In this document: one piece after another, positions 1-64,000 of the stretch
Layout: every line of letters begins with the position of its first letter
How positions within the stretch are numbered: the stretch's first letter is position 1
Assembly (NCBI RefSeq): GCF_902788255.1
Contig: NZ_CADAJR010000007.1
Span: forward strand, 1 to 64,000
Length of the DNA: 64,000 nucleotides
Direction: 5' to 3'
Source: an uncultured Methanobrevibacter sp.
GTDB taxonomy: Archaea; Methanobacteriota; Methanobacteria; Methanobacteriales; Methanobacteriaceae
The notes under the pieces: model-generated
What the model was told of the DNA's origin: nothing
Database searches by the model: none
What the model saw: the letters and a program-made list of their open reading frames with translations, nothing else
Program-made: the position numbers and the translations under genes

Positions 1-74
1 AGTTATTATAAAATAAGCTTATTTAAAAAAAATAACTATTTAAATCAGATAGTTAACAAAAGTACACCCAATTT

Positions 75-114
75 GCGATTCATCCTCGACTTACAGAAGT
101 CGAGGCATTCTCGC
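75..114 (-). mobile_element. IS200/IS605-like right-end hairpin remnant
   Basis: A perfect 9-bp inverted repeat, CCTCGACTT (84-92) and AAGTCGAGG (97-105) with loop ACAG, is enclosed by GCGA (75-78) and TCGC (111-114). Read on the minus strand it gives GAATGCC, the stem, then GGATGAATCGC, which resembles the right-end/omega-RNA region of archaeal IS200/IS605 (TnpB) elements. No tnpA or tnpB lies beside it in the window: the minus-strand upstream side is the intact molbindin gene. It could be a solo end, a miniature element, or an ordinary terminator stem for the molbindin gene. Confidence 0.4.
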
Positions 115-132
115 ATTTTTAAGATAATAATC

Positions 133-339
133 CTATTTTCCAATAATAACTTCAGTGGATTTAATGATAGCGGTTACGTCATCACCTTCACTTAAACCTA
201 ATTTTTCAGCAGATTCTTTAGTGATAACTGCAGTAATGGTATTTGGTTCAGTTACTTCAATTTTGATGTTTGCCATTACAGCACCTTTGTCCACTCCAGT
301 AATTTTTCCTTTTAATTGATTTCTTGCACTAAGTTGCAT
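133..339 (-). CDS. Molbindin (Mop/TOBE-domain molybdate-binding protein)
   Basis: A 68-residue protein made of one Mop/TOBE domain: SARNQLKGKI near the N-terminus, ITAVITKESAEKLGL in the middle and a final valine-rich strand (STEVII). Molbindins of about 68 residues assemble into hexamers that store or buffer molybdate/tungstate, and the same fold is the C-terminal sensor in ModE and ModC. It stands alone here with no mod transporter nearby. A GAGGTGAAATG sequence at the start gives a clear Shine-Dalgarno site. Methanogens need Mo/W for formylmethanofuran dehydrogenase, which fits. The oxyanion specificity cannot be read from sequence. Confidence 0.85.
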   Translation of the reverse strand: MQLSARNQLKGKITGVDKGAVMANIKIEVTEPNTITAVITKESAEKLGLSEGDDVTAIIKSTEVIIGK

Positions 340-499
340 ATCATTTCACCTCATTTAATTTTGACAATTGTATATTATATCGAATTGCATATAAATGTTT
401 CGGTTTACAGTGAATAAAGACTTTTTTTATCGATTACCGAAATTAGTTCATATCGTAAAAAATATACATTTAATAATCATGAACATGATAATAATAGAT

Positions 500-985
500 A
501 TGAACATCGAATTAGAATCAATTGGTACAGTCCACACACAATTTAAGGAAATTGAAGGAATGCCAATTCAACCTACAGGGGCAAAAGGAATAAAAGGAAC
601 AATAGAAATCAAGGACAAATATGCAGATGGATTAAAAGACCTTGACGGCTTTTCACATGTACATTTAATATACCTGCTTCACAAGGTAGAGGGATACATG
701 CTTGAAGTAAAGCCATTCATGGACAACAATACCCATGGAGTCTTTGCAACAAGATCACCTAAAAGGCCAAACCGTATCGGAATGAGTGTTGTAAAAGTAA
801 ATAAGGTCGAAGGAAATAAAGTTTACGTTGAAAATGTGGACATCCTTGACGGAACACCCCTTCTTGACATCAAACCATATGTTCCACAGCTATACGAGGA
901 CACAATAGATGATTTAAGAATCGGTTGGTTTGAAACAAAGCACCAAAAGGCAAAATCACAAAAATCAGACGACCGATTCAAATAA
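500..985 (+). CDS. trmO: tRNA (N6-threonylcarbamoyladenosine37-N6)-methyltransferase TrmO (TsaA/UPF0066 family)
   Basis: SAM-dependent enzyme family that N6-methylates t6A37 of threonine tRNA. The UPF0066 barrel fills most of the 161 residues, with the conserved LDGFSHVHLIY, FATRSPKRPNRIGMS and DILDGTPLLDIKPYVP motifs. The frame is open back to 395, but the family homology begins at MNIELESIG, so the ATG at 500 is chosen; ATGs at 479 and 485 are alternatives. An AT-rich TATA-like run near 450-465 would place transcription start close to these ATGs and suggests a leaderless or nearly leaderless mRNA. The C-terminal tail (KHQKAKSQKSDDRFK) is basic and dispensable-looking. Confidence 0.85.
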   Translation: MNIELESIGTVHTQFKEIEGMPIQPTGAKGIKGTIEIKDKYADGLKDLDGFSHVHLIYLLHKVEGYMLEVKPFMDNNTHGVFATRSPKRPNRIGMSVVKVNKVEGNKVYVENVDILDGTPLLDIKPYVPQLYEDTIDDLRIGWFETKHQKAKSQKSDDRFK

Positions 986-993
986 TAAAAAAA

Positions 994-1009
994 GGGATAA
1001 TATTATCCC
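994..1009. terminator. Palindrome between convergent genes (possible bidirectional terminator)
   Basis: GGGATAAT/ATTATCCC is a perfect 16-bp palindrome right after the trmO stop. It overlaps the stop and last codons of the convergent gene at 1003. An A7 run precedes it, giving a T-tract for minus-strand transcripts. Confidence 0.5.
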
Positions 1010-1539
1010 ATCAACAACATTCTAGACACTCCCCAAATAATGACTGCCAAAAGAATGATGGCTATTCCATACTTTTTGGCATTTTCACTGTCATTACGTG
1101 TCATAAGATATATTCCAAAAATCAAACCAATTATTGGAATCAGAATTGCAAAAAGAAAACCCAAAACTGTCGCCAGAGTATGACTCTTTTCCTCAGCAGT
1201 AATTACAATATCTCCATCAACATCAGTGGCATTTAAATTATTTTGAATGTCCTCCAAGGTTTTTCTGCAGGATCTTTTTGGAACAGCTGCAAGAACGCCT
1301 TTCAGTTCGGATTCCCCTCCAAATGCAAAGGCACGAACCCATCCTTCCAAAGTCAAATTATTGCCGTCAAATGTATATTTAATAAATTTAGGAGCAGTTA
1401 AAAAGCCTACACCGCATTTATAGAATTTTTCACCATTATTTTCATCCAGTTTGTAGTTATAGGAACTCAAAATCTTTTGGATAATCTTCTCACTTTCACT
1501 TGGATTTTCACACTTCAACTGTATGACTGTTCTTGACAT
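1003..1539 (-). CDS. Hypothetical membrane protein with soluble N-terminal domain and two C-terminal TM helices
   Basis: 178 residues, not assigned to a family. Residues 1-115 look like a cytosolic alpha/beta domain (VIQLKCENPSESEKIIQKIL, then a glycine-rich EGWVRAFAFGGESELKG segment). Two hydrophobic helices follow at about 122-146 and 157-177, with a basic/acidic MTRNDSENAKK loop between them. There is no signal peptide. Similar small proteins that hang a domain on a C-terminal two-helix anchor are common in Methanobrevibacter. It is a single-gene unit convergent with trmO. No function is proposed. Confidence 0.75.
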   Translation of the reverse strand: MSRTVIQLKCENPSESEKIIQKILSSYNYKLDENNGEKFYKCGVGFLTAPKFIKYTFDGNNLTLEGWVRAFAFGGESELKGVLAAVPKRSCRKTLEDIQNNLNATDVDGDIVITAEEKSHTLATVLGFLFAILIPIIGLIFGIYLMTRNDSENAKKYGIAIILLAVIIWGVSRMLLMG

Positions 1540-1620
1540 CTAATCACCAGATAGAAATATGAAATTCAAACTATATAAGTCACAAAAAGAGTTTAATTTA
1601 TAAATAATATTATTTAATCA

Positions 1621-1659
1621 AAAAAAAGAAAAGTTAAAAGCTATAAACTGTTTATAGCT
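1621..1659 (-). terminator. Stem-loop plus T-tract ending the M42 peptidase gene
   Basis: AGCTATAAAC (1639-1648) and GTTTATAGCT (1650-1659) form a 10-bp perfect stem with a one-base gap, followed on the minus strand by a T-rich run (1621-1636). The stem includes the stop codon and last codons of the gene. Confidence 0.6.
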
Positions 1660-2669
1660 TCAGTAATTAACCTGATGGTGTTTTCAACATCATCCATACT
1701 ACATACACTTACAGGAGTGTGTATATAACGGGTAGGTACTGATACAACACCAGTAGGAATTCCTTCACGAGTCAAGTGGATTGCTGTACCGTCGGTGGTA
1801 CCTCCGTCACTTACTTCCAATTGGTAAGGAATGTCATTTTCATCACCCGCTTTGATAAGCAAGTTTTTAACTGAATCCTGAGTCAATATTCCCCTACCGC
1901 TTGCATCAGCAAGGATAACAGCAGGACCTTCACCCATCACAACAGGAGCCTCATCCTTTTTGATTCCAGGATGGTCCCCAGACAAGGTTACATCAAGTGC
2001 AAATGCGAGGTCAGGGTTTAGTTTAAATGAGACAGTTTTAGCACCTTTAAGACCTACTTCTTCCTGAACGGTACCTACACCATAAACGGTAGCTCTGGTG
2101 TCAACTCTCTTAAGAACTTCCATCATCACATAACAGCCTACACGATTGTCAAGTGCTTTTCCCATGACCCTGTTGTTTGGATATTCGGCAAAAATTGAAT
2201 TGAATGTGATTTTATCTCCAATTTTCACCATTTTTTCTGCTTCTTCTTTGTCCTTTGCTCCAATATCAATGAACATGTCTTTATATTTGACAATCTTGTT
2301 TCTTTCTTCAGGACTTGTTACATGAGGAGGTTTTGAGCCTATTACACCAACTACAGGTTCACCAACAGTTGAATGAATTGTCACGGTTTGATTCATTAAC
2401 ATCTGGTCGTTGATTCCACCTATTGTTGTAAAAATAATAAATCCATTATCATCAATGTATTTAACCATTAAACCTATTTCGTCCATGTGTGCTGCCAACA
2501 TTACAGTAGGAGCCTTTTTTTGACCTTTTTTGGTAGCAATAACATTGCCCATACTGTCAGTTTCGATTTTATCAGCCACATCTTTTAATTCACGAGTAAT
2601 AATATTAACAATTTCTTCTTCAGAACCTGATACTCCTGGTGCTAAAGAAAGTTCTTTCATTAATTCCAT
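1641..2669 (-). CDS. M42 family metallo-aminopeptidase (TET/glutamyl aminopeptidase-like)
   Basis: 342 residues, the normal size of the family. Cytosolic dinuclear zinc/cobalt aminopeptidases that form dodecameric tetrahedra and trim peptides left by the proteasome. The metal and catalytic residues are present: His61 in AAHMDEIG, Asp174 in ALDNR, the Glu203-Glu204 pair in QEEVG (general base plus ligand), Asp226 in ALDVT, and His317 near the C-terminus. The PDZ-like insert lies at about 70-165. Because M42 members differ in preference (acidic, hydrophobic or basic N-terminal residues), substrate is left open. Monocistronic, with its own terminator. Older annotations of this family as endoglucanase should not be followed. 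Confidence 0.9.
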
Positions 2670-2851
2670 CTTCTTATCACCAAATAATTTTTTAGGTTTA
2701 ACTTATATTTATAATTTAATGAAAAAAACCATATTAATGTAAACTCACCCAATTTCAATCTAAAAAGCAATCTAAACACGAAAAAAAGAATAATGTTGGG
2801 GAAAAATTAAAGAACTATAAAGACAAAACATCAATCTCTTTCAATTCTAAA

Positions 2852-4375
2852 TTAAGATAGATTCATTCTCTTTTTTGCAACTTCCCGTACATACTCATTC
2901 TCATCATTAATTGAAATTTCCTTGAGGACCTTTTTACTTACAATTTTTTTAACTGCAATTTCACGAATTCTCCACAATTCCTCATTTCTTGCAATATCGG
3001 TCAGCATTTTCTGATCTTTTATCAAAGATACTGCTCTAACTGAAATATTTTCAGAAATACCCTGCTGATAAATCTTTAAAAGACACTTTTCAACTTTAAT
3101 CTTATTCAGTGCCTTTAGGGAAAATTCCTCATCCTCATTGGCCAGAACTATTCTAATCAATGTTTCCAAATCAGTGATATTGTCCAGTGTGGCCTTACTT
3201 ACGGAATCTATTTTGGCATTCTTTAGAATTTCAATGAAGTTCTTCTCATCGACAATGTGTGTTAGGGCCTCATTTGCCACTTCCTCATGAGTCGAATTGA
3301 TTGCAACATATTTAAAGTCATCTTCACTGACTATTGCGGGATTTGTTATGGCATGATTTCTCACGAACTGATCATCATCTTCAAGGGCAATTCTTATAAG
3401 CTCTTGAGGATTGGTTATATTTTTTACTGCAATTTGACGGACAAACCTGTCATCATCATTAGCTATTACCTCAAGAAGCACTTTTTCATCATCTATCTTT
3501 TTAACGGCTTCACTTCTTACAATCTTGTCATCATCGTTTAGGGCAATCTGTTTGAGCAGTTCATCATCATTTAGTTTGTTAACCAAATCAAGCCTTACAT
3601 CCGACTTTTTGGAATCCAATGCAATCTTACGCAGGATATCAACATCATCAATCCTATCGAAAATGACTGAACGTATCTTAGCATTATCCTCTGTTAGTGC
3701 AATATTTGCAAGATTATCCTCATTGTTAATCTTTTTGACAGCCGCCATCTTTACCGATTCATCCTTATCCCCAATGGCAACCTTTTGAAGAATATCTTCA
3801 CTTACGAATGTCTCCTTTTCAACACATGCCCTTCTGATGGACTTGTCACTTGCCTCAAATACCAGGTCATACAATACATTGGCATCCTCAATCTTTTCCA
3901 CTGAAGCATTCCTGTACCTTTTATCCTGGGCGTCCTTTGCAATCCACGCTAGGGTTTTTTCATCCACTACCTTTTCAAAGATTTCATCCACCTGAGGATT
4001 CTTTTTGGTGTTGATTACCACTTCGGCAATTGATTTGTTGTTTTCACCGAGCCTTTCCCATGCAAAACTTCTCACGTCAAAGAACTGTGAGTTTTCAGCC
4101 GCATCACGCAACAGTCTTTCATCCCTAACCTTGTTTATTGCAATAAGCCTTATGGCACGGTCCTTAATGTTTTTTGATAAGTCCAGCGCAACATACTGGT
4201 CAGTAATCTGGTCAGCTGCAGCTGCCCTTTCATACCTATCCTTGCTGTTTGTTGCAATTTCCTTTAGTACCAATTGATCTTCATCTATTTCCAAATCATC
4301 GGGAATGACCTTTTCCTTTTTAGGCTTTTCTTTCTTTTTTGAATCGGTTTTTTTAAATCTGTCAAATAATCCCAT
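2852..4375 (-). CDS. HEAT/LRV-like repeat protein
   Basis: 507 residues. A Lys/Glu-rich head (about 1-30) is followed by some twenty tandem helical units of about 23 residues, with the recurring pattern IAxxDxxxxVRxxAVxKIxD, for example DDDRFVRQIAVKNI. This matches leucine-rich-variant/HEAT-like solenoids that act as protein-binding scaffolds. Enrichment in Asp and Asn between units is marked. There is no signal peptide, so it should be cytosolic. It starts exactly where the upstream exonuclease gene stops, so the two are probably co-transcribed and the scaffold may serve that nuclease. A smaller protein with the same kind of unit is encoded at 56956. No precise function is claimed. Confidence 0.8.
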   Translation of the reverse strand: MGLFDRFKKTDSKKKEKPKKEKVIPDDLEIDEDQLVLKEIATNSKDRYERAAAADQITDQYVALDLSKNIKDRAIRLIAINKVRDERLLRDAAENSQFFDVRSFAWERLGENNKSIAEVVINTKKNPQVDEIFEKVVDEKTLAWIAKDAQDKRYRNASVEKIEDANVLYDLVFEASDKSIRRACVEKETFVSEDILQKVAIGDKDESVKMAAVKKINNEDNLANIALTEDNAKIRSVIFDRIDDVDILRKIALDSKKSDVRLDLVNKLNDDELLKQIALNDDDKIVRSEAVKKIDDEKVLLEVIANDDDRFVRQIAVKNITNPQELIRIALEDDDQFVRNHAITNPAIVSEDDFKYVAINSTHEEVANEALTHIVDEKNFIEILKNAKIDSVSKATLDNITDLETLIRIVLANEDEEFSLKALNKIKVEKCLLKIYQQGISENISVRAVSLIKDQKMLTDIARNEELWRIREIAVKKIVSKKVLKEISINDENEYVREVAKKRMNLS

Positions 4376-5422
4376 TTAATTTACATCCCTATACATTTTC
4401 TCTAAAAAGCTTGCAAGCGAAATAATATCCTGTGCGTTATGCTCAATAATCGGCACGACAGGCCCTATATTGTCTTCATCCAAATAAGTATCATAATATC
4501 CAGGAATATACTGGCCAGGAACATCTCCTTCACGTTCAATGCCGAAAAGTTCCCTTTCTATAGTCTGCAATTGACAGTTGGGAAGCTCATCGGACCAGAG
4601 GTTTTTTGCAAAATACATCAGGTCCAGATGTGCAAGGTCCAAATCGGCATCAATGCGATTGTACATACATCTATTTTTTATGAAAGGTACATCAAATGTT
4701 TTTCCATTGAATGTAACATGCACGGAATCCTCATCAAGGTGACTTAAATACGCATCGATTATGTTTGCCTCTTCAGTGTAGTCCCTTAGGAAATATTGTG
4801 ATGCAACAATCTCATTTCCCTTGATTTCAGCCACACCTATAAGTATTATAGGAACATTAGACAACCCCTTGGTTTCGATATCCATGAATTTGAAGTTTTC
4901 AGGTTCAGTCAAGCTTATGCTTTTAAGCACATTGTCCCTGCACTTCTTGGAATATTTATTGTTATCCAACAAATCGATTATCTCACAGTAACTCATCCCA
5001 TCAAACTTGTCAATGAATTTTGCTGCCACATCACCGTATTTGTCATGATTCTTAAGTGATTCAATAGTGGTGTAACCTTTCTTTTTCAGGTTTTCCTCTG
5101 TTTTCAAACCGATTTTCGGCAATAGCTTTAAGTTACAATTCATCTGCTCTTTGAAATTATTGTCTTCAAGGTCAAAATCAATTTTTTCGGCCTTGGTTAT
5201 CTTCAATACATCACCATATGATGTTTTAACCTTTTTACAATCCATCACATCTCCAAGAGATTTGTTTTCATACTCAATCAATAGCTTTTCCTTTAAATCA
5301 GCAAAATATGATGGAGATAGTTTTCGAGCCTCCTTTTTGGCAGCTTCTGACGGATTTTGTGAACTTATTGAATTGGAAAGCGTTTTTCTCAAATATTCTT
5401 CAAAATTGTAATCTTGCATCAT
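4376..5422 (-). CDS. YprB-like RNase H-fold exonuclease with HhH-like segment
   Basis: 348 residues. The C-terminal half (about 175-345) is a DEDD-type 3'-5' exonuclease domain of the RNase_H_2/YprB kind: Asp181 and Glu183 in FMDIETKGL, Asp244 in FNGKTFDVPFI, and His328/Asp332 in EHNAQDI, which together supply the metal-binding set. Residues about 100-125 (LPKIGLKTEENLKKKGY) resemble a helix-hairpin-helix DNA-binding element, so a structured DNA or RNA substrate is likely. Two adjacent ATGs (5422, 5419) could start it. Its stop abuts the start of the HEAT-like gene, implying an operon. The biological role of YprB-type nucleases is not established. Confidence 0.8.
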   Translation of the reverse strand: MMQDYNFEEYLRKTLSNSISSQNPSEAAKKEARKLSPSYFADLKEKLLIEYENKSLGDVMDCKKVKTSYGDVLKITKAEKIDFDLEDNNFKEQMNCNLKLLPKIGLKTEENLKKKGYTTIESLKNHDKYGDVAAKFIDKFDGMSYCEIIDLLDNNKYSKKCRDNVLKSISLTEPENFKFMDIETKGLSNVPIILIGVAEIKGNEIVASQYFLRDYTEEANIIDAYLSHLDEDSVHVTFNGKTFDVPFIKNRCMYNRIDADLDLAHLDLMYFAKNLWSDELPNCQLQTIERELFGIEREGDVPGQYIPGYYDTYLDEDNIGPVVPIIEHNAQDIISLASFLEKMYRDVN

Positions 5423-5529
5423 TCAATTTAACTTTATCAATAATTGAATATAAACGTTATTAATAAAGTATAATTGAATTTTTATAAAATATAATAACAT
5501 TTATATATGGCAAAAATCAAATAATATAA

Positions 5530-5645
5530 TTGACTACATTGTAGTCAACTGAGAGATAGATAAAACAGCCAAATTTTAAAATTCATTTCTCTAAAGCTTG
5601 TAAAACAAGTAGTTAGGTAGTTAAAAATATATTTACCTACCTAAC
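5530..5645. other. Intergenic cluster of three inverted repeats (candidate operator or structured RNA)
   Basis: The gap 5423-5764 holds no ORF. It contains TTGACTACA-T-TGTAGTCAA (5530-5548, perfect), CTTGT/ACAAG (5597-5609), and GTTAGGTAG (5612-5620) with CTACCTAAC (5637-5645), the last with a further TAAA/TTTA inner pairing. The cluster lies between a divergent gene pair. The first palindrome looks like a dimeric repressor site; the other two could fold in RNA. A TATA-like run (ATTTATATATGG) lies just upstream near 5500. Confidence 0.4.
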
Positions 5646-5764
5646 ATTCTAAATTAACTATTTTTAAAAAAAAAACTAACAACAATATTCAAAATATTTG
5701 TTAGAAAAGTATTTAATACCTCAAATTAAATAAATATAAATTAATAATATTTTAAGGTTTGAAT

Positions 5765-6148
5765 ATGAAAATTAAATTAGCAATAATTTTAGGAATTGTT
5801 ATATGGATTATCACAACATTTTTATCAGCTCTATTTAATCCGATATTTAATTCAAACCTTCCACATGTGAATATTATTGTACCGATAATCACCATCATAG
5901 TAACTGGATTTTTCGGAATTATTTATATCAGAAACATAGACACAAATGAAGTTGTAGAAGGTATACTGGTTGGAATAGTTTTTGTTGTAATAGACGTTAT
6001 TTTAGATTACATCACATTCATTTTACCGAATGTACACACTCCAACAATAGGAAATTATCCCTTACATATACTTTCCACATTTATAATTACACTATTGATA
6101 ACAACATTTTTAGGATATCTATCACAGATGACAATTGATTTGAAATAG
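5765..6148 (+). CDS. Small four-helix membrane protein
   Basis: 127 residues from the ATG at 5765, which is preceded by an AAGGT Shine-Dalgarno six bases upstream; an in-frame TTG at 5759 is less likely. Four hydrophobic helices are evident at roughly 3-24, 34-55, 66-86 and 98-120, with few charged residues. No family is recognised with confidence. It lies 10 bp upstream of the phosphopantothenate synthetase gene, which has its own AGGAG site, so the two are probably co-transcribed. A link to pantothenate or CoA metabolism is only suggested by position. Confidence 0.75.
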   Translation: MKIKLAIILGIVIWIITTFLSALFNPIFNSNLPHVNIIVPIITIIVTGFFGIIYIRNIDTNEVVEGILVGIVFVVIDVILDYITFILPNVHTPTIGNYPLHILSTFIITLLITTFLGYLSQMTIDLK

Positions 6149-6158
6149 GAGAAATAAC

Positions 6159-6896
6159 ATGATACCAAAATCACATCCCCGTTATGAGTCATTACTTTTA
6201 AGAGATAAGATAGTTAAAGCATCAAAGGAAGGTTATCTTGCAGATTCAGCAATGATAGCTCATGGAAGAGGTGAAGCTTTTGATTACCTGATTGGTGAAA
6301 GAACCACATACCCTGCAAAAAGAGCAATGTATGTTGCAGTGGCGGCACTTCTTTTATCAAACAATCCAGTAATATCAGTTAATGGAAATGCTACCGCACT
6401 GGCATGTGATGAAATAATTGAACTTGCAAAGACAGTAAATGCAAAAATTGAGATAAATCTCTTTTACAGAACAGATGACAGGGTCAAAATAATAACCCAA
6501 CTGTATAAAGATCATGGCTATAAAAACATTTTAGGTTCATTGGATGACGATATTGAATATTTGAATGATATTAAAAATGCAAGGGCTTCCGCAAGTAAAA
6601 CCGGCATCTACAGTGCAGATACAATATTGATACCATTAGAAGATGGAGACAGAGCTGAAATATTAAAGAAAAGTGGCAAAAACATTTTGACAATTGATTT
6701 GAACCCTCTTTCAAGGACATCAAAAATGTCCGATGTCTCAATAATGGACAACATTGTTCGTGCAATACCATTCATGACAAAGATAGCTGAAGACCTAAAA
6801 ACCCAAGACAAGTCAGTCCTGATAGAATTAGTAAATGAATTTGATAATGAAGAAAATCTTAAGGAATCCTTAGAGCAAATTAAAATAAAAGAGTGA
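6159..6896 (+). CDS. 4-phosphopantoate--beta-alanine ligase (archaeal phosphopantothenate synthetase)
   Basis: 245 residues, matching the archaeal PPS family (formerly DUF137) along its length. It joins 4-phosphopantoate and beta-alanine with ATP to make 4'-phosphopantothenate, the archaeal replacement for bacterial PanC after pantoate kinase. Recognisable blocks are IPKSHPRYESL at the N-terminus, MIAHGRGEAFDYLIGE, SVNGNATALACDEI, and LTIDLNPLSRTSKMSDV. The downstream P-loop gene overlaps or abuts it. Cytosolic, central to CoA supply in methanogens. Confidence 0.92.
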   Translation: MIPKSHPRYESLLLRDKIVKASKEGYLADSAMIAHGRGEAFDYLIGERTTYPAKRAMYVAVAALLLSNNPVISVNGNATALACDEIIELAKTVNAKIEINLFYRTDDRVKIITQLYKDHGYKNILGSLDDDIEYLNDIKNARASASKTGIYSADTILIPLEDGDRAEILKKSGKNILTIDLNPLSRTSKMSDVSIMDNIVRAIPFMTKIAEDLKTQDKSVLIELVNEFDNEENLKESLEQIKIKE

Positions 6897-6901
6897 ATAT
6901 A

Positions 6902-7441
6902 ATGCAAATAATGGGAATATCTGGAATGCCAGGTTCAGGAAAAAGCATAGTTTCAGATGTTGCAACTGAAAACGGTGCCATCATCGTAAGTATGGGAGAC
7001 ATCATACGTGAAGAAGCTAAAAAAAGAGGAGAAGGTACCAAAGAAACTGCTCAAAACTTAAGGGCAGAACATGGCGATTATATCGTATCCGAACTGACAA
7101 TAAAAAAAATCAAAAAACTTCAAGATGAAGGAGTTGACAATCTAATCATTGTAGAAGGCATTAGAAGCCATTTTGAAGTTGAAATGTTCAAAGACAATTT
7201 CGACAATTTCATTATTCTTTCAGTCGTTGCAAATCCTGCATTACGCTTTGAAAGACTGAAACTTAGACAAAGAGAAGACGATTCTACAGACTACAATGTA
7301 TTCAAAAAAAGAGATGAACAGGAACTAAACTTCGGTATAGGAAGCGTGATTGCACTTTCAGATAAGATCATTATAAATGAAAGTGACATAGAAAGCTTCC
7401 AGGAAGAAGTTCGTGAATTTTTCAAAGAAATGAATATATAA
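6902..7441 (+). CDS. UPF0200-family nucleoside/nucleotide kinase-like P-loop protein
   Basis: About 180 residues with a Walker A motif GMPGSGKS near the N-terminus, a following MGDIIREEAKKRG segment as in adenylate-kinase-like enzymes, and a lid-like LKLRQREDDSTD stretch. This is the archaeal UPF0200 family, whose substrate is not firmly established. Position right after phosphopantothenate synthetase (5 bp from its stop) hints at a small-molecule kinase step in or near CoA metabolism, but the known archaeal dephospho-CoA kinase is a different family. The ATG at 6902 is preferred; a GTG at 6893 would overlap the previous gene and ATG 6911 is also possible. Its stop touches that of the convergent dph6 gene. 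Confidence 0.8.
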   Translation: MQIMGISGMPGSGKSIVSDVATENGAIIVSMGDIIREEAKKRGEGTKETAQNLRAEHGDYIVSELTIKKIKKLQDEGVDNLIIVEGIRSHFEVEMFKDNFDNFIILSVVANPALRFERLKLRQREDDSTDYNVFKKRDEQELNFGIGSVIALSDKIIINESDIESFQEEVREFFKEMNI

Positions 7442-8122
7442 TTATTTATCTTCCAAAATTGCATCTTCGATAATGAAAACACCACTGTCAAGATGCCATT
7501 CCTTTTTATATTTTAATATATTAAGCCTTTTTTTAAAGATGGGTCCATCAATGGCCAGTGTTTCGGCCTCACCACCTTCAAATGCAATATCAACATAGTA
7601 TTTTTCATTAAGCCTGACAAGCTCATCAATTGTTTCATCATCAATAATGCGGCCCAGCCAGGATTCATCCAATCCCCAGGCTGCGACTCCACAAATCATT
7701 ATCTTGAAACCCAATGAAACGATTTTGCGCATGTATTCAAGCTCATCCACATGCCAGTATGGAGAAACTATCTTTAATCCCACCTCTTCACCAAGCCTTT
7801 CGATTCTTGACTTTTGATACTGGGAATAAAGTGCCCCGGTATATATGGCTTCAACACCCAAATTCTTAAGTTCAAAAAAAGCTGCCTTCAAATCTTTGAG
7901 TTCCTCTTCCTTAACACCATCGGTTTCAACAGACATTATCGGAATATCAAGTGCCTGTGAGAGCAAATCGGTTATATGAATATTGGGAACATGAAACATG
8001 TATGACTCATCGTTTTTGGATTTCATGGAAAGAAGATATTTTACATCTTCTTTCGCTTCTATAGCGGCATAAACAGCCATAGTACTATCTTTACCACCTG
8101 AAAATAAAATCGCAACATCCAT
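7442..8122 (-). CDS. dph6: Diphthine--ammonia ligase (Dph6-type PP-loop ATPase)
   Basis: 226 residues. The N-terminal PP-loop SGGKDS (residues 8-13) adenylates the substrate, and the family-specific GVAAWGLDESWLGR and FEGGEAETLA motifs are present. The enzyme amidates diphthine on elongation factor 2 in the last step of diphthamide formation, a modification found in archaea and eukaryotes. The length is typical of the archaeal single-domain form without the C-terminal YjgF-like domains of yeast Dph6. The gene directly follows the membrane protein at 8124 with one intervening base, so they share a transcript. Confidence 0.88.
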   Translation of the reverse strand: MDVAILFSGGKDSTMAVYAAIEAKEDVKYLLSMKSKNDESYMFHVPNIHITDLLSQALDIPIMSVETDGVKEEELKDLKAAFFELKNLGVEAIYTGALYSQYQKSRIERLGEEVGLKIVSPYWHVDELEYMRKIVSLGFKIMICGVAAWGLDESWLGRIIDDETIDELVRLNEKYYVDIAFEGGEAETLAIDGPIFKKRLNILKYKKEWHLDSGVFIIEDAILEDK

Positions 8123-8123
8123 T

Positions 8124-8927
8124 TTATCTTTTACGTTTCTTATTCATGAATTTTCTAAATCTTCTATAGGCCGGAACAACGGAATCCATATATATTCCAA
8201 TTACTGCCACAATAACACCTACAACCCCACAGACCAATGTAAATTCAATATTTCCCAACATTGTGGAATTAGTTTTGTTAAGGCTGTCATGGACAGGTCC
8301 GTCAATGTCACTTGCTACAATTCCCTTTTGAAGCAAAGCATGTTCAAATTCATCCAATTGAGTGGAATCAATCACTAAAACAGCATGAATTTGTGCATAA
8401 GAAATTGTTTCACCATAAACCAATTTATACCAATCAGAAAATGATTTTAATGCATCGGAAGAAGTGAAATTCTTTTCGAGTTCAATCACGATTTTATCTT
8501 CGGTTATATTGTAATTCTTATAGTTCGTATTGATGTTTCCAACAATCGATTCAAAATAGTCACGTTCCATCTCATTGAAATGCCACATCGGAATCGTGAT
8601 AGATGTTTCGTCAAATGATTTGAAACCCTCCATTCCGGACAATTCACTCCTGAGTTGATTCGTGTCGACTGAAGATGATAAATCAAGGTACAGTGTCTCT
8701 TCATTATTAGGCATGCTCTGTTCAACAACACTCGCCATGTTAGGCAATTCCTGATATATAGGCTGGAGGAAAAAGGCCCCTCCAATAGAACCGATCAGGA
8801 ACGCAACTGCAAGCACGAGAAGTATTTCACGTTTTGGCATGTATTGTCTCAACATTCCTATTGAAAAAACAAAAACCATCATTATAATAAATAAAACTAG
8901 ATATATAATTGCAGTTATAACATCCAT
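8124..8927 (-). CDS. Membrane protein with large extracytoplasmic domain
   Basis: 267 residues from the ATG at 8927 (a GCC-rich extension to 8942 is less likely). Two helices near the N-terminus (about 6-25 and 34-54) are followed by an extracytoplasmic domain of about 160 residues rich in Asn, Asp and Thr, then a third helix (about 225-246) and a strongly basic tail (FRKFMNKKRKR). The layout fits a membrane-anchored surface or sensor protein. I do not recognise the family. It lies 75 bp downstream of the pilin gene on the same strand and may belong to the pilin locus. Confidence 0.75.
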   Translation of the reverse strand: MDVITAIIYLVLFIIMMVFVFSIGMLRQYMPKREILLVLAVAFLIGSIGGAFFLQPIYQELPNMASVVEQSMPNNEETLYLDLSSSVDTNQLRSELSGMEGFKSFDETSITIPMWHFNEMERDYFESIVGNINTNYKNYNITEDKIVIELEKNFTSSDALKSFSDWYKLVYGETISYAQIHAVLVIDSTQLDEFEHALLQKGIVASDIDGPVHDSLNKTNSTMLGNIEFTLVCGVVGVIVAVIGIYMDSVVPAYRRFRKFMNKKRKR

Positions 8928-9001
8928 ATTTTCACACGCCATCTAACAATATCATTTAAATATTAAATCGTAATACTTAAAAAAACTTTGTACAAAATGC
9001 T

Positions 9002-9427
9002 TTATTTAGAATAGATTTGCATGTTTTCACTGTCAATCGGCCAGTCTACGACAATTGAATTTTCACCCTTACCTATGTATAATGTTGACTTTGGAAGTGT
9101 TGACTTGAAATATATCTTTTCGACCTTGCTTGATCCGTCCTTTAACTTCAAAGTGCACGAAACACAGTTGTTTGCAACATTGACCTGAACATCCTTTGAG
9201 GAGACGATATCAACAGTTTGTCTTGACCCCTGACCCTGTCCGTATACTTTCTTGACAGCCTGTGCGATTTTTGACAAATCCGATTTGACATCAAGAGTAT
9301 CGGATACATCCAAAGTATTTTTTACAGTCAATTCAGACAAAGGCAATGTAAAGACGATCAAAAGTATCAGAGATATTGTGAATATCAGCAGATATTCAAG
9401 GGCAACCTGTCCTCCGTTGTCTCTCAT
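9002..9427 (-). CDS. Class III signal-peptide pilin-like protein
   Basis: 141 residues. The N-terminus MRDNGGQVALEYLLIFTIS is a class III prepilin signal (DUF361 type): a short charged leader, then G-Q-x-x-x-E-Y-hydrophobic, where EppA-type peptidase cleaves before the glutamine and leaves the hydrophobic helix for filament assembly. The rest is a beta-rich head with a Cys pair in NNCVSCTLKL that could form a disulfide. The upstream gene encodes the matching peptidase and overlaps it (ATGA). Role: subunit or minor component of a euryarchaeal adhesion pilus or similar surface filament. Confidence 0.85.
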   Translation of the reverse strand: MRDNGGQVALEYLLIFTISLILLIVFTLPLSELTVKNTLDVSDTLDVKSDLSKIAQAVKKVYGQGQGSRQTVDIVSSKDVQVNVANNCVSCTLKLKDGSSKVEKIYFKSTLPKSTLYIGKGENSIVVDWPIDSENMQIYSK

Positions 9428-10299
9428 AATATCATCCCCAAAAACAGGTTTTTGGTAAAAATCATCATGATATCCCCATAAAATACCGCAATGAGCAAAC
9501 CTGCAAATATTGCCGGAGTGAAGGGATATGAAAACTTAACCGATATGTCCTTCCTGATAAAACCCTGAGCATATAGAATCTTGATTAGATACATCTCCTG
9601 CTTTGTGATTCCCCCTGCACTCATTGACTTGAAATAGTATTTACCATGTTCTTTATCCTTGCTTTTGAAAACTTCCAGGTTACCTTCCTGCTCTTCTATA
9701 AGTGAAATTATATATTCATTATCGAAATAATAATTATTTACAATATTTCCTTCCTTTAAATCTGAAATAGGAATGGTTTTATTAAGAGTGTTGTGAATCA
9801 GAGTTTTCAATGTGGAAATATTCAGCAAAGCAATCACGTTTGTAGGATCATCACTGAATACCCCATTTTTAATAAAAAGACGGGTCAGAAATATCACCAA
9901 AAACGGAAAAGATACAAGAATGCTGTTGACAACTACACTAAATGAAAAGGGATATACTGACAGCAACGGAAAAACATTCAAAAAGTCTATGTTAAGACCG
10001 TTTGGTATTACTGTGGCAATAGCAGTAAATAGAATTACATCACCACCACCCCACATTTTTAATTTCCATAACAGATAAGTAATGACATATGTAATAACCA
10101 TTGAAATAAATGAAGCTAAAATGAATTTAATGTTATTTGTAATCAAGGACAAAATAAGGTTTGATGCCAGCCCAAAAATCAGGAGCCCATAGGTCAGCTT
10201 CTCGGGAACAATGTGAAATTTAATATCAAAAATTACCGCTAAAATCGAAAATAAAATTGCCATTACTATTTGAATTAAAAAAATACTACTTATAATCAT
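9424..10299 (-). CDS. Prepilin peptidase (aspartic A24 family, EppA-like)
   Basis: 291 residues from ATG 10299; the frame extends to 10353 but the extra segment is unlikely. It is a polytopic membrane aspartyl protease with both catalytic aspartates: Asp25 in FDIKFHIVPEKLTYG, and Asp87 in the WGGGDV (GxGD) motif. It cleaves class III prepilins, and its likely substrate is the overlapping downstream gene. An extra segment of about 110 residues after the catalytic core (VFSDDPTNVIALL to KYYFKSMSAGGITKQE) precedes the last helices, as in EppA, which is longer than FlaK. The coupling implies stoichiometric expression with its pilin. Confidence 0.85.
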   Translation of the reverse strand: MIISSIFLIQIVMAILFSILAVIFDIKFHIVPEKLTYGLLIFGLASNLILSLITNNIKFILASFISMVITYVITYLLWKLKMWGGGDVILFTAIATVIPNGLNIDFLNVFPLLSVYPFSFSVVVNSILVSFPFLVIFLTRLFIKNGVFSDDPTNVIALLNISTLKTLIHNTLNKTIPISDLKEGNIVNNYYFDNEYIISLIEEQEGNLEVFKSKDKEHGKYYFKSMSAGGITKQEMYLIKILYAQGFIRKDISVKFSYPFTPAIFAGLLIAVFYGDIMMIFTKNLFLGMIL

Positions 10300-10394
10300 G
10301 ATGATAAGATTATATTTACAGATATATAAATAGAATAGAAAATAAGAAAGCAAAATTGCTTTTGACTTGAAAAATTGAAATAGAAAAGAAAAAA

Positions 10395-11996
10395 TTAATT
10401 TTTAGAATGCTCGTAAATAGCTTCTAAAAATGATTTGAATAATGGGTGTGGCCTATTAGGTCTGGACTTGAATTCCGGATGGAACTGACAACCAATAGCC
10501 CATGGATGATCAGGCAGCTCAACAATTTCAACCAAGAAGTCATCAGGACTTGTACCTGAAATTATCAGACCTTTTTCCTGCAGGTCTTCCCTGTAGTCAT
10601 TGTTGAATTCATACCTGTGACGGTGACGTTCCTCAATATCTGTTTCGCCATATGCATCATAGGTTTTGGTTCCTTCAATAATCTTACAGTCGTATGAACC
10701 TAAACGCATGGTTCCTCCCATGTTTTTGATTTTCTTCTGCTCTTCCATCATGTCAATAACAGGGAATTCCAGATTGTCATCGAATTCTGAACTGTTTGCA
10801 TCAGGGTATCCGTTTCTTCTTGCAAATTGGGTTACGATAGACTGCATACCAAGACAGATTCCGAATAACGGAACATTGTTTTCAATGGCATAGTCAACGG
10901 CATCAAGTTTACCCTCAAATCCTCTTTCTCCGAATCCTCCAGGAATGAGAATACCATCAAATTCAGCCAATGCATCTTTGTCAAGCTCTTCAACGTCAGA
11001 GCTTAAATATTTGATATTGGCCTTAACACCAATATTGGCGGCAGCATGCAAGAGGGATTCACGGATACTGATATATGAATCTTCAAGCTCAACATATTTA
11101 CCGACGATACCGATGGTAACTTCAGGATCAGTGATTCTTAATGAATCGACAATTTTTGCCCAGTCATCAAGTTTTGATGAATCAGCTTCAATATCAAGAC
11201 CTATTCTTTTAACTATCAACTCACCGATGTTTTTGTCTTCTAAAACCAATGGAACCTCATAGATTGTTCCGGCATCAGGAGTGTTTACCACTGCATCGAC
11301 ATCAACATCACAGAAATGTGCTACTTTAGCCAAAAGTCCATCGTCAATGTGAACCTGTGATCTGCATACAATTACATCAGGATTTATACCGACACTTCTT
11401 AATTCTTTGGTAGAGTGCTGAGTTGGTTTTGTTTTGAATTCTCCAGCTGCATTTAGGTAGGGAATAAATGTAACATGGACAAACATAACATTTTCTCTGC
11501 CTTCCTCATTTCTGAGTTGTCTTAAGGCTTCAAGGAAAGGTTGGCTTTCAATATCTCCGACAGTACCACCGAGTTCAACTAAAACCACATCATAGTCAGC
11601 GCTTTCAGAATTGGCACGAATCATCTCTTTGATACGGTTGGTAATGTGAGGAATAACCTGTACACATTCTCCAAGATATCCTCCTTCTCTTTCTTTGGCG
11701 ATGACAGATTCATAAACTTTACCAGTTGTGATATTAGCCATTCCATCAAGTTCCACATCTAAAAATCTTTCATAGTGTCCAAGATCCAAATCGGTTTCCA
11801 TACCGTCATGAGTTACAAATACCTCACCGTGTTGGTATGGATTGAGTGTTCCAGAATCCCAGTTCAGATACGGGTCTATTTTAATAGCTGAAACTTTTAA
11901 ACCATATGATCTTAAAATTCTACCCATAGATGCGGATGTGATACCTTTACCTATGGAACTTACTACCCCACCAGTTATAATAATATACTTTGTCAG
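10395..11996 (-). CDS. pyrG: CTP synthase (glutamine hydrolysing)
   Basis: About 534 residues. It makes CTP from UTP with ATP and glutamine. The synthetase half begins with the phosphate loop [12 protein letters not shown] and holds the Mg/UTP region [17 protein letters not shown]. The class I glutaminase half has GICLGMQ (catalytic Cys) and the HPEFKS His/Glu pair. The family normally begins [10 protein letters not shown]. Here no ATG, GTG or TTG occurs at that point: a strong GGAGAGG sits six bases before a CTG (11994-11996) in exactly the family start position, while the ATG at 12011 overlaps the Shine-Dalgarno itself. I therefore choose a CTG start, with the leaderless ATG as the alternative. 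Confidence 0.93.
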
Positions 11997-12002
11997 AAAA
12001 AT

Positions 12003-12009
12003 CCTCTCC
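12003..12009 (-). promoter_or_regulatory. Shine-Dalgarno GGAGAGG that argues for a CTG start of pyrG
   Basis: GGAGAGG lies six bases before the CTG at 11994-11996. If the ATG at 12009-12011 were used, this site would be inside the coding region and without purpose. Confidence 0.6.
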
Positions 12010-12135
12010 ATTAATTATATTATAATTTTAGTAACTCATGATATATAAAAATTTAATCGAGTAATAAAATTGATTTCGAATGAAAAAATTAATATGTTTA
12101 AATCTTAATACCCCTTATTACCAAAAGGTGAAAAA

Positions 12136-12423
12136 ATGATAATCGTTAATGCAAAATTGCCAGTAAAAGAAGAAAAAATTGAAGAAGTAATAAACAGGGC
12201 GGAAGTATTAATCAATGCTTCAAGACAACACGACGGAAACATATCATACAGTCTATTCCAGGATGTTTTGGACAATTCCCTGATGTTTTTCGAGAAATGG
12301 GAATCAAAAGAAGCACTTGATGCACATATGCAAACACCGGAATTCATTGCATTCGGTGAAGATATCAAAGAGTTTGTAACCGCTCCATTGGAAGCTAAAA
12401 TCATTGTAGGTGAAGAAATCTAA
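12136..12423 (+). CDS. Antibiotic biosynthesis monooxygenase-like (ABM/YgiN) protein
   Basis: 95 residues forming a single dimeric alpha/beta ABM ferredoxin-like domain: the opening strand IIVNAKLPVKEEK, the INASRQHDGNISYSLFQD strand pair, and FFEKWESKEALDAHMQTPEF, a hallmark of the family. Such proteins act on quinones, flavins or reactive small molecules, or have no enzymatic role. An AAAGGTGA Shine-Dalgarno precedes the ATG. It stands alone on the plus strand, with its stop 4 bp from the convergent zinc-ribbon gene. The substrate is unknown. Confidence 0.85.
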   Translation: MIIVNAKLPVKEEKIEEVINRAEVLINASRQHDGNISYSLFQDVLDNSLMFFEKWESKEALDAHMQTPEFIAFGEDIKEFVTAPLEAKIIVGEEI

Positions 12424-12427
12424 TTTC

Positions 12428-12931
12428 TCACCTATTGTTTTTCCAGTGATAAAGCTTGTTTGAAATGTCCCTTGACGTTTCATTGAACTGGTACTGGCCA
12501 TCATCACCATAACTTGCAAAACTGTGTGACTGTACAAAATCGCCGCATGAGTCTCCAGGCCCGTCGGTTGGATAACCCCTCCTGCAGACCATTCCATGTG
12601 AAGCGCCGTAAGGACTTACGCTCCAGTAGGTGCAGTTGAGACAGATTGAATCTCCATTGTTGACCATTGAATCATAATCAGGTTCCTCAAAATCAAAGTC
12701 ATCATCAAAATCAATATCCTTACTGAAAACCGCACTATCCCTTCTAACATCTTGTGAGCAATAAAAACAAAAGAAATCATCATTTCCAAGGCTTCCCAAT
12801 TCCTCACCACAGTATGGGCATCTTGGAGTGATAACATCATCCTCTCCAAACATTCCGCCACCGCATTCATGGCACAAATAGCCACCGATGACTTCACTCA
12901 ACACCGCACCACACTTAGGACATAACTTCAT
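12428..12931 (-). CDS. Multi-zinc-ribbon protein
   Basis: 167 residues with repeated CxxC knuckles: CPKCGAV, CHECGGG, CPYCGEE and CFYCSQD in the first 60 residues, which suggests two zinc ribbons. Then come an Asp/Glu-rich linker (about 70-90) and a C-terminal segment with CLNCTYW, CRRGYPT and CGDF resembling a further metal site. There is no signal peptide, so it is cytosolic. Zinc-ribbon proteins of this layout often bind nucleic acid or act as adaptors. It directly follows the esterase gene with no gap, so the two share a transcript. Confidence 0.75.
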   Translation of the reverse strand: MKLCPKCGAVLSEVIGGYLCHECGGGMFGEDDVITPRCPYCGEELGSLGNDDFFCFYCSQDVRRDSAVFSKDIDFDDDFDFEEPDYDSMVNNGDSICLNCTYWSVSPYGASHGMVCRRGYPTDGPGDSCGDFVQSHSFASYGDDGQYQFNETSRDISNKLYHWKNNR

Positions 12932-13717
12932 CTAATCGCCTCCAGCCAGTAGATTAATGAATTCCTTGATGTATCGGTCACAGAATTCCCATGTATGTTC
13001 GCCGTCACCCTGTATGAAAGTGGCATCAACATCCCTGGATTTTAAGAATTCATAAAAATCAGTGTTTTTATCAAACAGGAAATCATCCCTGCCGCAGGCC
13101 ATGAAAATGTTCGGAAGATCCTCACAGTTGTCAATCAGGAATTTAGGATCCATATCAGAATTTTTTATTCCATCCAGATTTCCGAAAATTGACTCATAGA
13201 AATCCCTTGAACGCAGAACATTGCTGTCACTTACATAATCGGCAATATCATCGGTTATGAGTGCAGCTGAAATCATCCCTATTTTTGAGAAGTTGTGAGA
13301 GTACTTCAAACCGTTTCTGACAGCCCCATAACCTCCCATTGAAAACCCTGCAATATATGTGTCTTCACGTTTGTGTGACAATGGAAAAATGTTTCTTGTA
13401 ATGTCCAGCAATTCCTGACCTACGTACTCACCATAATATGCATGGGCCTTTTCATTGTCGACGTAGAAACTGTTCTCACCGCAGGGAATCACAATTGCAA
13501 TTCCATGGTCTTCTGCAAATTTCTGAATGGATGTGTTTGCAAGGAATATGTCATCGCTGCCGTAGAGCCCGTGAAGCAGATACAGTGTTTTATATGGCTG
13601 AGGAACGATTTCCTCTGAATCATTAAGGAAATGAATGTTGTCCGCCGGTAAAATCACACTTATTGATGTTCTTCTCTGTAAACTTTTGCACTTGATATCT
13701 CCTCTAAACAGTACCAT
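12932..13717 (-). CDS. Esterase D / S-formylglutathione hydrolase-like alpha/beta hydrolase
   Basis: 261 residues of the putative esterase family. The nucleophile elbow is GFSMGGYGA, the oxyanion-side sequence YLLHGLYGSDD follows the second strand, and the catalytic His is in GDGEHTWEF near the C-terminus, with an Asp in ACGRDDFLF. Members include tributyrin esterases, cinnamoyl esterases and S-formylglutathione hydrolases. No signal peptide is seen, so it is intracellular. In gut methanogens the physiological ester is not known. It sits in the long minus-strand block between the GNAT and zinc-ribbon genes. Confidence 0.85.
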   Translation of the reverse strand: MVLFRGDIKCKSLQRRTSISVILPADNIHFLNDSEEIVPQPYKTLYLLHGLYGSDDIFLANTSIQKFAEDHGIAIVIPCGENSFYVDNEKAHAYYGEYVGQELLDITRNIFPLSHKREDTYIAGFSMGGYGAVRNGLKYSHNFSKIGMISAALITDDIADYVSDSNVLRSRDFYESIFGNLDGIKNSDMDPKFLIDNCEDLPNIFMACGRDDFLFDKNTDFYEFLKSRDVDATFIQGDGEHTWEFCDRYIKEFINLLAGGD

Positions 13718-13725
13718 CTTAACAC

Positions 13726-14136
13726 CTAGTTTTCCAAATCTGTTATGAACAATGGGGATTTGCCGGTCTCATTTTCAAATCCGCAGTATTCATAGAACTT
13801 TACGTTCTTGTTTTCACAAATCACCACTATTCTTAAATAATCATCATAATGCTTTTTAACCCTTTCCACCAATTCCTTTCCAATTCCCTTAAGCTGATAG
13901 TCAGGCTTTACCAACAGATAGTGGATATATGCGTTCATGATGCCATCATCCATTACGCTGATCAGTCCGACCAGATCTTCACCATCCCATGCTGAAAAGA
14001 CTGTATTGAAATTCCTCATCGCTATGACCAGCTTTTCAGGATATTCACCTGAAGACCATTCAACTGACAAAAAAAGATCCTCAAGTTCCTTTTTACTAAA
14101 TTTATGTGTATTCTTATATGTTATTTTAGGTCTCAT
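13726..14136 (-). CDS. GNAT family N-acetyltransferase
   Basis: 136 residues, a minimal GNAT fold. The acetyl-CoA pyrophosphate-binding motif A is YLLVKPDYQLKGIGKELVERV, where the usual Q/R-x-x-G-x-G/A appears as QLKGIG, and it ends with the beta-bulge sequence KFYEYCGFE. The acceptor (protein N-terminus, polyamine or small metabolite) cannot be read from sequence. The ATG at 14136 overlaps the stop of the MATE gene by one base and has GGTGG just upstream, indicating translational coupling. Confidence 0.85.
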   Translation of the reverse strand: MRPKITYKNTHKFSKKELEDLFLSVEWSSGEYPEKLVIAMRNFNTVFSAWDGEDLVGLISVMDDGIMNAYIHYLLVKPDYQLKGIGKELVERVKKHYDDYLRIVVICENKNVKFYEYCGFENETGKSPLFITDLEN

Positions 14137-15491
14137 CAAACCACCCTATATTCTGTCCATTTGTTCGAGAGATATCTGTAAATGTAAATTCCTGCCCTTA
14201 CATACCAGTCGACAAACATTGCGATCCATGTTCCAAAGACTCCCACATTCAACCAGTCCGCAATCACATAGGACAATGCGATTCTGCATGTAAACATTAC
14301 AATCAGACTTATGTACATTACTGTTTTGGAATCTCCCGCCCCTCTGAATGTTGCAGGCACGGTAAATGACAGTGGCCAAATCACTATTGCAAAAACTCCA
14401 TGCCAGAATACCATTTCAGTTGCCATTTGAGCGGTTTGGGCCGAGAGGTTGTAGATTCCCAGAACCCATGGGAAAATCGCAAAAATCACCATGTTGATTA
14501 TGAAATGGGATATGAAAACAATTGCCAAACATTTCTTATTGTAGTATCTTGCCTGTTCATAGTCGTTTGCACCTACACAGTTTGATATTATTGCAGTCAG
14601 ACCTAGATTGATTGCAAAACCTGGCAAAACTGAAAAAATTCCAATAGCATATCCGACTGAATTGGCCGCTATCGCCATTGTTCCGAATGTTGAAACCAGG
14701 CTTAAAATCAATATCCTTCCCAGCTGAAACAAACCGTTTTCAATTCCGTATGGAATGCCGACCTTCAATACCTTTTTAAGCATTGACCTGTCAAATCTGT
14801 GCTTGAATGTCCTTTTGATATGGAGCTTATAGTCTTCATCAGCAACGAAGTACAATACCGCAAGTGCCGCCATAACCCTTGAGATTACTGTCGGAATCGC
14901 AACACCTGTAACGTCCCATCCCAAATGGTAGATGCATATTGCATTTCCTATAACATTCAATACATCACATACAAGCATGATCTTCATGGGAAGGGATGCG
15001 TCATTGGTTGTTCTGAAAATTGCCGCTCCCGCATTATACATTGCAATGAACGGGATTGACAAAGCAACAATATATAGATAAATATCTGCATTGTGCCACA
15101 CATCAGCTTCGATTTGTCCAAAGAGAACGGAAATCAGAACATGCCTTAAAGCAATGACAACAATCATCAGAAGAGTTGACAGGATTGTTGAAAACCATAC
15201 AAGCTGAGTGGCAGAATTTTGTGCCTTATCCAGTTGTTTATCGCCCAAATACTGACCTGCCACAACGGCTCCACCAGTTGCAAGGGCTGAAAATGAAAAA
15301 ATAAGAAACTGCATCAAAAAGTCAACAAGGGAAACTCCTGAAATCGCCGCCTCACCAAGTGATGCAACCATGATTGAATCGGCCAGACCTACAAAGAATT
15401 CCAAGGCATACTCCACCAGCAATGGTAGAAATAGGTAGAGCAGTGCCCTGTTTGAATACAAGTAACCTTCGGGAGTTTTAAATAAATTCAT
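14136..15491 (-). CDS. MATE family multidrug/toxin efflux transporter
   Basis: 451 residues with twelve predicted membrane helices in two six-helix halves, typical of MATE antiporters that export cationic drugs or metabolites with Na+ or H+. The N-terminal half has EYALEFFVGLADSIMVASLGEAAISG and the ATGGAVVAGQYLGDKQLDKA loop characteristic of the family. The downstream GNAT gene is coupled. A second MATE paralogue is encoded at 41206 and is only distantly similar. Substrate unknown. Confidence 0.9.
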   Translation of the reverse strand: MNLFKTPEGYLYSNRALLYLFLPLLVEYALEFFVGLADSIMVASLGEAAISGVSLVDFLMQFLIFSFSALATGGAVVAGQYLGDKQLDKAQNSATQLVWFSTILSTLLMIVVIALRHVLISVLFGQIEADVWHNADIYLYIVALSIPFIAMYNAGAAIFRTTNDASLPMKIMLVCDVLNVIGNAICIYHLGWDVTGVAIPTVISRVMAALAVLYFVADEDYKLHIKRTFKHRFDRSMLKKVLKVGIPYGIENGLFQLGRILILSLVSTFGTMAIAANSVGYAIGIFSVLPGFAINLGLTAIISNCVGANDYEQARYYNKKCLAIVFISHFIINMVIFAIFPWVLGIYNLSAQTAQMATEMVFWHGVFAIVIWPLSFTVPATFRGAGDSKTVMYISLIVMFTCRIALSYVIADWLNVGVFGTWIAMFVDWYVRAGIYIYRYLSNKWTEYRVV

Positions 15492-15494
15492 AAG

Positions 15495-16130
15495 TTATCT
15501 TATAAAGTTGAAAGCAATTTTCGGTTCTTCTTCAGGGACCAGTCCCTCTTTTTTACCGCTTTCAATGCATTTCAGGAAAAATGCCATGTTTCTTCCAAGC
15601 TGTCTCATGGTTGCAAGACCTTCAGCGTCCTGTTCGACCTCTTCGGGAGTGTTTCCATGAACCATGTTCCAATAGAATGATGATACAATCGGCATTTGAC
15701 TAATTCCCAAATATTTATTCAACTGGTCATAAGTTGCGGTTGTTCCTGCACGTCTTGCGGAACATATTACTGAAGCCGGTTTGTGCTTGAATGCCTCACC
15801 GCCGGTTCCATGTGAGTTTGAATAGAATGCCCTGTCCATGAATGCAGTCATGGCTCCGGCAGCTCCCGCATAATATACAGGTGAACCGAATATGAATCCG
15901 TCAGCATCATAGGCTTTTTTCACAAATTCGTTAACTACATCATTGTCGAATGTGCATTCGCCGGTCTCATAACATTTTGAGCAAGCTGTACATCCAATTA
16001 TAGGTTTTGTTCCAATCCAGAATATCTCGGTTTCAATTCCTGCCTCGTTCAATGTCTGTTCAACATAGGTGAGTGCAGTGTAGGTACATCCGTTTTTGTT
16101 TGGACTTCCATTTACAAGCATTACTTTCAT
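15495..16130 (-). CDS. NADPH-dependent FMN reductase / iron-sulfur flavoprotein-like
   Basis: 211 residues from ATG 16130, chosen because GGAGA lies eight bases upstream. Flavodoxin-like fold: FMN phosphate loop VNGSPNKNGCTYTAL, FGSPVYYAGAAGAMTAFMDR around the isoalloxazine, and a cysteine cluster CTACSKCYETGEC, as in the Isf family, which may hold a [4Fe-4S] cluster. Such proteins shuttle electrons between ferredoxin and small acceptors in methanogens. The true start overlaps the end of the apgM gene (2 bp apart), so it is in the same transcript. Confidence 0.85.
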   Translation of the reverse strand: MKVMLVNGSPNKNGCTYTALTYVEQTLNEAGIETEIFWIGTKPIIGCTACSKCYETGECTFDNDVVNEFVKKAYDADGFIFGSPVYYAGAAGAMTAFMDRAFYSNSHGTGGEAFKHKPASVICSARRAGTTATYDQLNKYLGISQMPIVSSFYWNMVHGNTPEEVEQDAEGLATMRQLGRNMAFFLKCIESGKKEGLVPEEEPKIAFNFIR

Positions 16131-16131
16131 T

Positions 16132-17343
16132 TTAATAATCTCCATCAATCAATCTTTGAACTAATAAGTGTCCTTTTTTGAATTCAAGTGAACCTTTTTT
16201 AACGCCCTCTTCATCGAATGATTCACATTCGTCACCTTCACGTTCGGAATCGAAGATGATTATCGGCACATTGTCACGGGTGTGTGTTCCAACGCTTATA
16301 GGGGTTGGATGGTCAGGAAGTATTGCACCTCTAAATTCTTGACCTTTTAAACTTTCGATTATAGGTCCGACTATAAATTCATCAATTCTTTCAATAGCCC
16401 TGACTTTCTCTTCAGTATTTTGAGCATGGCCCGCTTCGTCAGGCGCTTCAATATGAATCAGCAGCAAATCGGTTTCCTTTAATGCATTGATACCATATTC
16501 ACCTTTTTGCTTGTAGTCGGTATCAAAGTATCCGGTTGCTCCAGGAACGTTTACAATATTCATGCCTGCAAAGTTACCGATACCCTTAAGCAAGTCAACA
16601 CCGGTAATTACAGAAGCTGTTATGCCGTAGGTTTCCTCAAAATTAGGCAATTTAGGAGTTACGCCCTGTCCCCAAAGCCATACCATATTTGCAGGAATTT
16701 CCCTTTTCTGGTTGACCTCATGATCCTTGAGGTATTCTCTTGCTTCAAACATTATTTTCTGGATTTCTTCAGCAAGTTCACAATCACCAAATAGGTTATC
16801 AACCAATTTTTCTCCTGAAATATCGTGAGGAGGCATTGTCTTGATGCTTGACAAGATTTTTGCATCCTCCACGCTGTCGCATGAGTAAATGAAGAGGTGT
16901 CTGTAACTTACACCGGTATAAAATTTGCCTTTAAAGTCAGGATACTTTTCGGTGAAATACTCATTTAGCCCTTTCATCAGCTCATCTGCCTCTTCAGTGG
17001 AGATGTGGCCTGCATTGAAGTCATCCATTGAATCGTTTTCACTGAAAATTGTATTGCATCTGAATATTACGTCTTCATGAGATGTAGGAATTCCTTCACT
17101 GCCTGCTTCTAAAGGTCCACGACCAGTATAGAAATCTTCAGGATTGAATCCGAAGATGCTCATATTAGCAACATCTGAACCTGGAGTGTACTGTTCAGGC
17201 ACGTTATTGGTAAATCCTCCAAAACCCATTTTAGCTAATTTGTCTATATTTGGAGTGTTAGCTACCATCAATGGAGTTTTACCGTCCAATTCATCTACAG
17301 GATAATCACTGGAACCATCTGGAATAAAAATTACATATTTCAT
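16132..17343 (-). CDS. apgM: Cofactor-independent phosphoglycerate mutase, archaeal type
   Basis: 403 residues, the usual length. Interconverts 3- and 2-phosphoglycerate without 2,3-bisphosphoglycerate, in gluconeogenesis and glycolysis. It belongs to the alkaline-phosphatase superfamily: metal ligands in IPDGSSDYP at the N-terminus, the phosphoserine site in TPGSDVANMSIFGF, and ligand clusters in IEAPDEAGH and LPDHPTPISVGTHT near the C-terminus. Homologues are sometimes misannotated as phosphonopyruvate decarboxylase. Confidence 0.93.
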   Translation of the reverse strand: MKYVIFIPDGSSDYPVDELDGKTPLMVANTPNIDKLAKMGFGGFTNNVPEQYTPGSDVANMSIFGFNPEDFYTGRGPLEAGSEGIPTSHEDVIFRCNTIFSENDSMDDFNAGHISTEEADELMKGLNEYFTEKYPDFKGKFYTGVSYRHLFIYSCDSVEDAKILSSIKTMPPHDISGEKLVDNLFGDCELAEEIQKIMFEAREYLKDHEVNQKREIPANMVWLWGQGVTPKLPNFEETYGITASVITGVDLLKGIGNFAGMNIVNVPGATGYFDTDYKQKGEYGINALKETDLLLIHIEAPDEAGHAQNTEEKVRAIERIDEFIVGPIIESLKGQEFRGAILPDHPTPISVGTHTRDNVPIIIFDSEREGDECESFDEEGVKKGSLEFKKGHLLVQRLIDGDY

Positions 17344-17366
17344 AGTATCAAAAAAAGTATAAAAAA

Positions 17367-18386
17367 TTAGTATTTTGTTTTTAAAATACTAATTAAGTCA
17401 GTCAACATCGCTGAAGCAGTTTCAAGTGAACCTGCTCCGAGACCAATTACTGAAACTTCATCAGCCAAATCTGTCTTGATTGTAGCCATGTTTAAAGTTC
17501 CGCTTACATCATAGGAACTTCCTCTTTTAACCAAACGAGGAGATACCTGCAAATTATCAGGAGATACTTCAGCTATCAGTTTGATTAAGTAATCATCCTT
17601 TTTGGCAAGCTCAATAGCCTGGGAGTTGATTTTTGAAATACCTTCAACCTTAACGTCGCTATAGGTTGCATCAATACCCAAAAGGGAATTTGCCAAGATG
17701 ACTGTCTTACAGGCTGCGTCAATACCTTCAACATCCTGTGTTGGGTCGGTTTCTGCAATACCCAATTCCTGTGACTCTTTCAAGATCACTTCATATTCTG
17801 AACCTTCAGCAGTCATCCTTGATAGGATATAATTTGTAGTACCGTTTAAAATACCCTTGATTGATTTTATATCACATGAGGAAAGAGTTTCCTTAGTAAA
17901 ATTGATGATTGGCATTGATCCTCCGACACTCGCTTCATACTTGAATTCAACGCCTGCTTTTTCTGCTGCATCAACAACTTCCCTGAATTTTAAAGCCAAA
18001 TGTCCTTTGTTTGAAGTTACTACATCTTTACCTTGTTCAAATGCTTTGAATGTTAATGATAATGCAGGTTCTGCATCAACGATATTAGTAGGAGTTGCTT
18101 CTATAAGACAATCGTATTCAACAGCATCAAGAACATCTGCACCATTAATATCAGACCCGAATTCAGGATATGCAGATAATTTTCCTTCTTCTTTTTTGGT
18201 TTTGACAAGCAATTCTTCATCCAATCCATCTTGAGATATTGCAGATGTAGATGAATCAGCTGCAGCAACAACTTTAACATTGACTCCAGTTTTATCCTTA
18301 ATTAAATCCCTTTTCATGGAAAGTGCATTGGCGACACCTTGGCCAACTGAACCAAATCCCATGATAATAACTCTACATTCATCCAT
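17367..18386 (-). CDS. hom: Homoserine dehydrogenase
   Basis: 339 residues from ATG 18386. It reduces aspartate semialdehyde to homoserine, the branch point for threonine and methionine. The Rossmann motif [13 protein letters not shown] is at the N-terminus, [10 protein letters not shown] is in the substrate region, and the family signature ending [14 protein letters not shown] is present. No C-terminal ACT domain is fused. Instead a separate ACT protein is encoded just upstream (gap of 8 bp), which could confer feedback control. With MetX (22413) and MetY (58276) it supplies the methionine pathway. Confidence 0.92.
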
Positions 18387-18394
18387 AATAATCA

Positions 18395-18880
18395 CTATAC
18401 CTCATTAATTACTAACAATTCCTTTTCCTCAGCAATTTCAGCAATTCTGTCAAAGACTATTTGCTTTTTACCGACATCAGCTTCGATATTAATTAATGCT
18501 GTGGATTTATCCTCACCATCCAGTTTGATATCAAATGCAACGATTACTACACCTTCCAAATCGTTGATTCTATCCATGGTGTCCCTTAAGTCCTGATCTA
18601 CAATGTGTCCAAAGAAAATTGTTGTAATCTTTTCCTTTTTAACAACACCATCCATCTCGATAATGGTGAATCCCAATTCCTCAAATCTTTCAACAATATT
18701 TTTTAAATCTTCCTGTTCACCTTCAATTGTTAGTTGAACCGGAACATTGCCATTTTCATTTTTGTAATCTCTTTTATGGATAACGGTTACGAGATTTCCG
18801 CCAAGACTCCTGATTGGTTCCAATGCCTTGACCAATTGTCCTGGAGTATCCATAAGTTCAATAACTAAATTGATTCTCAT
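18395..18880 (-). CDS. Tandem ACT-domain regulatory protein
   Basis: 161 residues from ATG 18880, which has a GAGTGAT site upstream; the frame runs to 18919. Two ACT-like units are visible: an N-terminal one ([21 protein letters not shown], a hallmark ligand-binding start) and a C-terminal one ([21 protein letters not shown]). ACT domains bind amino acids. Adjacent to homoserine dehydrogenase, it probably senses threonine, methionine or a related amino acid and modulates that enzyme. That role is inferred from position and domain. Confidence 0.85.
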
Positions 18881-18890
18881 AAAATCACTC

Positions 18891-19106
18891 TTAATTAGTC
18901 CAATCTGCTCTTTTAACAATTAAATTTCCATCTTTGTCAATATTAGCATTTCTTAATATTTTTTCTGGATTTTTCTCTTTGGACTTGTCTTCACGTGTTA
19001 AGTTTAAGTTATCGGTAATGTACCAGGTTTCGTCTGAATCTGGAATGTCTTCCAATATTTTTGAGAATTTTTCTATTATTTCTTCTGCATCTTTTTCGAT
19101 TGACAT
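18891..19106 (-). CDS. GatC-like small subunit of Asp-tRNA(Asn)/Glu-tRNA(Gln) amidotransferase (probable)
   Basis: 71 residues from ATG 19106, with AGGAG nine bases upstream. The pattern is a helical N-terminal half (EKDAEEIIEKFSKILEDI), an acidic turn, then EKNPEKILRNANIDKDGNLIVKRADW. This resembles archaeal GatC, which wraps around GatA and GatB. I recall the gene order GatC-like, ACT protein, homoserine dehydrogenase with asparagine synthetase nearby from other Methanobacteriales, and this window matches it. GatA and GatB are not here. The short length leaves room for doubt. Confidence 0.6.
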   Translation of the reverse strand: MSIEKDAEEIIEKFSKILEDIPDSDETWYITDNLNLTREDKSKEKNPEKILRNANIDKDGNLIVKRADWTN

Positions 19107-19254
19107 AAACATAAACTCCTAATAATTAATAATATATTTATTATGTTTTTTTACATTAATAAAGTTAAAGAAAAATTAGAAAAAAAGAAGTGATGGTAAA
19201 AAAATTATCTGCAATTCAATTTCATATTAATGAATGGATATTCCAAACAAATAA

Positions 19255-20703
19255 TCATTCTAGAAATTTGGATATATCAGTATCCTTCAAAATTTTCTTT
19301 CTTAAAATCTTGTCGATGCCGGTTCCATACTGGGCAGCCTTCTTTGGCCTGTATGCTATTTCATAGTCAAGCCCTTCCTCAAAGGCCAGTTTCCTTAAAA
19401 TGCTTTTTCGCATTTCATCATGCATTGAAACAATTTTTTTGTTGTCCTGAATATTCAAAACCAGCTCCACTAACTTTTCATCCAGGAAAGGCAATCTCAA
19501 TTCTACTGAATTAAGCATTGAGCATGCATCATCCCTTTCAAGGTTTACATGATACATGTTTGAGATGTCCTCCCTTATATCATAATTCAGTGTATCGTCG
19601 ACGAAGCTTTTAAGGTATCTTTTATATCCTCCGAAAAGCTCATCTGCACCCTGACCGGAAATTGCAACTTTTATACCGTCTTCAGCAGCCATTTTTGTTG
19701 CAAAATAAGTTGTGAGACCAACACCCAACTTCATGAGATTGTCATCTCCGATTGCCCTTACAACATCAGGCAACGCCTCTCTGACCATGTCTTCGGTTAT
19801 CTCACATATCTCCAGCTCAAGATTAAGGAATTTTGCTGCATATTTGGCGGCATCAATATCATGGGAGCCTTCCCTGCCCACGGCATAGAGTTTTATCTTA
19901 AGGCCAATGTTTTCGGATATTTCCTTTAAAAACAATGCCAGATATGAACTGTCGACACCACCTGAAAATATTACACCAACCTCATATAATTCCTCAACCC
20001 TTGTGGCAACACTTAACTTTAATAGCTTGTCTATTTTACTTACGTCACCTTCAAAGATCTTTTCATATAATGCCTGTGCCGGAGCTATATCCTGCCAGTT
20101 AAATAGTATGTGTTCAGGCTTTAAGGTTTCAATTTCTGAAAAACCCACTTGACTTAAAGCCTGTCTAGTTGATGCAAAACCGCAAAGGTCTTCGGTTTGT
20201 GAGTAGAATAACGGTTTGACCCCTAATGAGTCACGTGCAATTGCAAGGTTTTCACCATCCCAAACGGCAAATGCATAATCACCGTCAATTAGTCTTTGAG
20301 CCATCTGTATTGCATTAAGCAAGTCTCCCTTATTGTAAAAATCAATTAAATAGAGCAATGCTTCCGCATCAGATTTTACTTCAGCCTCAACGCCAACCTT
20401 CTGTACAAGGTTTCTGATGGTTCTGAAATTGTACAAAACACCGTCAAAAACCAAAACGAGACTGCCGTTTGAGACAGGCTGGGCCAATGACTGACGGTCC
20501 TCAGTATCATAAACGGAAAGCAAATTATGACCGAAAGCTATTTCATAACTTCCGTCATCATTGAATTCATCCAAATCAATATCAAGTTTTATATCATCGA
20601 GAAAAACCCCCGATGCATCAGGACCTCTGTTTTTGGATGCTTTCAACATTTCTAAAATATCATTACCATTAAATTTTCCTTGAAGACCTACTATTGAACT
20701 CAT
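19255..20703 (-). CDS. Asparagine synthetase-like protein with degenerate glutaminase domain
   Basis: 482 residues in two domains. The C-terminal synthetase domain is intact: PP-loop FSGGVDSSYLA and AISGQGADELFGGYKRYL for aspartyl-AMP chemistry. The N-terminal class II glutamine amidotransferase domain lacks its key residues. The second residue, which must be the nucleophilic cysteine (MCGI in active enzymes), is serine (MSSIVGL), and the usual VNGEIYN is FDGVLYN, so the Asn and Glu of the ammonia pocket are gone. It may use free ammonia, abundant for a methanogen, or have another acceptor. Near the GatC-like gene, so two asparagine routes may coexist. Confidence 0.85.
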   Translation of the reverse strand: MSSIVGLQGKFNGNDILEMLKASKNRGPDASGVFLDDIKLDIDLDEFNDDGSYEIAFGHNLLSVYDTEDRQSLAQPVSNGSLVLVFDGVLYNFRTIRNLVQKVGVEAEVKSDAEALLYLIDFYNKGDLLNAIQMAQRLIDGDYAFAVWDGENLAIARDSLGVKPLFYSQTEDLCGFASTRQALSQVGFSEIETLKPEHILFNWQDIAPAQALYEKIFEGDVSKIDKLLKLSVATRVEELYEVGVIFSGGVDSSYLALFLKEISENIGLKIKLYAVGREGSHDIDAAKYAAKFLNLELEICEITEDMVREALPDVVRAIGDDNLMKLGVGLTTYFATKMAAEDGIKVAISGQGADELFGGYKRYLKSFVDDTLNYDIREDISNMYHVNLERDDACSMLNSVELRLPFLDEKLVELVLNIQDNKKIVSMHDEMRKSILRKLAFEEGLDYEIAYRPKKAAQYGTGIDKILRKKILKDTDISKFLE

Positions 20704-20785
20704 GGTTATAATATAAAATTATAATAGTACTTAAAATTTAAGTGACGTGTTGAAAAAAAAGATTAGTGAATCTCACTGTACATGA

Positions 20786-21352
20786 TTACACTACTCTAAG
20801 AAATTCAAAAATCCTGTCCTTGAACCTGTTGACTATGAACGCTCCAAAAATTCCAATCAATGCACCTATAAGGACATCATCCGGATAATGCACTCCACAG
20901 TATACCCTTGAAAGCACCACGAGGACTGCAAATATTGCCAAAACAATGTCAATAATAATCTGATGCTTCTTGACCAATCCCTCCATATTCAGCAAAAAGA
21001 CACTGACTACAGCCAATGTTGAAGCGGCATGGCCTGACGGGAAGGAATTCGGATCATCTTCCGGAACCAACAGACGAACATTTTCCAAAGCCATGAACGG
21101 TCTTGGCTCATGAACAAGATTTTTTAAAGCTAAAACTATCACATCAGAAACCAGCAATGCCACCAATGCTATGATTGCAACTTTTTTAAGAGTATCCCTT
21201 TTGGTTATGACTGAAAAGATTAACAGCGCCACCACCAATAAAAACAGAAAAACGAATCCTCCAAAGTGAGTTACAGTCGGCATAATCACATCCAAAGTCT
21301 GATTCTGCATAAACTGATTTATATAAATAAACAAAGCTTCATTAATATTCAT
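20786..21352 (-). CDS. PAP2-superfamily membrane phosphatase
   Basis: 188 residues with about six membrane helices. All three phosphatase motifs are visible: KNLVHEPRP (K-x6-RP), PSGHA, and SRVYCGVHYPDD (SR-x5-H-x3-D). Such enzymes dephosphorylate polyprenyl diphosphates or phosphatidate on the outer face of the membrane. In Methanobacteriales a likely task is recycling undecaprenyl or dolichyl-like diphosphate used for pseudomurein and glycoprotein synthesis, but the substrate is not shown. It follows azlD with a 9-bp gap. Confidence 0.9.
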   Translation of the reverse strand: MNINEALFIYINQFMQNQTLDVIMPTVTHFGGFVFLFLLVVALLIFSVITKRDTLKKVAIIALVALLVSDVIVLALKNLVHEPRPFMALENVRLLVPEDDPNSFPSGHAASTLAVVSVFLLNMEGLVKKHQIIIDIVLAIFAVLVVLSRVYCGVHYPDDVLIGALIGIFGAFIVNRFKDRIFEFLRVV

Positions 21353-21361
21353 TTTATCTCC

Positions 21362-21676
21362 TCAAAAGAATGGTACAATCGAATAAACTGTTATCAAAAC
21401 TACCACTGTCAAAATTACTATTGCCCCTAAAGGAACCTTTTTCCATGCAAGTCCCGCCGCCACAACAGCACCAATCAATCCTATATACCACAGCTGATTG
21501 TCCACTGTCAATACCCCAGGACATATCAGTGCCGCAAGGGCAGTATAGGGAATAAGATTCAAGAACTTCTCCGCCTTTGGAGGGAAGTTCAGTTTATCAA
21601 CAAAGAGGGCAGGTATCAGCCTTGGAATGAATGTCACAACAGCACATCCCAAAATTACCAAGTTAACATAATCCAT
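21362..21676 (-). CDS. azlD: AzlD family branched-chain amino acid transport protein
   Basis: 104 residues with four hydrophobic helices and the conserved IPRLIPALFV segment near the N-terminus followed by FLNLIPYTALAALICPG. AzlD pairs with AzlC to export branched-chain amino acids and analogues. Two consecutive ATGs (21679, 21676) follow a GGAGGGG site; the second gives better spacing and overlaps the azlC stop. Length is normal. Confidence 0.88.
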   Translation of the reverse strand: MDYVNLVILGCAVVTFIPRLIPALFVDKLNFPPKAEKFLNLIPYTALAALICPGVLTVDNQLWYIGLIGAVVAAGLAWKKVPLGAIVILTVVVLITVYSIVPFF

Positions 21677-22368
21677 CATTCATCCCCTCCAAGAATATAT
21701 TCATCATCAACGATATACATTCCAACCGCCGCACCGATAAGTGTTGAAACGATAAGTGACCAGTTTCCCAAAAATTGACCTAAAATAATATTTAAAACCG
21801 CAGTTATCAAGACAAGAAGCGCAATCTGCTTGCTTTCCTTGATTGACGGAACAAGAATTGCAACGAAAAGCGCATACAATGAAATGTTGAAACTGTTTGT
21901 AACGATAACAGGCAAAATGTCAAGTACAACGACACCTATTCCCGCTCCCACAATCCAGCTCAGCCATGCAAATACTGCAATACCCAAATATACCCAGATG
22001 TTTGAATCCTCACTTAAGGAAAACATTGCAAATGACTCATCAACGGTAACGTGAGCCGCAAGTATGTTCAAAGGCAAACTGGACTTTTCAACCTGATTTA
22101 GAACACAGGTGGACATTACAAAGTACCTCAGGTTCACTACAAAATTGGTAAGAATTATTGCCATTGCAGTCGCACCGCTTAAAAGCATTGAAGCCGCAAT
22201 GATCTGACCGGCACCAGCATAGACCAGCACTGACATTGAAATTGTCTGAAGGAGAGTCATACCTGCCTTTATTGCAATTGCAGCATATCCTATTCCCATC
22301 GGAACATATCCAAAGGCAATTGGAATACCCTTTTTACATCCCTCGATAAAACGTTCCCTTCTTGACAA
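21676..22368 (-). CDS. azlC: AzlC family branched-chain amino acid permease
   Basis: 230 residues with about seven membrane helices. Family blocks near the start are RFIEGCKKGIPIAFGYVPMGIGYA and SVLVYAGAGQIIAASML, and VNLRYFVMSTC follows. It is the large subunit of the AzlCD exporter. The overlap with azlD means translational coupling. Confidence 0.9.
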   Translation of the reverse strand: MSRRERFIEGCKKGIPIAFGYVPMGIGYAAIAIKAGMTLLQTISMSVLVYAGAGQIIAASMLLSGATAMAIILTNFVVNLRYFVMSTCVLNQVEKSSLPLNILAAHVTVDESFAMFSLSEDSNIWVYLGIAVFAWLSWIVGAGIGVVVLDILPVIVTNSFNISLYALFVAILVPSIKESKQIALLVLITAVLNIILGQFLGNWSLIVSTLIGAAVGMYIVDDEYILGGDE

Positions 22369-22412
22369 AATAACGACTCCAAAAAATAATCAAAAAATAG
22401 AATTTAAGTAAT

Positions 22413-23879
22413 TTAACTTAATAAATTACTTATTTGGTCGGTTGTAATTAAACCGAGCACTTTCATATCCTCATCAACAACAGGAAGACAGGATATATCA
22501 AATTTCCTCATCATACGTGCTATATCTTCAATTGCATCATCGGCATGACAATACTTGACCGTTGTTGTCATGATGTCCTTTAACTGGTCTGCTCCCGTTG
22601 CAATTGATTTTGAAACATCCCAACTGGTAACAATACCAATAAGCTTATAATCACTAGTAACAACCGGAATATGAGTAACATGCTTATCCCACATCAATTT
22701 GGCTGCATCTTCAATGTTTGCATTTTCACGAATTGTTGCAATTTTTTCCATCATCAAATCTTCAACAATACTTTCAGACAGGAATTTAGACAACATATGA
22801 TTTAATTGTCCTTTTTCAAGCAAAAATGCATCATGACCATAGTTGGATTTGACTTCAGAATATGAAACTTCAAGTTCATTCGCATTCAGAGAGTTGACAA
22901 TCTCCATACTTTGCTCGGACGGATAAAGCCAATCTGAATCAACTGAAATCACATGAACTTTTGATTCAACACCCTTAAAACCATCAATTAATGAATTGTT
23001 TATTCTTAAATCGAACAGATCGACCGCCTTTGTAATAAATAAATAACTGTTAGCATCAAAACGTTTGACAAATGTTTCACCCTGATGTTTCAGGTAGCTT
23101 TCAATCTGGAAATCAATTGAAAAGTCATAGCTTATTTCCTCCTTGTCCTGAAGACCTCTTCCAAACTTGATATCCATAGATTCATCGCTTAGATAAGTAA
23201 TGTGAGCAATCATACGGGCAAGAGACAATCCGTTACCTGGAAGCTTGCCGGTTTCATAATAGTTTCCGCCATTCCAGTTCGGATCTGAAAATATTGCCTG
23301 ACGGCCAACATCATTAAAAGCAATCTGCTGAGGGGAAGACATAGCGGTTGTGGCAATTGGAATTGCCTTTTTCATCATTTCAGGATAGGATACCATCCAT
23401 TCTAGAACCTGCATTCCACCCATTGATCCACCAATTACAGCCATCAGTTGGCTGATTTCAAAATGGTCGATGAGTTTCTTTTGAACACGAACCATATCCC
23501 CTATAGTAATTACAGGGAAATTGAGTGCATATGGCTTTCCAGTCTTTGGATCTATTGAACTTGGGCCGGTTGTTCCCTTACAACCACCTAATACATTCGA
23601 ACATATGATGAAATACTTTTCTGTGTCCAATGCCTTGCCTGGACCGATTACTATTTCCCACCAACCTGGTTTTTTATCACCTTTATGCCAACCTGCTGCG
23701 TGTGCATCACCAGTTAAAGCATGACAAACCAATATGGCATTAGATTTTTCCTTGTTAAGTTCACCATAGGTTTCATAAGCTACGGTAACCTCTTCTAAAA
23801 CCTTACCACTATCCAATTCAATAGGTTCATCAATTTGGAGATATTGAGTTTCAACGTTTCCAACAGATTCTTTGTTCAT
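22413..23879 (-). CDS. metX: Homoserine O-acetyltransferase with C-terminal CBS pair
   Basis: 488 residues. Residues 1-370 are the MetX alpha/beta hydrolase: [13 protein letters not shown], the nucleophile elbow GGSMGGMQ, Asp in [10 protein letters not shown] and His in YGHDAFLL form the catalytic triad. It acetylates homoserine with acetyl-CoA for methionine synthesis. Residues about 375-488 carry two CBS motifs ([28 protein letters not shown] and [29 protein letters not shown]), an adenosyl-ligand sensor that may bind SAM or ATP and regulate the enzyme. The MetX-CBS fusion is known from methanogens. A GAGGAAG site precedes the ATG, inside the end of the RNase III gene. Confidence 0.92.
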
Positions 23880-24551
23880 TTACTTCCTCCCAATCCTCAT
23901 TTTGCGTATTGCACCTTTTGAAGATGATTGTTCAGCTTCTTTTTTATTTTTACCTCTTCCAACACCCATTTCCTTACCATTTACCATACATGCCATAATA
24001 AATGTCTTGTCATGGGGAACTCCGTATTCTTTCAATATTTTATATTCTATAACTAATCCTTCCATGTCCGCATATTCTTTTAATTGGGACTTGTAGTCTT
24101 CAAAAAAGACTCTTTTTTGGTCAATATACTTAATTATCCATTCGGAAATGAATTTTTTTGCAAAATCCAAACCTTTATCAAGAAATATTGCTCCTAAAAA
24201 GGATTCAAATATGTCTGCGGTTATTGAAATTACTTCATTTTTAGTTAAGTTTGATTCCTCAACTGAAATTTTGAGATAATCCCCTAATTTTAACTTTTGG
24301 GAATAATATATCAAAGCATTTTGGCAAACAAAATTTGATCGGATTTTTGTCAACTCACCTTCTTCATATTGAGGATATTTTTTATATAGATATTCAGAGA
24401 CTATAAGACTTAAAACTGAATCTCCCAAATACTCTAATCTCTCATAGTTATAATCTAAATTGTTTTTAGTCGCATATGAAGAGTGGGTAAATGCTATATC
24501 ATATAAATGTTCATTTTTAGTTTCAATATTAAATTTTTCAAATAAATCCAT
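23880..24551 (-). CDS. rnc: Ribonuclease III
   Basis: 223 residues with the bacterial-type layout. The catalytic RIIID domain (about 1-140) contains the signature YERLEYLGDSVLSLIVSEYL, and the second acidic pair lies in ITADIFESFLGAIFLDKG. A double-stranded RNA-binding domain follows (about 148-222), ending with GKNKKEAEQSSSKGAIRKM. RNase III is uncommon in archaea but occurs in some methanogens. Here it is complete and adjoins metX with no gap. It could mature rRNA or structured RNAs. No other bacterial RNA-processing genes are nearby. Confidence 0.92.
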   Translation of the reverse strand: MDLFEKFNIETKNEHLYDIAFTHSSYATKNNLDYNYERLEYLGDSVLSLIVSEYLYKKYPQYEEGELTKIRSNFVCQNALIYYSQKLKLGDYLKISVEESNLTKNEVISITADIFESFLGAIFLDKGLDFAKKFISEWIIKYIDQKRVFFEDYKSQLKEYADMEGLVIEYKILKEYGVPHDKTFIMACMVNGKEMGVGRGKNKKEAEQSSSKGAIRKMRIGRK

Positions 24552-24630
24552 ATTAATGCCCAGTCAAATTAATATTATTATTAGTTATGAAATTAAACTT
24601 ATATATAAGTATATATAACTATAGTTATAT

Positions 24631-24652
24631 ATATTGATTACCAAATGCTCTC
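24631..24652 (+). repeat. 22-bp repeat, copy 1 (also at 26687)
   Basis: ATATTGATTACCAAATGCTC plus TC is identical to 26687-26708 and in the same orientation. Within it TTACCAAAT (24638-24646) is complementary to ATTTGGTAA (24701-24709), which ends two bases before the start codon of the next gene. A short leader structure could therefore cover the initiation region. Upstream is a TATA-rich palindromic stretch at about 24598-24630. Confidence 0.6.
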
Positions 24653-24711
24653 TCGCACTTGCCATTTATATATGGAATACCAAAATTAAATTAAAAAAGG
24701 ATTTGGTAAAT

Positions 24712-25047
24712 ATGATATTAAATTGGCAAGAAGAAATAACTAAAATAGACCCTGACATAAAATTCAGAGCACAAGGCGGATGGTTAAAAACCGTAGACCA
24801 ACTCGACAAAAGTGTCAAAAATGGATATTCCCTTGTTGGAGATTTCGTACAAGCTGGAAACTTCGAAGAAGAATACAGTGAAGGAATTTATCTTGACTGC
24901 AACAAGGAAGGAACCACCAAAAAGCCACAGCTAGACTACAGATTATTCCGTTTTAAAGATGGAAAAGTACGATTACTTGATATGGTAATCGACGGCAAAC
25001 AAGGCTGGGCAGTTGACCTATGGGATGCCTTAGAAGGGGAAATCTAA
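24712..25047 (+). CDS. Small conserved-looking cytosolic protein of unknown function
   Basis: 111 residues from ATG 24712, where the sequence becomes protein-like (MILNWQEEITKIDPDIKF); the open frame back to 24634 runs through the repeat and is not used. The product is acidic with two tryptophans near the C-terminus (GWAVDLWDALEGEI) and no membrane segment or metal motif. The family is not recognised. Its stop overlaps the convergent gene at 25044 by 4 bp. The start region can pair with the upstream 22-bp repeat. Confidence 0.7.
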   Translation: MILNWQEEITKIDPDIKFRAQGGWLKTVDQLDKSVKNGYSLVGDFVQAGNFEEEYSEGIYLDCNKEGTTKKPQLDYRLFRFKDGKVRLLDMVIDGKQGWAVDLWDALEGEI

Positions 25048-25433
25048 CTGTCTGAGATTTCATCCCTGAACCTGAACCTTGAAAATCCAGTTAACTGAAC
25101 ATCCATTATGGATTCAGGACAGATCGGTTCCTGCAAAAGAATTATTTTATGGTCCAGATTTTGAGGAAGCGCTTTACCCTTACCATCAACTATTCCCCTG
25201 AAACTAACATTGAACTCACCTGTATCGGATATGTTCATGGTTAACTTTTCACTGGAAAGCATATCCTCAAAAAAGTCCTCAACATCCATTATTTCAAAAA
25301 CAGGTGCAAGATAACTTACAGCCATCAACCCATTTTTGTTTTCACGTATTTTTACCCTTCTTTGATCTAATTCGATACTTTCTTTTGAATTTTTTGTAAT
25401 AGTAATCTTATTTGAAAAATCTTGGGAAAACAT
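25044..25433 (-). CDS. Hypothetical protein, paired with the gene at 25439
   Basis: 129 residues from ATG 25433, which lies just after the upstream stop (an in-frame start at 25454 would overlap). Mostly beta-rich: KITITKNSKESIELDQRRVKIRE, then KLTMNISDTGEFNVSFRG, and it ends RFRFRDEISDS. Both this protein and its upstream partner contain an ISDTG/ISQTG strand followed by an aromatic-Arg-Gly turn, so they may share a fold. No family is recognised. Co-transcribed with the partner. Confidence 0.7.
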   Translation of the reverse strand: MFSQDFSNKITITKNSKESIELDQRRVKIRENKNGLMAVSYLAPVFEIMDVEDFFEDMLSSEKLTMNISDTGEFNVSFRGIVDGKGKALPQNLDHKIILLQEPICPESIMDVQLTGFSRFRFRDEISDS

Positions 25434-25438
25434 GTTAT

Positions 25439-25849
25439 CTAACCGATATGGCAAAATTCACAGCATGCACAGGTTGGAGCAAAATATGAATCATCAGGTT
25501 CCACAATCGCCTTTTGGGCAAACAATGTGATATTGAATTTAGGTTCATATTCTTCGCTTACTTCTTTGGTCATTGGAGATAATCCTCTGTAATATACCGG
25601 CCTGTATCCAGTCTGTGAAATGTCAAAGTAGAATTTTTCACCTGTGGCAAATTTATTGAAGTACTCTTCAAGTGCCAAAGCCTGTTTAGGAGAAATTGAA
25701 AAGGTAAATCCCATTGTATCATCACTTCTTTGCCTGATTCCTGCGTTGGAAATATCCACAGCAAGTATATCATCGTTTCCCCTTACAAAAACAACACAGT
25801 TTTCCAAATCGACATCGTTTTCACGAGCTACATCCTTTAATTCTGTCAT
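25439..25849 (-). CDS. Hypothetical protein with C-terminal cysteine cluster
   Basis: 136 residues. AGGTGA lies six bases before the ATG. The body is alpha/beta (VVFVRGNDDILAVDIS, FSISPKQALALEEYFNKF, FYFDISQTGYRPVYYRGLS). The last ten residues are CACCEFCHIG, a CxCCxxC cluster that could bind iron-sulfur or zinc and is absent from the paired downstream protein. The cluster is reminiscent of tails on small redox proteins. Function unknown. Confidence 0.72.
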   Translation of the reverse strand: MTELKDVARENDVDLENCVVFVRGNDDILAVDISNAGIRQRSDDTMGFTFSISPKQALALEEYFNKFATGEKFYFDISQTGYRPVYYRGLSPMTKEVSEEYEPKFNITLFAQKAIVEPDDSYFAPTCACCEFCHIG

Positions 25850-25949
25850 AATGTGTCACCTAAAATATTTAGTCATACCTAAATTAATATAACAAACAAT
25901 AATTAATAAAGTTATCTAAAAAAAGTAGTATTTAAATTAAGTAGTAATT

Positions 25950-25990
25950 GAAAAAAAAGTATTTTGAAGAAGATTATCGAAATAATCTTC
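25950..25990 (-). terminator. Stem-loop and T-tract after the L37e gene
   Basis: GAAGATTAT (25969-25977) and ATAATCTTC (25982-25990) form a perfect 9-bp stem with a CGAA loop. On the minus strand a T8-9 tract follows at about 25951-25958. Confidence 0.65.
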
Positions 25991-26004
25991 ATGAATCAAC
26001 CAAC

Positions 26005-26193
26005 TTATACTAATCTTTGTCTAGTAGTTGGTTTTTTGTTTTGCCAGCTGTATCTCCTGAGTTTTTTGGATTTACCAAATCCACATGAAGCACAGACTTT
26101 TTTACGTATATGGTAAGTGTTTTTACCACATCTTCTACATCTGATATGGGTCTTTTTATTCTTTTTACCCATTGATGGAGTTCCCTTTGACAT
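26005..26193 (-). CDS. rpl37e: 50S ribosomal protein L37e
   Basis: 62 residues, the standard archaeal length. It opens [22 protein letters not shown], and two CxxC pairs (CRRCG and CASCG) hold zinc. The basic tail [12 protein letters not shown] is characteristic. It binds 23S rRNA in the large subunit. The order LSm then L37e is conserved in many euryarchaea and links RNA binding with translation. An AAGGAGGTG site precedes the start. Confidence 0.97.
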
Positions 26194-26249
26194 TGATACA
26201 CCTCCTTAAGCTATCGTAAAAATATAATTAGAAAAGTATTGAATAATAC

Positions 26250-26489
<240 letters not shown>

Positions 26490-26686
26490 TTATATTATTA
26501 CAAATTTTAGTTTTTTAATATGAATTGAGTTTAACACTCATTATTAGACATAATATAATCAAGTTAAGATAAGACAAAACCTAATTAAAACTAATACTAT
26601 TAAATATAACTAACCTACTATATAAAGGTTACCTTATTTTAGGCGAAAATAATCAAAAAATAGCAAAGACAATAAATTTTAATATC

Positions 26687-26708
26687 ATATTGATTACCAA
26701 ATGCTCTC
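26687..26708 (+). repeat. 22-bp repeat, copy 2
   Basis: Identical in sequence and direction to 24631-24652, and likewise placed 60-85 bp upstream of a short plus-strand accessory gene. The following bases (CCCACGCTCC versus TCGCACTTGCC) are similar but not identical. The wider gap 26481-26770 otherwise holds the LSm promoter side and no ORF. Confidence 0.6.
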
Positions 26709-26770
26709 CCACGCTCCATAATATATAAGAGATACAGAGTTAAGTTCACACAACCATCACAGGCACAACC

Positions 26771-27277
26771 ATGAATTTCAACCGCACCAAATATATTGAT
26801 TTAATAATGTATGTATTGTCCCAATGTTCCTATAAACCCAATTTTGGAAAGACAGTGCTCTGCAGCATCATGTACTTTATTGATTTTGGATATTATGAAC
26901 TTTACGGTGAGCTATTAACAAATGAGACATACATCAAATCAAAAAGGGGAATAAAACCGAAACACTTTAGTGAGGTAAGCCAGGATCTGATTTCAAAAAA
27001 TCAGCTGTTTTTAAAAAAAGAGGCATACTATTCCAGAACAATACACAGATATTATCCTACAATAATTCCCACACACAGATTCAGTCAAAAGGAACTAAAC
27101 GTGATAAACCAAATAATAAAAAATCTAAGCAACAACAATGCAAGCAGCATAACAAAATATGTAATTCATGACCCACCGATAATCATCGCAGATTTTGGTG
27201 ACGACATCGACTTCAGATATGTATTTTCAAGAAACAGCAAGTATTCATTGATGAGTGAGAGATTTCTACTTCAGTAG
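26771..27277 (+). CDS. Panacea (DUF4065/SocA-like) domain protein
   Basis: 168 residues. The opening KYIDLIMYVLSQCSYKPNFGKTVLCSIMYFIDFGYYELYG, followed by ETYIKSKRGIKPKHF, matches the Panacea domain found in antitoxins such as SocA and in phage-defence toxin-antitoxin pairs. In classical pairs the domain neutralises a toxin encoded next door. Here no toxin gene is evident on either side: upstream is LSm and downstream a gap, then a PUA protein. It may be orphaned or have a diverged role. The 22-bp repeat lies upstream and a perfect hairpin downstream. Confidence 0.7.
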   Translation: MNFNRTKYIDLIMYVLSQCSYKPNFGKTVLCSIMYFIDFGYYELYGELLTNETYIKSKRGIKPKHFSEVSQDLISKNQLFLKKEAYYSRTIHRYYPTIIPTHRFSQKELNVINQIIKNLSNNNASSITKYVIHDPPIIIADFGDDIDFRYVFSRNSKYSLMSERFLLQ

Positions 27278-27288
27278 TGTGTTGACCA

Positions 27289-27313
27289 CATTTCTTGTGG
27301 AACACAAGAAATG
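27289..27313 (+). terminator. Perfect 11-bp hairpin after the Panacea gene
   Basis: CATTTCTTGTG (27289-27299), loop GAA, CACAAGAAATG (27303-27313). It lies 12 bp after the stop. No T-tract follows, so it may stabilise the 3' end rather than terminate. The rest of the gap to 27540 has a short GGGG/CCCC stem near 27358-27377 and no ORF. Confidence 0.45.
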
Positions 27314-27540
27314 CAGATTATACAACACGCACCTCAATATCAATTAAATATATAACATGGGGAGAATACTACCCCACACCCCAAATCATACAATTAATTA
27401 TCTTTATTTATCAATATAAATAATTTTCCGCATGCAATTACTTACTTGCATTGAAAAAAAGACAAAAATTAATCTCCTATAAACAAACTTTATTTATTGA
27501 AAAAACATATTAATAATCATAAAACAAACTTTGGGATAAC

Positions 27541-28023
27541 ATGGCAATAAAAGTTAAAAAAAGAAATTTCCTTAAAAAAAAGAAAATTAAAGAGATAAAA
27601 CAAGAATTAGGCGAATATGGAGAATTACTTCAAGGCAAAAAGAATGTGGAGATACTTGAAGCTGAACCTAATTCATTCATTTTAGTAGATGGAGAACCAT
27701 ACATCATAATTATCGATGACAAACCATTCCCTACACTCAAAGCAGCACTGAAAACTGACATAGAATCAAAGACAGTTACTGTAGACATGGGCGCTATCAG
27801 ATTTGTAAGCAATGGTGCAGACATCATGAGTCCCGGAATTGTAGCTGCTTCAGAAGGAATTGAAAGCGGAGACATTGTACTTATTATAGATGAAACCCAT
27901 GGAAAACCACTGGCAATTGGAATAAGTTTGATTAGTGGTGAGGAAATGGTGGCAAATGATTCCGGAAAAGCTGTTGAAACCAAACACTATGTCGGTGACG
28001 ACATCTGGAACTTTGAAATCTAG
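27541..28023 (+). CDS. PUA-domain RNA-binding protein (archaeal MCTS1-like)
   Basis: 160 residues. A lysine-rich N-terminal region (KVKKRNFLKKKKIKEIKQEL) precedes a pre-PUA segment (VEILEAEPNSFILVDGEPY), and a C-terminal PUA domain follows at about 72-150: TVTVDMGAIRFVSNGADIMSPGI, then GDIVLII and KPLAIGISLI. This layout matches the archaeal relatives of MCT-1/eIF2D and of the archaeosine transglycosylase tail. A role in translation initiation or tRNA recognition is likely but unproven. It is 9 bp upstream of arfB and probably co-transcribed. Confidence 0.88.
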   Translation: MAIKVKKRNFLKKKKIKEIKQELGEYGELLQGKKNVEILEAEPNSFILVDGEPYIIIIDDKPFPTLKAALKTDIESKTVTVDMGAIRFVSNGADIMSPGIVAASEGIESGDIVLIIDETHGKPLAIGISLISGEEMVANDSGKAVETKHYVGDDIWNFEI

Positions 28024-28032
28024 GGTGGCAAT

Positions 28033-28725
28033 ATGGCTGAACTAAGATACAGAGCGGGCAATATCAGAGACCCTGGAGTTCACAAGGTCGGAATAATAGC
28101 ACTCGGATCACATCTGGAAAACCACGGCCCTGCACTGCCAATCGATACCGATGCAAAAATCGGAGCGCACATCGCTTTTCAATCATCCCTCCTGACCGGT
28201 GCCAAGTTTTTGGGAATAATATTTCCAGCATATGAACTGGACACAATCGACCATGGCGTGCATGTTTCCCTTGAAACATTAAAGGAAAATGTCATAAGCA
28301 CCCTAAACCAGGCAAAGAAATTTCTGGATATTGAAAAAGTCGTGATTGTCAATGCTCACGGAGGAAACATTCCCCTGATGGCCGAGTTATGGGACATTGA
28401 AGATAAGACTGGACTGTCAATTACATTCAACAACAAGGTGATCTCTTCTGAAGGTCCTCACGGCGGAAGCGGAGAACTGTCAATGGCAAAGGTACTGGGC
28501 ATTGTAAATGATGATGAGGTTGTCAATCAGGCCGATGTCAACAAATATGAGGAAGTTGGTCTGCATGGATTCAAGCAAGCACGTGAAGATGACCCAAACA
28601 TCGAAGAGGGCGCAATTGACGTTGAAGAAAATGGCGTCTACGTAGATGAAGATTACGGAAACAGACTGTTCAGTTTAGCAATCAACTCTGTAATATTCGA
28701 TGTTGAAAAATTATTAGATTTCTAA
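28033..28725 (+). CDS. arfB: FAPy deformylase ArfB (riboflavin/F420 pathway)
   Basis: 230 residues of the creatininase-like family. ArfB removes formate from 2-amino-5-formylamino-6-ribosylaminopyrimidinone 5'-phosphate, the second archaeal step from GTP toward riboflavin and the deazaflavin of F420. Metal-binding motifs are visible: GSHLENHGPALPIDTDAKIG at the N-terminus, NAHGGN in the centre, and SEGPHGGSGELS. Cytosolic. Position after the PUA gene may be conserved for transcription rather than function. Confidence 0.9.
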   Translation: MAELRYRAGNIRDPGVHKVGIIALGSHLENHGPALPIDTDAKIGAHIAFQSSLLTGAKFLGIIFPAYELDTIDHGVHVSLETLKENVISTLNQAKKFLDIEKVVIVNAHGGNIPLMAELWDIEDKTGLSITFNNKVISSEGPHGGSGELSMAKVLGIVNDDEVVNQADVNKYEEVGLHGFKQAREDDPNIEEGAIDVEENGVYVDEDYGNRLFSLAINSVIFDVEKLLDF

Positions 28726-28745
28726 AAAAAAGAAAAAAAAGAGAA

Positions 28746-29195
28746 TTAATTATCGGAACTAGATGAATCTTTCCCTGATGAACCACCACCAGATGAACCA
28801 CCACCAGACGAATCACCACCAGATGAACCACCTTCAGAAGAACTGCCACCATCCTCTTGAGAACTTCCTCCAGAAGAACTGCCTCCACTGGAAGAACCCT
28901 CACTAGAATGGGAACTGTCATCAGTTGACTTATCCACTGTGGTTTCTACATGTGAGGAATCATCACTTGAAGAATCATCCTTAGAATAATCACTGTAATC
29001 ATTATAGTTGTAATTATTTGAAGAATCCTGCTGCACTGAAAGATTATCAAATAAACTAGCATTTGAATCCGTATTATTAGGTAAAATTGAAATTGGTCCT
29101 GTCATGGATGCAAAAACACTAGCAAAACAGAATGCAAGGACTGCAATTATAAAAATTACCAAAACTGTAGCTGATCTACTTGACAAATTAAACAC
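28746..29195 (-). CDS. Membrane-anchored Ser/Gly/Asp-rich low-complexity protein
   Basis: 149 residues. One hydrophobic segment at about 9-30 (ATVLVIFIIAVLAFCFASVFA) acts as signal or anchor. An Asn/Ser/Asp stretch follows, and then a tail of GGSSSGG and GGDSSGGGSS repeats that should be unstructured. The same kind of low-complexity tail occurs in cell-wall-associated proteins of Methanobrevibacter and may be a glycosylated spacer. No catalytic domain. Convergent with arfB and divergent from the YigZ gene. Confidence 0.7.
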   Translation of the reverse strand: MFNLSSRSATVLVIFIIAVLAFCFASVFASMTGPISILPNNTDSNASLFDNLSVQQDSSNNYNYNDYSDYSKDDSSSDDSSHVETTVDKSTDDSSHSSEGSSSGGSSSGGSSQEDGGSSSEGGSSGGDSSGGGSSGGGSSGKDSSSSDN

Positions 29196-29252
29196 CTCAC
29201 AAAATTAACTAAACTTAATATGTTTGATTATATATATAAATATATTGATACC

Positions 29253-29852
29253 ATGAAAACAATTAAAAAACCGGTTCAGATTGAAATAAACATCAAAAAA
29301 TCCCAATTCATATGTTCTCTTTACCCAACCAAAAACAAAGCGGAGTCAAAGGAAATCATTAATGAATTGAATCAGAAATACAATGATGCAACTCACAACT
29401 GCACCGCATATATTGTAGGGGACGGAGAAGGCTTTGATGATGATGGGGAACCTGGAGGAACCGCAGGAAAACCAATGATTAATGTTTTAAGGAAAAAAGA
29501 ACTTCACAACATAACCGCAATCGTTACCAGATACTTCGGAGGAATAAAACTTGGTGCCGGAGGGCTTGTAAGGGCATATTCCAAATCAGTAATGGAAGCT
29601 GTTGGCCAGGCGGAAATCGTTGAAATTGAAGAGTATGATGTCTATAAGATTACCTTCGAATATTCTGACATAAAACTAGTGGATACAGAAGTCAGAAACA
29701 ATCAGCTTGAAGCAATCGATAAGGAATATTCGGATAAGGTATCCTATCAAGTAGTTTCAAAGGACAACAGGAATATAGAAAAAATATTTGAAAAATATTC
29801 CGGTAAAATAAGTGTAATTTTTGAAAATAAACAGTTTTTAGAAAAAATTTAA
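29253..29852 (+). CDS. YigZ/IMPACT (UPF0029) family protein
   Basis: 199 residues from ATG 29253. An upstream frame start at 29220 would lie inside the TATA-like ATTATATATATAAATATAT run (about 29226-29245), so it is not used. The N-terminal IMPACT domain has KKSQFICSLYPTKNKAE, the family signature HNCTAYIVGDGEGFDDDGEPGGTAGKP and ITAIVTRYFGGIKLGAGGLVRAYS. A C-terminal ferredoxin-like domain follows. Homologues bind translation factors or nucleic acids, and function in archaea is unsettled. Confidence 0.88.
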   Translation: MKTIKKPVQIEINIKKSQFICSLYPTKNKAESKEIINELNQKYNDATHNCTAYIVGDGEGFDDDGEPGGTAGKPMINVLRKKELHNITAIVTRYFGGIKLGAGGLVRAYSKSVMEAVGQAEIVEIEEYDVYKITFEYSDIKLVDTEVRNNQLEAIDKEYSDKVSYQVVSKDNRNIEKIFEKYSGKISVIFENKQFLEKI

Positions 29853-29855
29853 AAA

Positions 29856-29876
29856 GAAGAACATTCATTGTTCTTC
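29856..29876. terminator. Hairpin between convergent yigZ and rubredoxin genes
   Basis: GAAGAACA (29856-29863) and TGTTCTTC (29869-29876) pair perfectly with a 5-base loop. The stem covers the stop and final codons of the rubredoxin gene; A-rich sequence just before it gives a T-rich tail for minus-strand RNA. Confidence 0.55.
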
Positions 29877-29975
29877 AAAATTAGCTGCAGGTACACCGCA
29901 AACAGGGCATACGTAATCTTCTGGTAATTCGTCTTCATCTAAAACGAATCCACAAACTTTACAAACAAAAGCCAT
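29865..29975 (-). CDS. Short rubredoxin-like protein (third in tandem)
   Basis: 36 residues: MAFVCKVCGFVLDEDELPED continuing YVCPVCGVPAANFEEQ. Both metal knuckles (CKVCG and CPVCG) are intact for one iron. It lacks the loop between knuckles that full rubredoxins carry, as in rubrerythrin C-terminal domains, so it may act as a minimal electron carrier. It is the last of three rubredoxin-like genes in the same minus-strand unit, 11 bp after the previous one. Confidence 0.88.
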   Translation of the reverse strand: MAFVCKVCGFVLDEDELPEDYVCPVCGVPAANFEEQ

Positions 29976-29986
29976 GTTAAACAACC

Positions 29987-30106
29987 CTATTCGATTTTTT
30001 CAAACATGTCAGCAGTTGCACCGCACATAGGACATTTGTAATCTTCTGGAAGTTCTTCAAACTCATCGGTTACAAAACCACATAATTTACATTTAAATTT
30101 TGCCAT
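29987..30106 (-). CDS. Short rubredoxin-like protein (second in tandem)
   Basis: 39 residues, opening MAKFKCKLCGFVTDEFEELP and closing with DYKCPMCGATADMFEKIE. Both CxxCG knuckles are present and the length again matches a rubrerythrin-type domain. A GGAG site precedes the start. It is similar to the third gene, so the two probably arose by duplication. Confidence 0.9.
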   Translation of the reverse strand: MAKFKCKLCGFVTDEFEELPEDYKCPMCGATADMFEKIE

Positions 30107-30169
30107 TATTAACAATCTCCTTAAAAATTTTAATTATAATAATACTATATAAGTTAGTAATATATAAAA

Positions 30170-30331
30170 CTAATCAATTTTTTCAAACATAGCCTTTGCC
30201 ATTCTGCATTTAGGACATTTAAATGAAGCAGGCAGTTCATCAAATTTTGTTCCTGATGGAATGTTTAATCCCTCTTCAATGTCATCTTCATCAAAAATAT
30301 ATCCACAAATTTTACATTTATATTTAGCCAT
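30170..30331 (-). CDS. Rubredoxin (first in tandem, full length)
   Basis: 53 residues, the classical rubredoxin length, with MAKYKCKICGYIFDEDD, the usual loop (GLNIPSGTKFDELPASF) and a second knuckle CPKCRMAKAMFEKID. All four iron-ligating cysteines are present, but the glycine that normally follows the second CxxC is arginine, which alters the tight turn around the iron and may shift potential. A GGAG site is present. It lies 18 bp downstream of the hexapeptide-transferase gene. Confidence 0.92.
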   Translation of the reverse strand: MAKYKCKICGYIFDEDDIEEGLNIPSGTKFDELPASFKCPKCRMAKAMFEKID

Positions 30332-30349
30332 AATTAATCTCCATTGGTA

Positions 30350-31201
30350 TTAGAATCTATTAGGAACTTTCAAGTGGTCTGGAAGTGGTTTAATACGAGC
30401 AGGTGTTCCAATTGCCAAATAGAATGGTGGAACTGAATGGATCACAATAGCTCCAGCAGCAACAATTGAACCCTCACCAACTTCAACATTGGATAAAAAT
30501 GTAGTGTTACCTCCTATTGAAGCTCCACGTCTAACCTTTGGTCCCTGAAGTTCATAGTTGATTCTAACAGGATATTTATCATTTGTAAAACAAGCACAAG
30601 GTCCGATAAATACATTATCTTCAATTACGGAATTGGTCGGAATGTATACATTGGATTGTATACTGACATCATTTCCTATAATAACATCCCCTTCGATAAC
30701 GGTATTGGTTCCTATTAAAACATCGTCTCCAATATTTGTATTTTCACGGATAACAACATTGTGTCCGGTTCTGAAATTGTCTCCAATGACTACATCATTG
30801 TAGATAATTGAATTTGAACGTATAGTATAGTTATTACCAATTACCGGAGGTTTTGAATTTGGTGAATATTCGACACCGAACTGGATATTTTGATCTTTTG
30901 GAAAGTTCAATTCCGGTTTTGAATAATCTGGCTGGATAGATTCCCTTTCAATTTTAGGTCTTTCATAGATAATCTGTTCAGGTTCAGCATTTTGTGGCTG
31001 AGTATAGAAATTATCCTCCTGATAAACGGGTCTCTGAACTGGAGTTGGTCTAGGAGGTTGAGAATACATCCTATCATCTCTAGGCCTTGGAGCAACACGA
31101 GGTTCTTCAGGTACATAATACTGATTACTTGCAGGTTGCTCATAAGGTTTTCCTCGATTCTTTGATTGTTTATCATCAAGAGTTTGTGAAAATCTAACCA
31201 T
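30350..31201 (-). CDS. Left-handed beta-helix (hexapeptide-repeat) transferase with disordered N-terminus
   Basis: 283 residues. Residues 1-100 are rich in Pro, Gln, Tyr and Arg ([35 protein letters not shown]) and should be disordered. Residues about 115-275 have many V/I-x-I-G-x-x hexads ([37 protein letters not shown]), the trimeric acyltransferase coil, ending [20 protein letters not shown] and [20 protein letters not shown]. Such enzymes O- or N-acetylate sugars or amino acids using acetyl-CoA. The first gene of the rubredoxin unit. The N-terminal extension is unusual for this family. Confidence 0.85.
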
Positions 31202-31313
31202 AATATCAAACCTTCAGTTAATTAAATTTAATTTGTTAATGAGTTTATTTATGTAATTAATTAGTATATATACTAAATGGTAAAAAAATGAAGAATGTTA
31301 AAAAAAATGATTA

Positions 31314-31359
31314 AAAAAAATAAAGAAAAGATATTCTTAAAAATTTTTTAAAGAATATC
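31314..31359 (-). terminator. Stem-loop at the end of the adhesin-like gene
   Basis: GATATTCTT (31330-31338) and AAGAATATC (31351-31359) pair perfectly, overlapping the stop codon; T-rich sequence follows on the minus strand to about 31310. Confidence 0.55.
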
Positions 31360-33511
31360 AAGCTTCAATTATCACAGTTAAATACTCGATTGAAGTAGAC
31401 AAAATGCTGGTTTCATCAGTCACATTTCTACCTATATCTGAAACCATCATTGAAGATGAAGTTTCACAAGACCCTCCATTATAATTAAGAGGAAGTGCAT
31501 CAGCTCCAAAGGAAGAATTTACTAAAAGCAAATCTTCATTTGAAGAAACGTTATTCAAAGCATTTTCTGCAATTACAGGCTGCATTTGGATAGCCTTGAG
31601 AATATTTGCATCATTACTGGATGAACTTGCTGTTTGAACGGCAACCTTGGTTTCGGATGGAGAGCCTGCCGCATTACCTTTAGTTATAAACTTCCAGTTT
31701 TTAGTACATGCCTCCTTATTATCCCCACCAGCGAGGAACTTGGCAACCATTTCTTTAGCAGTGCTTGCATACATGAATGGTATTGCATGGTCTGTTAAAT
31801 AATCTGCAGGATGGGACAATCCGGTGAAATCTTCATCGGAAAAACCGTCATCCCATGCACGAGGCAACCATTCATAATATTTTCCTCCTTTTCTAATATC
31901 TCCAGCAGGAGGCAAAAATCCTACAACGGTACGGGATCCATGATTGACCAACGGTTTTCTGAACCAGTCATTATTGGCAGTTTCCTTTAGGGTACTTGCA
32001 CATGCCCCACCATAAATAGTGAACCATATACCATTTTTAACGGTATCCCTTAGTTCATAGTGAGACCATGCTCCAACACCACAGATTTTTGTTTGAAAAC
32101 CCGCTTTTCTCAGGAGACTTGCAATTTCATTCAGCACCTTCATGTCATGAGCATATCCGTGAATAAGATCTGAGTTCAAATATACAATATTCTTTTTGGT
32201 ACCATAAGGATTGATTGATTTTGAGTTGATTGTAACTTTTTTAGTCAATTTGGAAGCCTTATAAAACGAATTGCCGGAAAAAGTATATGATACCTTATAA
32301 ACCCCTACTTTAAGACTAGGTAATGTAAGGGAAGCATAACCGTTGTTATTAGTGGTCTTGGAATATTTCTTTCCATTGATTGTGAATTTTATTACCTTTC
32401 CTTTACTCGGAGCGTATCCGAATATATTAAGTAATCTAACTTTTATGACTTTAGATGTTGTATACTTTGAAAAAGTAAAATCACTGGAAGTTAATGAAGA
32501 AGCCACCTTTCTATATACTTTAATGGTATTGGTAAGTCTGAATCCATCAACATTATAAGAATATATTTTATAAGTACCTTTTTTTAAATTTATTAAAGAT
32601 AAAGAAGCTACACCATTCTTATTGGTTTTCACTTTATATGTTTTACCATTGACTCTGAATTTTATGTATTTATAGGCTAAAGCCTTACCGTTGCTTTTAT
32701 AGAATTTTGCAGAGAATTTTCTGCTGTCAGTATATACCTTCTTAATATTGCTTGCAGTAACAGTCGGCAATATCTTAAAGGTAGTTGTTAACTGATAACC
32801 TGTGTCCGGATTAATGGCTATAACCTTATATGTTCCGGGTTTAAGGTTGACCTCAAGAGAAGCCACACCCTTTGCATTTGTCTTGACCTGGTATGTTTTA
32901 CCATTTACTTTAATTTTTACCTCAGTGTTAGCTAAGGCAGTGCCGTTAACCGTATAAAAGGTAGCTGTATATTTTGTACTTCCTTTATAGTATTTAACTA
33001 TATCTTTAGCCTGTATTGAAGGCAGTATAGTGATTTTTGTGGATAAGTTTGATGAAATATAATTTTCATCTCCTGCAAATGATGCAGTGACCGAATATTG
33101 GCCAGGATTTAATGAGAGATCAATCCTAGCAACACCGTCATTGTCCGTAACGACAGTGTAATCCCTATTATTGATTACAATATCTATTGTCTTATTGGCT
33201 AGGGAACAGTTACCATCCTCATCAATTAAAATAACATAATAAGAATCCTTATAATAAATCGTGTCCTTCGGATTAATTATTTCTGTAGGATGTTTACTTG
33301 AAATACTATCCACCACTATAGTATCTTCAACTGTTGATATATTATTATCATTTGATACATCCCCATCAACTGCAACCGGCATATCAGCTTCATCGCCAAT
33401 TACGTTTGCATCCAATGTTTCAGTACCATTTACATCACTTGCATAAATTGCTCCTGCTGAAAATATTGCAACCAAAAGCAATGCAAATGCAAGCAATAAT
33501 TGTTTGTTCAA
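31358..33511 (-). CDS. Secreted adhesin-like protein with Ig-like repeats and an unassigned C-terminal domain
   Basis: About 717 residues from a TTG at 33511, chosen because AGGAGGT lies eight bases upstream and the frame's ATG at 33541 precedes that site. A signal peptide (NKQLLLAFALLLVAIFSAGAIYA) ends near residue 24. About four Big/Ig-like beta modules follow, each with K-V-K-T-N-x-x-G-V-A-S-L and PGTYKV motifs, as in methanobacterial adhesin-like proteins. Residues about 450-640 form a different globular domain (VYLNSDLIHGYAHDMKVL, IYGGACASTLKET, LSHPADYLTDHAIPF). A Ser/Asn-rich tail ends the protein with no clear anchor. Confidence 0.85.
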   Translation of the reverse strand: MNKQLLLAFALLLVAIFSAGAIYASDVNGTETLDANVIGDEADMPVAVDGDVSNDNNISTVEDTIVVDSISSKHPTEIINPKDTIYYKDSYYVILIDEDGNCSLANKTIDIVINNRDYTVVTDNDGVARIDLSLNPGQYSVTASFAGDENYISSNLSTKITILPSIQAKDIVKYYKGSTKYTATFYTVNGTALANTEVKIKVNGKTYQVKTNAKGVASLEVNLKPGTYKVIAINPDTGYQLTTTFKILPTVTASNIKKVYTDSRKFSAKFYKSNGKALAYKYIKFRVNGKTYKVKTNKNGVASLSLINLKKGTYKIYSYNVDGFRLTNTIKVYRKVASSLTSSDFTFSKYTTSKVIKVRLLNIFGYAPSKGKVIKFTINGKKYSKTTNNNGYASLTLPSLKVGVYKVSYTFSGNSFYKASKLTKKVTINSKSINPYGTKKNIVYLNSDLIHGYAHDMKVLNEIASLLRKAGFQTKICGVGAWSHYELRDTVKNGIWFTIYGGACASTLKETANNDWFRKPLVNHGSRTVVGFLPPAGDIRKGGKYYEWLPRAWDDGFSDEDFTGLSHPADYLTDHAIPFMYASTAKEMVAKFLAGGDNKEACTKNWKFITKGNAAGSPSETKVAVQTASSSSNDANILKAIQMQPVIAENALNNVSSNEDLLLVNSSFGADALPLNYNGGSCETSSSMMVSDIGRNVTDETSILSTSIEYLTVIIEA

Positions 33512-33541
33512 AATATTATACCTCCTACAAGTTTGCATCAT

Positions 33542-33890
33542 ATCATAACAAACTTTTATTTTAATATACTGATAATAGTATATAAACCTTTTTATTTGCT
33601 AAATCTTATTAAAAAACCTTAATTTCAAAAAATAAGTATGAAAAAACATTAAAAATTAATATAAATAAATTGAATATTTAAATAATGCTATGAAAAACTA
33701 TTATCAAATTAAATCAAGATTGGTCGGATGAAATAAAACTATAGAAAATTACCATTATTACAATCTTTTTATATTAAGATAAAAAAAGTACAAGAAGTTT
33801 AAATTAATTTTAAAAAATAATTTGAAAGTTAATAAAAAAAATTATACTATAAAATGATTTTTCAATCAAATTACAGTATTTACAAACTAA
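33542..33890. other. AT-rich intergenic stretch without a gene
   Basis: 349 bp between two secreted-protein genes on the same strand. It is very AT-rich with several TATA-like runs (for instance near 33565-33590, oriented for the adhesin-like gene). No ORF, tRNA or strong inverted repeat was found. Confidence 0.7.
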
Positions 33891-34781
33891 TTACAAAATT
33901 ATTAAAAACATCATCAAAACAACCAGAAACAAAATTGCCAGATTAGCCCACCATGGATTATTTTCAGGCAAATCAACATGAGTCATGTTTGTTTTTGTTG
34001 AATTTGAATCTGTCACATTTCCAAATATAGGACTAAAACTACCTAAAACTGGCAGATAATTATAGAATATGGATGATGTCGCATTACCACTGAATCCACA
34101 ACCCTCAAGACAACAAGCTAAAACGGCCCAATCGGGTGTGAAATTCGCAAAACTCTGATTTTCATCCCATGTGAAATTTGCACTAACATTACCGAAATTG
34201 TTGAGATAATAGATTATCATGAATTTGAGGTATTCTGTTTCGTTTTCGGTTAGGTTATAATCCCCAAATGTGGATATTATTGAATCAAATATTTTCAGGT
34301 AGGTTTCATAGCCTTCCGCACTACTGTTTAGAGTATAGTTTGACTGATTTAAGAGAAATACTTGATATTCACTCATGAAATGTTCGGATTCAGTCCAGTT
34401 AAAGTATGAATAGTTTCCATATTGAATCAAGTAGGACTTAATTTTGAAATCCAAATAGTCAAAATCAGTGTAGTTGCCATCATCTAAATCATCATCCCAA
34501 TCATCATCAGATTCATTATACAAATCATCATCAGACTCATCATCCTCAAAGTCCTCATCATCTAAATCATCATCAGACTCATCATCCTCAAAGTCCTCAT
34601 CATCTAAATCATCATCAGACTCATCATCCAGATTGTCTTCCAATTCCTCATCCAAATCGAAATCATCATCTGAATTGTCATCTGATACGAAATTTGAATC
34701 ATCAGCTGCTGAAATTGATCCTACACTTACAACCAGAAGTATTAAAATTATTAAAATTTTTATAATATTAAGATGTTTCAA
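33891..34781 (-). CDS. Secreted acidic-repeat protein with C-terminal membrane anchor
   Basis: About 296 residues from a TTG at 34781; GAGGTGG lies five bases upstream, while the in-frame ATG at 34817 has no such site. A signal peptide (LNIIKILIILILLVVSVGSISA) leads into an Asp/Glu/Ser stretch made of DDESDDDLDDEDFE repeats, then an Asn/Tyr/Phe-rich globular part with several N-x-T/S sites and two cysteine pairs (LACCLEGCGFSG). A final helix NLAILFLVVLMMFLIIL anchors it in the membrane. Probably a cell-surface protein. No family is recognised. Confidence 0.75.
   Translation of the reverse strand: MKHLNIIKILIILILLVVSVGSISAADDSNFVSDDNSDDDFDLDEELEDNLDDESDDDLDDEDFEDDESDDDLDDEDFEDDESDDDLYNESDDDWDDDLDDGNYTDFDYLDFKIKSYLIQYGNYSYFNWTESEHFMSEYQVFLLNQSNYTLNSSAEGYETYLKIFDSIISTFGDYNLTENETEYLKFMIIYYLNNFGNVSANFTWDENQSFANFTPDWAVLACCLEGCGFSGNATSSIFYNYLPVLGSFSPIFGNVTDSNSTKTNMTHVDLPENNPWWANLAILFLVVLMMFLIIL
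34522..34629 (-). repeat. 42-bp tandem repeat, about 2.6 copies, inside the acidic protein gene
   Basis: Two identical 42-base units (34522-34563 and 34564-34605) and a partial third (34606-34629) encode repeated D/E/S blocks of 14 residues. The identity at DNA level suggests recent slippage and possible length variation. Confidence 0.8.
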
Positions 34782-34844
34782 TATTTCCACCTCAATATCA
34801 TAATATATATTTAACATTATATAAATACCCTAAAGTATTTACTT

Positions 34845-34882
34845 TAAAAAAAAAGAAATTAATGGAAATTAGTTCCCATTAA
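34845..34882 (-). terminator. Stem-loop after the DUF1002 gene
   Basis: TTAATGG (34859-34865) and CCATTAA (34876-34882) pair, overlapping the stop codon, with a T10-like tract (34845-34854) on the minus strand. Confidence 0.5.
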
Positions 34883-35729
34883 AGAATGCTTTAATCCAGT
34901 CAAATAATGAATCAAGTGAAAAACCGCCAGTGGAATTTCCATTATTTAGAAATTCACCTACTTGATCTTTATAGTGGTTTACATCACCCTGCACATTTTG
35001 CACTTGTTGAATTGTATTTGCCAGATTTTCAATATCCACATTTGTAATGTTGATATTGTTGTTTTGAACATAGTTATTGATAATGTTCACAATAGTTCCA
35101 TGATCTGTAACGTTACCTTTTGACACTTCCTGTTTAACATCGTCAACCAGTTTTGATAATTTGTCCGCATCCACACCTGAGTTTTCAACAATTTCGGCTT
35201 GTGTGTAGATTTCATCGTTTGCAGCTTCTTTTACAGTTTCCGGAATTTTAACATCAGTAACTTCTTCATAAGAATTCATTATTCCTGCAAGAGCAGATTC
35301 TCCTGTAGCGGAAACAGGACTGGTTACGTAAACGTGTCCACTGGTTATACCTGCTGATTTCAATGCTGAAATGTACATGTTACCAGTGATTGTTGTGATT
35401 TTGGATTTGTCCACACTCACTTCAAGATTGTCATTATCTTTTAAATCGAGGAATGCAGATGATAATATTTGATTTGATGAATAGGATTTACCTGTAATAC
35501 CACTGGATACTTGATTTACTTGATCAGCAGTGATTACTTTTGAATTCACATTGTTTAAATCAACATTTGCTTGATTTACAAAGAATGCATCAACAACAGA
35601 TTTATAATCGTTGTTTGCATATGTAGTTTCACCATATGTTATTACAAGATTGGAATCGGCTGCAAATCCGGTTGGAAGCAATAATCCAACAAGGAGTATA
35701 GCCAATATTGGTATAGTAATTCTTTTCAT
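34869..35729 (-). CDS. Secreted DUF1002-family protein
   Basis: 286 residues from ATG 35729, with GAGGTGA five bases upstream. A signal peptide (KRITIPILAILLVGLLLPTGFAA) precedes the DUF1002 domain: VVDAFFVNQANVDLN, SSAFLDLKDNDNLEVSV, MYISALKSAGITSGHVYVTSPVSATGESALAGIM. The family is shared with Firmicutes (YpuA). Its function is unknown. A C-terminal linker of Asn-rich helices ends in an amphipathic FSLDSLFDWIKAFFNGN segment that may contact the membrane. Confidence 0.85.
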   Translation of the reverse strand: MKRITIPILAILLVGLLLPTGFAADSNLVITYGETTYANNDYKSVVDAFFVNQANVDLNNVNSKVITADQVNQVSSGITGKSYSSNQILSSAFLDLKDNDNLEVSVDKSKITTITGNMYISALKSAGITSGHVYVTSPVSATGESALAGIMNSYEEVTDVKIPETVKEAANDEIYTQAEIVENSGVDADKLSKLVDDVKQEVSKGNVTDHGTIVNIINNYVQNNNINITNVDIENLANTIQQVQNVQGDVNHYKDQVGEFLNNGNSTGGFSLDSLFDWIKAFFNGN

Positions 35730-35978
35730 TATCTTCACCTCACTATAATTCCTATCTTAAATTAGCGGAAGTAGTATATAAATGTTATAGTTTTTTGTAC
35801 ATATTTTAGTGAATGTTAAGTTTGAAAAAGCATTGTAAAAAATAAACAAACATGTAACAACATATTCTAAAATTTGTTCATTCGTTCGGTTTTTTGAAAT
35901 GAAAAAATATCCTACTCGCAAAAAACATACAATATTATATAAAACAAAAATCAAAATACAACTAATGAGGTTGTTAAT

Positions 35979-36776
35979 ATGAAAAGTAATATATCAGAAG
36001 AACTAAACATGAAATTTCCACCAATAGTATTGCTCAAAAGTGACAATAAACCTGAAAATGCAGTCGGACCGAAAAATAATGGAGGATGTGCAATGAGTTT
36101 TGTTGCACAAACCATTGCAAAAAGAAAAACCACCTACTTCGGACGTGAAAACATTACCTGCGGAGGAGTTTCAGTAGGATTCGGATGGGGATCAGGACTT
36201 CCTACAGAAGATGCAGTTGATTTTCAGGCAGCATTTTTGTCAAATGGTCTTGACTCAGCAGTTGACAAGGAAAACTATCAAAAGAGATTGGAAAATATGC
36301 CAAAACCATCACGAGAAATGTTTACCCATGGAGAGAGAATCTACTGTGATTTTGAAACTGCCAAGACATGCATAAAAAATCGTCCAATATATGATGAGGG
36401 ACAATACGTCATATTCAAGGGATTGGAAAACTTGGAGGAAGGTGAAATTCCAGAATCAGTGATCTTTACCGTGAATCCTATTGAACTGACAGTTTTAATG
36501 CAGATTAATTCATCATTCAGGCTTGAAGGCAACTACATCTTAACACCACAGGCTTCATCATGTCAGGCAATTGGATGCTTTACATTCCAGCAGACCGAAA
36601 GTGACAATCCGAAACCTGTTTTAAGTCCAATTGACTTTGCAGGACGCAGTAAAATGAAACACTTCATCCCAAATGATTATCTGACATTGTCCATGCCATG
36701 GGAATTATTCCTAAAACTGGAAGAGTTAAGCGAAACAAGCGTTTTAAAAACAGATTTGTGGAAGGAATTCATTTAA
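35979..36776 (+). CDS. DUF169-family protein
   Basis: 265 residues. DUF169 proteins are common in methanogens and clostridia. Typical features: FPPIVLLKSDNKPENAVGPKNNGGCAMSF near the start (conserved Cys in an anaerobic redox-like motif), ENITCGGVSVGFGWGSGLP, and FKGLENLEEGEIPESVIFTVNP. No signal peptide. Function unknown; a role in binding a metal or cofactor is often guessed but unproven. A TATA-like AATATTATATAAAAC lies about 45 bp upstream. The following ABC genes are about 66 bp away and may be separate. Confidence 0.85.
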   Translation: MKSNISEELNMKFPPIVLLKSDNKPENAVGPKNNGGCAMSFVAQTIAKRKTTYFGRENITCGGVSVGFGWGSGLPTEDAVDFQAAFLSNGLDSAVDKENYQKRLENMPKPSREMFTHGERIYCDFETAKTCIKNRPIYDEGQYVIFKGLENLEEGEIPESVIFTVNPIELTVLMQINSSFRLEGNYILTPQASSCQAIGCFTFQQTESDNPKPVLSPIDFAGRSKMKHFIPNDYLTLSMPWELFLKLEELSETSVLKTDLWKEFI

Positions 36777-36842
36777 ATATTTGCTTTCAAATTCTTGAAA
36801 AAATATAATTATAATGATCAATAGAATATATTAAGAATATTT

Positions 36843-38549
36843 ATGAAAAAATTATTAAAACCTATGAAAAATAAGATTCACTTAATCTTATTTATTTTCA
36901 TTTTCCTATTAATTCAAGTTTACTGTGATTTAACTTTACCACAATACACCGCGTATATTGTAAATATCGGGATACAAAATACTGATTTTCAGTTTATTAT
37001 AGATACCGGTATGATGATGCTTTTAATGGTTGCAATCTCTGCTTTGGCCACAGTTGGTGTCAGCTATTTTTCAAGCAGAGTATCATCAGGTTATGCAAAG
37101 GACTTGAGGAAAATAATCTACAGAAAGGTTTTAAAATTTTCCAATCATGAACTGAATGACATTTCCAGGTCCTCATTGATTACAAGAACAACCAATGATG
37201 TAAATCAGCTCCAGAACGTTTTGGGAATGATTTTTACAACACTGATTTTTGCACCTCTCTTGGGTATCGGCAGCATAATAAAAGTTTTCGAGCTTGAAAC
37301 CGATTTAACATGGATTATTATTGTCAATTTCATTGCGGTGATATTGCTTTTGATTATAGTTATCATACGTGTACTCCCATACTTTAAAATCACACAGGAA
37401 ATTCTTGACAGAATGAACCGGACTGCAAGGGAAATCCTGATGGGAATACCAGTTATCAAAGCTTTTGTTCGTCAGGATTATGAGGAAAACAAATTCCAGA
37501 AAGTGAACAAGGAATTCTATGACGTGAACATCTATGTATTCAAAAACATGCTGGTTATGCTTCCGTTAATGACACTGATAATGAACATGATGGTCGTTTT
37601 AATCCTATACTTTGGTGCATATGATGCCATAAGTGGAGGACTCCTTACCGGAGACATCATTGCATTTATCCAATATTCAACCCAGATTATTACCTCATTT
37701 TTGATGATTGGAGGATTTTTCATTATGCTTCCAAGAGTGCTTGTTTCAGGAAGACGTGTGAGTGAAGTTTTAAACACCGAAATTACAATAAAAGACGGTG
37801 AAATTACAGAAATTTCACAAAATCCTACAATTGAATTTAAAAACGTCTGCTACAAATATCCCGGAAGTGAAAAGGAAACACTAAAAAATATAAATTTTAC
37901 ATTAAAACCCGGAAAAACCACTGCAATCATTGGCGGAACAGGAAGCGGCAAGTCCACAATATTAAACCTGATCCCACGCCTTCATGACCCGACAAGTGGT
38001 GAAATCCTCATTGACGGATTAAACATTAAAAATTTTAAATTACAACAATTAAGGGACAAAATAAGTTTTACTCCTCAAAAGGCCATTCTTTTCCAAGGAG
38101 ATGTCAAATCCAACATGAGAATTGGAAAAGCTGATGCAAGTGAAGATGAAATTTCCAAGGCACTGGAACTTGCCCAGGTTGATTTCATTGAAAATCTCTC
38201 AGAAGAAGTCACACAAGGAGGGTCAAACTTTTCAGGCGGTCAAAAACAGCGCCTATCAATAGCAAGGGCAATAATTGACCATCATGAATTTTATTTATTC
38301 GATGACTGCTTTTCAGCCCTTGACATGAATACAGAAAGAAAGATTAAAAACAATCTCAAGGATTTGAAGGCCTCCTCAATACTCATTGTTTCTCAAAGGA
38401 TTTCGACAATAATGGATGCCGATGAGATATTGGTAATCGACAATGGCGAAATCGTTGATAGGGGAAATCATGAAAGCCTGATTGAAAGTTCCGACATCTA
38501 CCGTGAAATCGTAAACATCCAGGTCGACAACATGGAGGCATTATCATGA
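36843..38549 (+). CDS. ABC exporter half-transporter, subunit 1
   Basis: 568 residues: six membrane helices (about 15-290) and a C-terminal ATPase domain. Walker A is GGTGSGKST, signature FSGGQKQRLS, Walker B YLFDDCFSALD. Asp replaces the catalytic Glu after Walker B, which marks the non-hydrolysing site of heterodimeric type IV exporters (TM287/288 kind). The partner gene overlaps by 4 bp. Likely exports drugs, lipids or peptides; the substrate cannot be deduced. Confidence 0.93.
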   Translation: MKKLLKPMKNKIHLILFIFIFLLIQVYCDLTLPQYTAYIVNIGIQNTDFQFIIDTGMMMLLMVAISALATVGVSYFSSRVSSGYAKDLRKIIYRKVLKFSNHELNDISRSSLITRTTNDVNQLQNVLGMIFTTLIFAPLLGIGSIIKVFELETDLTWIIIVNFIAVILLLIIVIIRVLPYFKITQEILDRMNRTAREILMGIPVIKAFVRQDYEENKFQKVNKEFYDVNIYVFKNMLVMLPLMTLIMNMMVVLILYFGAYDAISGGLLTGDIIAFIQYSTQIITSFLMIGGFFIMLPRVLVSGRRVSEVLNTEITIKDGEITEISQNPTIEFKNVCYKYPGSEKETLKNINFTLKPGKTTAIIGGTGSGKSTILNLIPRLHDPTSGEILIDGLNIKNFKLQQLRDKISFTPQKAILFQGDVKSNMRIGKADASEDEISKALELAQVDFIENLSEEVTQGGSNFSGGQKQRLSIARAIIDHHEFYLFDDCFSALDMNTERKIKNNLKDLKASSILIVSQRISTIMDADEILVIDNGEIVDRGNHESLIESSDIYREIVNIQVDNMEALS

Positions 38550-40351
38550 GCCCAAGACCTCTTAGAAGAAAGCCTCCTGAAAAGCCTGTAGACAACAGAA
38601 AGGCAATCAAAAACATTTTAAGCCTTTTAAATGACCATAAATGGAAACTTATATTGACAATACTATTTACCGTAATATCCACGGCATTTACTATTATAGC
38701 ACCTCTTCTCATTGGTCAGGCAACAACTATAATATTTGATGGAATAAACAACATTATCCATAACACAGGCACAATTGACATCAGCACATTGTTTTACCTT
38801 TTGGAAATCGTTACAGTATTATATCTTGTAAGTTCTGTATTTTCATACCTGCAGAGTTTATTTTTGATTGAAGTGACCACCAAAATCAGTTATGACTTAA
38901 GGGAAAGATTAATTGAAAAGATATTACACCTTCCAATGGACAAGGTTGAGGAAAACAAAAGGGGAGATATCCTTTCAAGGGTCACAAACGATGTCGATTC
39001 CCTGCAGAATGGTATTACACAGTCATTCATCCAATTGTCAACTGCAATAATTACTTTAATCGGAGTATTCATAATGATGCTGACAATCAATGTCTGGATG
39101 ACACTTACTACAATTATCCTGGTCCCGATTGCATTCATATTAATCCATTTAATGACAAAGTATTCACAAAAGTACTTCCTCAAACAGCTGACCTTTAAAG
39201 GTTCGCTAAACGGTCAAATCGAGGAAACATTCACCGGCCACGACATTATCCGTGCATTCAACCAGGAAGAAATATCCCTGGAGAAATTTGAAAGCGACAA
39301 TGAAAACTGGTTTACCCATGAATGGAAATCACAGTTTTATTCAAGTCTGAACGGTCCTTTGATGAACTTCATATCCAATTTCACATATGTTGTGGTTGCG
39401 GTTTTGGGTGCTGTCTTTGTGCTTCAAAGAGCAATAATGGTCGGAGATATTTTAGCATTTTTCCAATACACCCAAAGCTTTACAAGACCTATACAACAAA
39501 TAACCCGTATAATGAATCAGATCCAAACCGCCATGGCTGCAAGCGAACGTATCTTTGAATTTTTGGATTATGAAGATGAGCAAAACCCATCCGATAGACA
39601 AATCAATACCTTGAAAGAAGGCATCACATTTGAAAATGTCAGCTTTTCATACACACCAAATGAAAAAATAATTAAAAACCTATCATTTGATGTTAAAAAA
39701 GGTGAAAAGATAGCAATAATCGGTGAAACCGGAGCCGGTAAGACCACCATCGTAAAATTGCTCATGAGATTTTATGACATAACTGACGGATCAATCAGGA
39801 TTGACGGCATAGATATAGATGAATATGACAAAAACAGTCTGAGGTCTCTAATAGGCATGGTATTGCAGGATTCATGGCTCTTTTCAGATACAATATCAAA
39901 TAATATCCGCTACGGAAACCTTGATGCAACCGATTCAGAAATTGCTGATGCTGCCGGCAAGGTATATGCGGACAAATTCATCCACCAGCATTCCGATGGA
40001 TACGAAAGTGTCCTGAACGAGGATTCGGACAACATATCCCATGGACAAAAGCAACTATTGACTATAGCCCGTACAATACTGTCAAAAAAAGAAGTACTTA
40101 TTCTGGATGAAGCAACATCAAGTGTTGATACCAGAACAGAAAAATTGATTCAAAAGGCAATGGATAAGCTGATGGAAGGAAAAACAAGTTTCATTATAGC
40201 CCACAGGCTTTCAACAATCCGGAATGCAGACAAGATTATTGTAATTGAAAATGGTGAAATAATAGAGCAAGGAACCCACGAGGAATTGCTTGCCCTTAAG
40301 GGTTATTACTACACTACTTTGAAAACACAGCTAAAGGAAAAAATTGCCTAA
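38546..40351 (+). CDS. ABC exporter half-transporter, subunit 2
   Basis: 601 residues with a longer N-terminal cytosolic extension (SPRPLRRKPPEKPVDNRK), six helices and an ATPase domain. Walker A is GETGAGKTT and Walker B LILDEATSSVD, with the catalytic Glu present. The signature motif is degenerate (NISHGQKQL instead of LSGGQ). That is complementary to subunit 1, so one composite ATP site is competent (Walker B of subunit 2 plus LSGGQ-like of subunit 1) and one is degenerate. The overlap gives coupled translation. Confidence 0.93.
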   Translation: MSPRPLRRKPPEKPVDNRKAIKNILSLLNDHKWKLILTILFTVISTAFTIIAPLLIGQATTIIFDGINNIIHNTGTIDISTLFYLLEIVTVLYLVSSVFSYLQSLFLIEVTTKISYDLRERLIEKILHLPMDKVEENKRGDILSRVTNDVDSLQNGITQSFIQLSTAIITLIGVFIMMLTINVWMTLTTIILVPIAFILIHLMTKYSQKYFLKQLTFKGSLNGQIEETFTGHDIIRAFNQEEISLEKFESDNENWFTHEWKSQFYSSLNGPLMNFISNFTYVVVAVLGAVFVLQRAIMVGDILAFFQYTQSFTRPIQQITRIMNQIQTAMAASERIFEFLDYEDEQNPSDRQINTLKEGITFENVSFSYTPNEKIIKNLSFDVKKGEKIAIIGETGAGKTTIVKLLMRFYDITDGSIRIDGIDIDEYDKNSLRSLIGMVLQDSWLFSDTISNNIRYGNLDATDSEIADAAGKVYADKFIHQHSDGYESVLNEDSDNISHGQKQLLTIARTILSKKEVLILDEATSSVDTRTEKLIQKAMDKLMEGKTSFIIAHRLSTIRNADKIIVIENGEIIEQGTHEELLALKGYYYTTLKTQLKEKIA

Positions 40352-41142
40352 ATCTTTTCAAAGCATTCGTCCATCAATTTTTGGGACTCATCACCAAGAG
40401 AACCGACCTCATCTGCTTTTCTAAATGAATTGTAGGCTTCCTTAAAATCATCCAATGCATAATATGCCAGTCCCTTACCTTCAAATGCCTCAAATGATCC
40501 CTCATTCTTTTCAAGCACTTTATCATAAACATCTATTGCATCTTCATAGTCTCCGTTAAGCCTGTTTGCATGTGCAATACCGATATAAGAATCAATATCT
40601 TCTTCAATGGCCAGGGAATTGATAAACTCTTCAATAGCGGCACCATATTTTTCAAGATTAATTAGTGCACAACCTTTAAGATAATATGCTTTCTTATTAG
40701 ATCGGTTAACATCAATAGCCTTGTTACAAAGTTCTACAACTCTCAAGTTTGCTCTTGATGCATCTACAAAATCACCATCATTTATTCTGTCAAATCTTCT
40801 TTTTGCCCTTCTGACATAGTCCTCATCCCTATTGAGAGCAACTTTAAGGTCTCTAGAAGATTTTCTAATTGATTCCGGCAACTCATCCTCATCAATGATT
40901 TCTGATTTTAACTGTGACATCTCATCAACCACATCCGAAATATGATTTAAAGTGGATTCACCGAATTCCCCCAAAGCCTCTTCATTTAATCCTTTTGCAT
41001 CTAACTCTCTTAAAACATCTTTACCCTCATCTTTTAAAAAATCAATGCCGTCAGAAATTTGTTGAAGTAAATTAGATTCAAAAACTGCTTTGTCACCTTT
41101 ACGTCTGTTAACTTTAATATCTTCTTCCTTTGTTTCTTTCAT
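40348..41142 (-). CDS. Tetratricopeptide-repeat protein
   Basis: 264 residues from ATG 41142 with GGTGA nearby; a TTG at 41154 is less likely. The N-terminal 110 residues are charged and probably coiled-coil (SNLLQQISDGIDFLKDEGKDVLRELDAKG). Four TPR units follow (KAYYLKGCALINLEKYGAAIEEF, DSYIGIAHANRLNGDYEDAID, EGKGLAYYALDDFKEAYNSFRKA). Cytosolic scaffold; partner unknown. It is convergent with and overlaps the ABC gene by 4 bp. Confidence 0.85.
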   Translation of the reverse strand: MKETKEEDIKVNRRKGDKAVFESNLLQQISDGIDFLKDEGKDVLRELDAKGLNEEALGEFGESTLNHISDVVDEMSQLKSEIIDEDELPESIRKSSRDLKVALNRDEDYVRRAKRRFDRINDGDFVDASRANLRVVELCNKAIDVNRSNKKAYYLKGCALINLEKYGAAIEEFINSLAIEEDIDSYIGIAHANRLNGDYEDAIDVYDKVLEKNEGSFEAFEGKGLAYYALDDFKEAYNSFRKADEVGSLGDESQKLMDECFEKI

Positions 41143-41205
41143 TATCTCACCCAAACATACTTAATAATAGATTACACCACATATCTTAAAAAGTTTAAGG
41201 AACTG

Positions 41206-42570
41206 CTACTTCCCGCAAACCTTTTTGAATTTGAGATTAAAAACCCATATGAAAACAAAGCCCACTATTGAACCGATGTTCATTCCAATAATTGCTCCCA
41301 GATACACTCCAAAAACACCCATATTCAATAGTATACCCATCACATAGGCAAATGCCATACTTAATACCAGTTCCCTCATTATAGTCAAAGCCAATGACTT
41401 GAAACCTGAACCGACCCCCTGATAGGTATATGCTGCCGTTGCTCCAAATGCAATCAGGACATTATAGAAAACCAGAAGCTGCAGTATTTCAGCGGAACGG
41501 TTGACTAAAACAGGGTCATTAGCCTGGAAGTTGAAGGCACCACAGATAGGTTGGGCAAAAACAAAGAATATCAGACAAATCAAAACAGTGATAATCAGGC
41601 TTATGAATGTAGAGTACTTGATTGTTTCATTGAAGTTTTCCCAGTTTCGAGCCCCATATGCCACACCCGATACGGTTATGGTCGCAATTCCAATAGCCAT
41701 GCAGGGTATGAATGCTATTGTAATCAATCTCCATGTTATGGTAAATGATGCGACCTCACCGACACCTGCAGTCACCATTATCAGGAAATTCAAAATGATA
41801 GCCACCAATGCAAATATAATCTCCTCTGTTGCGGCGGGCAGTGACACAACGAGGATTTCCTTATATATTTCAAGCTTTCTTCTGTAATACTCGAACTTGA
41901 ATTTGAAATAGGTATCCTTTTTAACAAATATCCAGTATAGCATCCAGACATAACCCGCAAATGAAGCTATTACGGTTGCAAGTCCCGCTCCAAAAATGCC
42001 CAGATTAAAAGAATATATCAAAATAGGATCGATTATCATGTTCAGGACTGCAGTAAAAATCAGCGGATTGGTTGCCCTGCCAACAGCCCCTTCAGTACGG
42101 AATATGCTTGCGGTAACATTGGGTGCAAGAAATACAATATTCAAAAAGAATATGATTTGACCATAACTTAGGCAATATGTCTTGACACTTGATGCTCCAA
42201 GTAAAATAACTATATCCTCTAAAAAGAATACTCCTACAATTAAAACTATAATAGATACAATAACTGTTAAAATTATAGCATGCATAACTGCATTATTTGC
42301 ATCCTCAATTCTTTGGGCACCGACATATCTTGAAATCAGGGAGTTGGCACCTGCACCGATACCAGTTCCAAGACCAATGATGACAAGATACAAAGGTGAA
42401 GTGAAACCCAATGCAGCAAGTGCATCGGCATTCAAACCCGAAACCCAAAAGCTGTCAATCAGATTGTTTAAAAACATCAGAAGCATTGAAAATATTGTTG
42501 GAAAAGCCAATTTGTTAATGGCATTTCTTGGAGAACCTCTAATCACGTCAATATTTTCACTGCTTTGCAT
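41206..42570 (-). CDS. MATE family efflux transporter (second copy)
   Basis: 454 residues, twelve predicted helices. Blocks include FPTIFSMLLMFLNNLIDSFWVSGLNADALAALGF, the RYVGAQRIEDANNAV loop and GVAYGARNWENFNETIKYS, typical of the DinF/NorM-like group in methanogens. It differs clearly from the copy at 14136. It ends shortly before a TPR gene on the same strand. Substrate unknown. Confidence 0.9.
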   Translation of the reverse strand: MQSSENIDVIRGSPRNAINKLAFPTIFSMLLMFLNNLIDSFWVSGLNADALAALGFTSPLYLVIIGLGTGIGAGANSLISRYVGAQRIEDANNAVMHAIILTVIVSIIVLIVGVFFLEDIVILLGASSVKTYCLSYGQIIFFLNIVFLAPNVTASIFRTEGAVGRATNPLIFTAVLNMIIDPILIYSFNLGIFGAGLATVIASFAGYVWMLYWIFVKKDTYFKFKFEYYRRKLEIYKEILVVSLPAATEEIIFALVAIILNFLIMVTAGVGEVASFTITWRLITIAFIPCMAIGIATITVSGVAYGARNWENFNETIKYSTFISLIITVLICLIFFVFAQPICGAFNFQANDPVLVNRSAEILQLLVFYNVLIAFGATAAYTYQGVGSGFKSLALTIMRELVLSMAFAYVMGILLNMGVFGVYLGAIIGMNIGSIVGFVFIWVFNLKFKKVCGK

Positions 42571-42587
42571 AGTAATATATTGAACTG

Positions 42588-43580
42588 TTAATAATGATAA
42601 CAGTTACTCTTTTTAGTCCTATAGCAATTATTGCACATCAGACATCTAGACTGGACACTGCTTCCATCCATCCAACCTTTCAGGAAGTCCTTTTCACAGA
42701 CAAATGGCCTGTACATTGACATGAACTCGATATTAGTTGTGTTAAGCAATTGATTCATATGTTCCATATTGTTGAATCCTCCGCCAACAATTACCGGCAC
42801 GTCAACCGAATCGATCAGTTTGCTGGTATAGTCAACAAGTTCATCTTCAGATGAGAGTTTTTTGGTAAAATAAAGCGGTGACAATGGTCGTGTAACCTGA
42901 ATTGAGTCAACTCCCACCTTTTCAAGGAGCTTGCATGCCTCCAGACTTTCACTGGCGTCAAAACCGTCCTTTCTCTCATCAAATGTATTGACCTTAACTG
43001 AAACATGCAAATCCAGATTGTCCTTCATTACCCTGATTAGTTCCAGCACCATCCTCATACGGTTAAAGACATTTCCCCCATAGTTGTCATCCCTTTGGTT
43101 ATAATATGGATTGATGAATTTGGATAAAAAGAAATTGTTTCCAACAGACAGTTGTATTCCGTCAAAATCCGCATACTGCAGCTTTTGGGCGGCATCAATG
43201 ATGTCTGATTGAATTTGGCGAATGTCGTCAAGAGTCAAATCATTGACCGGAATGTCCAAATCTATTCCCCTGTTATATTTGATGAACTCGACCTGGCCAA
43301 GAATTGGAACGTCCCAGCTGTGAGTTATTTCGGCAAGTTTTCTTGCCATGGTCATGAAATTCAGACTGTCCATCATATAGGAATGCTCAATGAACTTGTC
43401 CTTTGGATAGATTGAATATAATTCTGAAGTGATAAGCCCAACTCCACTTGAGGCGATTTTTTCATATCGCTCATATATCGCATCTAGGTCATTTTGCTCG
43501 GATTCCCATAGCCCTGTTCTGATTATACGGCTTTTAAGTGTTAAATCCCCTAGTTTACATTTATCGAATATAGTTTTCAT
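42588..43580 (-). CDS. NADH:flavin oxidoreductase, Old Yellow Enzyme family
   Basis: 330 residues, a single TIM-barrel OYE domain. FMN contacts are visible in SRIIRTGLWESEQN and VPVIVGGGFNN. The usual active-site histidines before the strand are changed, for DFDGIQLSVGNNFFLSKFINPYYNQRDDNYGG. The C-terminus CLMCNNCYRTKKSNC has a cysteine cluster recalling the [4Fe-4S] motif of larger members, but the NAD-binding extension is missing. It sits 53 bp after an HxlR regulator gene on the same strand, likely its target. Confidence 0.87.
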   Translation of the reverse strand: MKTIFDKCKLGDLTLKSRIIRTGLWESEQNDLDAIYERYEKIASSGVGLITSELYSIYPKDKFIEHSYMMDSLNFMTMARKLAEITHSWDVPILGQVEFIKYNRGIDLDIPVNDLTLDDIRQIQSDIIDAAQKLQYADFDGIQLSVGNNFFLSKFINPYYNQRDDNYGGNVFNRMRMVLELIRVMKDNLDLHVSVKVNTFDERKDGFDASESLEACKLLEKVGVDSIQVTRPLSPLYFTKKLSSEDELVDYTSKLIDSVDVPVIVGGGFNNMEHMNQLLNTTNIEFMSMYRPFVCEKDFLKGWMDGSSVQSRCLMCNNCYRTKKSNCYHY

Positions 43581-43615
43581 AGTAGTAAATAGTAAAAAAT
43601 AGTATAAAAAGAAAT

Positions 43616-43635
43616 AAGTAATTTTAAACTTACCT
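43616..43635. promoter_or_regulatory. Operator-like repeat upstream of the OYE gene
   Basis: AAGTAATTTTAAACTTACCT closely matches AAGTAATTCAATAGTTACTTACCT upstream of the HxlR gene (44017). It sits between the HxlR stop and the OYE start, so it is well placed for autoregulation plus target control. Confidence 0.4.
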
Positions 43636-44005
43636 AAATACCATATACTTCACGATATTCTCTTAAAAGCTGGCTGATTTCATCTTCACTTCTTGTATCG
43701 TCGATTTCATTGAAAAAATAAGCTGTGATTTCGTATAGTATCCTATTTGTCTTAAGTCCCTTTTCGGTCAGTGCATACTCGGTTTTGTTGTGAACCTCAT
43801 CGATGACTGTTTTGGTGACAAGATTCTGCTCTTCCATATACTTTAATGTCTGGGCTAGAACATGATTGCTTATTGTCGGGTTCATCTGCTTGAACTCATT
43901 GAAATGGGTTTTGCCGTTGTATATATTGGACATTATGCAAAAAATCCATTTTCGATTGAACACATCAAGAGTATTTCCTATAGGACAAATATTATTCTCA
44001 ACCAT
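43634..44005 (-). CDS. HxlR-type winged-helix transcriptional regulator
   Basis: 123 residues. The single cysteine near the start (ENNICPIGNTLDVFNRKWIFCIMSNIYNG) and the helix-turn-helix NHVLAQTLKYMEEQNLVTK define the HxlR family, whose members sense electrophiles or oxidants through that cysteine. The target is probably the adjacent OYE gene and the divergent DsbA-like gene. A second matching site suggests autoregulation. Confidence 0.88.
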   Translation of the reverse strand: MVENNICPIGNTLDVFNRKWIFCIMSNIYNGKTHFNEFKQMNPTISNHVLAQTLKYMEEQNLVTKTVIDEVHNKTEYALTEKGLKTNRILYEITAYFFNEIDDTRSEDEISQLLREYREVYGI

Positions 44006-44016
44006 AATATCAAATC

Positions 44017-44036
44017 AAGTAATTCAATAGTTACTT
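44017..44036. promoter_or_regulatory. Inverted repeat in the HxlR / DsbA divergent promoter region
   Basis: AAGTAA (44017-44022) and TTACTT (44031-44036) are a 6-bp inverted repeat with an 8-bp spacer, in the 81-bp gap between divergent genes. It is extended on the right by ACCT, as is the site at 43616. Confidence 0.4.
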
Positions 44037-44086
44037 ACCTATTTATTAATGAAATGTATTAAATATTTTCCTTAGAGGTTATGATT

Positions 44087-44779
44087 ATGAAAATTACATA
44101 CTGGAGCGACTTTGCTTGCCCTTACTGTTATATAGGAAACACAAGACTGAAAAGAGCGGTTGAAGATTTGGATTTGGATGTTGAATTTGACATGCGTGCT
44201 TTTGAGCTTGATCAGAATGCACCTATGGATGTTACATCCACAACCGTTGAGAGATTTGGTGTCAAATATGGTTTAAGTAAGGAGGATGCCAAAAAACAGG
44301 TTTCACAAATATCCGAACTTGGAAAGGCAGAGGGAATTGATTTTAAATATGAAACCACTTTATACACAAATACCCGTGATGCCCACAGACTGATGAAACT
44401 GGCAGAGAGTAAAAATGACCCTGAACTTGTAGAAAATCTTGCCAATATGCTCTTTGATGCATACTTCACAAAAAATCTAAAATTGGCAGACAGGGAAGTT
44501 TTGCTTGATATTGGAATGAAAGCAGGTTTGAAAGATGAGGAAATAACTGAAGTTCTGGACAGTGACATGTACAATTCATTAGTCGAATCAGATGAGACAA
44601 TTGCTCTTTCAAGCGGGATTCATGCTGTTCCATTTTATCTATTCGATAGTAAATATTCCATCCCAGGAGCACTTTCATATGAAGATTTCAAAAGCGTTTT
44701 AAGTCAAATAATTGCTGAAAGTGAAGTGGATGAAGAAAAAGATGCTGACAGTTGTGTTAATGGAGTCTGCAGGATATGA
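44087..44779 (+). CDS. DsbA/FrnE-like thiol oxidoreductase
   Basis: 230 residues from ATG 44087, with AGAGGT seven bases before; ATG 44081 is the alternative. Thioredoxin fold with the active site CPYC in DFACPYCYIGN, the FrnE-type helical insertion, and GVHAVPF-like sequence (GIHAVPFYLFDSKYSIPGA) at the cis-proline. No signal peptide, so it works in the cytosol. The tail ends with another cysteine pair, DSCVNGVC. It overlaps the metallohydrolase gene by ATGA and may respond to HxlR. Confidence 0.87.
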   Translation: MKITYWSDFACPYCYIGNTRLKRAVEDLDLDVEFDMRAFELDQNAPMDVTSTTVERFGVKYGLSKEDAKKQVSQISELGKAEGIDFKYETTLYTNTRDAHRLMKLAESKNDPELVENLANMLFDAYFTKNLKLADREVLLDIGMKAGLKDEEITEVLDSDMYNSLVESDETIALSSGIHAVPFYLFDSKYSIPGALSYEDFKSVLSQIIAESEVDEEKDADSCVNGVCRI

Positions 44780-45477
44780 AACTCAAATGGTTAGGCCATT
44801 CCGCTTTTGAACTGATTAGTGATAATGGATTGGACATCATTGTTGACCCTTTCATTCAGGCAAATCCCTCATGTCCCCTAAAAGTAGATGAGGTTCATCC
44901 GGATGTTGTCTGCATCACACATGGTCATGCAGACCACTTCGGAGACGTTGTGGAAATAGCAAGAAACAATCCAAATTTAGTTGTTGTTACAAACTACGAA
45001 ATATCGATTTATCTCCAAAGGAAAGGTGTGAATGCCATTGGAATTAATTGCGGAGCAGAAATAACAATTGAGGATGTTAAAATAAGGATGCTTGATGCAA
45101 AACACTCTTCAAGTCTAGATTTTGACATCAACATTCCCTATGCCGGAAAACCCGGAAGCTTTCTTTTTACCTTTGAAAATGATTTTAAGGTTTTCCATGC
45201 AGGAGACACAGGATTGTTTTCGGACATGAAATTCGTTATTGGAGAAGTATACAAACCGGACATTGCAATTCTTCCAATAGGAAACATTTTCACAATGAAT
45301 CCCACAGAAGCATCAATAGCCGTCTCATGGATCAATCCGAAATTTGTCATCCCTATGCACTACAATTCATTTCCGTCAATCAGACAGGATCCTGATGAAT
45401 TTAAAAGAGAAGTTGAAAGTAGAGCACCTGACTGCGAAACACTGATTGCTGAAGTTTTAAGAACATATGAATTTTAA
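44776..45477 (+). CDS. UPF0173 metallo-beta-lactamase-fold hydrolase
   Basis: 233 residues. HGHADHFGD (THxHxDH type) gives zinc ligands, followed by HAGDTGLF and a late PMHYNSFP. The N-terminal KLKWLGHSAFEL is the family signature. Members are described as metal-dependent hydrolases with unknown substrate. Translationally coupled to the DsbA-like gene. Confidence 0.88.
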   Translation: MKLKWLGHSAFELISDNGLDIIVDPFIQANPSCPLKVDEVHPDVVCITHGHADHFGDVVEIARNNPNLVVVTNYEISIYLQRKGVNAIGINCGAEITIEDVKIRMLDAKHSSSLDFDINIPYAGKPGSFLFTFENDFKVFHAGDTGLFSDMKFVIGEVYKPDIAILPIGNIFTMNPTEASIAVSWINPKFVIPMHYNSFPSIRQDPDEFKREVESRAPDCETLIAEVLRTYEF

Positions 45478-45523
45478 CAAAAATTTAAATAACCCCCTGA
45501 CAATATAAAAATAAGGTGTTTAA

Positions 45524-45931
45524 ATGAAAGTAGCAATCAGATATTACACAAAAACCGGAAATACAAAGAAACTTGCAGAAGCGATAGGCTCTGCAATCAA
45601 TGTAGAAGCAAAAACAGTAGATGAACCTTTAACCGAAGATGTAGACATCCTATTTTTAGGAAGTGCTGTTTATGCTGCTGGAATTGACTCCGCAATCAAA
45701 GATTTCATAGCAAACATTAATGTAAATGTCGGTGAAGTCGTCAATTTCTCATCAGCGGCATTACTTGAGTCAACCTACGGACAGGTCAAAAAACATGTCG
45801 AAGCTAAAGGAATCAAAATGAGTGAAGATGAATTCCACTGCAGAGGAGCATTTAAACTAGTCCACAGAGGAAGACCAAATGAAAAAGATTTAAAAGATGC
45901 ACAAGAATTTGCAAAAAGAATAATCAATTAA
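45524..45931 (+). CDS. Flavodoxin family protein
   Basis: 135 residues. The N-terminal RYYTKTGNTKKLAEAI is a flavodoxin FMN phosphate loop and IDILFLGSAVYAAGIDSAIKDF is the second flavin-binding segment. Compared with long-chain flavodoxins it is short. It carries electrons in anaerobic metabolism. A TATA-like AAATTTAAATAAC is 35 bp upstream. Its last codons overlap the convergent membrane-protein gene. Confidence 0.85.
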   Translation: MKVAIRYYTKTGNTKKLAEAIGSAINVEAKTVDEPLTEDVDILFLGSAVYAAGIDSAIKDFIANINVNVGEVVNFSSAALLESTYGQVKKHVEAKGIKMSEDEFHCRGAFKLVHRGRPNEKDLKDAQEFAKRIIN

Positions 45932-46731
45932 TTTTTCTTATTCTTTTTAACCAATTCTTCAAGCCTGTCAAAGTCATTATTGACACGTTTCATTACGATT
46001 GCAACGGTTAATGTTGCAGTAGCCACACCGGACAAAATAAAACCACTCCAAACCAGAATTAATGAATTTAGTTTACCGACACTGCTATTACCTAAAACCG
46101 CATAACCATTACTTGTAAATGCATTAGATGCCATGACAAGGGCATCCAACGGAGATACATCTTCAACAAACGCAGTGAATATGAAACTGACAAATACTAT
46201 TATAAACAATAACATTATTGTTATTCCCAAACTGTTTGTTTCAGTATAGTTGATGAATTTATCGTAATAAACTTTAATGAAGTACAGGAATGCTAAACTG
46301 TGACATATATCCAGAGGATAAACAAATGATCCTGAAAATATCACCATAGCTATGGAATTAAATGGAACCAATAAAAACAACAGCAGCCATTTGGTTTTAC
46401 CTGAACTTTTATTGATGCCAATTGCAAGATAAGCTGAAAGAAGTATATCAAAAACAACCAATGTGAAAGTCACATCCCTCCAATACACTATAAGGTATAG
46501 GAAGTTCAACACAAATAGCACAATCATTGTCAGATAATAAATTTGTCTGATTTCAGTTGCCTGTTCCTCCGGAAAATACTCTTCAAGGTGGAACAGTCTA
46601 AAAGAATTGAAGCGTTCGGAAGCCTTGAGCTTGTTGGATGCGAATTTAAGAACCTTGCACAGAATAGTAAAAACTATAATTGCAACAACAAAGTCAATCG
46701 CTGTCATTAAAATAAAAATTGTATTATCCAT
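45928..46731 (-). CDS. Multi-spanning ion-channel-like membrane protein (paralogue 2)
   Basis: 267 residues, paralogous to the upstream gene across its length. About seven hydrophobic segments. Near the C-terminus LDALVMASNAFTSNGYAVLG resembles the pore loop of 2-TM potassium channels (pore helix, then T-x-G-Y-G), followed by an SGVATATLTVAIV helix like the inner pore helix. The filter reads T-S-N-G-Y-A, so the second glycine is missing. A short charged coiled-coil (RVNNDFDRLEELVKKNKK) ends it. It overlaps the upstream paralogue by one base. Ion selectivity is unknown. Confidence 0.75.
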   Translation of the reverse strand: MDNTIFILMTAIDFVVAIIVFTILCKVLKFASNKLKASERFNSFRLFHLEEYFPEEQATEIRQIYYLTMIVLFVLNFLYLIVYWRDVTFTLVVFDILLSAYLAIGINKSSGKTKWLLLFLLVPFNSIAMVIFSGSFVYPLDICHSLAFLYFIKVYYDKFINYTETNSLGITIMLLFIIVFVSFIFTAFVEDVSPLDALVMASNAFTSNGYAVLGNSSVGKLNSLILVWSGFILSGVATATLTVAIVMKRVNNDFDRLEELVKKNKKN

Positions 46732-47519
46732 TATTCACCACTCTCCCCTTCAATTATTTTTTCAAGTTCTTCAACTCTTTTATTAAAGTGCCTGATCAGT
46801 ATCGCAGCCGTTAATGTAGCAGTACCTGCACCGGAGATAATATAACCTCCCCATACCAAAAATAAACTATTCAATTTACCAGGAATTGTTTTTCCCAAAA
46901 CAGTATATCCATTACTTGTAAATGCATTTGACACCATTACAAGTGAATCAAGTGCATTGACATGTTCTGCAAATTGTGTAATGAAAAAACTGATAAATAT
47001 TATTGAAAACAAGAGAATTACAGCCAATCCTAAACCGTTAGAAGTAGTATATTCTCTGAATTTATCAAAATAGTATTTAATAAAGTAAAGGAATATGAAT
47101 ACATGGATAATATCAAGCAAGCTGATCAAAGTAAATCCAAACAGCATATAAGTTAAGGATCCAAATGGAACCAACAACAAAAAGAGAATTTTACCTTTGA
47201 TTGAAGTTTTATCCAAAGTTACCGCAATAAACAATGAAAGTAATATATCGAATATTACAATATAAAGTACATCATCCACCACAAATGTCAAAGTATAAAT
47301 AATGATGATAAATGACAATGCCATCATGATTAGATAAAACATCTGTTTTAATGAGTGTATCTCCCCTTCCGGCAAAAATTCATGAGGATTTAAATATCTA
47401 TTTGAACTAGATTTTATTTTTTTATGAATAAACATACCAATTACTGTTAAAATAGTAAAAATTATAATTTCCACGATTAACTGAAAAATCGGTTGATTTA
47501 TAATATCCGCCACATTCAT
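46731..47519 (-). CDS. Multi-spanning ion-channel-like membrane protein (paralogue 1)
   Basis: 262 residues. Hydrophobic segments at about 11-31, 57-80, 83-102, 109-130, 132-150 and 161-183, a pore-loop-like stretch at 187-209 (ALDSLVMVSNAFTSNGYTVLG) and a last helix at 214-242. Residues 201-206 are T-S-N-G-Y-T where potassium channels have T-V-G-Y-G-D. The fourth segment has no arginine ladder, so it is not voltage-gated in the usual way. The C-terminus is a short coiled coil (NKRVEELEKIIEGE). Its overlap with the second copy suggests a heteromeric complex. Confidence 0.75.
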   Translation of the reverse strand: MNVADIINQPIFQLIVEIIIFTILTVIGMFIHKKIKSSSNRYLNPHEFLPEGEIHSLKQMFYLIMMALSFIIIIYTLTFVVDDVLYIVIFDILLSLFIAVTLDKTSIKGKILFLLLVPFGSLTYMLFGFTLISLLDIIHVFIFLYFIKYYFDKFREYTTSNGLGLAVILLFSIIFISFFITQFAEHVNALDSLVMVSNAFTSNGYTVLGKTIPGKLNSLFLVWGGYIISGAGTATLTAAILIRHFNKRVEELEKIIEGESGE

Positions 47520-47653
47520 ATGTATAGTTTTGGTTAATCATTATTAATAACTTTTTAATATGAGTTCCAAGTATTAAAAATTGTGATATATGAAAAAATG
47601 CATTATTCATATTAGATTAGCAATTTCCTCAATTGGGCCAACAATTTTTAAAT

Positions 47654-47686
47654 TAAAAAAAAGAGTGAATGACTATTTCATTCACT
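47654..47686 (-). terminator. Stem-loop and T-tract ending the HD-RyR / kinase unit
   Basis: AGTGAATGA (47664-47672) and TCATTCACT (47678-47686) form a perfect 9-bp stem with a CTATT loop; on the minus strand a T8 run follows at about 47655-47662. It lies 60 bp after the stop of the HD-RyR gene, marking the 3' end of the signalling unit. Confidence 0.7.
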
Positions 47687-47745
47687 TTAAACTATTTTTA
47701 GTCAAATTTTAATAATAACAGATTAGATTTAAAAATGATTTTTAG

Positions 47746-49995
47746 TTAATTTTTAACAATCTTTAAACCTACATTTCTGCATAAATCCGGAAGGTTTCTG
47801 AATGTGTGAATATTGGCGTCTTTTTTTGCATATTCAAGGTCATCCCAATCAACTAGATTAGGATTGGTTTTCATATCATCATCACGAACAGTACCATATT
47901 TCCAGCCCATATTTATTTTGAGTTTATACCATCCCTCATGTTCCCTTTGAGCCAAATAGTTAAGGGAATCATTATCAAAAGTGGATATTGCCACACCGGG
48001 TTCCTCAATGTCAACCATATCATAACCGAGTTCAGCCAATATTTTGACCAGATAGTCCGTCTGCTTATAATTTGAATACTTGATATAGTTCGGCAGTTTA
48101 TCAAACTCCACTGCATCATTTTCCTGTGAGTATAGCTTATGCATTTCAAATGTCAGCATTCTTGTTTTGGTTGTGACTATTTTCAGCCCAACAGATTCAA
48201 CTAACTTTGGAATGTTTTTTACAGGGTCAATATCATATTGCTGTATTTCAGGAGGCAATTCCTCCCATGGCACCATATAGTTATGGATAAGATTTTCATC
48301 ATCACGAACAGGACCATATCTCCAACCGGTGCCTATTTTTTCTTCCCACCATTCGTCATGTTCCATTATTGCCAAATCAAGGATTTCTTCATCTGTAAAT
48401 TCTTTAATTTCCTTACGCTCATCGGAGATATTAGCCAATTCACATCCTATTTTGCGCAATTTTTTAGGAATTGATTTTGCCTGACGGAAATTTGCAATCT
48501 TTAATTGAGGAGATAACTCTTCAAAGGAAGGTAAATTTTCATATTTTTGTATTAAATCTTCATCTTCCTCACCATTGGCCAACATTTCCTCATACTGTGC
48601 TGTAGTAGTGTCAATATATTGTTGATGGATCTGTCTGGCTAATTTTTCAATATTTCTAAGCAAGGTACTAGGTTTTTGAGCATCTTCCTTATCAAATTCC
48701 CTCATGACACTGGTGTCCTGTTCAAGCCTGATTAATACAGATAACCCTCTTTGGAATACACTACGGATGGACAATACATTATTCAGCAACTCTTCTTTAT
48801 CTTCAGAAAATCCAATACCCATTCCACCATCATGAACAATATAGTCAACATCCAGACGGGTGTTATCAATCTTCAATTCCAGTTCGTTTACATGGCTTCT
48901 TTTTTTATCAATAACACCGCGAGGTACACGATTCCACTCCTGAAGCTCATCGCACAAAATCAATAGATATGCCAATGGAGAATCATTCGGATGAAGAGAT
49001 GATAAATTGAATGGTTTTTTCTGCAGGACCTTGTTATAATAATTATGTAACAGAATAGCTGTTGCACTGTCTACAATCGGATAGAAAAAGAAATCATGAT
49101 TTTTGGCATACTTTTGAATCAGATATCCATAGGAATTCAAAACAAGGATTGATGAGAAAAATCCATGGTCTATAAATCCATTTTCACCCATGACATCAAT
49201 AAACTTATCCAAATGTCTGGCAACATCATCGACATTGACTTTAGGAAAATCGACCGCTATTTTGTGAGCCATAATATCTGTTGGCTTAAATAGATCTAAA
49301 AATTTGGCTTTCGGATACACTTCAGTGTAATTGTCCGCAAAATCAGACTCTATTTTAATTAAAGTATTAAATTCATTGAAATCTTTAAAATCAACAGCAG
49401 TGTCAGCACCATACCTTCCTGAAATTGACTTTACACTATCATTGATAAATTTATTCAATTGTTTACCTATAATCTCTACAGGATATCCTATATCATGGAA
49501 AAGAGATGCAATACCCCAACGATATAAAAATTCCTCATTTGAAAACTCACCATCAATCATATAATATTTATTATAAGGACTTTTAATAATATAATCCATG
49601 AAAGCTTCACGATAAATACTGTTCTGTGAATAAACAGCCAATCCCAAAAGGAACACGTTTACTGAATGGATGAAATGATCCCTTTGTCTTTCAATCAAAT
49701 CACCAGTGCCCTTTTCGTATTTATGCATTATGTCAACCAAATCCAATAGTGTATTCGGTTCGCTGACAATGCTCTTATCGGTGACCTTGTCTGATTTATT
49801 TTCTGAAGTGATTTGATAAATCATGAAAAATGTTTCATAAATCTCACGTGCATTATATTCTGTTTCATTATCTAAAAAAACATCAATACATGCTTTTAAT
49901 AATCCTTTATAGTCATGCCCATTATAATAATCATCATATAAAACCAATTGATTGAAGAAATCATCAACATAGCTTTTTAAATTATTTTCAACCAT
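47746..49995 (-). CDS. HD-domain protein with two RyR-type modules
   Basis: 749 residues. The N-terminal part (about 95-360) carries an HD phosphohydrolase signature: His107/His110, His167-Asp168 in SLFHDIGYP, and Asp349 in LCDELQEW. From about 454 on there are two copies of the extended RyR module: the first half is IHQQY...SPQLKIANFRQAKSIPKKLRKIG (454-520) and MHKLY...YIKYSNYKQTDYLVKILAELG (618-657); the second half is EHDEWWEEKIGTGWRYGPVRDD (545-565) and EHEGWYKLKINMGWKYGTVRDD (685-706), each ending VGLKIV. Prokaryotic RyR domains are thought to bind nucleotide-derived ligands. HD domains hydrolyse phosphoesters. The kinase gene is upstream. Confidence 0.82.
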   Translation of the reverse strand: MVENNLKSYVDDFFNQLVLYDDYYNGHDYKGLLKACIDVFLDNETEYNAREIYETFFMIYQITSENKSDKVTDKSIVSEPNTLLDLVDIMHKYEKGTGDLIERQRDHFIHSVNVFLLGLAVYSQNSIYREAFMDYIIKSPYNKYYMIDGEFSNEEFLYRWGIASLFHDIGYPVEIIGKQLNKFINDSVKSISGRYGADTAVDFKDFNEFNTLIKIESDFADNYTEVYPKAKFLDLFKPTDIMAHKIAVDFPKVNVDDVARHLDKFIDVMGENGFIDHGFFSSILVLNSYGYLIQKYAKNHDFFFYPIVDSATAILLHNYYNKVLQKKPFNLSSLHPNDSPLAYLLILCDELQEWNRVPRGVIDKKRSHVNELELKIDNTRLDVDYIVHDGGMGIGFSEDKEELLNNVLSIRSVFQRGLSVLIRLEQDTSVMREFDKEDAQKPSTLLRNIEKLARQIHQQYIDTTTAQYEEMLANGEEDEDLIQKYENLPSFEELSPQLKIANFRQAKSIPKKLRKIGCELANISDERKEIKEFTDEEILDLAIMEHDEWWEEKIGTGWRYGPVRDDENLIHNYMVPWEELPPEIQQYDIDPVKNIPKLVESVGLKIVTTKTRMLTFEMHKLYSQENDAVEFDKLPNYIKYSNYKQTDYLVKILAELGYDMVDIEEPGVAISTFDNDSLNYLAQREHEGWYKLKINMGWKYGTVRDDDMKTNPNLVDWDDLEYAKKDANIHTFRNLPDLCRNVGLKIVKN

Positions 49996-50049
49996 TATAA
50001 CACCTTAAAGCTAATTAATTAAATTTCTTAAAATCATAATATTTAAATA

Positions 50050-50184
50050 TTATTTTATAATTTTTTTCAAAGATTTCATGACCTGTTTGAATTCTAATGG
50101 TGAATCCAAATCAAGAAATTCATCCTCATCAGTCCTATTTAAAACAACAGTATTTTTTATCAAATCTGATTCCTTCATAAGCAT
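50050..50184 (-). CDS. Candidate 44-residue protein coupled to the kinase gene
   Basis: MLMKESDLIKNTVVLNRTDE, then DEFLDLDSPLEFKQVMKSLKKIIK. The ATG is two bases after the TAG stop of the kinase-Hsp70 gene, a typical coupling distance. The product is acidic in the middle and has a Lys-rich C-terminal helix. It has no recognised family. It is too short to exclude chance, but the position between kinase and HD-RyR genes and a second in-frame ATG at 50178 favour expression. Confidence 0.45.
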   Translation of the reverse strand: MLMKESDLIKNTVVLNRTDEDEFLDLDSPLEFKQVMKSLKKIIK

Positions 50185-50186
50185 CA

Positions 50187-53100
50187 CTATCTAACGTTAG
50201 ACCTTTCATCAAGTTCCCAAAGCAATTCCACAATCTCAAACAGTCTCATATAATCATTTTCATTCAATGCATCCTGGGCATTTTTAAATAAACTCTCAGC
50301 CAACTGCTCATTGTTGATGAAAATTCCATCAAGTTTCAAGCTGAAATAGCACTGCCTTATTACATCATTTCTGTTTAAGGCCACATACTCTCCAATAAGT
50401 CTGTTGTAAACTTCCCTTAATTTATCAAGGTCCTTATTTTTTATAATTTCATCAATGTCCCCAATTTCAAATAGATTATTCCTTTCAATAACCTCAATTT
50501 TTTGTTTTACATTTTCCAAAAGCATTGAATATTCAAGATTGCCTTTTGCATCCTCAACCAACGCATTTAAATAATCAATGTAAATTTCACACTGTCCAAT
50601 TGCAATATCGTCTCTTCTTGCGATTTCCAACAGCATTTCAATATAATCCTGAACCTCTCTCCCATCAAATGTTGAGTAATCATTAATATACTCGATTTCT
50701 TTAATCATCCTTGAGTATTTCTCCATAATCTGATGTGAATTTAACGTAGTTTTTAAGTCAAATTCCTTATTGAAGTACGGAATATAAATTTTATTGCCAT
50801 GAATGACTGATGGTGACCTTTCATCCATCTTAACGGATTTGCCTTTATTATGGACCATGACATCATATTTTAAGTCTTCAATTTTAACTTTAAAGTTTCC
50901 GTCAATGCCTAAAGGAACTTCAATCATGCCATTTTCATTTTTAAACGATATAGAGTAACCTAAAAATGCGGATTTCAGGTCTTTTGAAAATACCTTTCCA
51001 ATAATATGATTATTATTCCTTGAAAAAATCACAGAAAGAGGTTCTCTTTTGATTTCCACATCATGTTTTTCAATGCTTCCCGCATAAATTGCCGCACCTT
51101 GGGATACAACGGTCAACGGATTTATGGTTGACTCAATTTCAATTTCAAATTCATCCCTAATGCATTCCTGTATAATAGGACTTAATGAAGAACCACCAAC
51201 AAGGATAATCTTTTCAATGTCTCCATCATTAAATGAATTATCATCTAAGAGGTTTCTAGACATTTTAAATGTATGTTCTACTAAAGGCGCAATGATTTGT
51301 TTAAGTTCCTCTCTTTCCAAGGTATACTTAAAGTCATAACCATCAAAAAGATTTGAGATGGATATATCTGCCACATCATCATTAGTCAGGTCTTTTTTGA
51401 TTGCTTCAGCAGCATTCTTGAGTTTGACAAAAGAAGAAATATATTTAGGATTGTCATTTCTGAAATCATCAAGATTCAAATCTTGAACTATTTTTGGCTT
51501 GAATAGCTCGTTTACAATCCTCCAGTCCAATGAATTTCCACCGAAACTCTCCAAACCGTCTGTCGCAAGAAGTTCACATTCCCCGTTGATACTGCGAATC
51601 AGACTAACGTTGAATGTCGCACCACCCCAATCATAAATCATCCAAATGCCATTTCGATTATCCAAACCATATGCAAGAGAAACCGCAACAGGTTCCAAAA
51701 TAAGTGGATGTGACCTCAGTCCCGCAAGGTCTGCAGCCTCATTGACGGCTCTTGTTTTGAGAGGATTCGAATTTGCAGGCACACAGATGACTGCATCTTC
51801 AATAATTACTCCAATATCAATATAGGCTGAAAGTCTCATGTCATTTAAAACTATAGCAGACAATTCCTCCGGAAACATAACCCTTGAAGATTTTTTAAAT
51901 CTGAACGGAACTGAAAATCCCATATTGTATTTAAATTCAGAAACAGCATTATCATCATTTTTAAGAATGGCATCCCTTGCACCGGCACCCACTTCAATAT
52001 TGTCCTCATCATCCATCAGCACGGCCGAAGGTGTGAATTCCTCTCCAGTACGATGATTTTTGATTATTAAAGGAGTTCCATTATTGAAATATGCAAGAAC
52101 GGAATCTGTTGTACCAAGATCAATTGCATAATCGACAGTGCTAGCCTTTACTTCACTTGAATGTCTGAAATGCATTTTCATGTTCTGTTTCCACAGTGAC
52201 AGTTTGTATTCATACTTTCGTCTTACATTTCTATCACAAACTACGGCAAATTCCATAAGATTGGCACCTGAAAGCAAATCATTTGAATTTATAAGACGAA
52301 TTGCCTCTACAACAATTTCCTCAATTGAATACGTCTTAAGTGCAGGAATTAGGTTTTCATAGATTCTTCTGATTTCATCACTTGAATCCATAAGGTTTTC
52401 AAGAAGCGATACTGATTTAAATAAGCTTTTATGACTTTCCAGACCAATAAAAATCTCCCACAAATCAATGTAATCATTATATCTGCTTTTTATAGATGGA
52501 TTGTATGCAATTGCTTCTTTTAATAAATCACATGCCAAATTATAGTTTTTAGCTTTTAAATTTACAGTGAATGCCTTGGAAATTAATTTTAAATCAGGTT
52601 TTTCAGATTTCCACATCCTTAGGGTTTCCGAATAATATCTTCTGATATCATAATCCTTAAGGATTTCCCTTTCCAAAATCTCAATAGCCACTCCCAAACC
52701 ATTTTCACATTTTGCCAAATCCAATGCCTTTTTTACGGAATCATTAATCACATAATCATTATACTCATCAAGATACTCATCGAAATGATTATCATCTGCA
52801 ACAACCTGTTTTGATTTATACACATCGATTGCATTTTCAACATCATTTAAAAGATCACCAGCATCAATATACCTTAAAGATGAATCCACTTCAAGACATT
52901 TGAGAACTATCCTATCCAAATCCTGAGAAACCTTATTGTTATAATAGCTAGGAGGTTTCAATTCTTCTTGCCAAGGTTTTAAATCAATCAGTTCCTCATT
53001 TGTATACTTGTCAACATCATAAGGATAGCAATTGGTAAGCAATTGATAGAACATGACCCCTACCGCATAGACGTCACTACCTGTTGAAACGGATTTGTTG

Positions 53101-53705
53101 AAAATTTCAGGAGCCATGAACGGTCTTGTGCCGGCAATGTCAATGTCTGAGATACCCGTTGTGACCGCCTTTGCAAAACCAAAGTCGGAAATCTTAATTA
53201 CAATGTCTCCAGATGAATTAAAACTCAACAGAACATTCTTCGGTTTCAAATCACGGTGAACGATAGGCGGGTTTGCAGAATGTAAAGTGTTAAGTCCCAT
53301 TAAAATCTGTTTTATCAAGTCAAGACTTCGCCCAACCGGCATGAACATGTCATTTTGAATAAATGAATTCAGAAATTCCTCCAAGTCTCCTCCGGACACA
53401 TACTCCATAACAAAATAGGCATGACTTTTTCCATCCTCAAAATCAGTTATTTCAGCAGCATCATAGATGCTTATGATATTTTCATGCCTCAAATGAGAGG
53501 CCAGGGTGACCTCACTAAAAATTTCTTTTTTATTGGTGGATATGTTTAACGGCTCCTTAACGATTTTTATGGCCATCAAGGTATCCAAATAGTTATGGTT
53601 TACTAAATAAACCTTTGCAAATGATCCTTCTCCCAGAAATTTTTTAACTTCAAATTTTCCATTGAAAAATTTCTCAATTAAGTGTTTTGCCTTATCTAAA
53701 CACAC
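50187..53705 (-). CDS. Serine/threonine kinase fused to an Hsp70-type ATPase domain
   Basis: About 1172 residues from a GTG at 53705, preceded by GGTGG at five bases; TTG 53717 and GTG 53714 are also in frame. Residues about 16-290 form a eukaryotic-type kinase: glycine loop LGEGSFAKVYLV, Lys47 in MAIKIV, HRDLKPKN at 150-157, DFG at 174-176, APE at 198-200. A helical linker of TPR-like units (about 325-510) leads to an actin/Hsp70 ATPase domain (about 525-890): YAIDLGTTDSVLAYF, IYDWGGATFNVSL (phosphate-2 loop with Ala and Asn changes) and ILVGGSSLSPIIQE. The last 280 residues are beta-rich then helical. Cytosolic. Confidence 0.88.
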   Translation of the reverse strand: MCLDKAKHLIEKFFNGKFEVKKFLGEGSFAKVYLVNHNYLDTLMAIKIVKEPLNISTNKKEIFSEVTLASHLRHENIISIYDAAEITDFEDGKSHAYFVMEYVSGGDLEEFLNSFIQNDMFMPVGRSLDLIKQILMGLNTLHSANPPIVHRDLKPKNVLLSFNSSGDIVIKISDFGFAKAVTTGISDIDIAGTRPFMAPEIFNKSVSTGSDVYAVGVMFYQLLTNCYPYDVDKYTNEELIDLKPWQEELKPPSYYNNKVSQDLDRIVLKCLEVDSSLRYIDAGDLLNDVENAIDVYKSKQVVADDNHFDEYLDEYNDYVINDSVKKALDLAKCENGLGVAIEILEREILKDYDIRRYYSETLRMWKSEKPDLKLISKAFTVNLKAKNYNLACDLLKEAIAYNPSIKSRYNDYIDLWEIFIGLESHKSLFKSVSLLENLMDSSDEIRRIYENLIPALKTYSIEEIVVEAIRLINSNDLLSGANLMEFAVVCDRNVRRKYEYKLSLWKQNMKMHFRHSSEVKASTVDYAIDLGTTDSVLAYFNNGTPLIIKNHRTGEEFTPSAVLMDDEDNIEVGAGARDAILKNDDNAVSEFKYNMGFSVPFRFKKSSRVMFPEELSAIVLNDMRLSAYIDIGVIIEDAVICVPANSNPLKTRAVNEAADLAGLRSHPLILEPVAVSLAYGLDNRNGIWMIYDWGGATFNVSLIRSINGECELLATDGLESFGGNSLDWRIVNELFKPKIVQDLNLDDFRNDNPKYISSFVKLKNAAEAIKKDLTNDDVADISISNLFDGYDFKYTLEREELKQIIAPLVEHTFKMSRNLLDDNSFNDGDIEKIILVGGSSLSPIIQECIRDEFEIEIESTINPLTVVSQGAAIYAGSIEKHDVEIKREPLSVIFSRNNNHIIGKVFSKDLKSAFLGYSISFKNENGMIEVPLGIDGNFKVKIEDLKYDVMVHNKGKSVKMDERSPSVIHGNKIYIPYFNKEFDLKTTLNSHQIMEKYSRMIKEIEYINDYSTFDGREVQDYIEMLLEIARRDDIAIGQCEIYIDYLNALVEDAKGNLEYSMLLENVKQKIEVIERNNLFEIGDIDEIIKNKDLDKLREVYNRLIGEYVALNRNDVIRQCYFSLKLDGIFINNEQLAESLFKNAQDALNENDYMRLFEIVELLWELDERSNVR

Positions 53706-53734
53706 ATAAACCACCAATTAGATTAAAAATCTAA

Positions 53735-54538
53735 TCAAAATGAACAATAAATAACTGCAGCACCATTTCCCTTGGATAATTTTAAAAATGAATTCGCATT
53801 GAGTTTTTTGGCAACTCCTATCGGAACTTTTTTATCTCCTATAAATGTTCCATTGGAACTTCCCTCATCAAGAATATACCATCCATCTTCCTTGTAGAAC
53901 AATTTTAAATGAGGTTTTGCAACATTGGAAACTGTTGAATACTTATTGTCCAAAAGTATTGTAAATGATGCCAAATCACTAGCATTAAAATTGGCCTTAC
54001 GCCCAATCAGCACGGTTTCATCCTTGTGAACCTTGAATGTTTTACCCTTATCTATTCCATTGAATATGGTTAAAACACAGTGCTGACCATCGGAAAACCT
54101 TTGGTTGGATTTATATAAATCAAAGAAAGTTAAAAGTTCATCTGATAAAAAGCTCACATCCAAAAACAGATCCTCAAATGCATCTTCCTTTAATGTAAAA
54201 CCCTTTACACTTCTGCGGCCGATTTTGTTTGGCACCTCCTTTTTGACGGCAACCTCCTCAATCAGTTCAGCTTCAACTAGTTGCTTTAAATGCTGACCCA
54301 GCATCTGAGTAGTGATATTAACATTATAGTTATTTAAAAGAATAGAATTGATTTCACGGGAATATAATGGCTCCTTTTTAAATGCACCATCCTTTGTTTT
54401 ATTGGTCTTCTCAAAATCCCTTAAAATTTCCAATATTGAAAATCTAACCTTATTATTGACTGCTGCTAATTTAGTAGATAGTATTCCTGACTCTGATGAA
54501 TCAAGAATCACTGTTTTTACTGTCCTTAAATCACTCAT
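53735..54538 (-). CDS. Winged-helix / FHA-domain protein
   Basis: 267 residues. Residues about 20-115 form a winged helix of the ArsR/DtxR-like kind (KVRFSILEILRDF, ITTQMLGQHLKQLVEAELIEE, then IGRRSVKGFTLKE). Residues about 160-262 are an FHA domain: VLIGRKANFN (GR), SNVAKPHLKLF (S-x-x-x-x-H region), WYILDEGSSNGTFIGDKKV. FHA domains bind phosphothreonine. The gene lies 18-30 bp upstream of the kinase start on the same strand, so the kinase probably phosphorylates a partner or this protein, which then alters promoter binding. Confidence 0.87.
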   Translation of the reverse strand: MSDLRTVKTVILDSSESGILSTKLAAVNNKVRFSILEILRDFEKTNKTKDGAFKKEPLYSREINSILLNNYNVNITTQMLGQHLKQLVEAELIEEVAVKKEVPNKIGRRSVKGFTLKEDAFEDLFLDVSFLSDELLTFFDLYKSNQRFSDGQHCVLTIFNGIDKGKTFKVHKDETVLIGRKANFNASDLASFTILLDNKYSTVSNVAKPHLKLFYKEDGWYILDEGSSNGTFIGDKKVPIGVAKKLNANSFLKLSKGNGAAVIYCSF

Positions 54539-54571
54539 ATTCCAACCTACCTATTTATGATACTATGAAAA

Positions 54572-55371
54572 TTAAATTGAACTGCTTAAAACATCATGAT
54601 AAGATTTTAAATCTTTTTCACGTAGATTTAATTTATGCATCAACTCGCTGACCAATGCATCAAGCAACACTAAAGCGGACAATTCAAAAGCAGTGCCCAT
54701 CAATATCAATTCCAATGGACGGTAAATGTTACTAATTCCCCTAATTTCTGCTGGCAATTCATTGACTGCATTCCAAACAGAATTACTTGATAAATCTGCA
54801 GATTTTTTAGGAAGATTATCGATTTTAGATCTTATTTCCTCATCACTTTCAAAGTTAACCAAACTTCTAGGCATACCCTCCATGAACTTTTCAACATCAC
54901 TGTCTTCGAGATTGACGAGGGTTTGAGGAAGAGAATCGATGACAATGCGTGCATCAGCCTTTTGTGCAAGTTCAGATTCAGTATTGCCACATACAGCCAA
55001 AAATTTAACATTGTCCAATTTGGAATCCTCAACTATTTGTGTAATGGAGTTAGATTTACCTGATTTTGAAACAATGATAATGATATCCCATCATTTACAG
55101 GAGGGGCAATTGTTTCATTGAATACATATGCATAAAATCCCAGATGCATCAATCTCATTGCAAAAGCCTTTGCCACAAATCCTGACCTTCCGGCACCAGC
55201 GAGAAATATAGATTTTTTTCTTTTGCTGGACACTCTTTTATATGAAGCCGTTAGGATAATATCCCTAAATTGAGCAATACTTTCTTCCTGATTTTCAATA
55301 ACGCTTTTACAGTTGTTCAAGTTTTTTAATATTTCATCCAAGGACAAACCCATGTATTTTAATTCAGACAT
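54572..55371 (-). pseudogene. SIS-domain (6-phospho-3-hexuloisomerase-like) gene with a frameshift
   Basis: Two segments in different frames form one SIS protein of about 266 residues. The first (55371 to about 55090) is [15 protein letters not shown]... ending in [19 protein letters not shown] and APPVNDG. The continuation begins in the next frame as [16 protein letters not shown] and runs to PLELILMGTAFELSALVLLDALVSELMHKL, the C-terminal helix of HxlB-like isomerases. One base is missing at about 55088-55089 (GATGG then GATATC). The middle contains an extra 65-residue insertion (SLPQTLVNLEDSDVEKFMEG). Real mutation or sequencing error cannot be told. Confidence 0.75.
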
Positions 55372-55986
55372 TTTTATCTAACCCATTTATTTATTTAAGC
55401 TTAAATTGTAAAGTGTTTATTAATAATACTATCTTTAGCATTATTTAAAATTCTATCTATTGTTTTAATGCATTAATCGAATCATCAAAAACACAATTGT
55501 TGAATAAAATCTATTTATACTAGCTTAAATTTATCAAATGACGAGATTTTATTGAGATTTAGAGTACTTTCATATTTATCTGTACAATCAGATTTACTAC
55601 TTCGAAATGTCCGTTACAATTCAACATTACTCAAAATCGATACATATTAAATGTTTAGCCTTGATTATATATAACTTACATAAAGAAAAGACTTTCTTAA
55701 TTACCTCCCCATTTAAATTAAAAACTGATTTTTCTTAATGAAAGCAAATACTTTACAATTAACCCCTTTATGTGATTTATTACATATTGACTATAAATTC
55801 ATTTATAAATGTTAAAATAATAGCAAAAACTTATTTATTGAGTATGTATTTTATGTAGTTAATAAATATCGTTTTTTAATAAAAAATAATTCCATCATAT
55901 TATTGGAATATTTTAAATGCTATTCTTTTAATCTTTTCATTTTACCTATCATACTAAAGGCAAAAACGACAAGACATGGGATTATA
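55372..55986. other. Long AT-rich intergenic stretch
   Basis: 615 bp between the frameshifted SIS gene and the TPR gene, which are divergent. It is AT-rich with no RNA gene, no inverted repeat worth naming and no convincing ORF; the plus frame from 55504 is open for 48 codons (IKSIYTSLNLSNDEILLRF onward) but has no ATG. TATA-like runs near 55660-55675 and 55855-55890 could serve the TPR gene. It may be decayed coding sequence. Confidence 0.6.
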
Positions 55987-56949
55987 ATGAAAGAGGATAT
56001 TAAATCAAAAATTGATGAAGCAATGGGTTATATTCAAAATGACACCGAAAGGGCAATTGAAATTTTTGATGAAATATTGAAAATCGATTCCGAAAATATT
56101 GAAGCCCTTAACGGAAAAGGATCATCATTGATGAAATTAAACCGCATGGATGATGCTGAAAAATATTTTGACCATTCACTATCCCTTAATGAAACCTCAT
56201 CAGCACTTATAAGCAAAGGCATAATATCCAAAAATAAAAAAGATTACGAACAGTCCCTATACTACTATGACAAGGCAATTAATCTCAATCCCAATTTAAA
56301 TAATATCATCACACTCCTTAAAAACGAGATACTAGAATTGATTGACAGTGATGTTGAAATCGATTTGAACACTTACAATTCACCAGCAAATGAGTTGATA
56401 AAAAAAGGATTGGAATATAAAAAATCAAATAAACTGTGGGATGCAATGGACTGTTATGAAAAAGCTATGAAAACAGATGAAAAATCCCGAAATTCAATAC
56501 AGGCATTGATAAATGAAATCAAATCTATTCTTCAGAATGAATTGATGATTAAAATGCCCCAATTGGGAAAGTCAAAAATAGACAATTTGAAAATGAAAAG
56601 CCTGAAACTCCTTTTAATTGAAGAAAATCCGAAACAGGCCATGATGATAATGAACCTGATTTTGGAAGATGATGAAAATGATATAGATACTCTCAATCAG
56701 AAAGGATGTATCTTATTTTTATTTGATGAATATAAAGATGCACTCAAATGCTTTGAAAAATGTTTAAAAATTGATAAAACTTACTATTGGGCACTATTCA
56801 ACAAGGCAATAACATTAAGAAGAATGAAAAATATGAATGATGCCCTTAAATGTTTTGATGAACTTTTAAAGATACCTCACTGCTACAATAAGGTTAAACC
56901 ATACCAACTGGAAATATTAGATAAGCTACATGAAGAAAATATGAACTAA
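55987..56949 (+). CDS. Tetratricopeptide-repeat protein
   Basis: 320 residues from ATG 55987, where the TPR pattern begins (MKEDIKSKIDEAMGYIQNDTERAIEIFDEIL). Six or so TPR units: NGKGSSLMKLNRMDDAEKYFDHS, SKGIISKNKKDYEQSLYYYDKA, KGLEYKKSNKLWDAMDCYEKA, NQKGCILFLFDEYKDALKCFEK, NKAITLRRMKNMNDALKCFDE. The longer frame to 55903 is not supported. Cytosolic scaffold. Its neighbours (kinase unit on one side, HEAT-like and nucleotidyltransferase genes on the other) suggest part of the same neighbourhood, with orientation opposite. Confidence 0.83.
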   Translation: MKEDIKSKIDEAMGYIQNDTERAIEIFDEILKIDSENIEALNGKGSSLMKLNRMDDAEKYFDHSLSLNETSSALISKGIISKNKKDYEQSLYYYDKAINLNPNLNNIITLLKNEILELIDSDVEIDLNTYNSPANELIKKGLEYKKSNKLWDAMDCYEKAMKTDEKSRNSIQALINEIKSILQNELMIKMPQLGKSKIDNLKMKSLKLLLIEENPKQAMMIMNLILEDDENDIDTLNQKGCILFLFDEYKDALKCFEKCLKIDKTYYWALFNKAITLRRMKNMNDALKCFDELLKIPHCYNKVKPYQLEILDKLHEENMN

Positions 56950-56955
56950 AAACAA

Positions 56956-57435
56956 TTATTCAATAAATAGCTCATCCAATCTGTTCAAACTAGCTTTTTT
57001 GACAGCATTATCCTCATCATTGACAATAATACTGGATAAAACAGTAGGATTTGTAATTTTTTTAATTGCAGCAATTCTCACATGACTTTCAGGATGTTCT
57101 AAAGCCAATTTTATAAGTGGACCCTCATCCTTTGTTGTGTTGACCTTAAGATTTACAACAGTAACCTCTTCTGTTTCAGGATGACCTTTGTCGGATATCT
57201 GCCCATCACCAGGAATTACACGCTCAATGGTTGCCTGTCCTCCTTCTGAATAGGACCAGTTAGCATCATCACATGTCAAATGATCATAAATTGATTCATT
57301 ACCTAAATATTCATCTTCCTTTGGCCAGAAAACATTAACCTTATTATCTAATACTTTTGAAATGATTTTTTGACCTGAATTGACATTTTTAATAGAAGCC
57401 TTAACTAAATCAATACGTCTTTCATCAAAATCCAT
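56956..57435 (-). CDS. Protein with C-terminal HEAT-like repeats
   Basis: 159 residues. The N-terminal 100 residues form an unassigned domain with KVNVFWPKEDEYLGNESIYDHL and a Gly-rich ANWSYSEGGQATIERVIPGDG. The C-terminal 55 residues are HEAT/LRV-like units (ALEHPESHVRIAAIKKITNPTVLSS, DEDNAVKKASLNRLDEL), of the same type as the protein at 2852. No signal peptide. It is convergent with the TPR gene (6 bp gap) and 35 bp from the nucleotidyltransferase gene on the same strand. Confidence 0.72.
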   Translation of the reverse strand: MDFDERRIDLVKASIKNVNSGQKIISKVLDNKVNVFWPKEDEYLGNESIYDHLTCDDANWSYSEGGQATIERVIPGDGQISDKGHPETEEVTVVNLKVNTTKDEGPLIKLALEHPESHVRIAAIKKITNPTVLSSIIVNDEDNAVKKASLNRLDELFIE

Positions 57436-57469
57436 CTTATCACCAATGTTATTATATTTGCATTAAAAG

Positions 57470-58255
57470 TTAAAAAGTCTTTTTATCGATTATATAATTT
57501 TCGAAATCCTGGGAAAGTATTTCAAAAAATTTATCATCATACAATTTTAAATCGCGCCCGTCATCATTTTTAGGAAAAGTGTTTTTCATTACTGCCAAAT
57601 TAATTTCCATCCACTGATTGATTCTATCTAAAACATCAAAATCCAAATCAGAGCAACAATTGCCCTTATAATAATCAATCATATAACATATATCCTTTTT
57701 AATTTCACCATCAAAATGACTCAACAGTTCAAAAATATTGATTGGAGGATTTAAACCATTATCCAAAAGAATCCATGTCAATATGCACCTGCAATTGTAC
57801 ATATACATTTTTATGACTCGTTTTGTGATTTCCAAATCTTTTTTGGACAATTTCTTCCAGTTATTGACTGCAATGCTTGTATAATGGTATTTCAGAACGG
57901 ATGTGTCAAAGTCAGGCAATCCTATAAAAACATCTGTTTTTAAGTCCAAATATCTGATAGGACTTATTAGCCATTCCCTCAGGTTGGGATTACTTCGGTA
58001 GTGCAGATAAAGTGCCTTTTTAATATCCCATCCGACCATATCCAAATCCCCATCCATCAATTCGATGACATCATCTTGATTTGATATGGAGAGATATTCC
58101 TTCAAGTCATTTCTTTTGAAAATAAAACGAACATCATAATCACTTTCAACATTATCAAAGCCCCATGCCCTTGAACCTGATTCGCAGGCATACAATATGG
58201 TTACATTGTTATCCTCTTCAATTTTTGCCAATTGTTGGGCGATAACGTTTTCCAT
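57470..58255 (-). CDS. RlaP/YcgL-type nucleotidyltransferase
   Basis: 261 residues. DNA polymerase beta superfamily: ESGSRAWGFDNVESDYDVRFIF carries the GSxxWG/F and D-x-D metal motif, and LDMVGWDIKKALYLHYRSNPNL follows. RlaP proteins are often encoded with RNA ligases and may add nucleotides to RNA or small acceptors; related MNT domains act in toxin-antitoxin pairs. Here there is no ligase. A second acidic cluster for the third metal ligand may be in GDLDMV. The HEAT-like gene follows it. Confidence 0.82.
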   Translation of the reverse strand: MENVIAQQLAKIEEDNNVTILYACESGSRAWGFDNVESDYDVRFIFKRNDLKEYLSISNQDDVIELMDGDLDMVGWDIKKALYLHYRSNPNLREWLISPIRYLDLKTDVFIGLPDFDTSVLKYHYTSIAVNNWKKLSKKDLEITKRVIKMYMYNCRCILTWILLDNGLNPPINIFELLSHFDGEIKKDICYMIDYYKGNCCSDLDFDVLDRINQWMEINLAVMKNTFPKNDDGRDLKLYDDKFFEILSQDFENYIIDKKTF

Positions 58256-58275
58256 GATTATGACACAACCAAAAA

Positions 58276-59562
58276 CTAAATTTTATCTAAAGCCTGGTCA
58301 ACATCAGCGAGAATATCCTCAATATCCTCAATACCCACTGAAAACCTGATTAAGTCAGGTGTAACTCCAGTGGATAACTGCTGCTCTTCAGTAAGTTGGG
58401 AATGAGTGGTTGATGCAGGATGAGTAACAAGGGATTTTGCATCTCCGATATTAGCTAAAAATGAAATCAATTCAACGTTTTCGATGAATTTCAATGCACC
58501 GTCATAACCTGCTTTTAAACCGAATGAAACGATTCCACCATAACCCTTTTCGGCATACATTTTGGCAACCTCATGGTTCGGTGAGGATTCGAGACCTGAA
58601 TATGTTACCCAAGCGACTTTAGGATGGGCTTCAAGGTGTTTTGCAACCTCCATTGCATTATATGCATGTCTTTCAATTCTTAATCCTAATGTCTCAAGAC
58701 CCTGCATAAGCAGGAATGAATTGAACGGTGAAGGTACTGCACCGGTGTCTCTACCAACAACTGTCCTGAGTCTTGTGGTAAAAGCTGCTTCACCAAATGT
58801 TTCAGCAAAAATCAAGCCGTTGTATGTGTCATCAGGTTCAGATAGTGTAGGGAATTTTCCGTTCATCCAGTCAAAGTCACCCTTTTCGATGACGATTCCG
58901 CCTAAAGTGGTACCGTGACCGCCGATGTATTTGGTGGCGGATGATGCAATGATGTCTGCACCATGGTCAAATGGTCTTACAGAACCTATACCTACAGTAT
59001 TATCCGCAATTAATGGGATTCCATGTGAATGTGCGATTTCAGCCAACCTGTCAAAATCAGGAATGTCCAATTTAGGATTACCAATTGATTCAACATATAT
59101 TGCACGGGTTCTATCATCAATAGCTGCTTCAAACTCATCCGGAGACTGTGAGTCAACGAATGTCACAGTTCTTCCCAATTCCTCAAGGGTATTTTCAAAT
59201 AGCTCATATGTTCCGCCGTAAAGGTTATCTGCTGATACGATATTATCACCAACCTGAGTCAGGTTGATAATCGCATAAAATATTGCAGCCATACCTGATG
59301 CGGTTGCATATGCTGCAGTTCCCCCTTCAATGGCAGCCATTCTTTTTTCGAATGCTTCAGTGGTAGGATTGTTTAATCTTGTATAAATGTTACCTGCTTC
59401 TGTAAGTGCAAATCTGTTTGCAGCCTGTTCAGGTGAGTCAAATACATATGATGTTGTCTGATAAATCGGTGTTACCCTTGAACCGGTTTCGTCAACCTCT
59501 TCCTGACCAGCATGTACACCAATTGTTGAAATATTTTTCTTGTTTTTAATTTGATACGCCAT
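58276..59562 (-). CDS. metY: O-acetylhomoserine sulfhydrylase
   Basis: 428 residues from ATG 59562. PLP-dependent Cys/Met metabolism family: the lysine motif SSATKYIGGHGTTLGG, the RLNNPTTEAFEKRMAAIEGG segment and PLIADNTVGIG are all visible. It makes homocysteine from O-acetylhomoserine and sulfide. MetX is at 22413, so direct sulfhydrylation is the likely route, suited to a sulfide-rich gut. The length and active-site context match MetY rather than cystathionine gamma-synthase. Confidence 0.9.
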   Translation of the reverse strand: MAYQIKNKKNISTIGVHAGQEEVDETGSRVTPIYQTTSYVFDSPEQAANRFALTEAGNIYTRLNNPTTEAFEKRMAAIEGGTAAYATASGMAAIFYAIINLTQVGDNIVSADNLYGGTYELFENTLEELGRTVTFVDSQSPDEFEAAIDDRTRAIYVESIGNPKLDIPDFDRLAEIAHSHGIPLIADNTVGIGSVRPFDHGADIIASSATKYIGGHGTTLGGIVIEKGDFDWMNGKFPTLSEPDDTYNGLIFAETFGEAAFTTRLRTVVGRDTGAVPSPFNSFLLMQGLETLGLRIERHAYNAMEVAKHLEAHPKVAWVTYSGLESSPNHEVAKMYAEKGYGGIVSFGLKAGYDGALKFIENVELISFLANIGDAKSLVTHPASTTHSQLTEEQQLSTGVTPDLIRFSVGIEDIEDILADVDQALDKI

Positions 59563-59622
59563 AATAATCACTGAAATATTTGTTTTACAAATTATATTAA
59601 ATTAATCAATTAAGAAAAAAAA

Positions 59623-60501
59623 TTAAATATTCTGACTATCAATTTTGTTTTTTCCACTATCCACAATCTCGTCAAACGATTCCACAGTTTCAGGATCCCT
59701 ATGGTCTAAGAACATGCTTTTGGACTTGTCTAATTCCATTATTTCCAACATATCTTCCTCATCAAGTGCGAAATCAAACACGTCGATATTTTCAGCCATC
59801 CTTTCCTTGTGAGTGGATTTTGCTAAAACGATTATGCTTCTGTCAACCAACCATCTGAGAATTACCTGTGCAGAGGTTTTTCCATGTTTTTTACCAATTT
59901 TTACCAAAGTTTCATTTTCAAATATTCCCTCACGGCCTTCGGCAAATGGTGCCCATGCTGACATCTGCACACCGTTTTTCTCCATGTTGGCCTGAGCAAG
60001 ATATTGGGCATTGAAAGGATTTGTCTCCACCTGATTGACAGCCGGAATAACCTTGCGGCCAAAAAGACAGATATCACACAATCGGTCAGGGTAGAAGTTT
60101 GAAACACCTATGGATTTAACCAATCCCTCTTCATATAATTCTTCAAGAGCCCTGTAAGCACCATAATAGTCTGAAAATGGATGGTGCAGCAATACCAAAT
60201 CGATATAGTCAAGACCTAATTTTTCCAATGACTCCAAAACTGAAGATTTGCAGTTTTCATATCCGTAGTTTTCAATCCACACCTTTGTTGTGATGAACAA
60301 TTCCTCCCTTGGGATTCCACACTCGGAAATTGCCTCACCAACTTCCTTTTCATTTTGATAAGCCTGTGCGGTATCAATCAATCTGTATCCCACATCGATT
60401 GCATCAAGCACGGCACGTTTTGTTTCCTCAGGAGGAATCTGATATGTTCCAAATCCAAGTATTGGCATTTTAATGCCATTGTTTAAATTCAAGTATTGCA
60501 T
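59623..60501 (-). CDS. Aldo/keto reductase
   Basis: 292 residues from ATG 60501, with GGTGATGTG as ribosome site. AKR barrel: GFGTYQIPPEETKRAVLDA near the start, the tetrad Asp-Tyr-Lys-His seen in DVGYRLIDTAQAYQNE, ITTKVWIENYG and LVLLHHPFSDYYG; NADPH site LAKSTHKERMAENI. Reduces aldehydes or ketones with NADPH. A ferredoxin-fused AKR lies 9 bp upstream on the same strand. Confidence 0.9.
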   Translation of the reverse strand: MQYLNLNNGIKMPILGFGTYQIPPEETKRAVLDAIDVGYRLIDTAQAYQNEKEVGEAISECGIPREELFITTKVWIENYGYENCKSSVLESLEKLGLDYIDLVLLHHPFSDYYGAYRALEELYEEGLVKSIGVSNFYPDRLCDICLFGRKVIPAVNQVETNPFNAQYLAQANMEKNGVQMSAWAPFAEGREGIFENETLVKIGKKHGKTSAQVILRWLVDRSIIVLAKSTHKERMAENIDVFDFALDEEDMLEIMELDKSKSMFLDHRDPETVESFDEIVDSGKNKIDSQNI

Positions 60502-60509
60502 CACATCAC

Positions 60510-61658
60510 CTAAAATCCGAACAGATCCTGTGCATCAAGCATCACATCAACAATATGCACATTGAAAGGACATCTAGGCTCACAGTCCCCGCATGCTATA
60601 CAATCAGTTGCATTGAATTTCAAATTGTTATAATGCTCCTGTATGCTTGCCGGAACCTCATCCTTGTTTTTGGCCAAATCATATAACTTGTTCACCATTG
60701 CGATGTCGATTTGAGAGGTACATGGCTGGCAATGTCCGCAATATGTACACTGTCCTTCAAATGAATGTTTTGGAGCGTTCTTTAATGTTTCAGCATAATC
60801 CTTTTCAGCATCTGTAGCAGAACAATATTTCAATGACTCCTCAAGTTCCTGGACGGTTTTTACACCAGCAAATACACTTGACACATCCTTTTGTTCAAGA
60901 CAGTAGTGAATACATTGAATTGGAGTCAATGCAACACCGAACGGCGAAGTCTCATCACTGAGAAGGTTTCCTCCAGCAAAGGCCTTCATCACTGTTATTG
61001 CAGTGCCGTTTTTCTCACAAAGCTCATATATTTCTGCCCTTTGAGGATTTAAACCGAACAGTGATTCATCATATGCATCCTCTTTTCTGTACTCTTCAAT
61101 GTCCTCCATTGCACCGAACATGTCATAAGCTGGATTTATTGAAAACATCAAAAGCTCGATTTCAGGGTTTTGAGCTGCCAACATCCCCACATCAGGATTG
61201 TGAGTACTCAATCCAATGTGTTCGATTGTTCCCTCATCCTTGAGTTTTCTTACATATTCCATGAAAGGACCGTTCATTATATTTTCATAATCCTCAATCA
61301 AATCAACATAATGAATCATACCAAAGTCAAGTGTATCGATTTGAAATCTTTCCATAAAGTCTTCAAATGCAGGAATCACCTTATCCATATCACGTGTTCT
61401 TACATATTGATTGTTCTGCCATGTGGAACCGATATGTCCCTGTATCACCCAATTTTCACGGTTGGGTTTTATGGCCTTACCCAAATGTGACCTCACATCA
61501 GGTTCACTCATCCAGCAGTCAACAAAATTTATTCCATTAGCTTCACATGCTCTGATCAATTCTTCAGTATCCTCATATGGCCTTTCAACCAGAAATTCCG
61601 CACCGAATGCAATCTCGGACACTTCAATTCCAGTGTTGCCCAATTTTCTGTATTCCAT
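60510..61658 (-). CDS. Aldo/keto reductase with C-terminal double-cluster ferredoxin domain
   Basis: 382 residues from ATG 61658; the frame extends to 61712 but the AKR begins EYRKLGNTGIEVSEI. The barrel occupies about 1-290. The tail has CTYCGHCQPCTSQI and CIACGDCEPRCPFNV, two 4Fe-4S-type clusters (the first spacing is irregular). Such enzymes can take electrons from ferredoxin instead of NADPH, useful in a methanogen. It is the first gene of an AKR pair and is divergent from the MFS gene. Confidence 0.88.
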   Translation of the reverse strand: MEYRKLGNTGIEVSEIAFGAEFLVERPYEDTEELIRACEANGINFVDCWMSEPDVRSHLGKAIKPNRENWVIQGHIGSTWQNNQYVRTRDMDKVIPAFEDFMERFQIDTLDFGMIHYVDLIEDYENIMNGPFMEYVRKLKDEGTIEHIGLSTHNPDVGMLAAQNPEIELLMFSINPAYDMFGAMEDIEEYRKEDAYDESLFGLNPQRAEIYELCEKNGTAITVMKAFAGGNLLSDETSPFGVALTPIQCIHYCLEQKDVSSVFAGVKTVQELEESLKYCSATDAEKDYAETLKNAPKHSFEGQCTYCGHCQPCTSQIDIAMVNKLYDLAKNKDEVPASIQEHYNNLKFNATDCIACGDCEPRCPFNVHIVDVMLDAQDLFGF

Positions 61659-61737
61659 AAATTTATTCCTCAATTTAAATTTGATGTTAATAGTTAATAA
61701 TCTATTCCACAAAGTTCAAGACTTCATGTTTCCGCAC

Positions 61738-61765
61738 AGTTAATGTTTCAGTTTTCACATTAACT
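61738..61765. promoter_or_regulatory. Candidate MarR operator in the AKR / MFS divergent region
   Basis: AGTTAATGT (61738-61746) and ACATTAACT (61757-61765) form a perfect 9-bp inverted repeat with a 10-bp spacer. It abuts the MFS TATA region and lies between the divergent AKR and MFS starts. A direct repeat TAATGAAA occurs twice, further downstream (61807 and 61823). The MarR gene is located after the MFS gene. Confidence 0.5.
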
Positions 61766-61794
61766 TTATATACTATATAGGATATATTAAATAT
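61764..61794 (+). promoter_or_regulatory. TATA-rich promoter of the MFS/MarR operon
   Basis: CTTTATATACTATATAGG followed by ATATATTAAATATAAATC, about 45-75 bp before the MFS start codon. Two TATA-like boxes are visible, one overlapping the inverted repeat at 61757-61765. Confidence 0.5.
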
Positions 61795-61836
61795 AAATCT
61801 TTCCTAATGAAATAGTTAATTAATGAAAGTGTTATT

Positions 61837-62988
61837 ATGAAGAATGAAAATCTTATTATATACATCATGATGTTAGGTACTTTTGGAGTTTTAAGTACTG
61901 AAATGGGAGTAGTAGGAATTCTACCCCAAATTGCCGAATATTTTAGCGTTGACATTACCCAGGCAGGATTGTTTGTAAGCCTATTCGCACTTACAATAGC
62001 AATCTGTGGAATATTCATGCCATTGGTCTTTTCAAAATTCGACCGCAAAAAAAGTTTCACATTAGTCCTTGCCGTGTTTACAGTTTTCTCAACAATAGGT
62101 GCATTTGTAAGTGATTTTAACATAGCATTGATATGCAGAATTATCCCTGCAATCTTCCATCCGATATACTGCGGTTTGGCCTTAACCGTTGCTGCTGAAA
62201 TCGTTGAGCCTGAAAAGGCACAGGATGCGGTAAGCAAGGTCATAATGGGAGTGTCTGCGGGAATGATTGTGGGAGTGCCGATCACCACATTCGTTGCAAC
62301 AAACTTCGGATACCAGTTTTCAATGCTCTGGTTCAGTCTGGTGACATTCATCGCATTGATAGCTACAGTAATATTTTTCCCAGCCCTTCCAGGAAAGGAA
62401 CAGTCATATGGAAGCCAGGTTAAGGTGGCAACAACAGGAGTGTTCATAATTTCAGTTCTTGGAGTGATATTCCTAAACGGAGGAATGTACACAGCATATT
62501 CATACATCGCAGAGTTCCTCAATTCCATTACACAGATATTTGGAACAGAATTGAGCATAGTGCTCTTCATTTATGGGGTTGCATCAATCGTTGGAAACTG
62601 GGTTGGAGCAAAACTGTTAAACAACAAATCCAAACTTACCGTTCTAACATTCCCTATCATATTTTCAGTGCTGATGATTGGTGTTTTCATATTAAGCGGT
62701 GCAAAAATACCAATGATAGCATTAATGGTGTTCTGGGGATTACTTGCAGGTATCGGTAATGACATATCACAGTACCTGATGGTGTCAGCGGCACCAGATG
62801 CACCGGAATTTGCAAACGGAATATTTTTAAGTATGGGAAATGTCGGCGTGACCCTTGGAACAACAATCGCCGGAGCGGTAGTTGTCGGAATGGGCGTCCA
62901 ATATGTTATGATTGCAGCAATTGCAGTTATGATAATCGATTTGGCACTTTTATTAATCAGAACCAACAAATATCACATCGAGGGATAA
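61837..62988 (+). CDS. MFS transporter (drug/sugar efflux type)
   Basis: 383 residues, twelve helices. Typical signatures: LGTFGVLSTEMGVVGILPQIAEYFSV in helix 1 (as in AraJ/YdhP-type efflux proteins), FSKFDRKKSF in the loop 2-3, and GNVGVTLGTTIAGAVV near the end. The long opposite-strand frames here are shadows. It is the first gene of an operon with the MarR regulator (1 bp gap). Confidence 0.9.
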   Translation: MKNENLIIYIMMLGTFGVLSTEMGVVGILPQIAEYFSVDITQAGLFVSLFALTIAICGIFMPLVFSKFDRKKSFTLVLAVFTVFSTIGAFVSDFNIALICRIIPAIFHPIYCGLALTVAAEIVEPEKAQDAVSKVIMGVSAGMIVGVPITTFVATNFGYQFSMLWFSLVTFIALIATVIFFPALPGKEQSYGSQVKVATTGVFIISVLGVIFLNGGMYTAYSYIAEFLNSITQIFGTELSIVLFIYGVASIVGNWVGAKLLNNKSKLTVLTFPIIFSVLMIGVFILSGAKIPMIALMVFWGLLAGIGNDISQYLMVSAAPDAPEFANGIFLSMGNVGVTLGTTIAGAVVVGMGVQYVMIAAIAVMIIDLALLLIRTNKYHIEG

Positions 62989-62989
62989 T

Positions 62990-63433
62990 ATGGCACTGCC
63001 GGAACAATTTCAAAAGGAAAATTCAGAAAACATCTTCATTTACCATTACGTTGAAGAGATGATAGCAAATTACGGTAAATTCATTAGGGACCTGCTTGAT
63101 GAAACAGAAATAACCCGTGCGGAAATTCCATTTTTGATTAGAGTGAGATTTTCACAGAAAACAACACAAAAGGAACTGGTGGAACTGTTTAAGGTCAGTG
63201 AAGGATATACAGCCAAACTCTTAAGGAAATTTGAGGATTTGGGATACATTACAAGACGAGAGGACCCATCAAACAGACGTCAAAAAATCGTGGAACTTAC
63301 CGACAAGGGCATGAAAAAAACTGATGAGCTGATAAAAATGATTGACGAATGGGAAAGGAAGGTCACTTCAGAAATGTCCGATGATGAAGTGACACTCCTA
63401 AAAAGCTTACTATTTAAAGTAGTTCAATCATAA
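62990..63433 (+). CDS. MarR family transcriptional regulator
   Basis: 147 residues. Winged helix with TQKELVELFKVSEGYTAKLLRKFEDLGYITRREDPSNRRQKIVELTDKG, the hallmark recognition helix and wing. It probably represses the MFS pump and itself until it binds a small ligand. The inverted repeat at 61738 is the candidate site. Confidence 0.9.
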   Translation: MALPEQFQKENSENIFIYHYVEEMIANYGKFIRDLLDETEITRAEIPFLIRVRFSQKTTQKELVELFKVSEGYTAKLLRKFEDLGYITRREDPSNRRQKIVELTDKGMKKTDELIKMIDEWERKVTSEMSDDEVTLLKSLLFKVVQS

Positions 63434-63442
63434 CTAGATACA

Positions 63443-64000
63443 ATGTATGATAAGGAATTCATTTTAAATGAGGTCAACAATATCCGCTCTGAAATCGGCC
63501 ATGACAGGGTAAACATTTTCATTGAGGAGATTTACTTCAAGGATAACGAGTTGTGGATTATTACAGAGGACCGTCCGGACAAATCTGCCATCATCGGCAA
63601 AGGCGGTTGGGTTGTTGGAAAACTCCGGGAAAAATTAGGTCTTGAAAGCATCCATGTAGAATCATATGGCGACTTTCTAAACAAGAAATACAAGCTGAAT
63701 TTATCCAAAAAAACAGTGCATAATCTTGATTTGAATTCAGTCGGCCTCAACAACCTTGAAAAAACTATAGACAATAAACTGGAGAATATTTACAGTTTTA
63801 ATTTTGATGCATACTTCAAAGAAAATGAATTCGAGGAATCCCACAATACTGAAGCTGTTGTCGCACTTTCAGGTGGTGTTGACAGTAGCTTTTCCCTAAT
63901 TTTAGCCAAAAAACTTGGTTTCAATCCGGTTGCAGTTACTGTTGATCCGGGAACCATCATCCTGCCCAACCAATTCAAAAAGAACATCAAACATCTAACC
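63443..64000 (+). CDS. PP-loop ATPase with KH-like domain (3' end outside the window)
   Basis: 186 codons are visible from ATG 63443, 9 bp after the MarR stop, and the frame is open to the end. Residues about 20-95 look like a KH-type RNA-binding unit (KSAIIGKGGWVVGKLREKLG). The PP-loop ALSGGVDSSFSLILAKKLG follows at about 145, then NPVAVTVDPGTIILP. This matches archaeal tRNA-thiolation or similar PP-loop enzymes with an RNA-binding domain, but the exact family is uncertain without the C-terminus. Confidence 0.78.
   Translation, partial: MYDKEFILNEVNNIRSEIGHDRVNIFIEEIYFKDNELWIITEDRPDKSAIIGKGGWVVGKLREKLGLESIHVESYGDFLNKKYKLNLSKKTVHNLDLNSVGLNNLEKTIDNKLENIYSFNFDAYFKENEFEESHNTEAVVALSGGVDSSFSLILAKKLGFNPVAVTVDPGTIILPNQFKKNIKHLT

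Follow-up and report, generated by a model that had tools for sequence, protein, structure and literature searches.

A gene block of kinase-Hsp70, FHA regulator and HD-RyR protein, conserved and apparently undescribed, suggests a stress or immune signaling pathway in gut methanogens

A gene block encoding a winged-helix-FHA regulator, a Ser/Thr kinase fused to Hsp70, a very small protein and an HD-RyR protein is conserved in gut methanogens; its components are of known kinds, and their combination appears to be undescribed. The copy analyzed here lies in a window of 64,000 nucleotides from an uncultured Methanobrevibacter sp. (contig NZ_CADAJR010000007.1). The first-pass annotation had proposed a candidate undescribed signaling system at this site, and conservation and linkage across congeneric genomes support that proposal in part. 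A check of the ORFs in the window confirms all four genes on the minus strand (wHTH-FHA, 53735-54538; kinase-Hsp70, 50187-53717; small ORF, 50050-50187; HD-RyR, 47746-49995), and Pfam recovers FHA, Pkinase, HSP70 and two RyR stretches. The features are as follows.

45928-47519, minus strand: two paralogous membrane proteins 3' of the terminator; frequent neighbors, probably not core
47664-47686, minus strand: stem-loop (9-bp stem) followed by a T tract, terminator-like, 3' of HD-RyR
47746-49995, minus strand: HD-RyR protein, 749 aa (Pfam; AF2 pLDDT 85.5)
47758-47991, minus strand: RyR domain 2, residues 669-746 (H686, W689; Asp position occupied by N728)
48166-48393, minus strand: RyR domain 1, residues 535-610 (H546, W549, K553, R564, H571, D588)
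48931-49698, minus strand: HD-like metal-dependent hydrolase region, residues 100-355 (H107, H110, H167-D168, H277, H317, D349)
50050-50178, minus strand: small conserved protein, 42 aa, motif TVVLN...FLDL with invariant Thr
50187-53705, minus strand: Ser/Thr kinase-Hsp70 fusion, probably initiated at GTG 53705 (ORF 50187-53717, 1176 aa, beginning with TTG 53717)
50211-51038, minus strand: beta-sandwich and helical region, residues 894-1169, resembling an Hsp70 substrate-binding domain (AF2 secondary structure; Foldseek)
51075-52124, minus strand: Hsp70 nucleotide-binding domain, residues 532-881 (Pfam HSP70, E 6e-65)
52128-52790, minus strand: alpha-helical linker, residues 310-530, peculiar to this kinase family (all-helical in AF2; genome scans)
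52869-53654, minus strand: kinase domain, residues 22-283 (Pfam Pkinase, E 6e-53)
53735-54538, minus strand: winged-helix and FHA regulator, 267 aa (Pfam FHA, E 1.6e-7; HxlR-like HTH, E 0.007; alignment of 23 homologues)
54572-55371, minus strand: gene of SIS type (6-phospho-3-hexuloisomerase-like), broken into two frames; in most relatives intact and directly upstream of FHA

Among 60 congeneric genomes the kinase-Hsp70 fusion occurs in 19, and the distribution of the block within the genus is patchy. The FHA gene accompanies the fusion in 19/19 genomes, consistent with the partnership of FHA protein and kinase claimed earlier, and HD-RyR co-occurs with it in 18/19 (hypergeometric P ~8e-9, a value not corrected for phylogeny); conservation of the block is far above chance. 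The FHA, kinase-Hsp70 and small ORF genes are contiguous in all 18 readable fused loci, and HD-RyR lies side by side with the fusion in 16 of 19 readable loci. HD-RyR is separable: 7 of the 25 genomes with HD-RyR carry no kinase, and three fused loci (L042, L047, L048) have no neighboring HD-RyR, so that the separation of genes in other genomes, which the first-pass annotation had named as evidence against its proposal, is found in part. Related genera contain rows of unfused FHA, kinase and Hsp70 genes in the same order (L191, L196, L205), from which the small ORF is missing. The stem-loop and T tract reported at the end of the block were recovered; such sites are only slightly more frequent than in shuffled sequence.

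A PPP/calcineurin-type phosphatase gene, overlooked in the earlier annotation, separates the small ORF from HD-RyR in 12 of the 16 fused loci where the latter is adjacent. Most relatives have this phosphatase as a member of the block; the copy in the window has lost it, and a paralogue is found elsewhere in the genome. The pair formed by the phosphatase and HD-RyR is also found away from the kinase (L195, L124). The two membrane proteins were ruled out as a core part, their family being present in 51/60 genomes. RtcB/RlaP RNA-repair genes are frequent neighbors in relatives and are not universal, and for this reason an RNA-repair role was not adopted.

In relatives the kinase begins at the codon corresponding to GTG 53705 of the window copy. 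The kinase is of Hanks type and is predicted to be active, as the first reading had it, since the glycine loop (GEGSFAKV), the VAIK-type lysine (AIKI), HRDLKPKN, DFG and APE are all kept; a supported kinase clade (99/97) was obtained, and confidence of the AF2 model is low in the kinase region (mean pLDDT 66). Within the phylum, 29 of 152 genomes contain the helical linker, and every one of these belongs to a single family; a scan of 291 genomes of one bacterial class gave one marginal match; among the genomes so scanned, the fusion therefore looks confined to Methanobacteriaceae. The catalytic residues of the Hsp70 half were compared with the organism's own DnaK and with stand-alone paralogues. 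Equivalents of DnaK D8, K70, E171, D194 and T199 are kept in the fused copies; the remaining member of the ATPase residue set, D201, is Asn in the window copy, N/H/S/T among fused copies and Asp in the stand-alone paralogues, and because of this loss the Hsp70 half is named an Hsp70-like sensor rather than an active chaperone. The two-domain Hsp70 fold appears to be present, with the substrate-binding domain predicted from the model, for which Foldseek returned alignments of ~630-670 columns to near full-length DnaK/BiP.

The small ORF had been described as a coupled gene of 44 residues. It exists and is conserved at all 18 readable fused loci, but the start used in relatives matches ATG 50178 of the window, 8 bp past the kinase stop, and gives 42 residues rather than the longer window ORF (50050-50187). 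Judged by this conservation, it is a genuine gene and not filler. A conserved Thr-x-[VIL]-[LIV] motif is common to the small protein and the N-terminus of the FHA protein, where it reads KTVILD, with Thr9 near-invariant among the 23 aligned homologues; in the small protein the motif Thr is T13 when residues are counted from GTG 50187. The motif looks like an FHA ligand, and since the two proteins share it the small protein probably serves as the substrate of a phospho-switch and as a ligand of the FHA domain, the substrate reading being drawn from the pattern alone. The FHA domain itself has intact GR (Arg) and NGT motifs and keeps the His of SxxH, the Ser of which is replaced by Ala; near relatives have Gly or Ala at this position, and the majority of the 23 homologues have Ser.

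Of the HD and two RyR modules previously assigned to the fourth protein, the RyR domains match Pfam PF02026 (E 1.6e-28). Pfam gives no HD match on the window protein, but PF01966 is matched by 8 of 60 homologues (best E 8e-4), and the metal-site residues H107/H110, H167/D168, H277, H317 and D349 are conserved in 58-60 of the 60, which points to the metal site of the HD superfamily (H...HD...D). Foldseek returned the RyR part only, the RyR repeats dominating, and the HD fold had no structural match. In RyR domain 1, H546 is conserved in 60/60, W549 in 59/60 and D588 in 58/60 homologues. The adenine-stacking Trp W549 and the basic phosphate contacts K553 and R564 are counterparts of ATP-contacting residues in animal R12, which binds ATP and ADP (PMC12627627). 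By alignment offset from an ungapped match to PDB 35tm, H546/W549/D588 correspond to H75/W78/D117 of phage RyDEP, the equivalent of D117 falling 4 residues beyond the scored alignment. RyDEP is an RyR-domain protein whose His/Asp dyad cleaves cyclic ADP-ribose immune signals (2'/3'cADPR), most phage homologues binding the signal without cleaving it (2026 preprint, PMC13232231). RyR domain 1 therefore seems to retain the residues used by RyDEP for cADPR cleavage, and glycosidase activity is putative; the nucleotide-handling role first suggested for HD-RyR is supported. HD-RyR shares the family PF02026 with RyDEP and differs from it in being cellular, joined to an HD domain and provided with two RyR copies, the second without the Asp.

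The reading preferred here, held tentatively and at somewhat less than an even chance, is a phospho-relay that is gated by a chaperone, is tied to an HD hydrolase able to sense nucleotides and serves stress or antiviral signaling. The Hsp70 half would act as a sensor, holding or releasing the kinase according to its client- or nucleotide-bound state; the released kinase would phosphorylate the motif Thr of the small protein, that of the FHA protein's N-terminus, or both, and the FHA domain would bind the phosphothreonine, whether presented by the small protein or by its own tail, with altered promoter binding as the result. The phosphatase would reset the switch, its loss in the window copy perhaps being made good by the paralogue. 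HD-RyR would be the metabolic arm. Its RyR pair would bind an adenine nucleotide, the likeliest ligand being a signal of ADP-ribose type from TIR proteins, and its HD domain would hydrolyze a phosphoester, acting as an effector that the ligand switches or else removing the signal. The gene neighborhoods and TIR fusions of HD-RyR relatives, described below, count in favor of this reading too. Sensing role, substrates, ligand and direction of regulation are in this scheme inferred from gene identities, conservation, linkage and catalytic and ligand residues, which are observed. Counted against the relay are the missing phosphatase and adjacent TIR in the window copy, the genomes with HD-RyR and no kinase, the Ser-to-Ala change in SxxH, the unmatched HD fold and the low pLDDT over the kinase.

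An antiviral conflict system, in which HD-RyR is a killing or dormancy effector triggered by cyclic ADP-ribose from TIR proteins elsewhere and the kinase-Hsp70, FHA and small proteins set its expression or threshold, is considered rather unlikely. The block as a whole resembles no known defense system, as first stated, but the statement fails for HD-RyR, whose relatives occur in neighborhoods typical of conflict systems: bacterial homologues adjoin TIR, TIR-LRR, NACHT-WD40 and SLOG-like/DUF4231 genes, and TIR-HD-RyR fusions exist among archaeal relatives. The same genome also has a paralogous cluster of TIR, ClpB, kinase, Hsp70 and phosphatase, and Clover offers a precedent for a defense HD nucleotidase ruled by nucleotide signals (PMC12265719). 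However, NCBIfam and PADLOC gave the block generic kinase and Hsp70 names only, PADLOC reporting no defense model beyond generic kinases; conservation is strong, with linkage to housekeeping-type RtcB/SIS genes, and patchiness, otherwise suggestive of defense, also fits niche adaptation. Thoeris loci combine the TIR protein ThsB with a ThsA-type effector, and since the window block contains no TIR it is not classed as Thoeris. Searches of phage, plasmid and IMG/VR sequences found no mobile-element or phage context; a viral, phage or plasmid origin was rejected, as IMG/VR contained no relative of the kinase-Hsp70 protein, phages gave no FHA match and plasmids gave no HD-RyR. Two weak HD-RyR relatives were seen, one in phages (27.6% identity) and one in IMG/VR (25%).

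An energy or proteotoxic stress regulator without immune role, in which RyR senses ATP/ADP, Hsp70 senses unfolded protein and stress-gene transcription is tuned through the relay, would accord with the R12-like residues, the substrate-binding-domain-like region and the RNA ligase RtcB beside the block in many relatives; it is judged improbable, since a plain energy sensor would not be expected to occur repeatedly with TIR and SLOG-like genes, as HD-RyR does. That two modules (FHA, kinase-Hsp70 and small ORF versus phosphatase and HD-RyR) are merely co-located in a genomic island has a similarly low probability, for the HD-RyR genomes without kinase, the three fused loci without HD-RyR and the lone phosphatase-HD-RyR pairs agree with it but the near-constant company of fusion and HD-RyR does not.

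In the PknG-GarA/OdhI switch, the phosphorylated N-terminal Thr can be bound by the FHA protein's own FHA domain. Like this actinobacterial switch, the block pairs a Ser/Thr kinase having a helical C-terminal scaffold with an FHA protein bearing a phosphorylatable N-terminal Thr (PMC8546545, PMC5448819); unlike it, the block equips its FHA protein with a domain for DNA binding, joins the kinase to Hsp70 and repeats the motif on a second, very small protein. The threonine-phosphorylation pathway of type VI secretion (PpkA-PppA-Fha) likewise unites kinase, PP2C phosphatase and FHA reader at one locus, whereas the block lacks secretion genes, has a PPP/calcineurin-like phosphatase and adds Hsp70 and HD-RyR. 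TIR/SLOG/STAND nucleotide conflict systems, including Thoeris, are linked to it by the HD-RyR homologues that adjoin or fuse to TIR and adjoin SLOG-like genes, but the block has neither TIR nor SLOG gene and is controlled by kinase-Hsp70 and FHA instead. The bacterial, GTPase-centered HSP70-GrpE-DnaJ conflict systems of Kaur et al. 2020 share the recruitment of Hsp70 to operons of conflict type, in some cases together with kinase and phosphatase, whereas a kinase-Hsp70 fusion, FHA regulator and RyR do not figure in the portions of that account considered here (PMC7159879).

The block suggests an undescribed stress or immune signaling pathway in archaea, where Ser/Thr kinase pathways are poorly known, and it brings together a trio rarely found in combination: sensing by a chaperone, eukaryote-like phosphorylation that an FHA protein reads, and an RyR-domain enzyme. 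Binding and cleavage of TIR-made immune nucleotides by phage RyR domains were demonstrated only in 2026 (PMC13232231), and the cellular RyR-HD family, widespread near TIR/NLR-like genes, makes host RyR domain function directly testable; the common Thr motif offers a cheap and sharp peptide-binding test of a phospho-switch in archaea. At its most far-reaching, and as a whole improbable, the block may be an archaeal pathway akin to innate immunity: a kinase gated by Hsp70 would act by way of a phospho-switch protein of 42 residues and an FHA transcription factor to arm a cellular RyR-HD enzyme that reads or destroys cyclic ADP-ribose, HD-RyR then being a downstream part common to TIR-LRR, NACHT-WD40, SLOG and kinase-Hsp70 systems of both bacteria and archaea.

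All four minus-strand genes claimed by the first-pass annotation are present on C7, the window's contig (in a genome of 2.2 Mb and 69 contigs), and the stem-loop with a T tract that it had placed downstream of HD-RyR was located as well:

53735..54538, minus strand, winged-helix FHA protein (regulator)
50187..53705, minus strand, kinase-Hsp70 fusion
50050..50178, minus strand, small protein
47746..49995, minus strand, HD-RyR protein
47664-47686, stem-loop with T tract

Pfam supports the kinase, Hsp70, FHA and two RyR domains. Because starts were set by alignment to relatives (kinase-Hsp70, GTG at 53705; small protein, ATG at 50178), the gaps are ~29 bp from FHA to kinase, ~8 bp from kinase to small protein and ~54 bp from small protein to HD-RyR; no phosphatase gene lies in this last interval in the window copy. 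At 54572-55371 a gene resembling SIS-type 6-phospho-3-hexuloisomerase is split between two frames (intact in relatives), reflecting either a pseudogene or an assembly error. At 45928-47519 lies a paralogous membrane protein pair, widespread in the genus, that has no Pfam match and conserves a pore-loop-like SNAFTSNGYTVLG stretch.

Of 60 congeneric genomes, 19 carry the fusion (two more hold remnants), 21 the FHA protein and 25 HD-RyR. The first-pass annotation proposed a test of co-occurrence; here the FHA protein is found in 19/19 fusion genomes (hypergeometric P 1e-13) and HD-RyR in 18/19 (P 8e-9), both values ignoring shared descent and incomplete assemblies. Across the 152 genomes of the phylum, only one family has FHA, HD-RyR or the kinase-specific helical linker. 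Gene order was read from 29 loci of the genus and a further 20 spread over it and related genera; it is usually RtcB, SIS isomerase, FHA, kinase-Hsp70, small protein, phosphatase, HD-RyR (one to four copies per locus) and two membrane proteins. Pfam assigns the phosphatase to the calcineurin (PPP) type, judged by a homologue from the paralogous cluster described below and by the copy at locus L195. All 18 readable fused loci (two found by motif only) have FHA, kinase-Hsp70 and small protein side by side, and an adjoining HD-RyR is present in 16 of 19.

Three genomes from related genera (L191, L196, L205) encode kinase and Hsp70 separately, in neighbouring genes behind the FHA gene. FHA-linked kinases, split and fused, form one clade in the kinase-domain tree (99/97), apart from the kinases of a second system, which contains ClpB. 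Nested in the fused clade are two kinase-only relatives of 369-385 aa (L060, L061), accompanied by an FHA gene and the membrane pair, which apparently lost the Hsp70 half. TIR-rich islands in a related genus (L190-L193, L200) hold several diverged wHTH-FHA regulator copies. Another contig of the window's genome, C15, bears a second cluster, of a type conserved in several relatives:

L007 (C15), 5780-17611, chaperone-kinase cluster: TIR-repeat protein, ClpB-like AAA protein, kinase, 545-aa protein, GrpE-like protein (weak match, E 0.012), Hsp70, TPR protein, PPP phosphatase

One possible origin of the fusion is a set like this one, pared down to its kinase and Hsp70 with the two fused.

The kinase domain has its full set of catalytic motifs, and the Hsp70 part retains the equivalents of D8, K70, E171, D194 and T199. 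The D201 equivalent is Asn in the window, Asn, H, S or T across fused copies, and Asp in stand-alone paralogues; with D201 changed, ATP hydrolysis should be slower, and nucleotides should still bind. The AlphaFold model, built on a shallow alignment, is of modest quality (pLDDT 66); it shows a beta-sandwich and helices at residues 894-1169, and in Foldseek the chain can be aligned with DnaK and BiP over >600 columns, so a substrate-binding-like region is likely, and the protein may sense unfolded protein.

Strong conservation in 17 aligned small proteins is limited to T-[VIL]-[VIL]-L-N and FLD. The FHA protein has T-x-[VIL]-[LIV]-[DN] in its N-terminal part, with the Thr present in at least 95% of the 23 sequences compared, and carries a further T[VIL][VIL]L copy within the FHA domain; of ~20 proteins encoded in or next to the two clusters, only the small and FHA proteins contain T[VIL][VIL]L. 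FHA domains are known to favour a hydrophobic residue at the Thr+3 position. From these motifs we propose that the small protein and the FHA N-terminus would serve as phospho-Thr ligands of the FHA domain, in trans and in cis, respectively, a binding likened to GarA/OdhI. In the window the domain keeps its Arg and NGT, with the SxxH Ser replaced by Ala, which makes phosphate binding less certain. Split loci and kinase-only loci lack the small protein.

HD-RyR gives a good model (pLDDT 85.5), and its RyR pair matches animal R12 domains, including nucleotide-bound forms, in Foldseek. HD metal-site residues are almost invariant across 60 archaeal and bacterial homologues, eight of which match the HD model. 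Animal R12 binds AMP-PCP and ADP via Trp881, Arg885 and Arg896 (PMC12627627), equivalent to W549, K553 and R564. The RyR-domain chain of PDB 35tm, probably the phage cADPR glycosidase or sponge RyDEP (PMC13232231), aligns ungapped to residues 545-584; through it RyDEP residues map to H546, W549, H571 and D588, the last four residues past the scored end. Of the 60 homologues, 58-60 share H546, W549 and D588; position 571 is mostly Ser or Thr. In the second RyR domain, Asn takes the place of the Asp.

The components are of known kinds; the literature searched yielded no kinase-Hsp70 fusion combined with FHA, a small putative switch protein and HD-RyR. Beside the observed gene identities, conservation, linkage and key residues we place, at somewhat less than even probability, a phospho-relay combined with a nucleotide-handling HD-RyR. 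Hsp70 state would gate the kinase, whose targets would be the small protein and the tail of the FHA regulator; this regulator would alter transcription, and a phosphatase, in the window strain perhaps the C15 paralogue, would reset the relay. HD-RyR would bind an adenine or ADPR-type nucleotide and hydrolyse a phosphoester. The pathway may serve either defence or the control of stress.

HD-RyR homologues keep the company of nucleotide conflict systems. Among 84,980 species genomes, single-RyR homologues occur in Clostridia, Chloroflexi and Actinomycetota (mostly 35-43% identity), with one in Thermoplasmata (30%). TIR and TIR-LRR proteins lie directly downstream at L126, L130, L131, L133, L152 and L156; other neighbours are DUF4062-NACHT-WD40 proteins (L115 and relatives elsewhere), a kinase-LRR protein (L149) and, at L138, L139, L143 and others, proteins that match only DUF4231 and that we take, from a sequence motif, to be SLOG-like. 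Three further proteins are:

L119, 6937-8778, TrkA_N (RCK-like) and RyR protein adjoining HD-RyR, Chloroflexi-type (Anaerolineales) bacterium
L038, 437-3649, archaeal TIR-HD-RyR fusion, 1070 aa
L190, 3843-7133, archaeal TIR-HD-RyR fusion, 1096 aa

An immune-like working, in which the Hsp70-gated kinase, via small protein and FHA, would arm an RyR-HD enzyme reading or destroying cyclic ADP-ribose signals, is unlikely. Across L115-L160, where bacterial single-RyR HD proteins stand beside these TIR, TIR-LRR, NACHT, kinase-LRR and DUF4231 membrane proteins, they are a possible shared component of several NLR-like systems.
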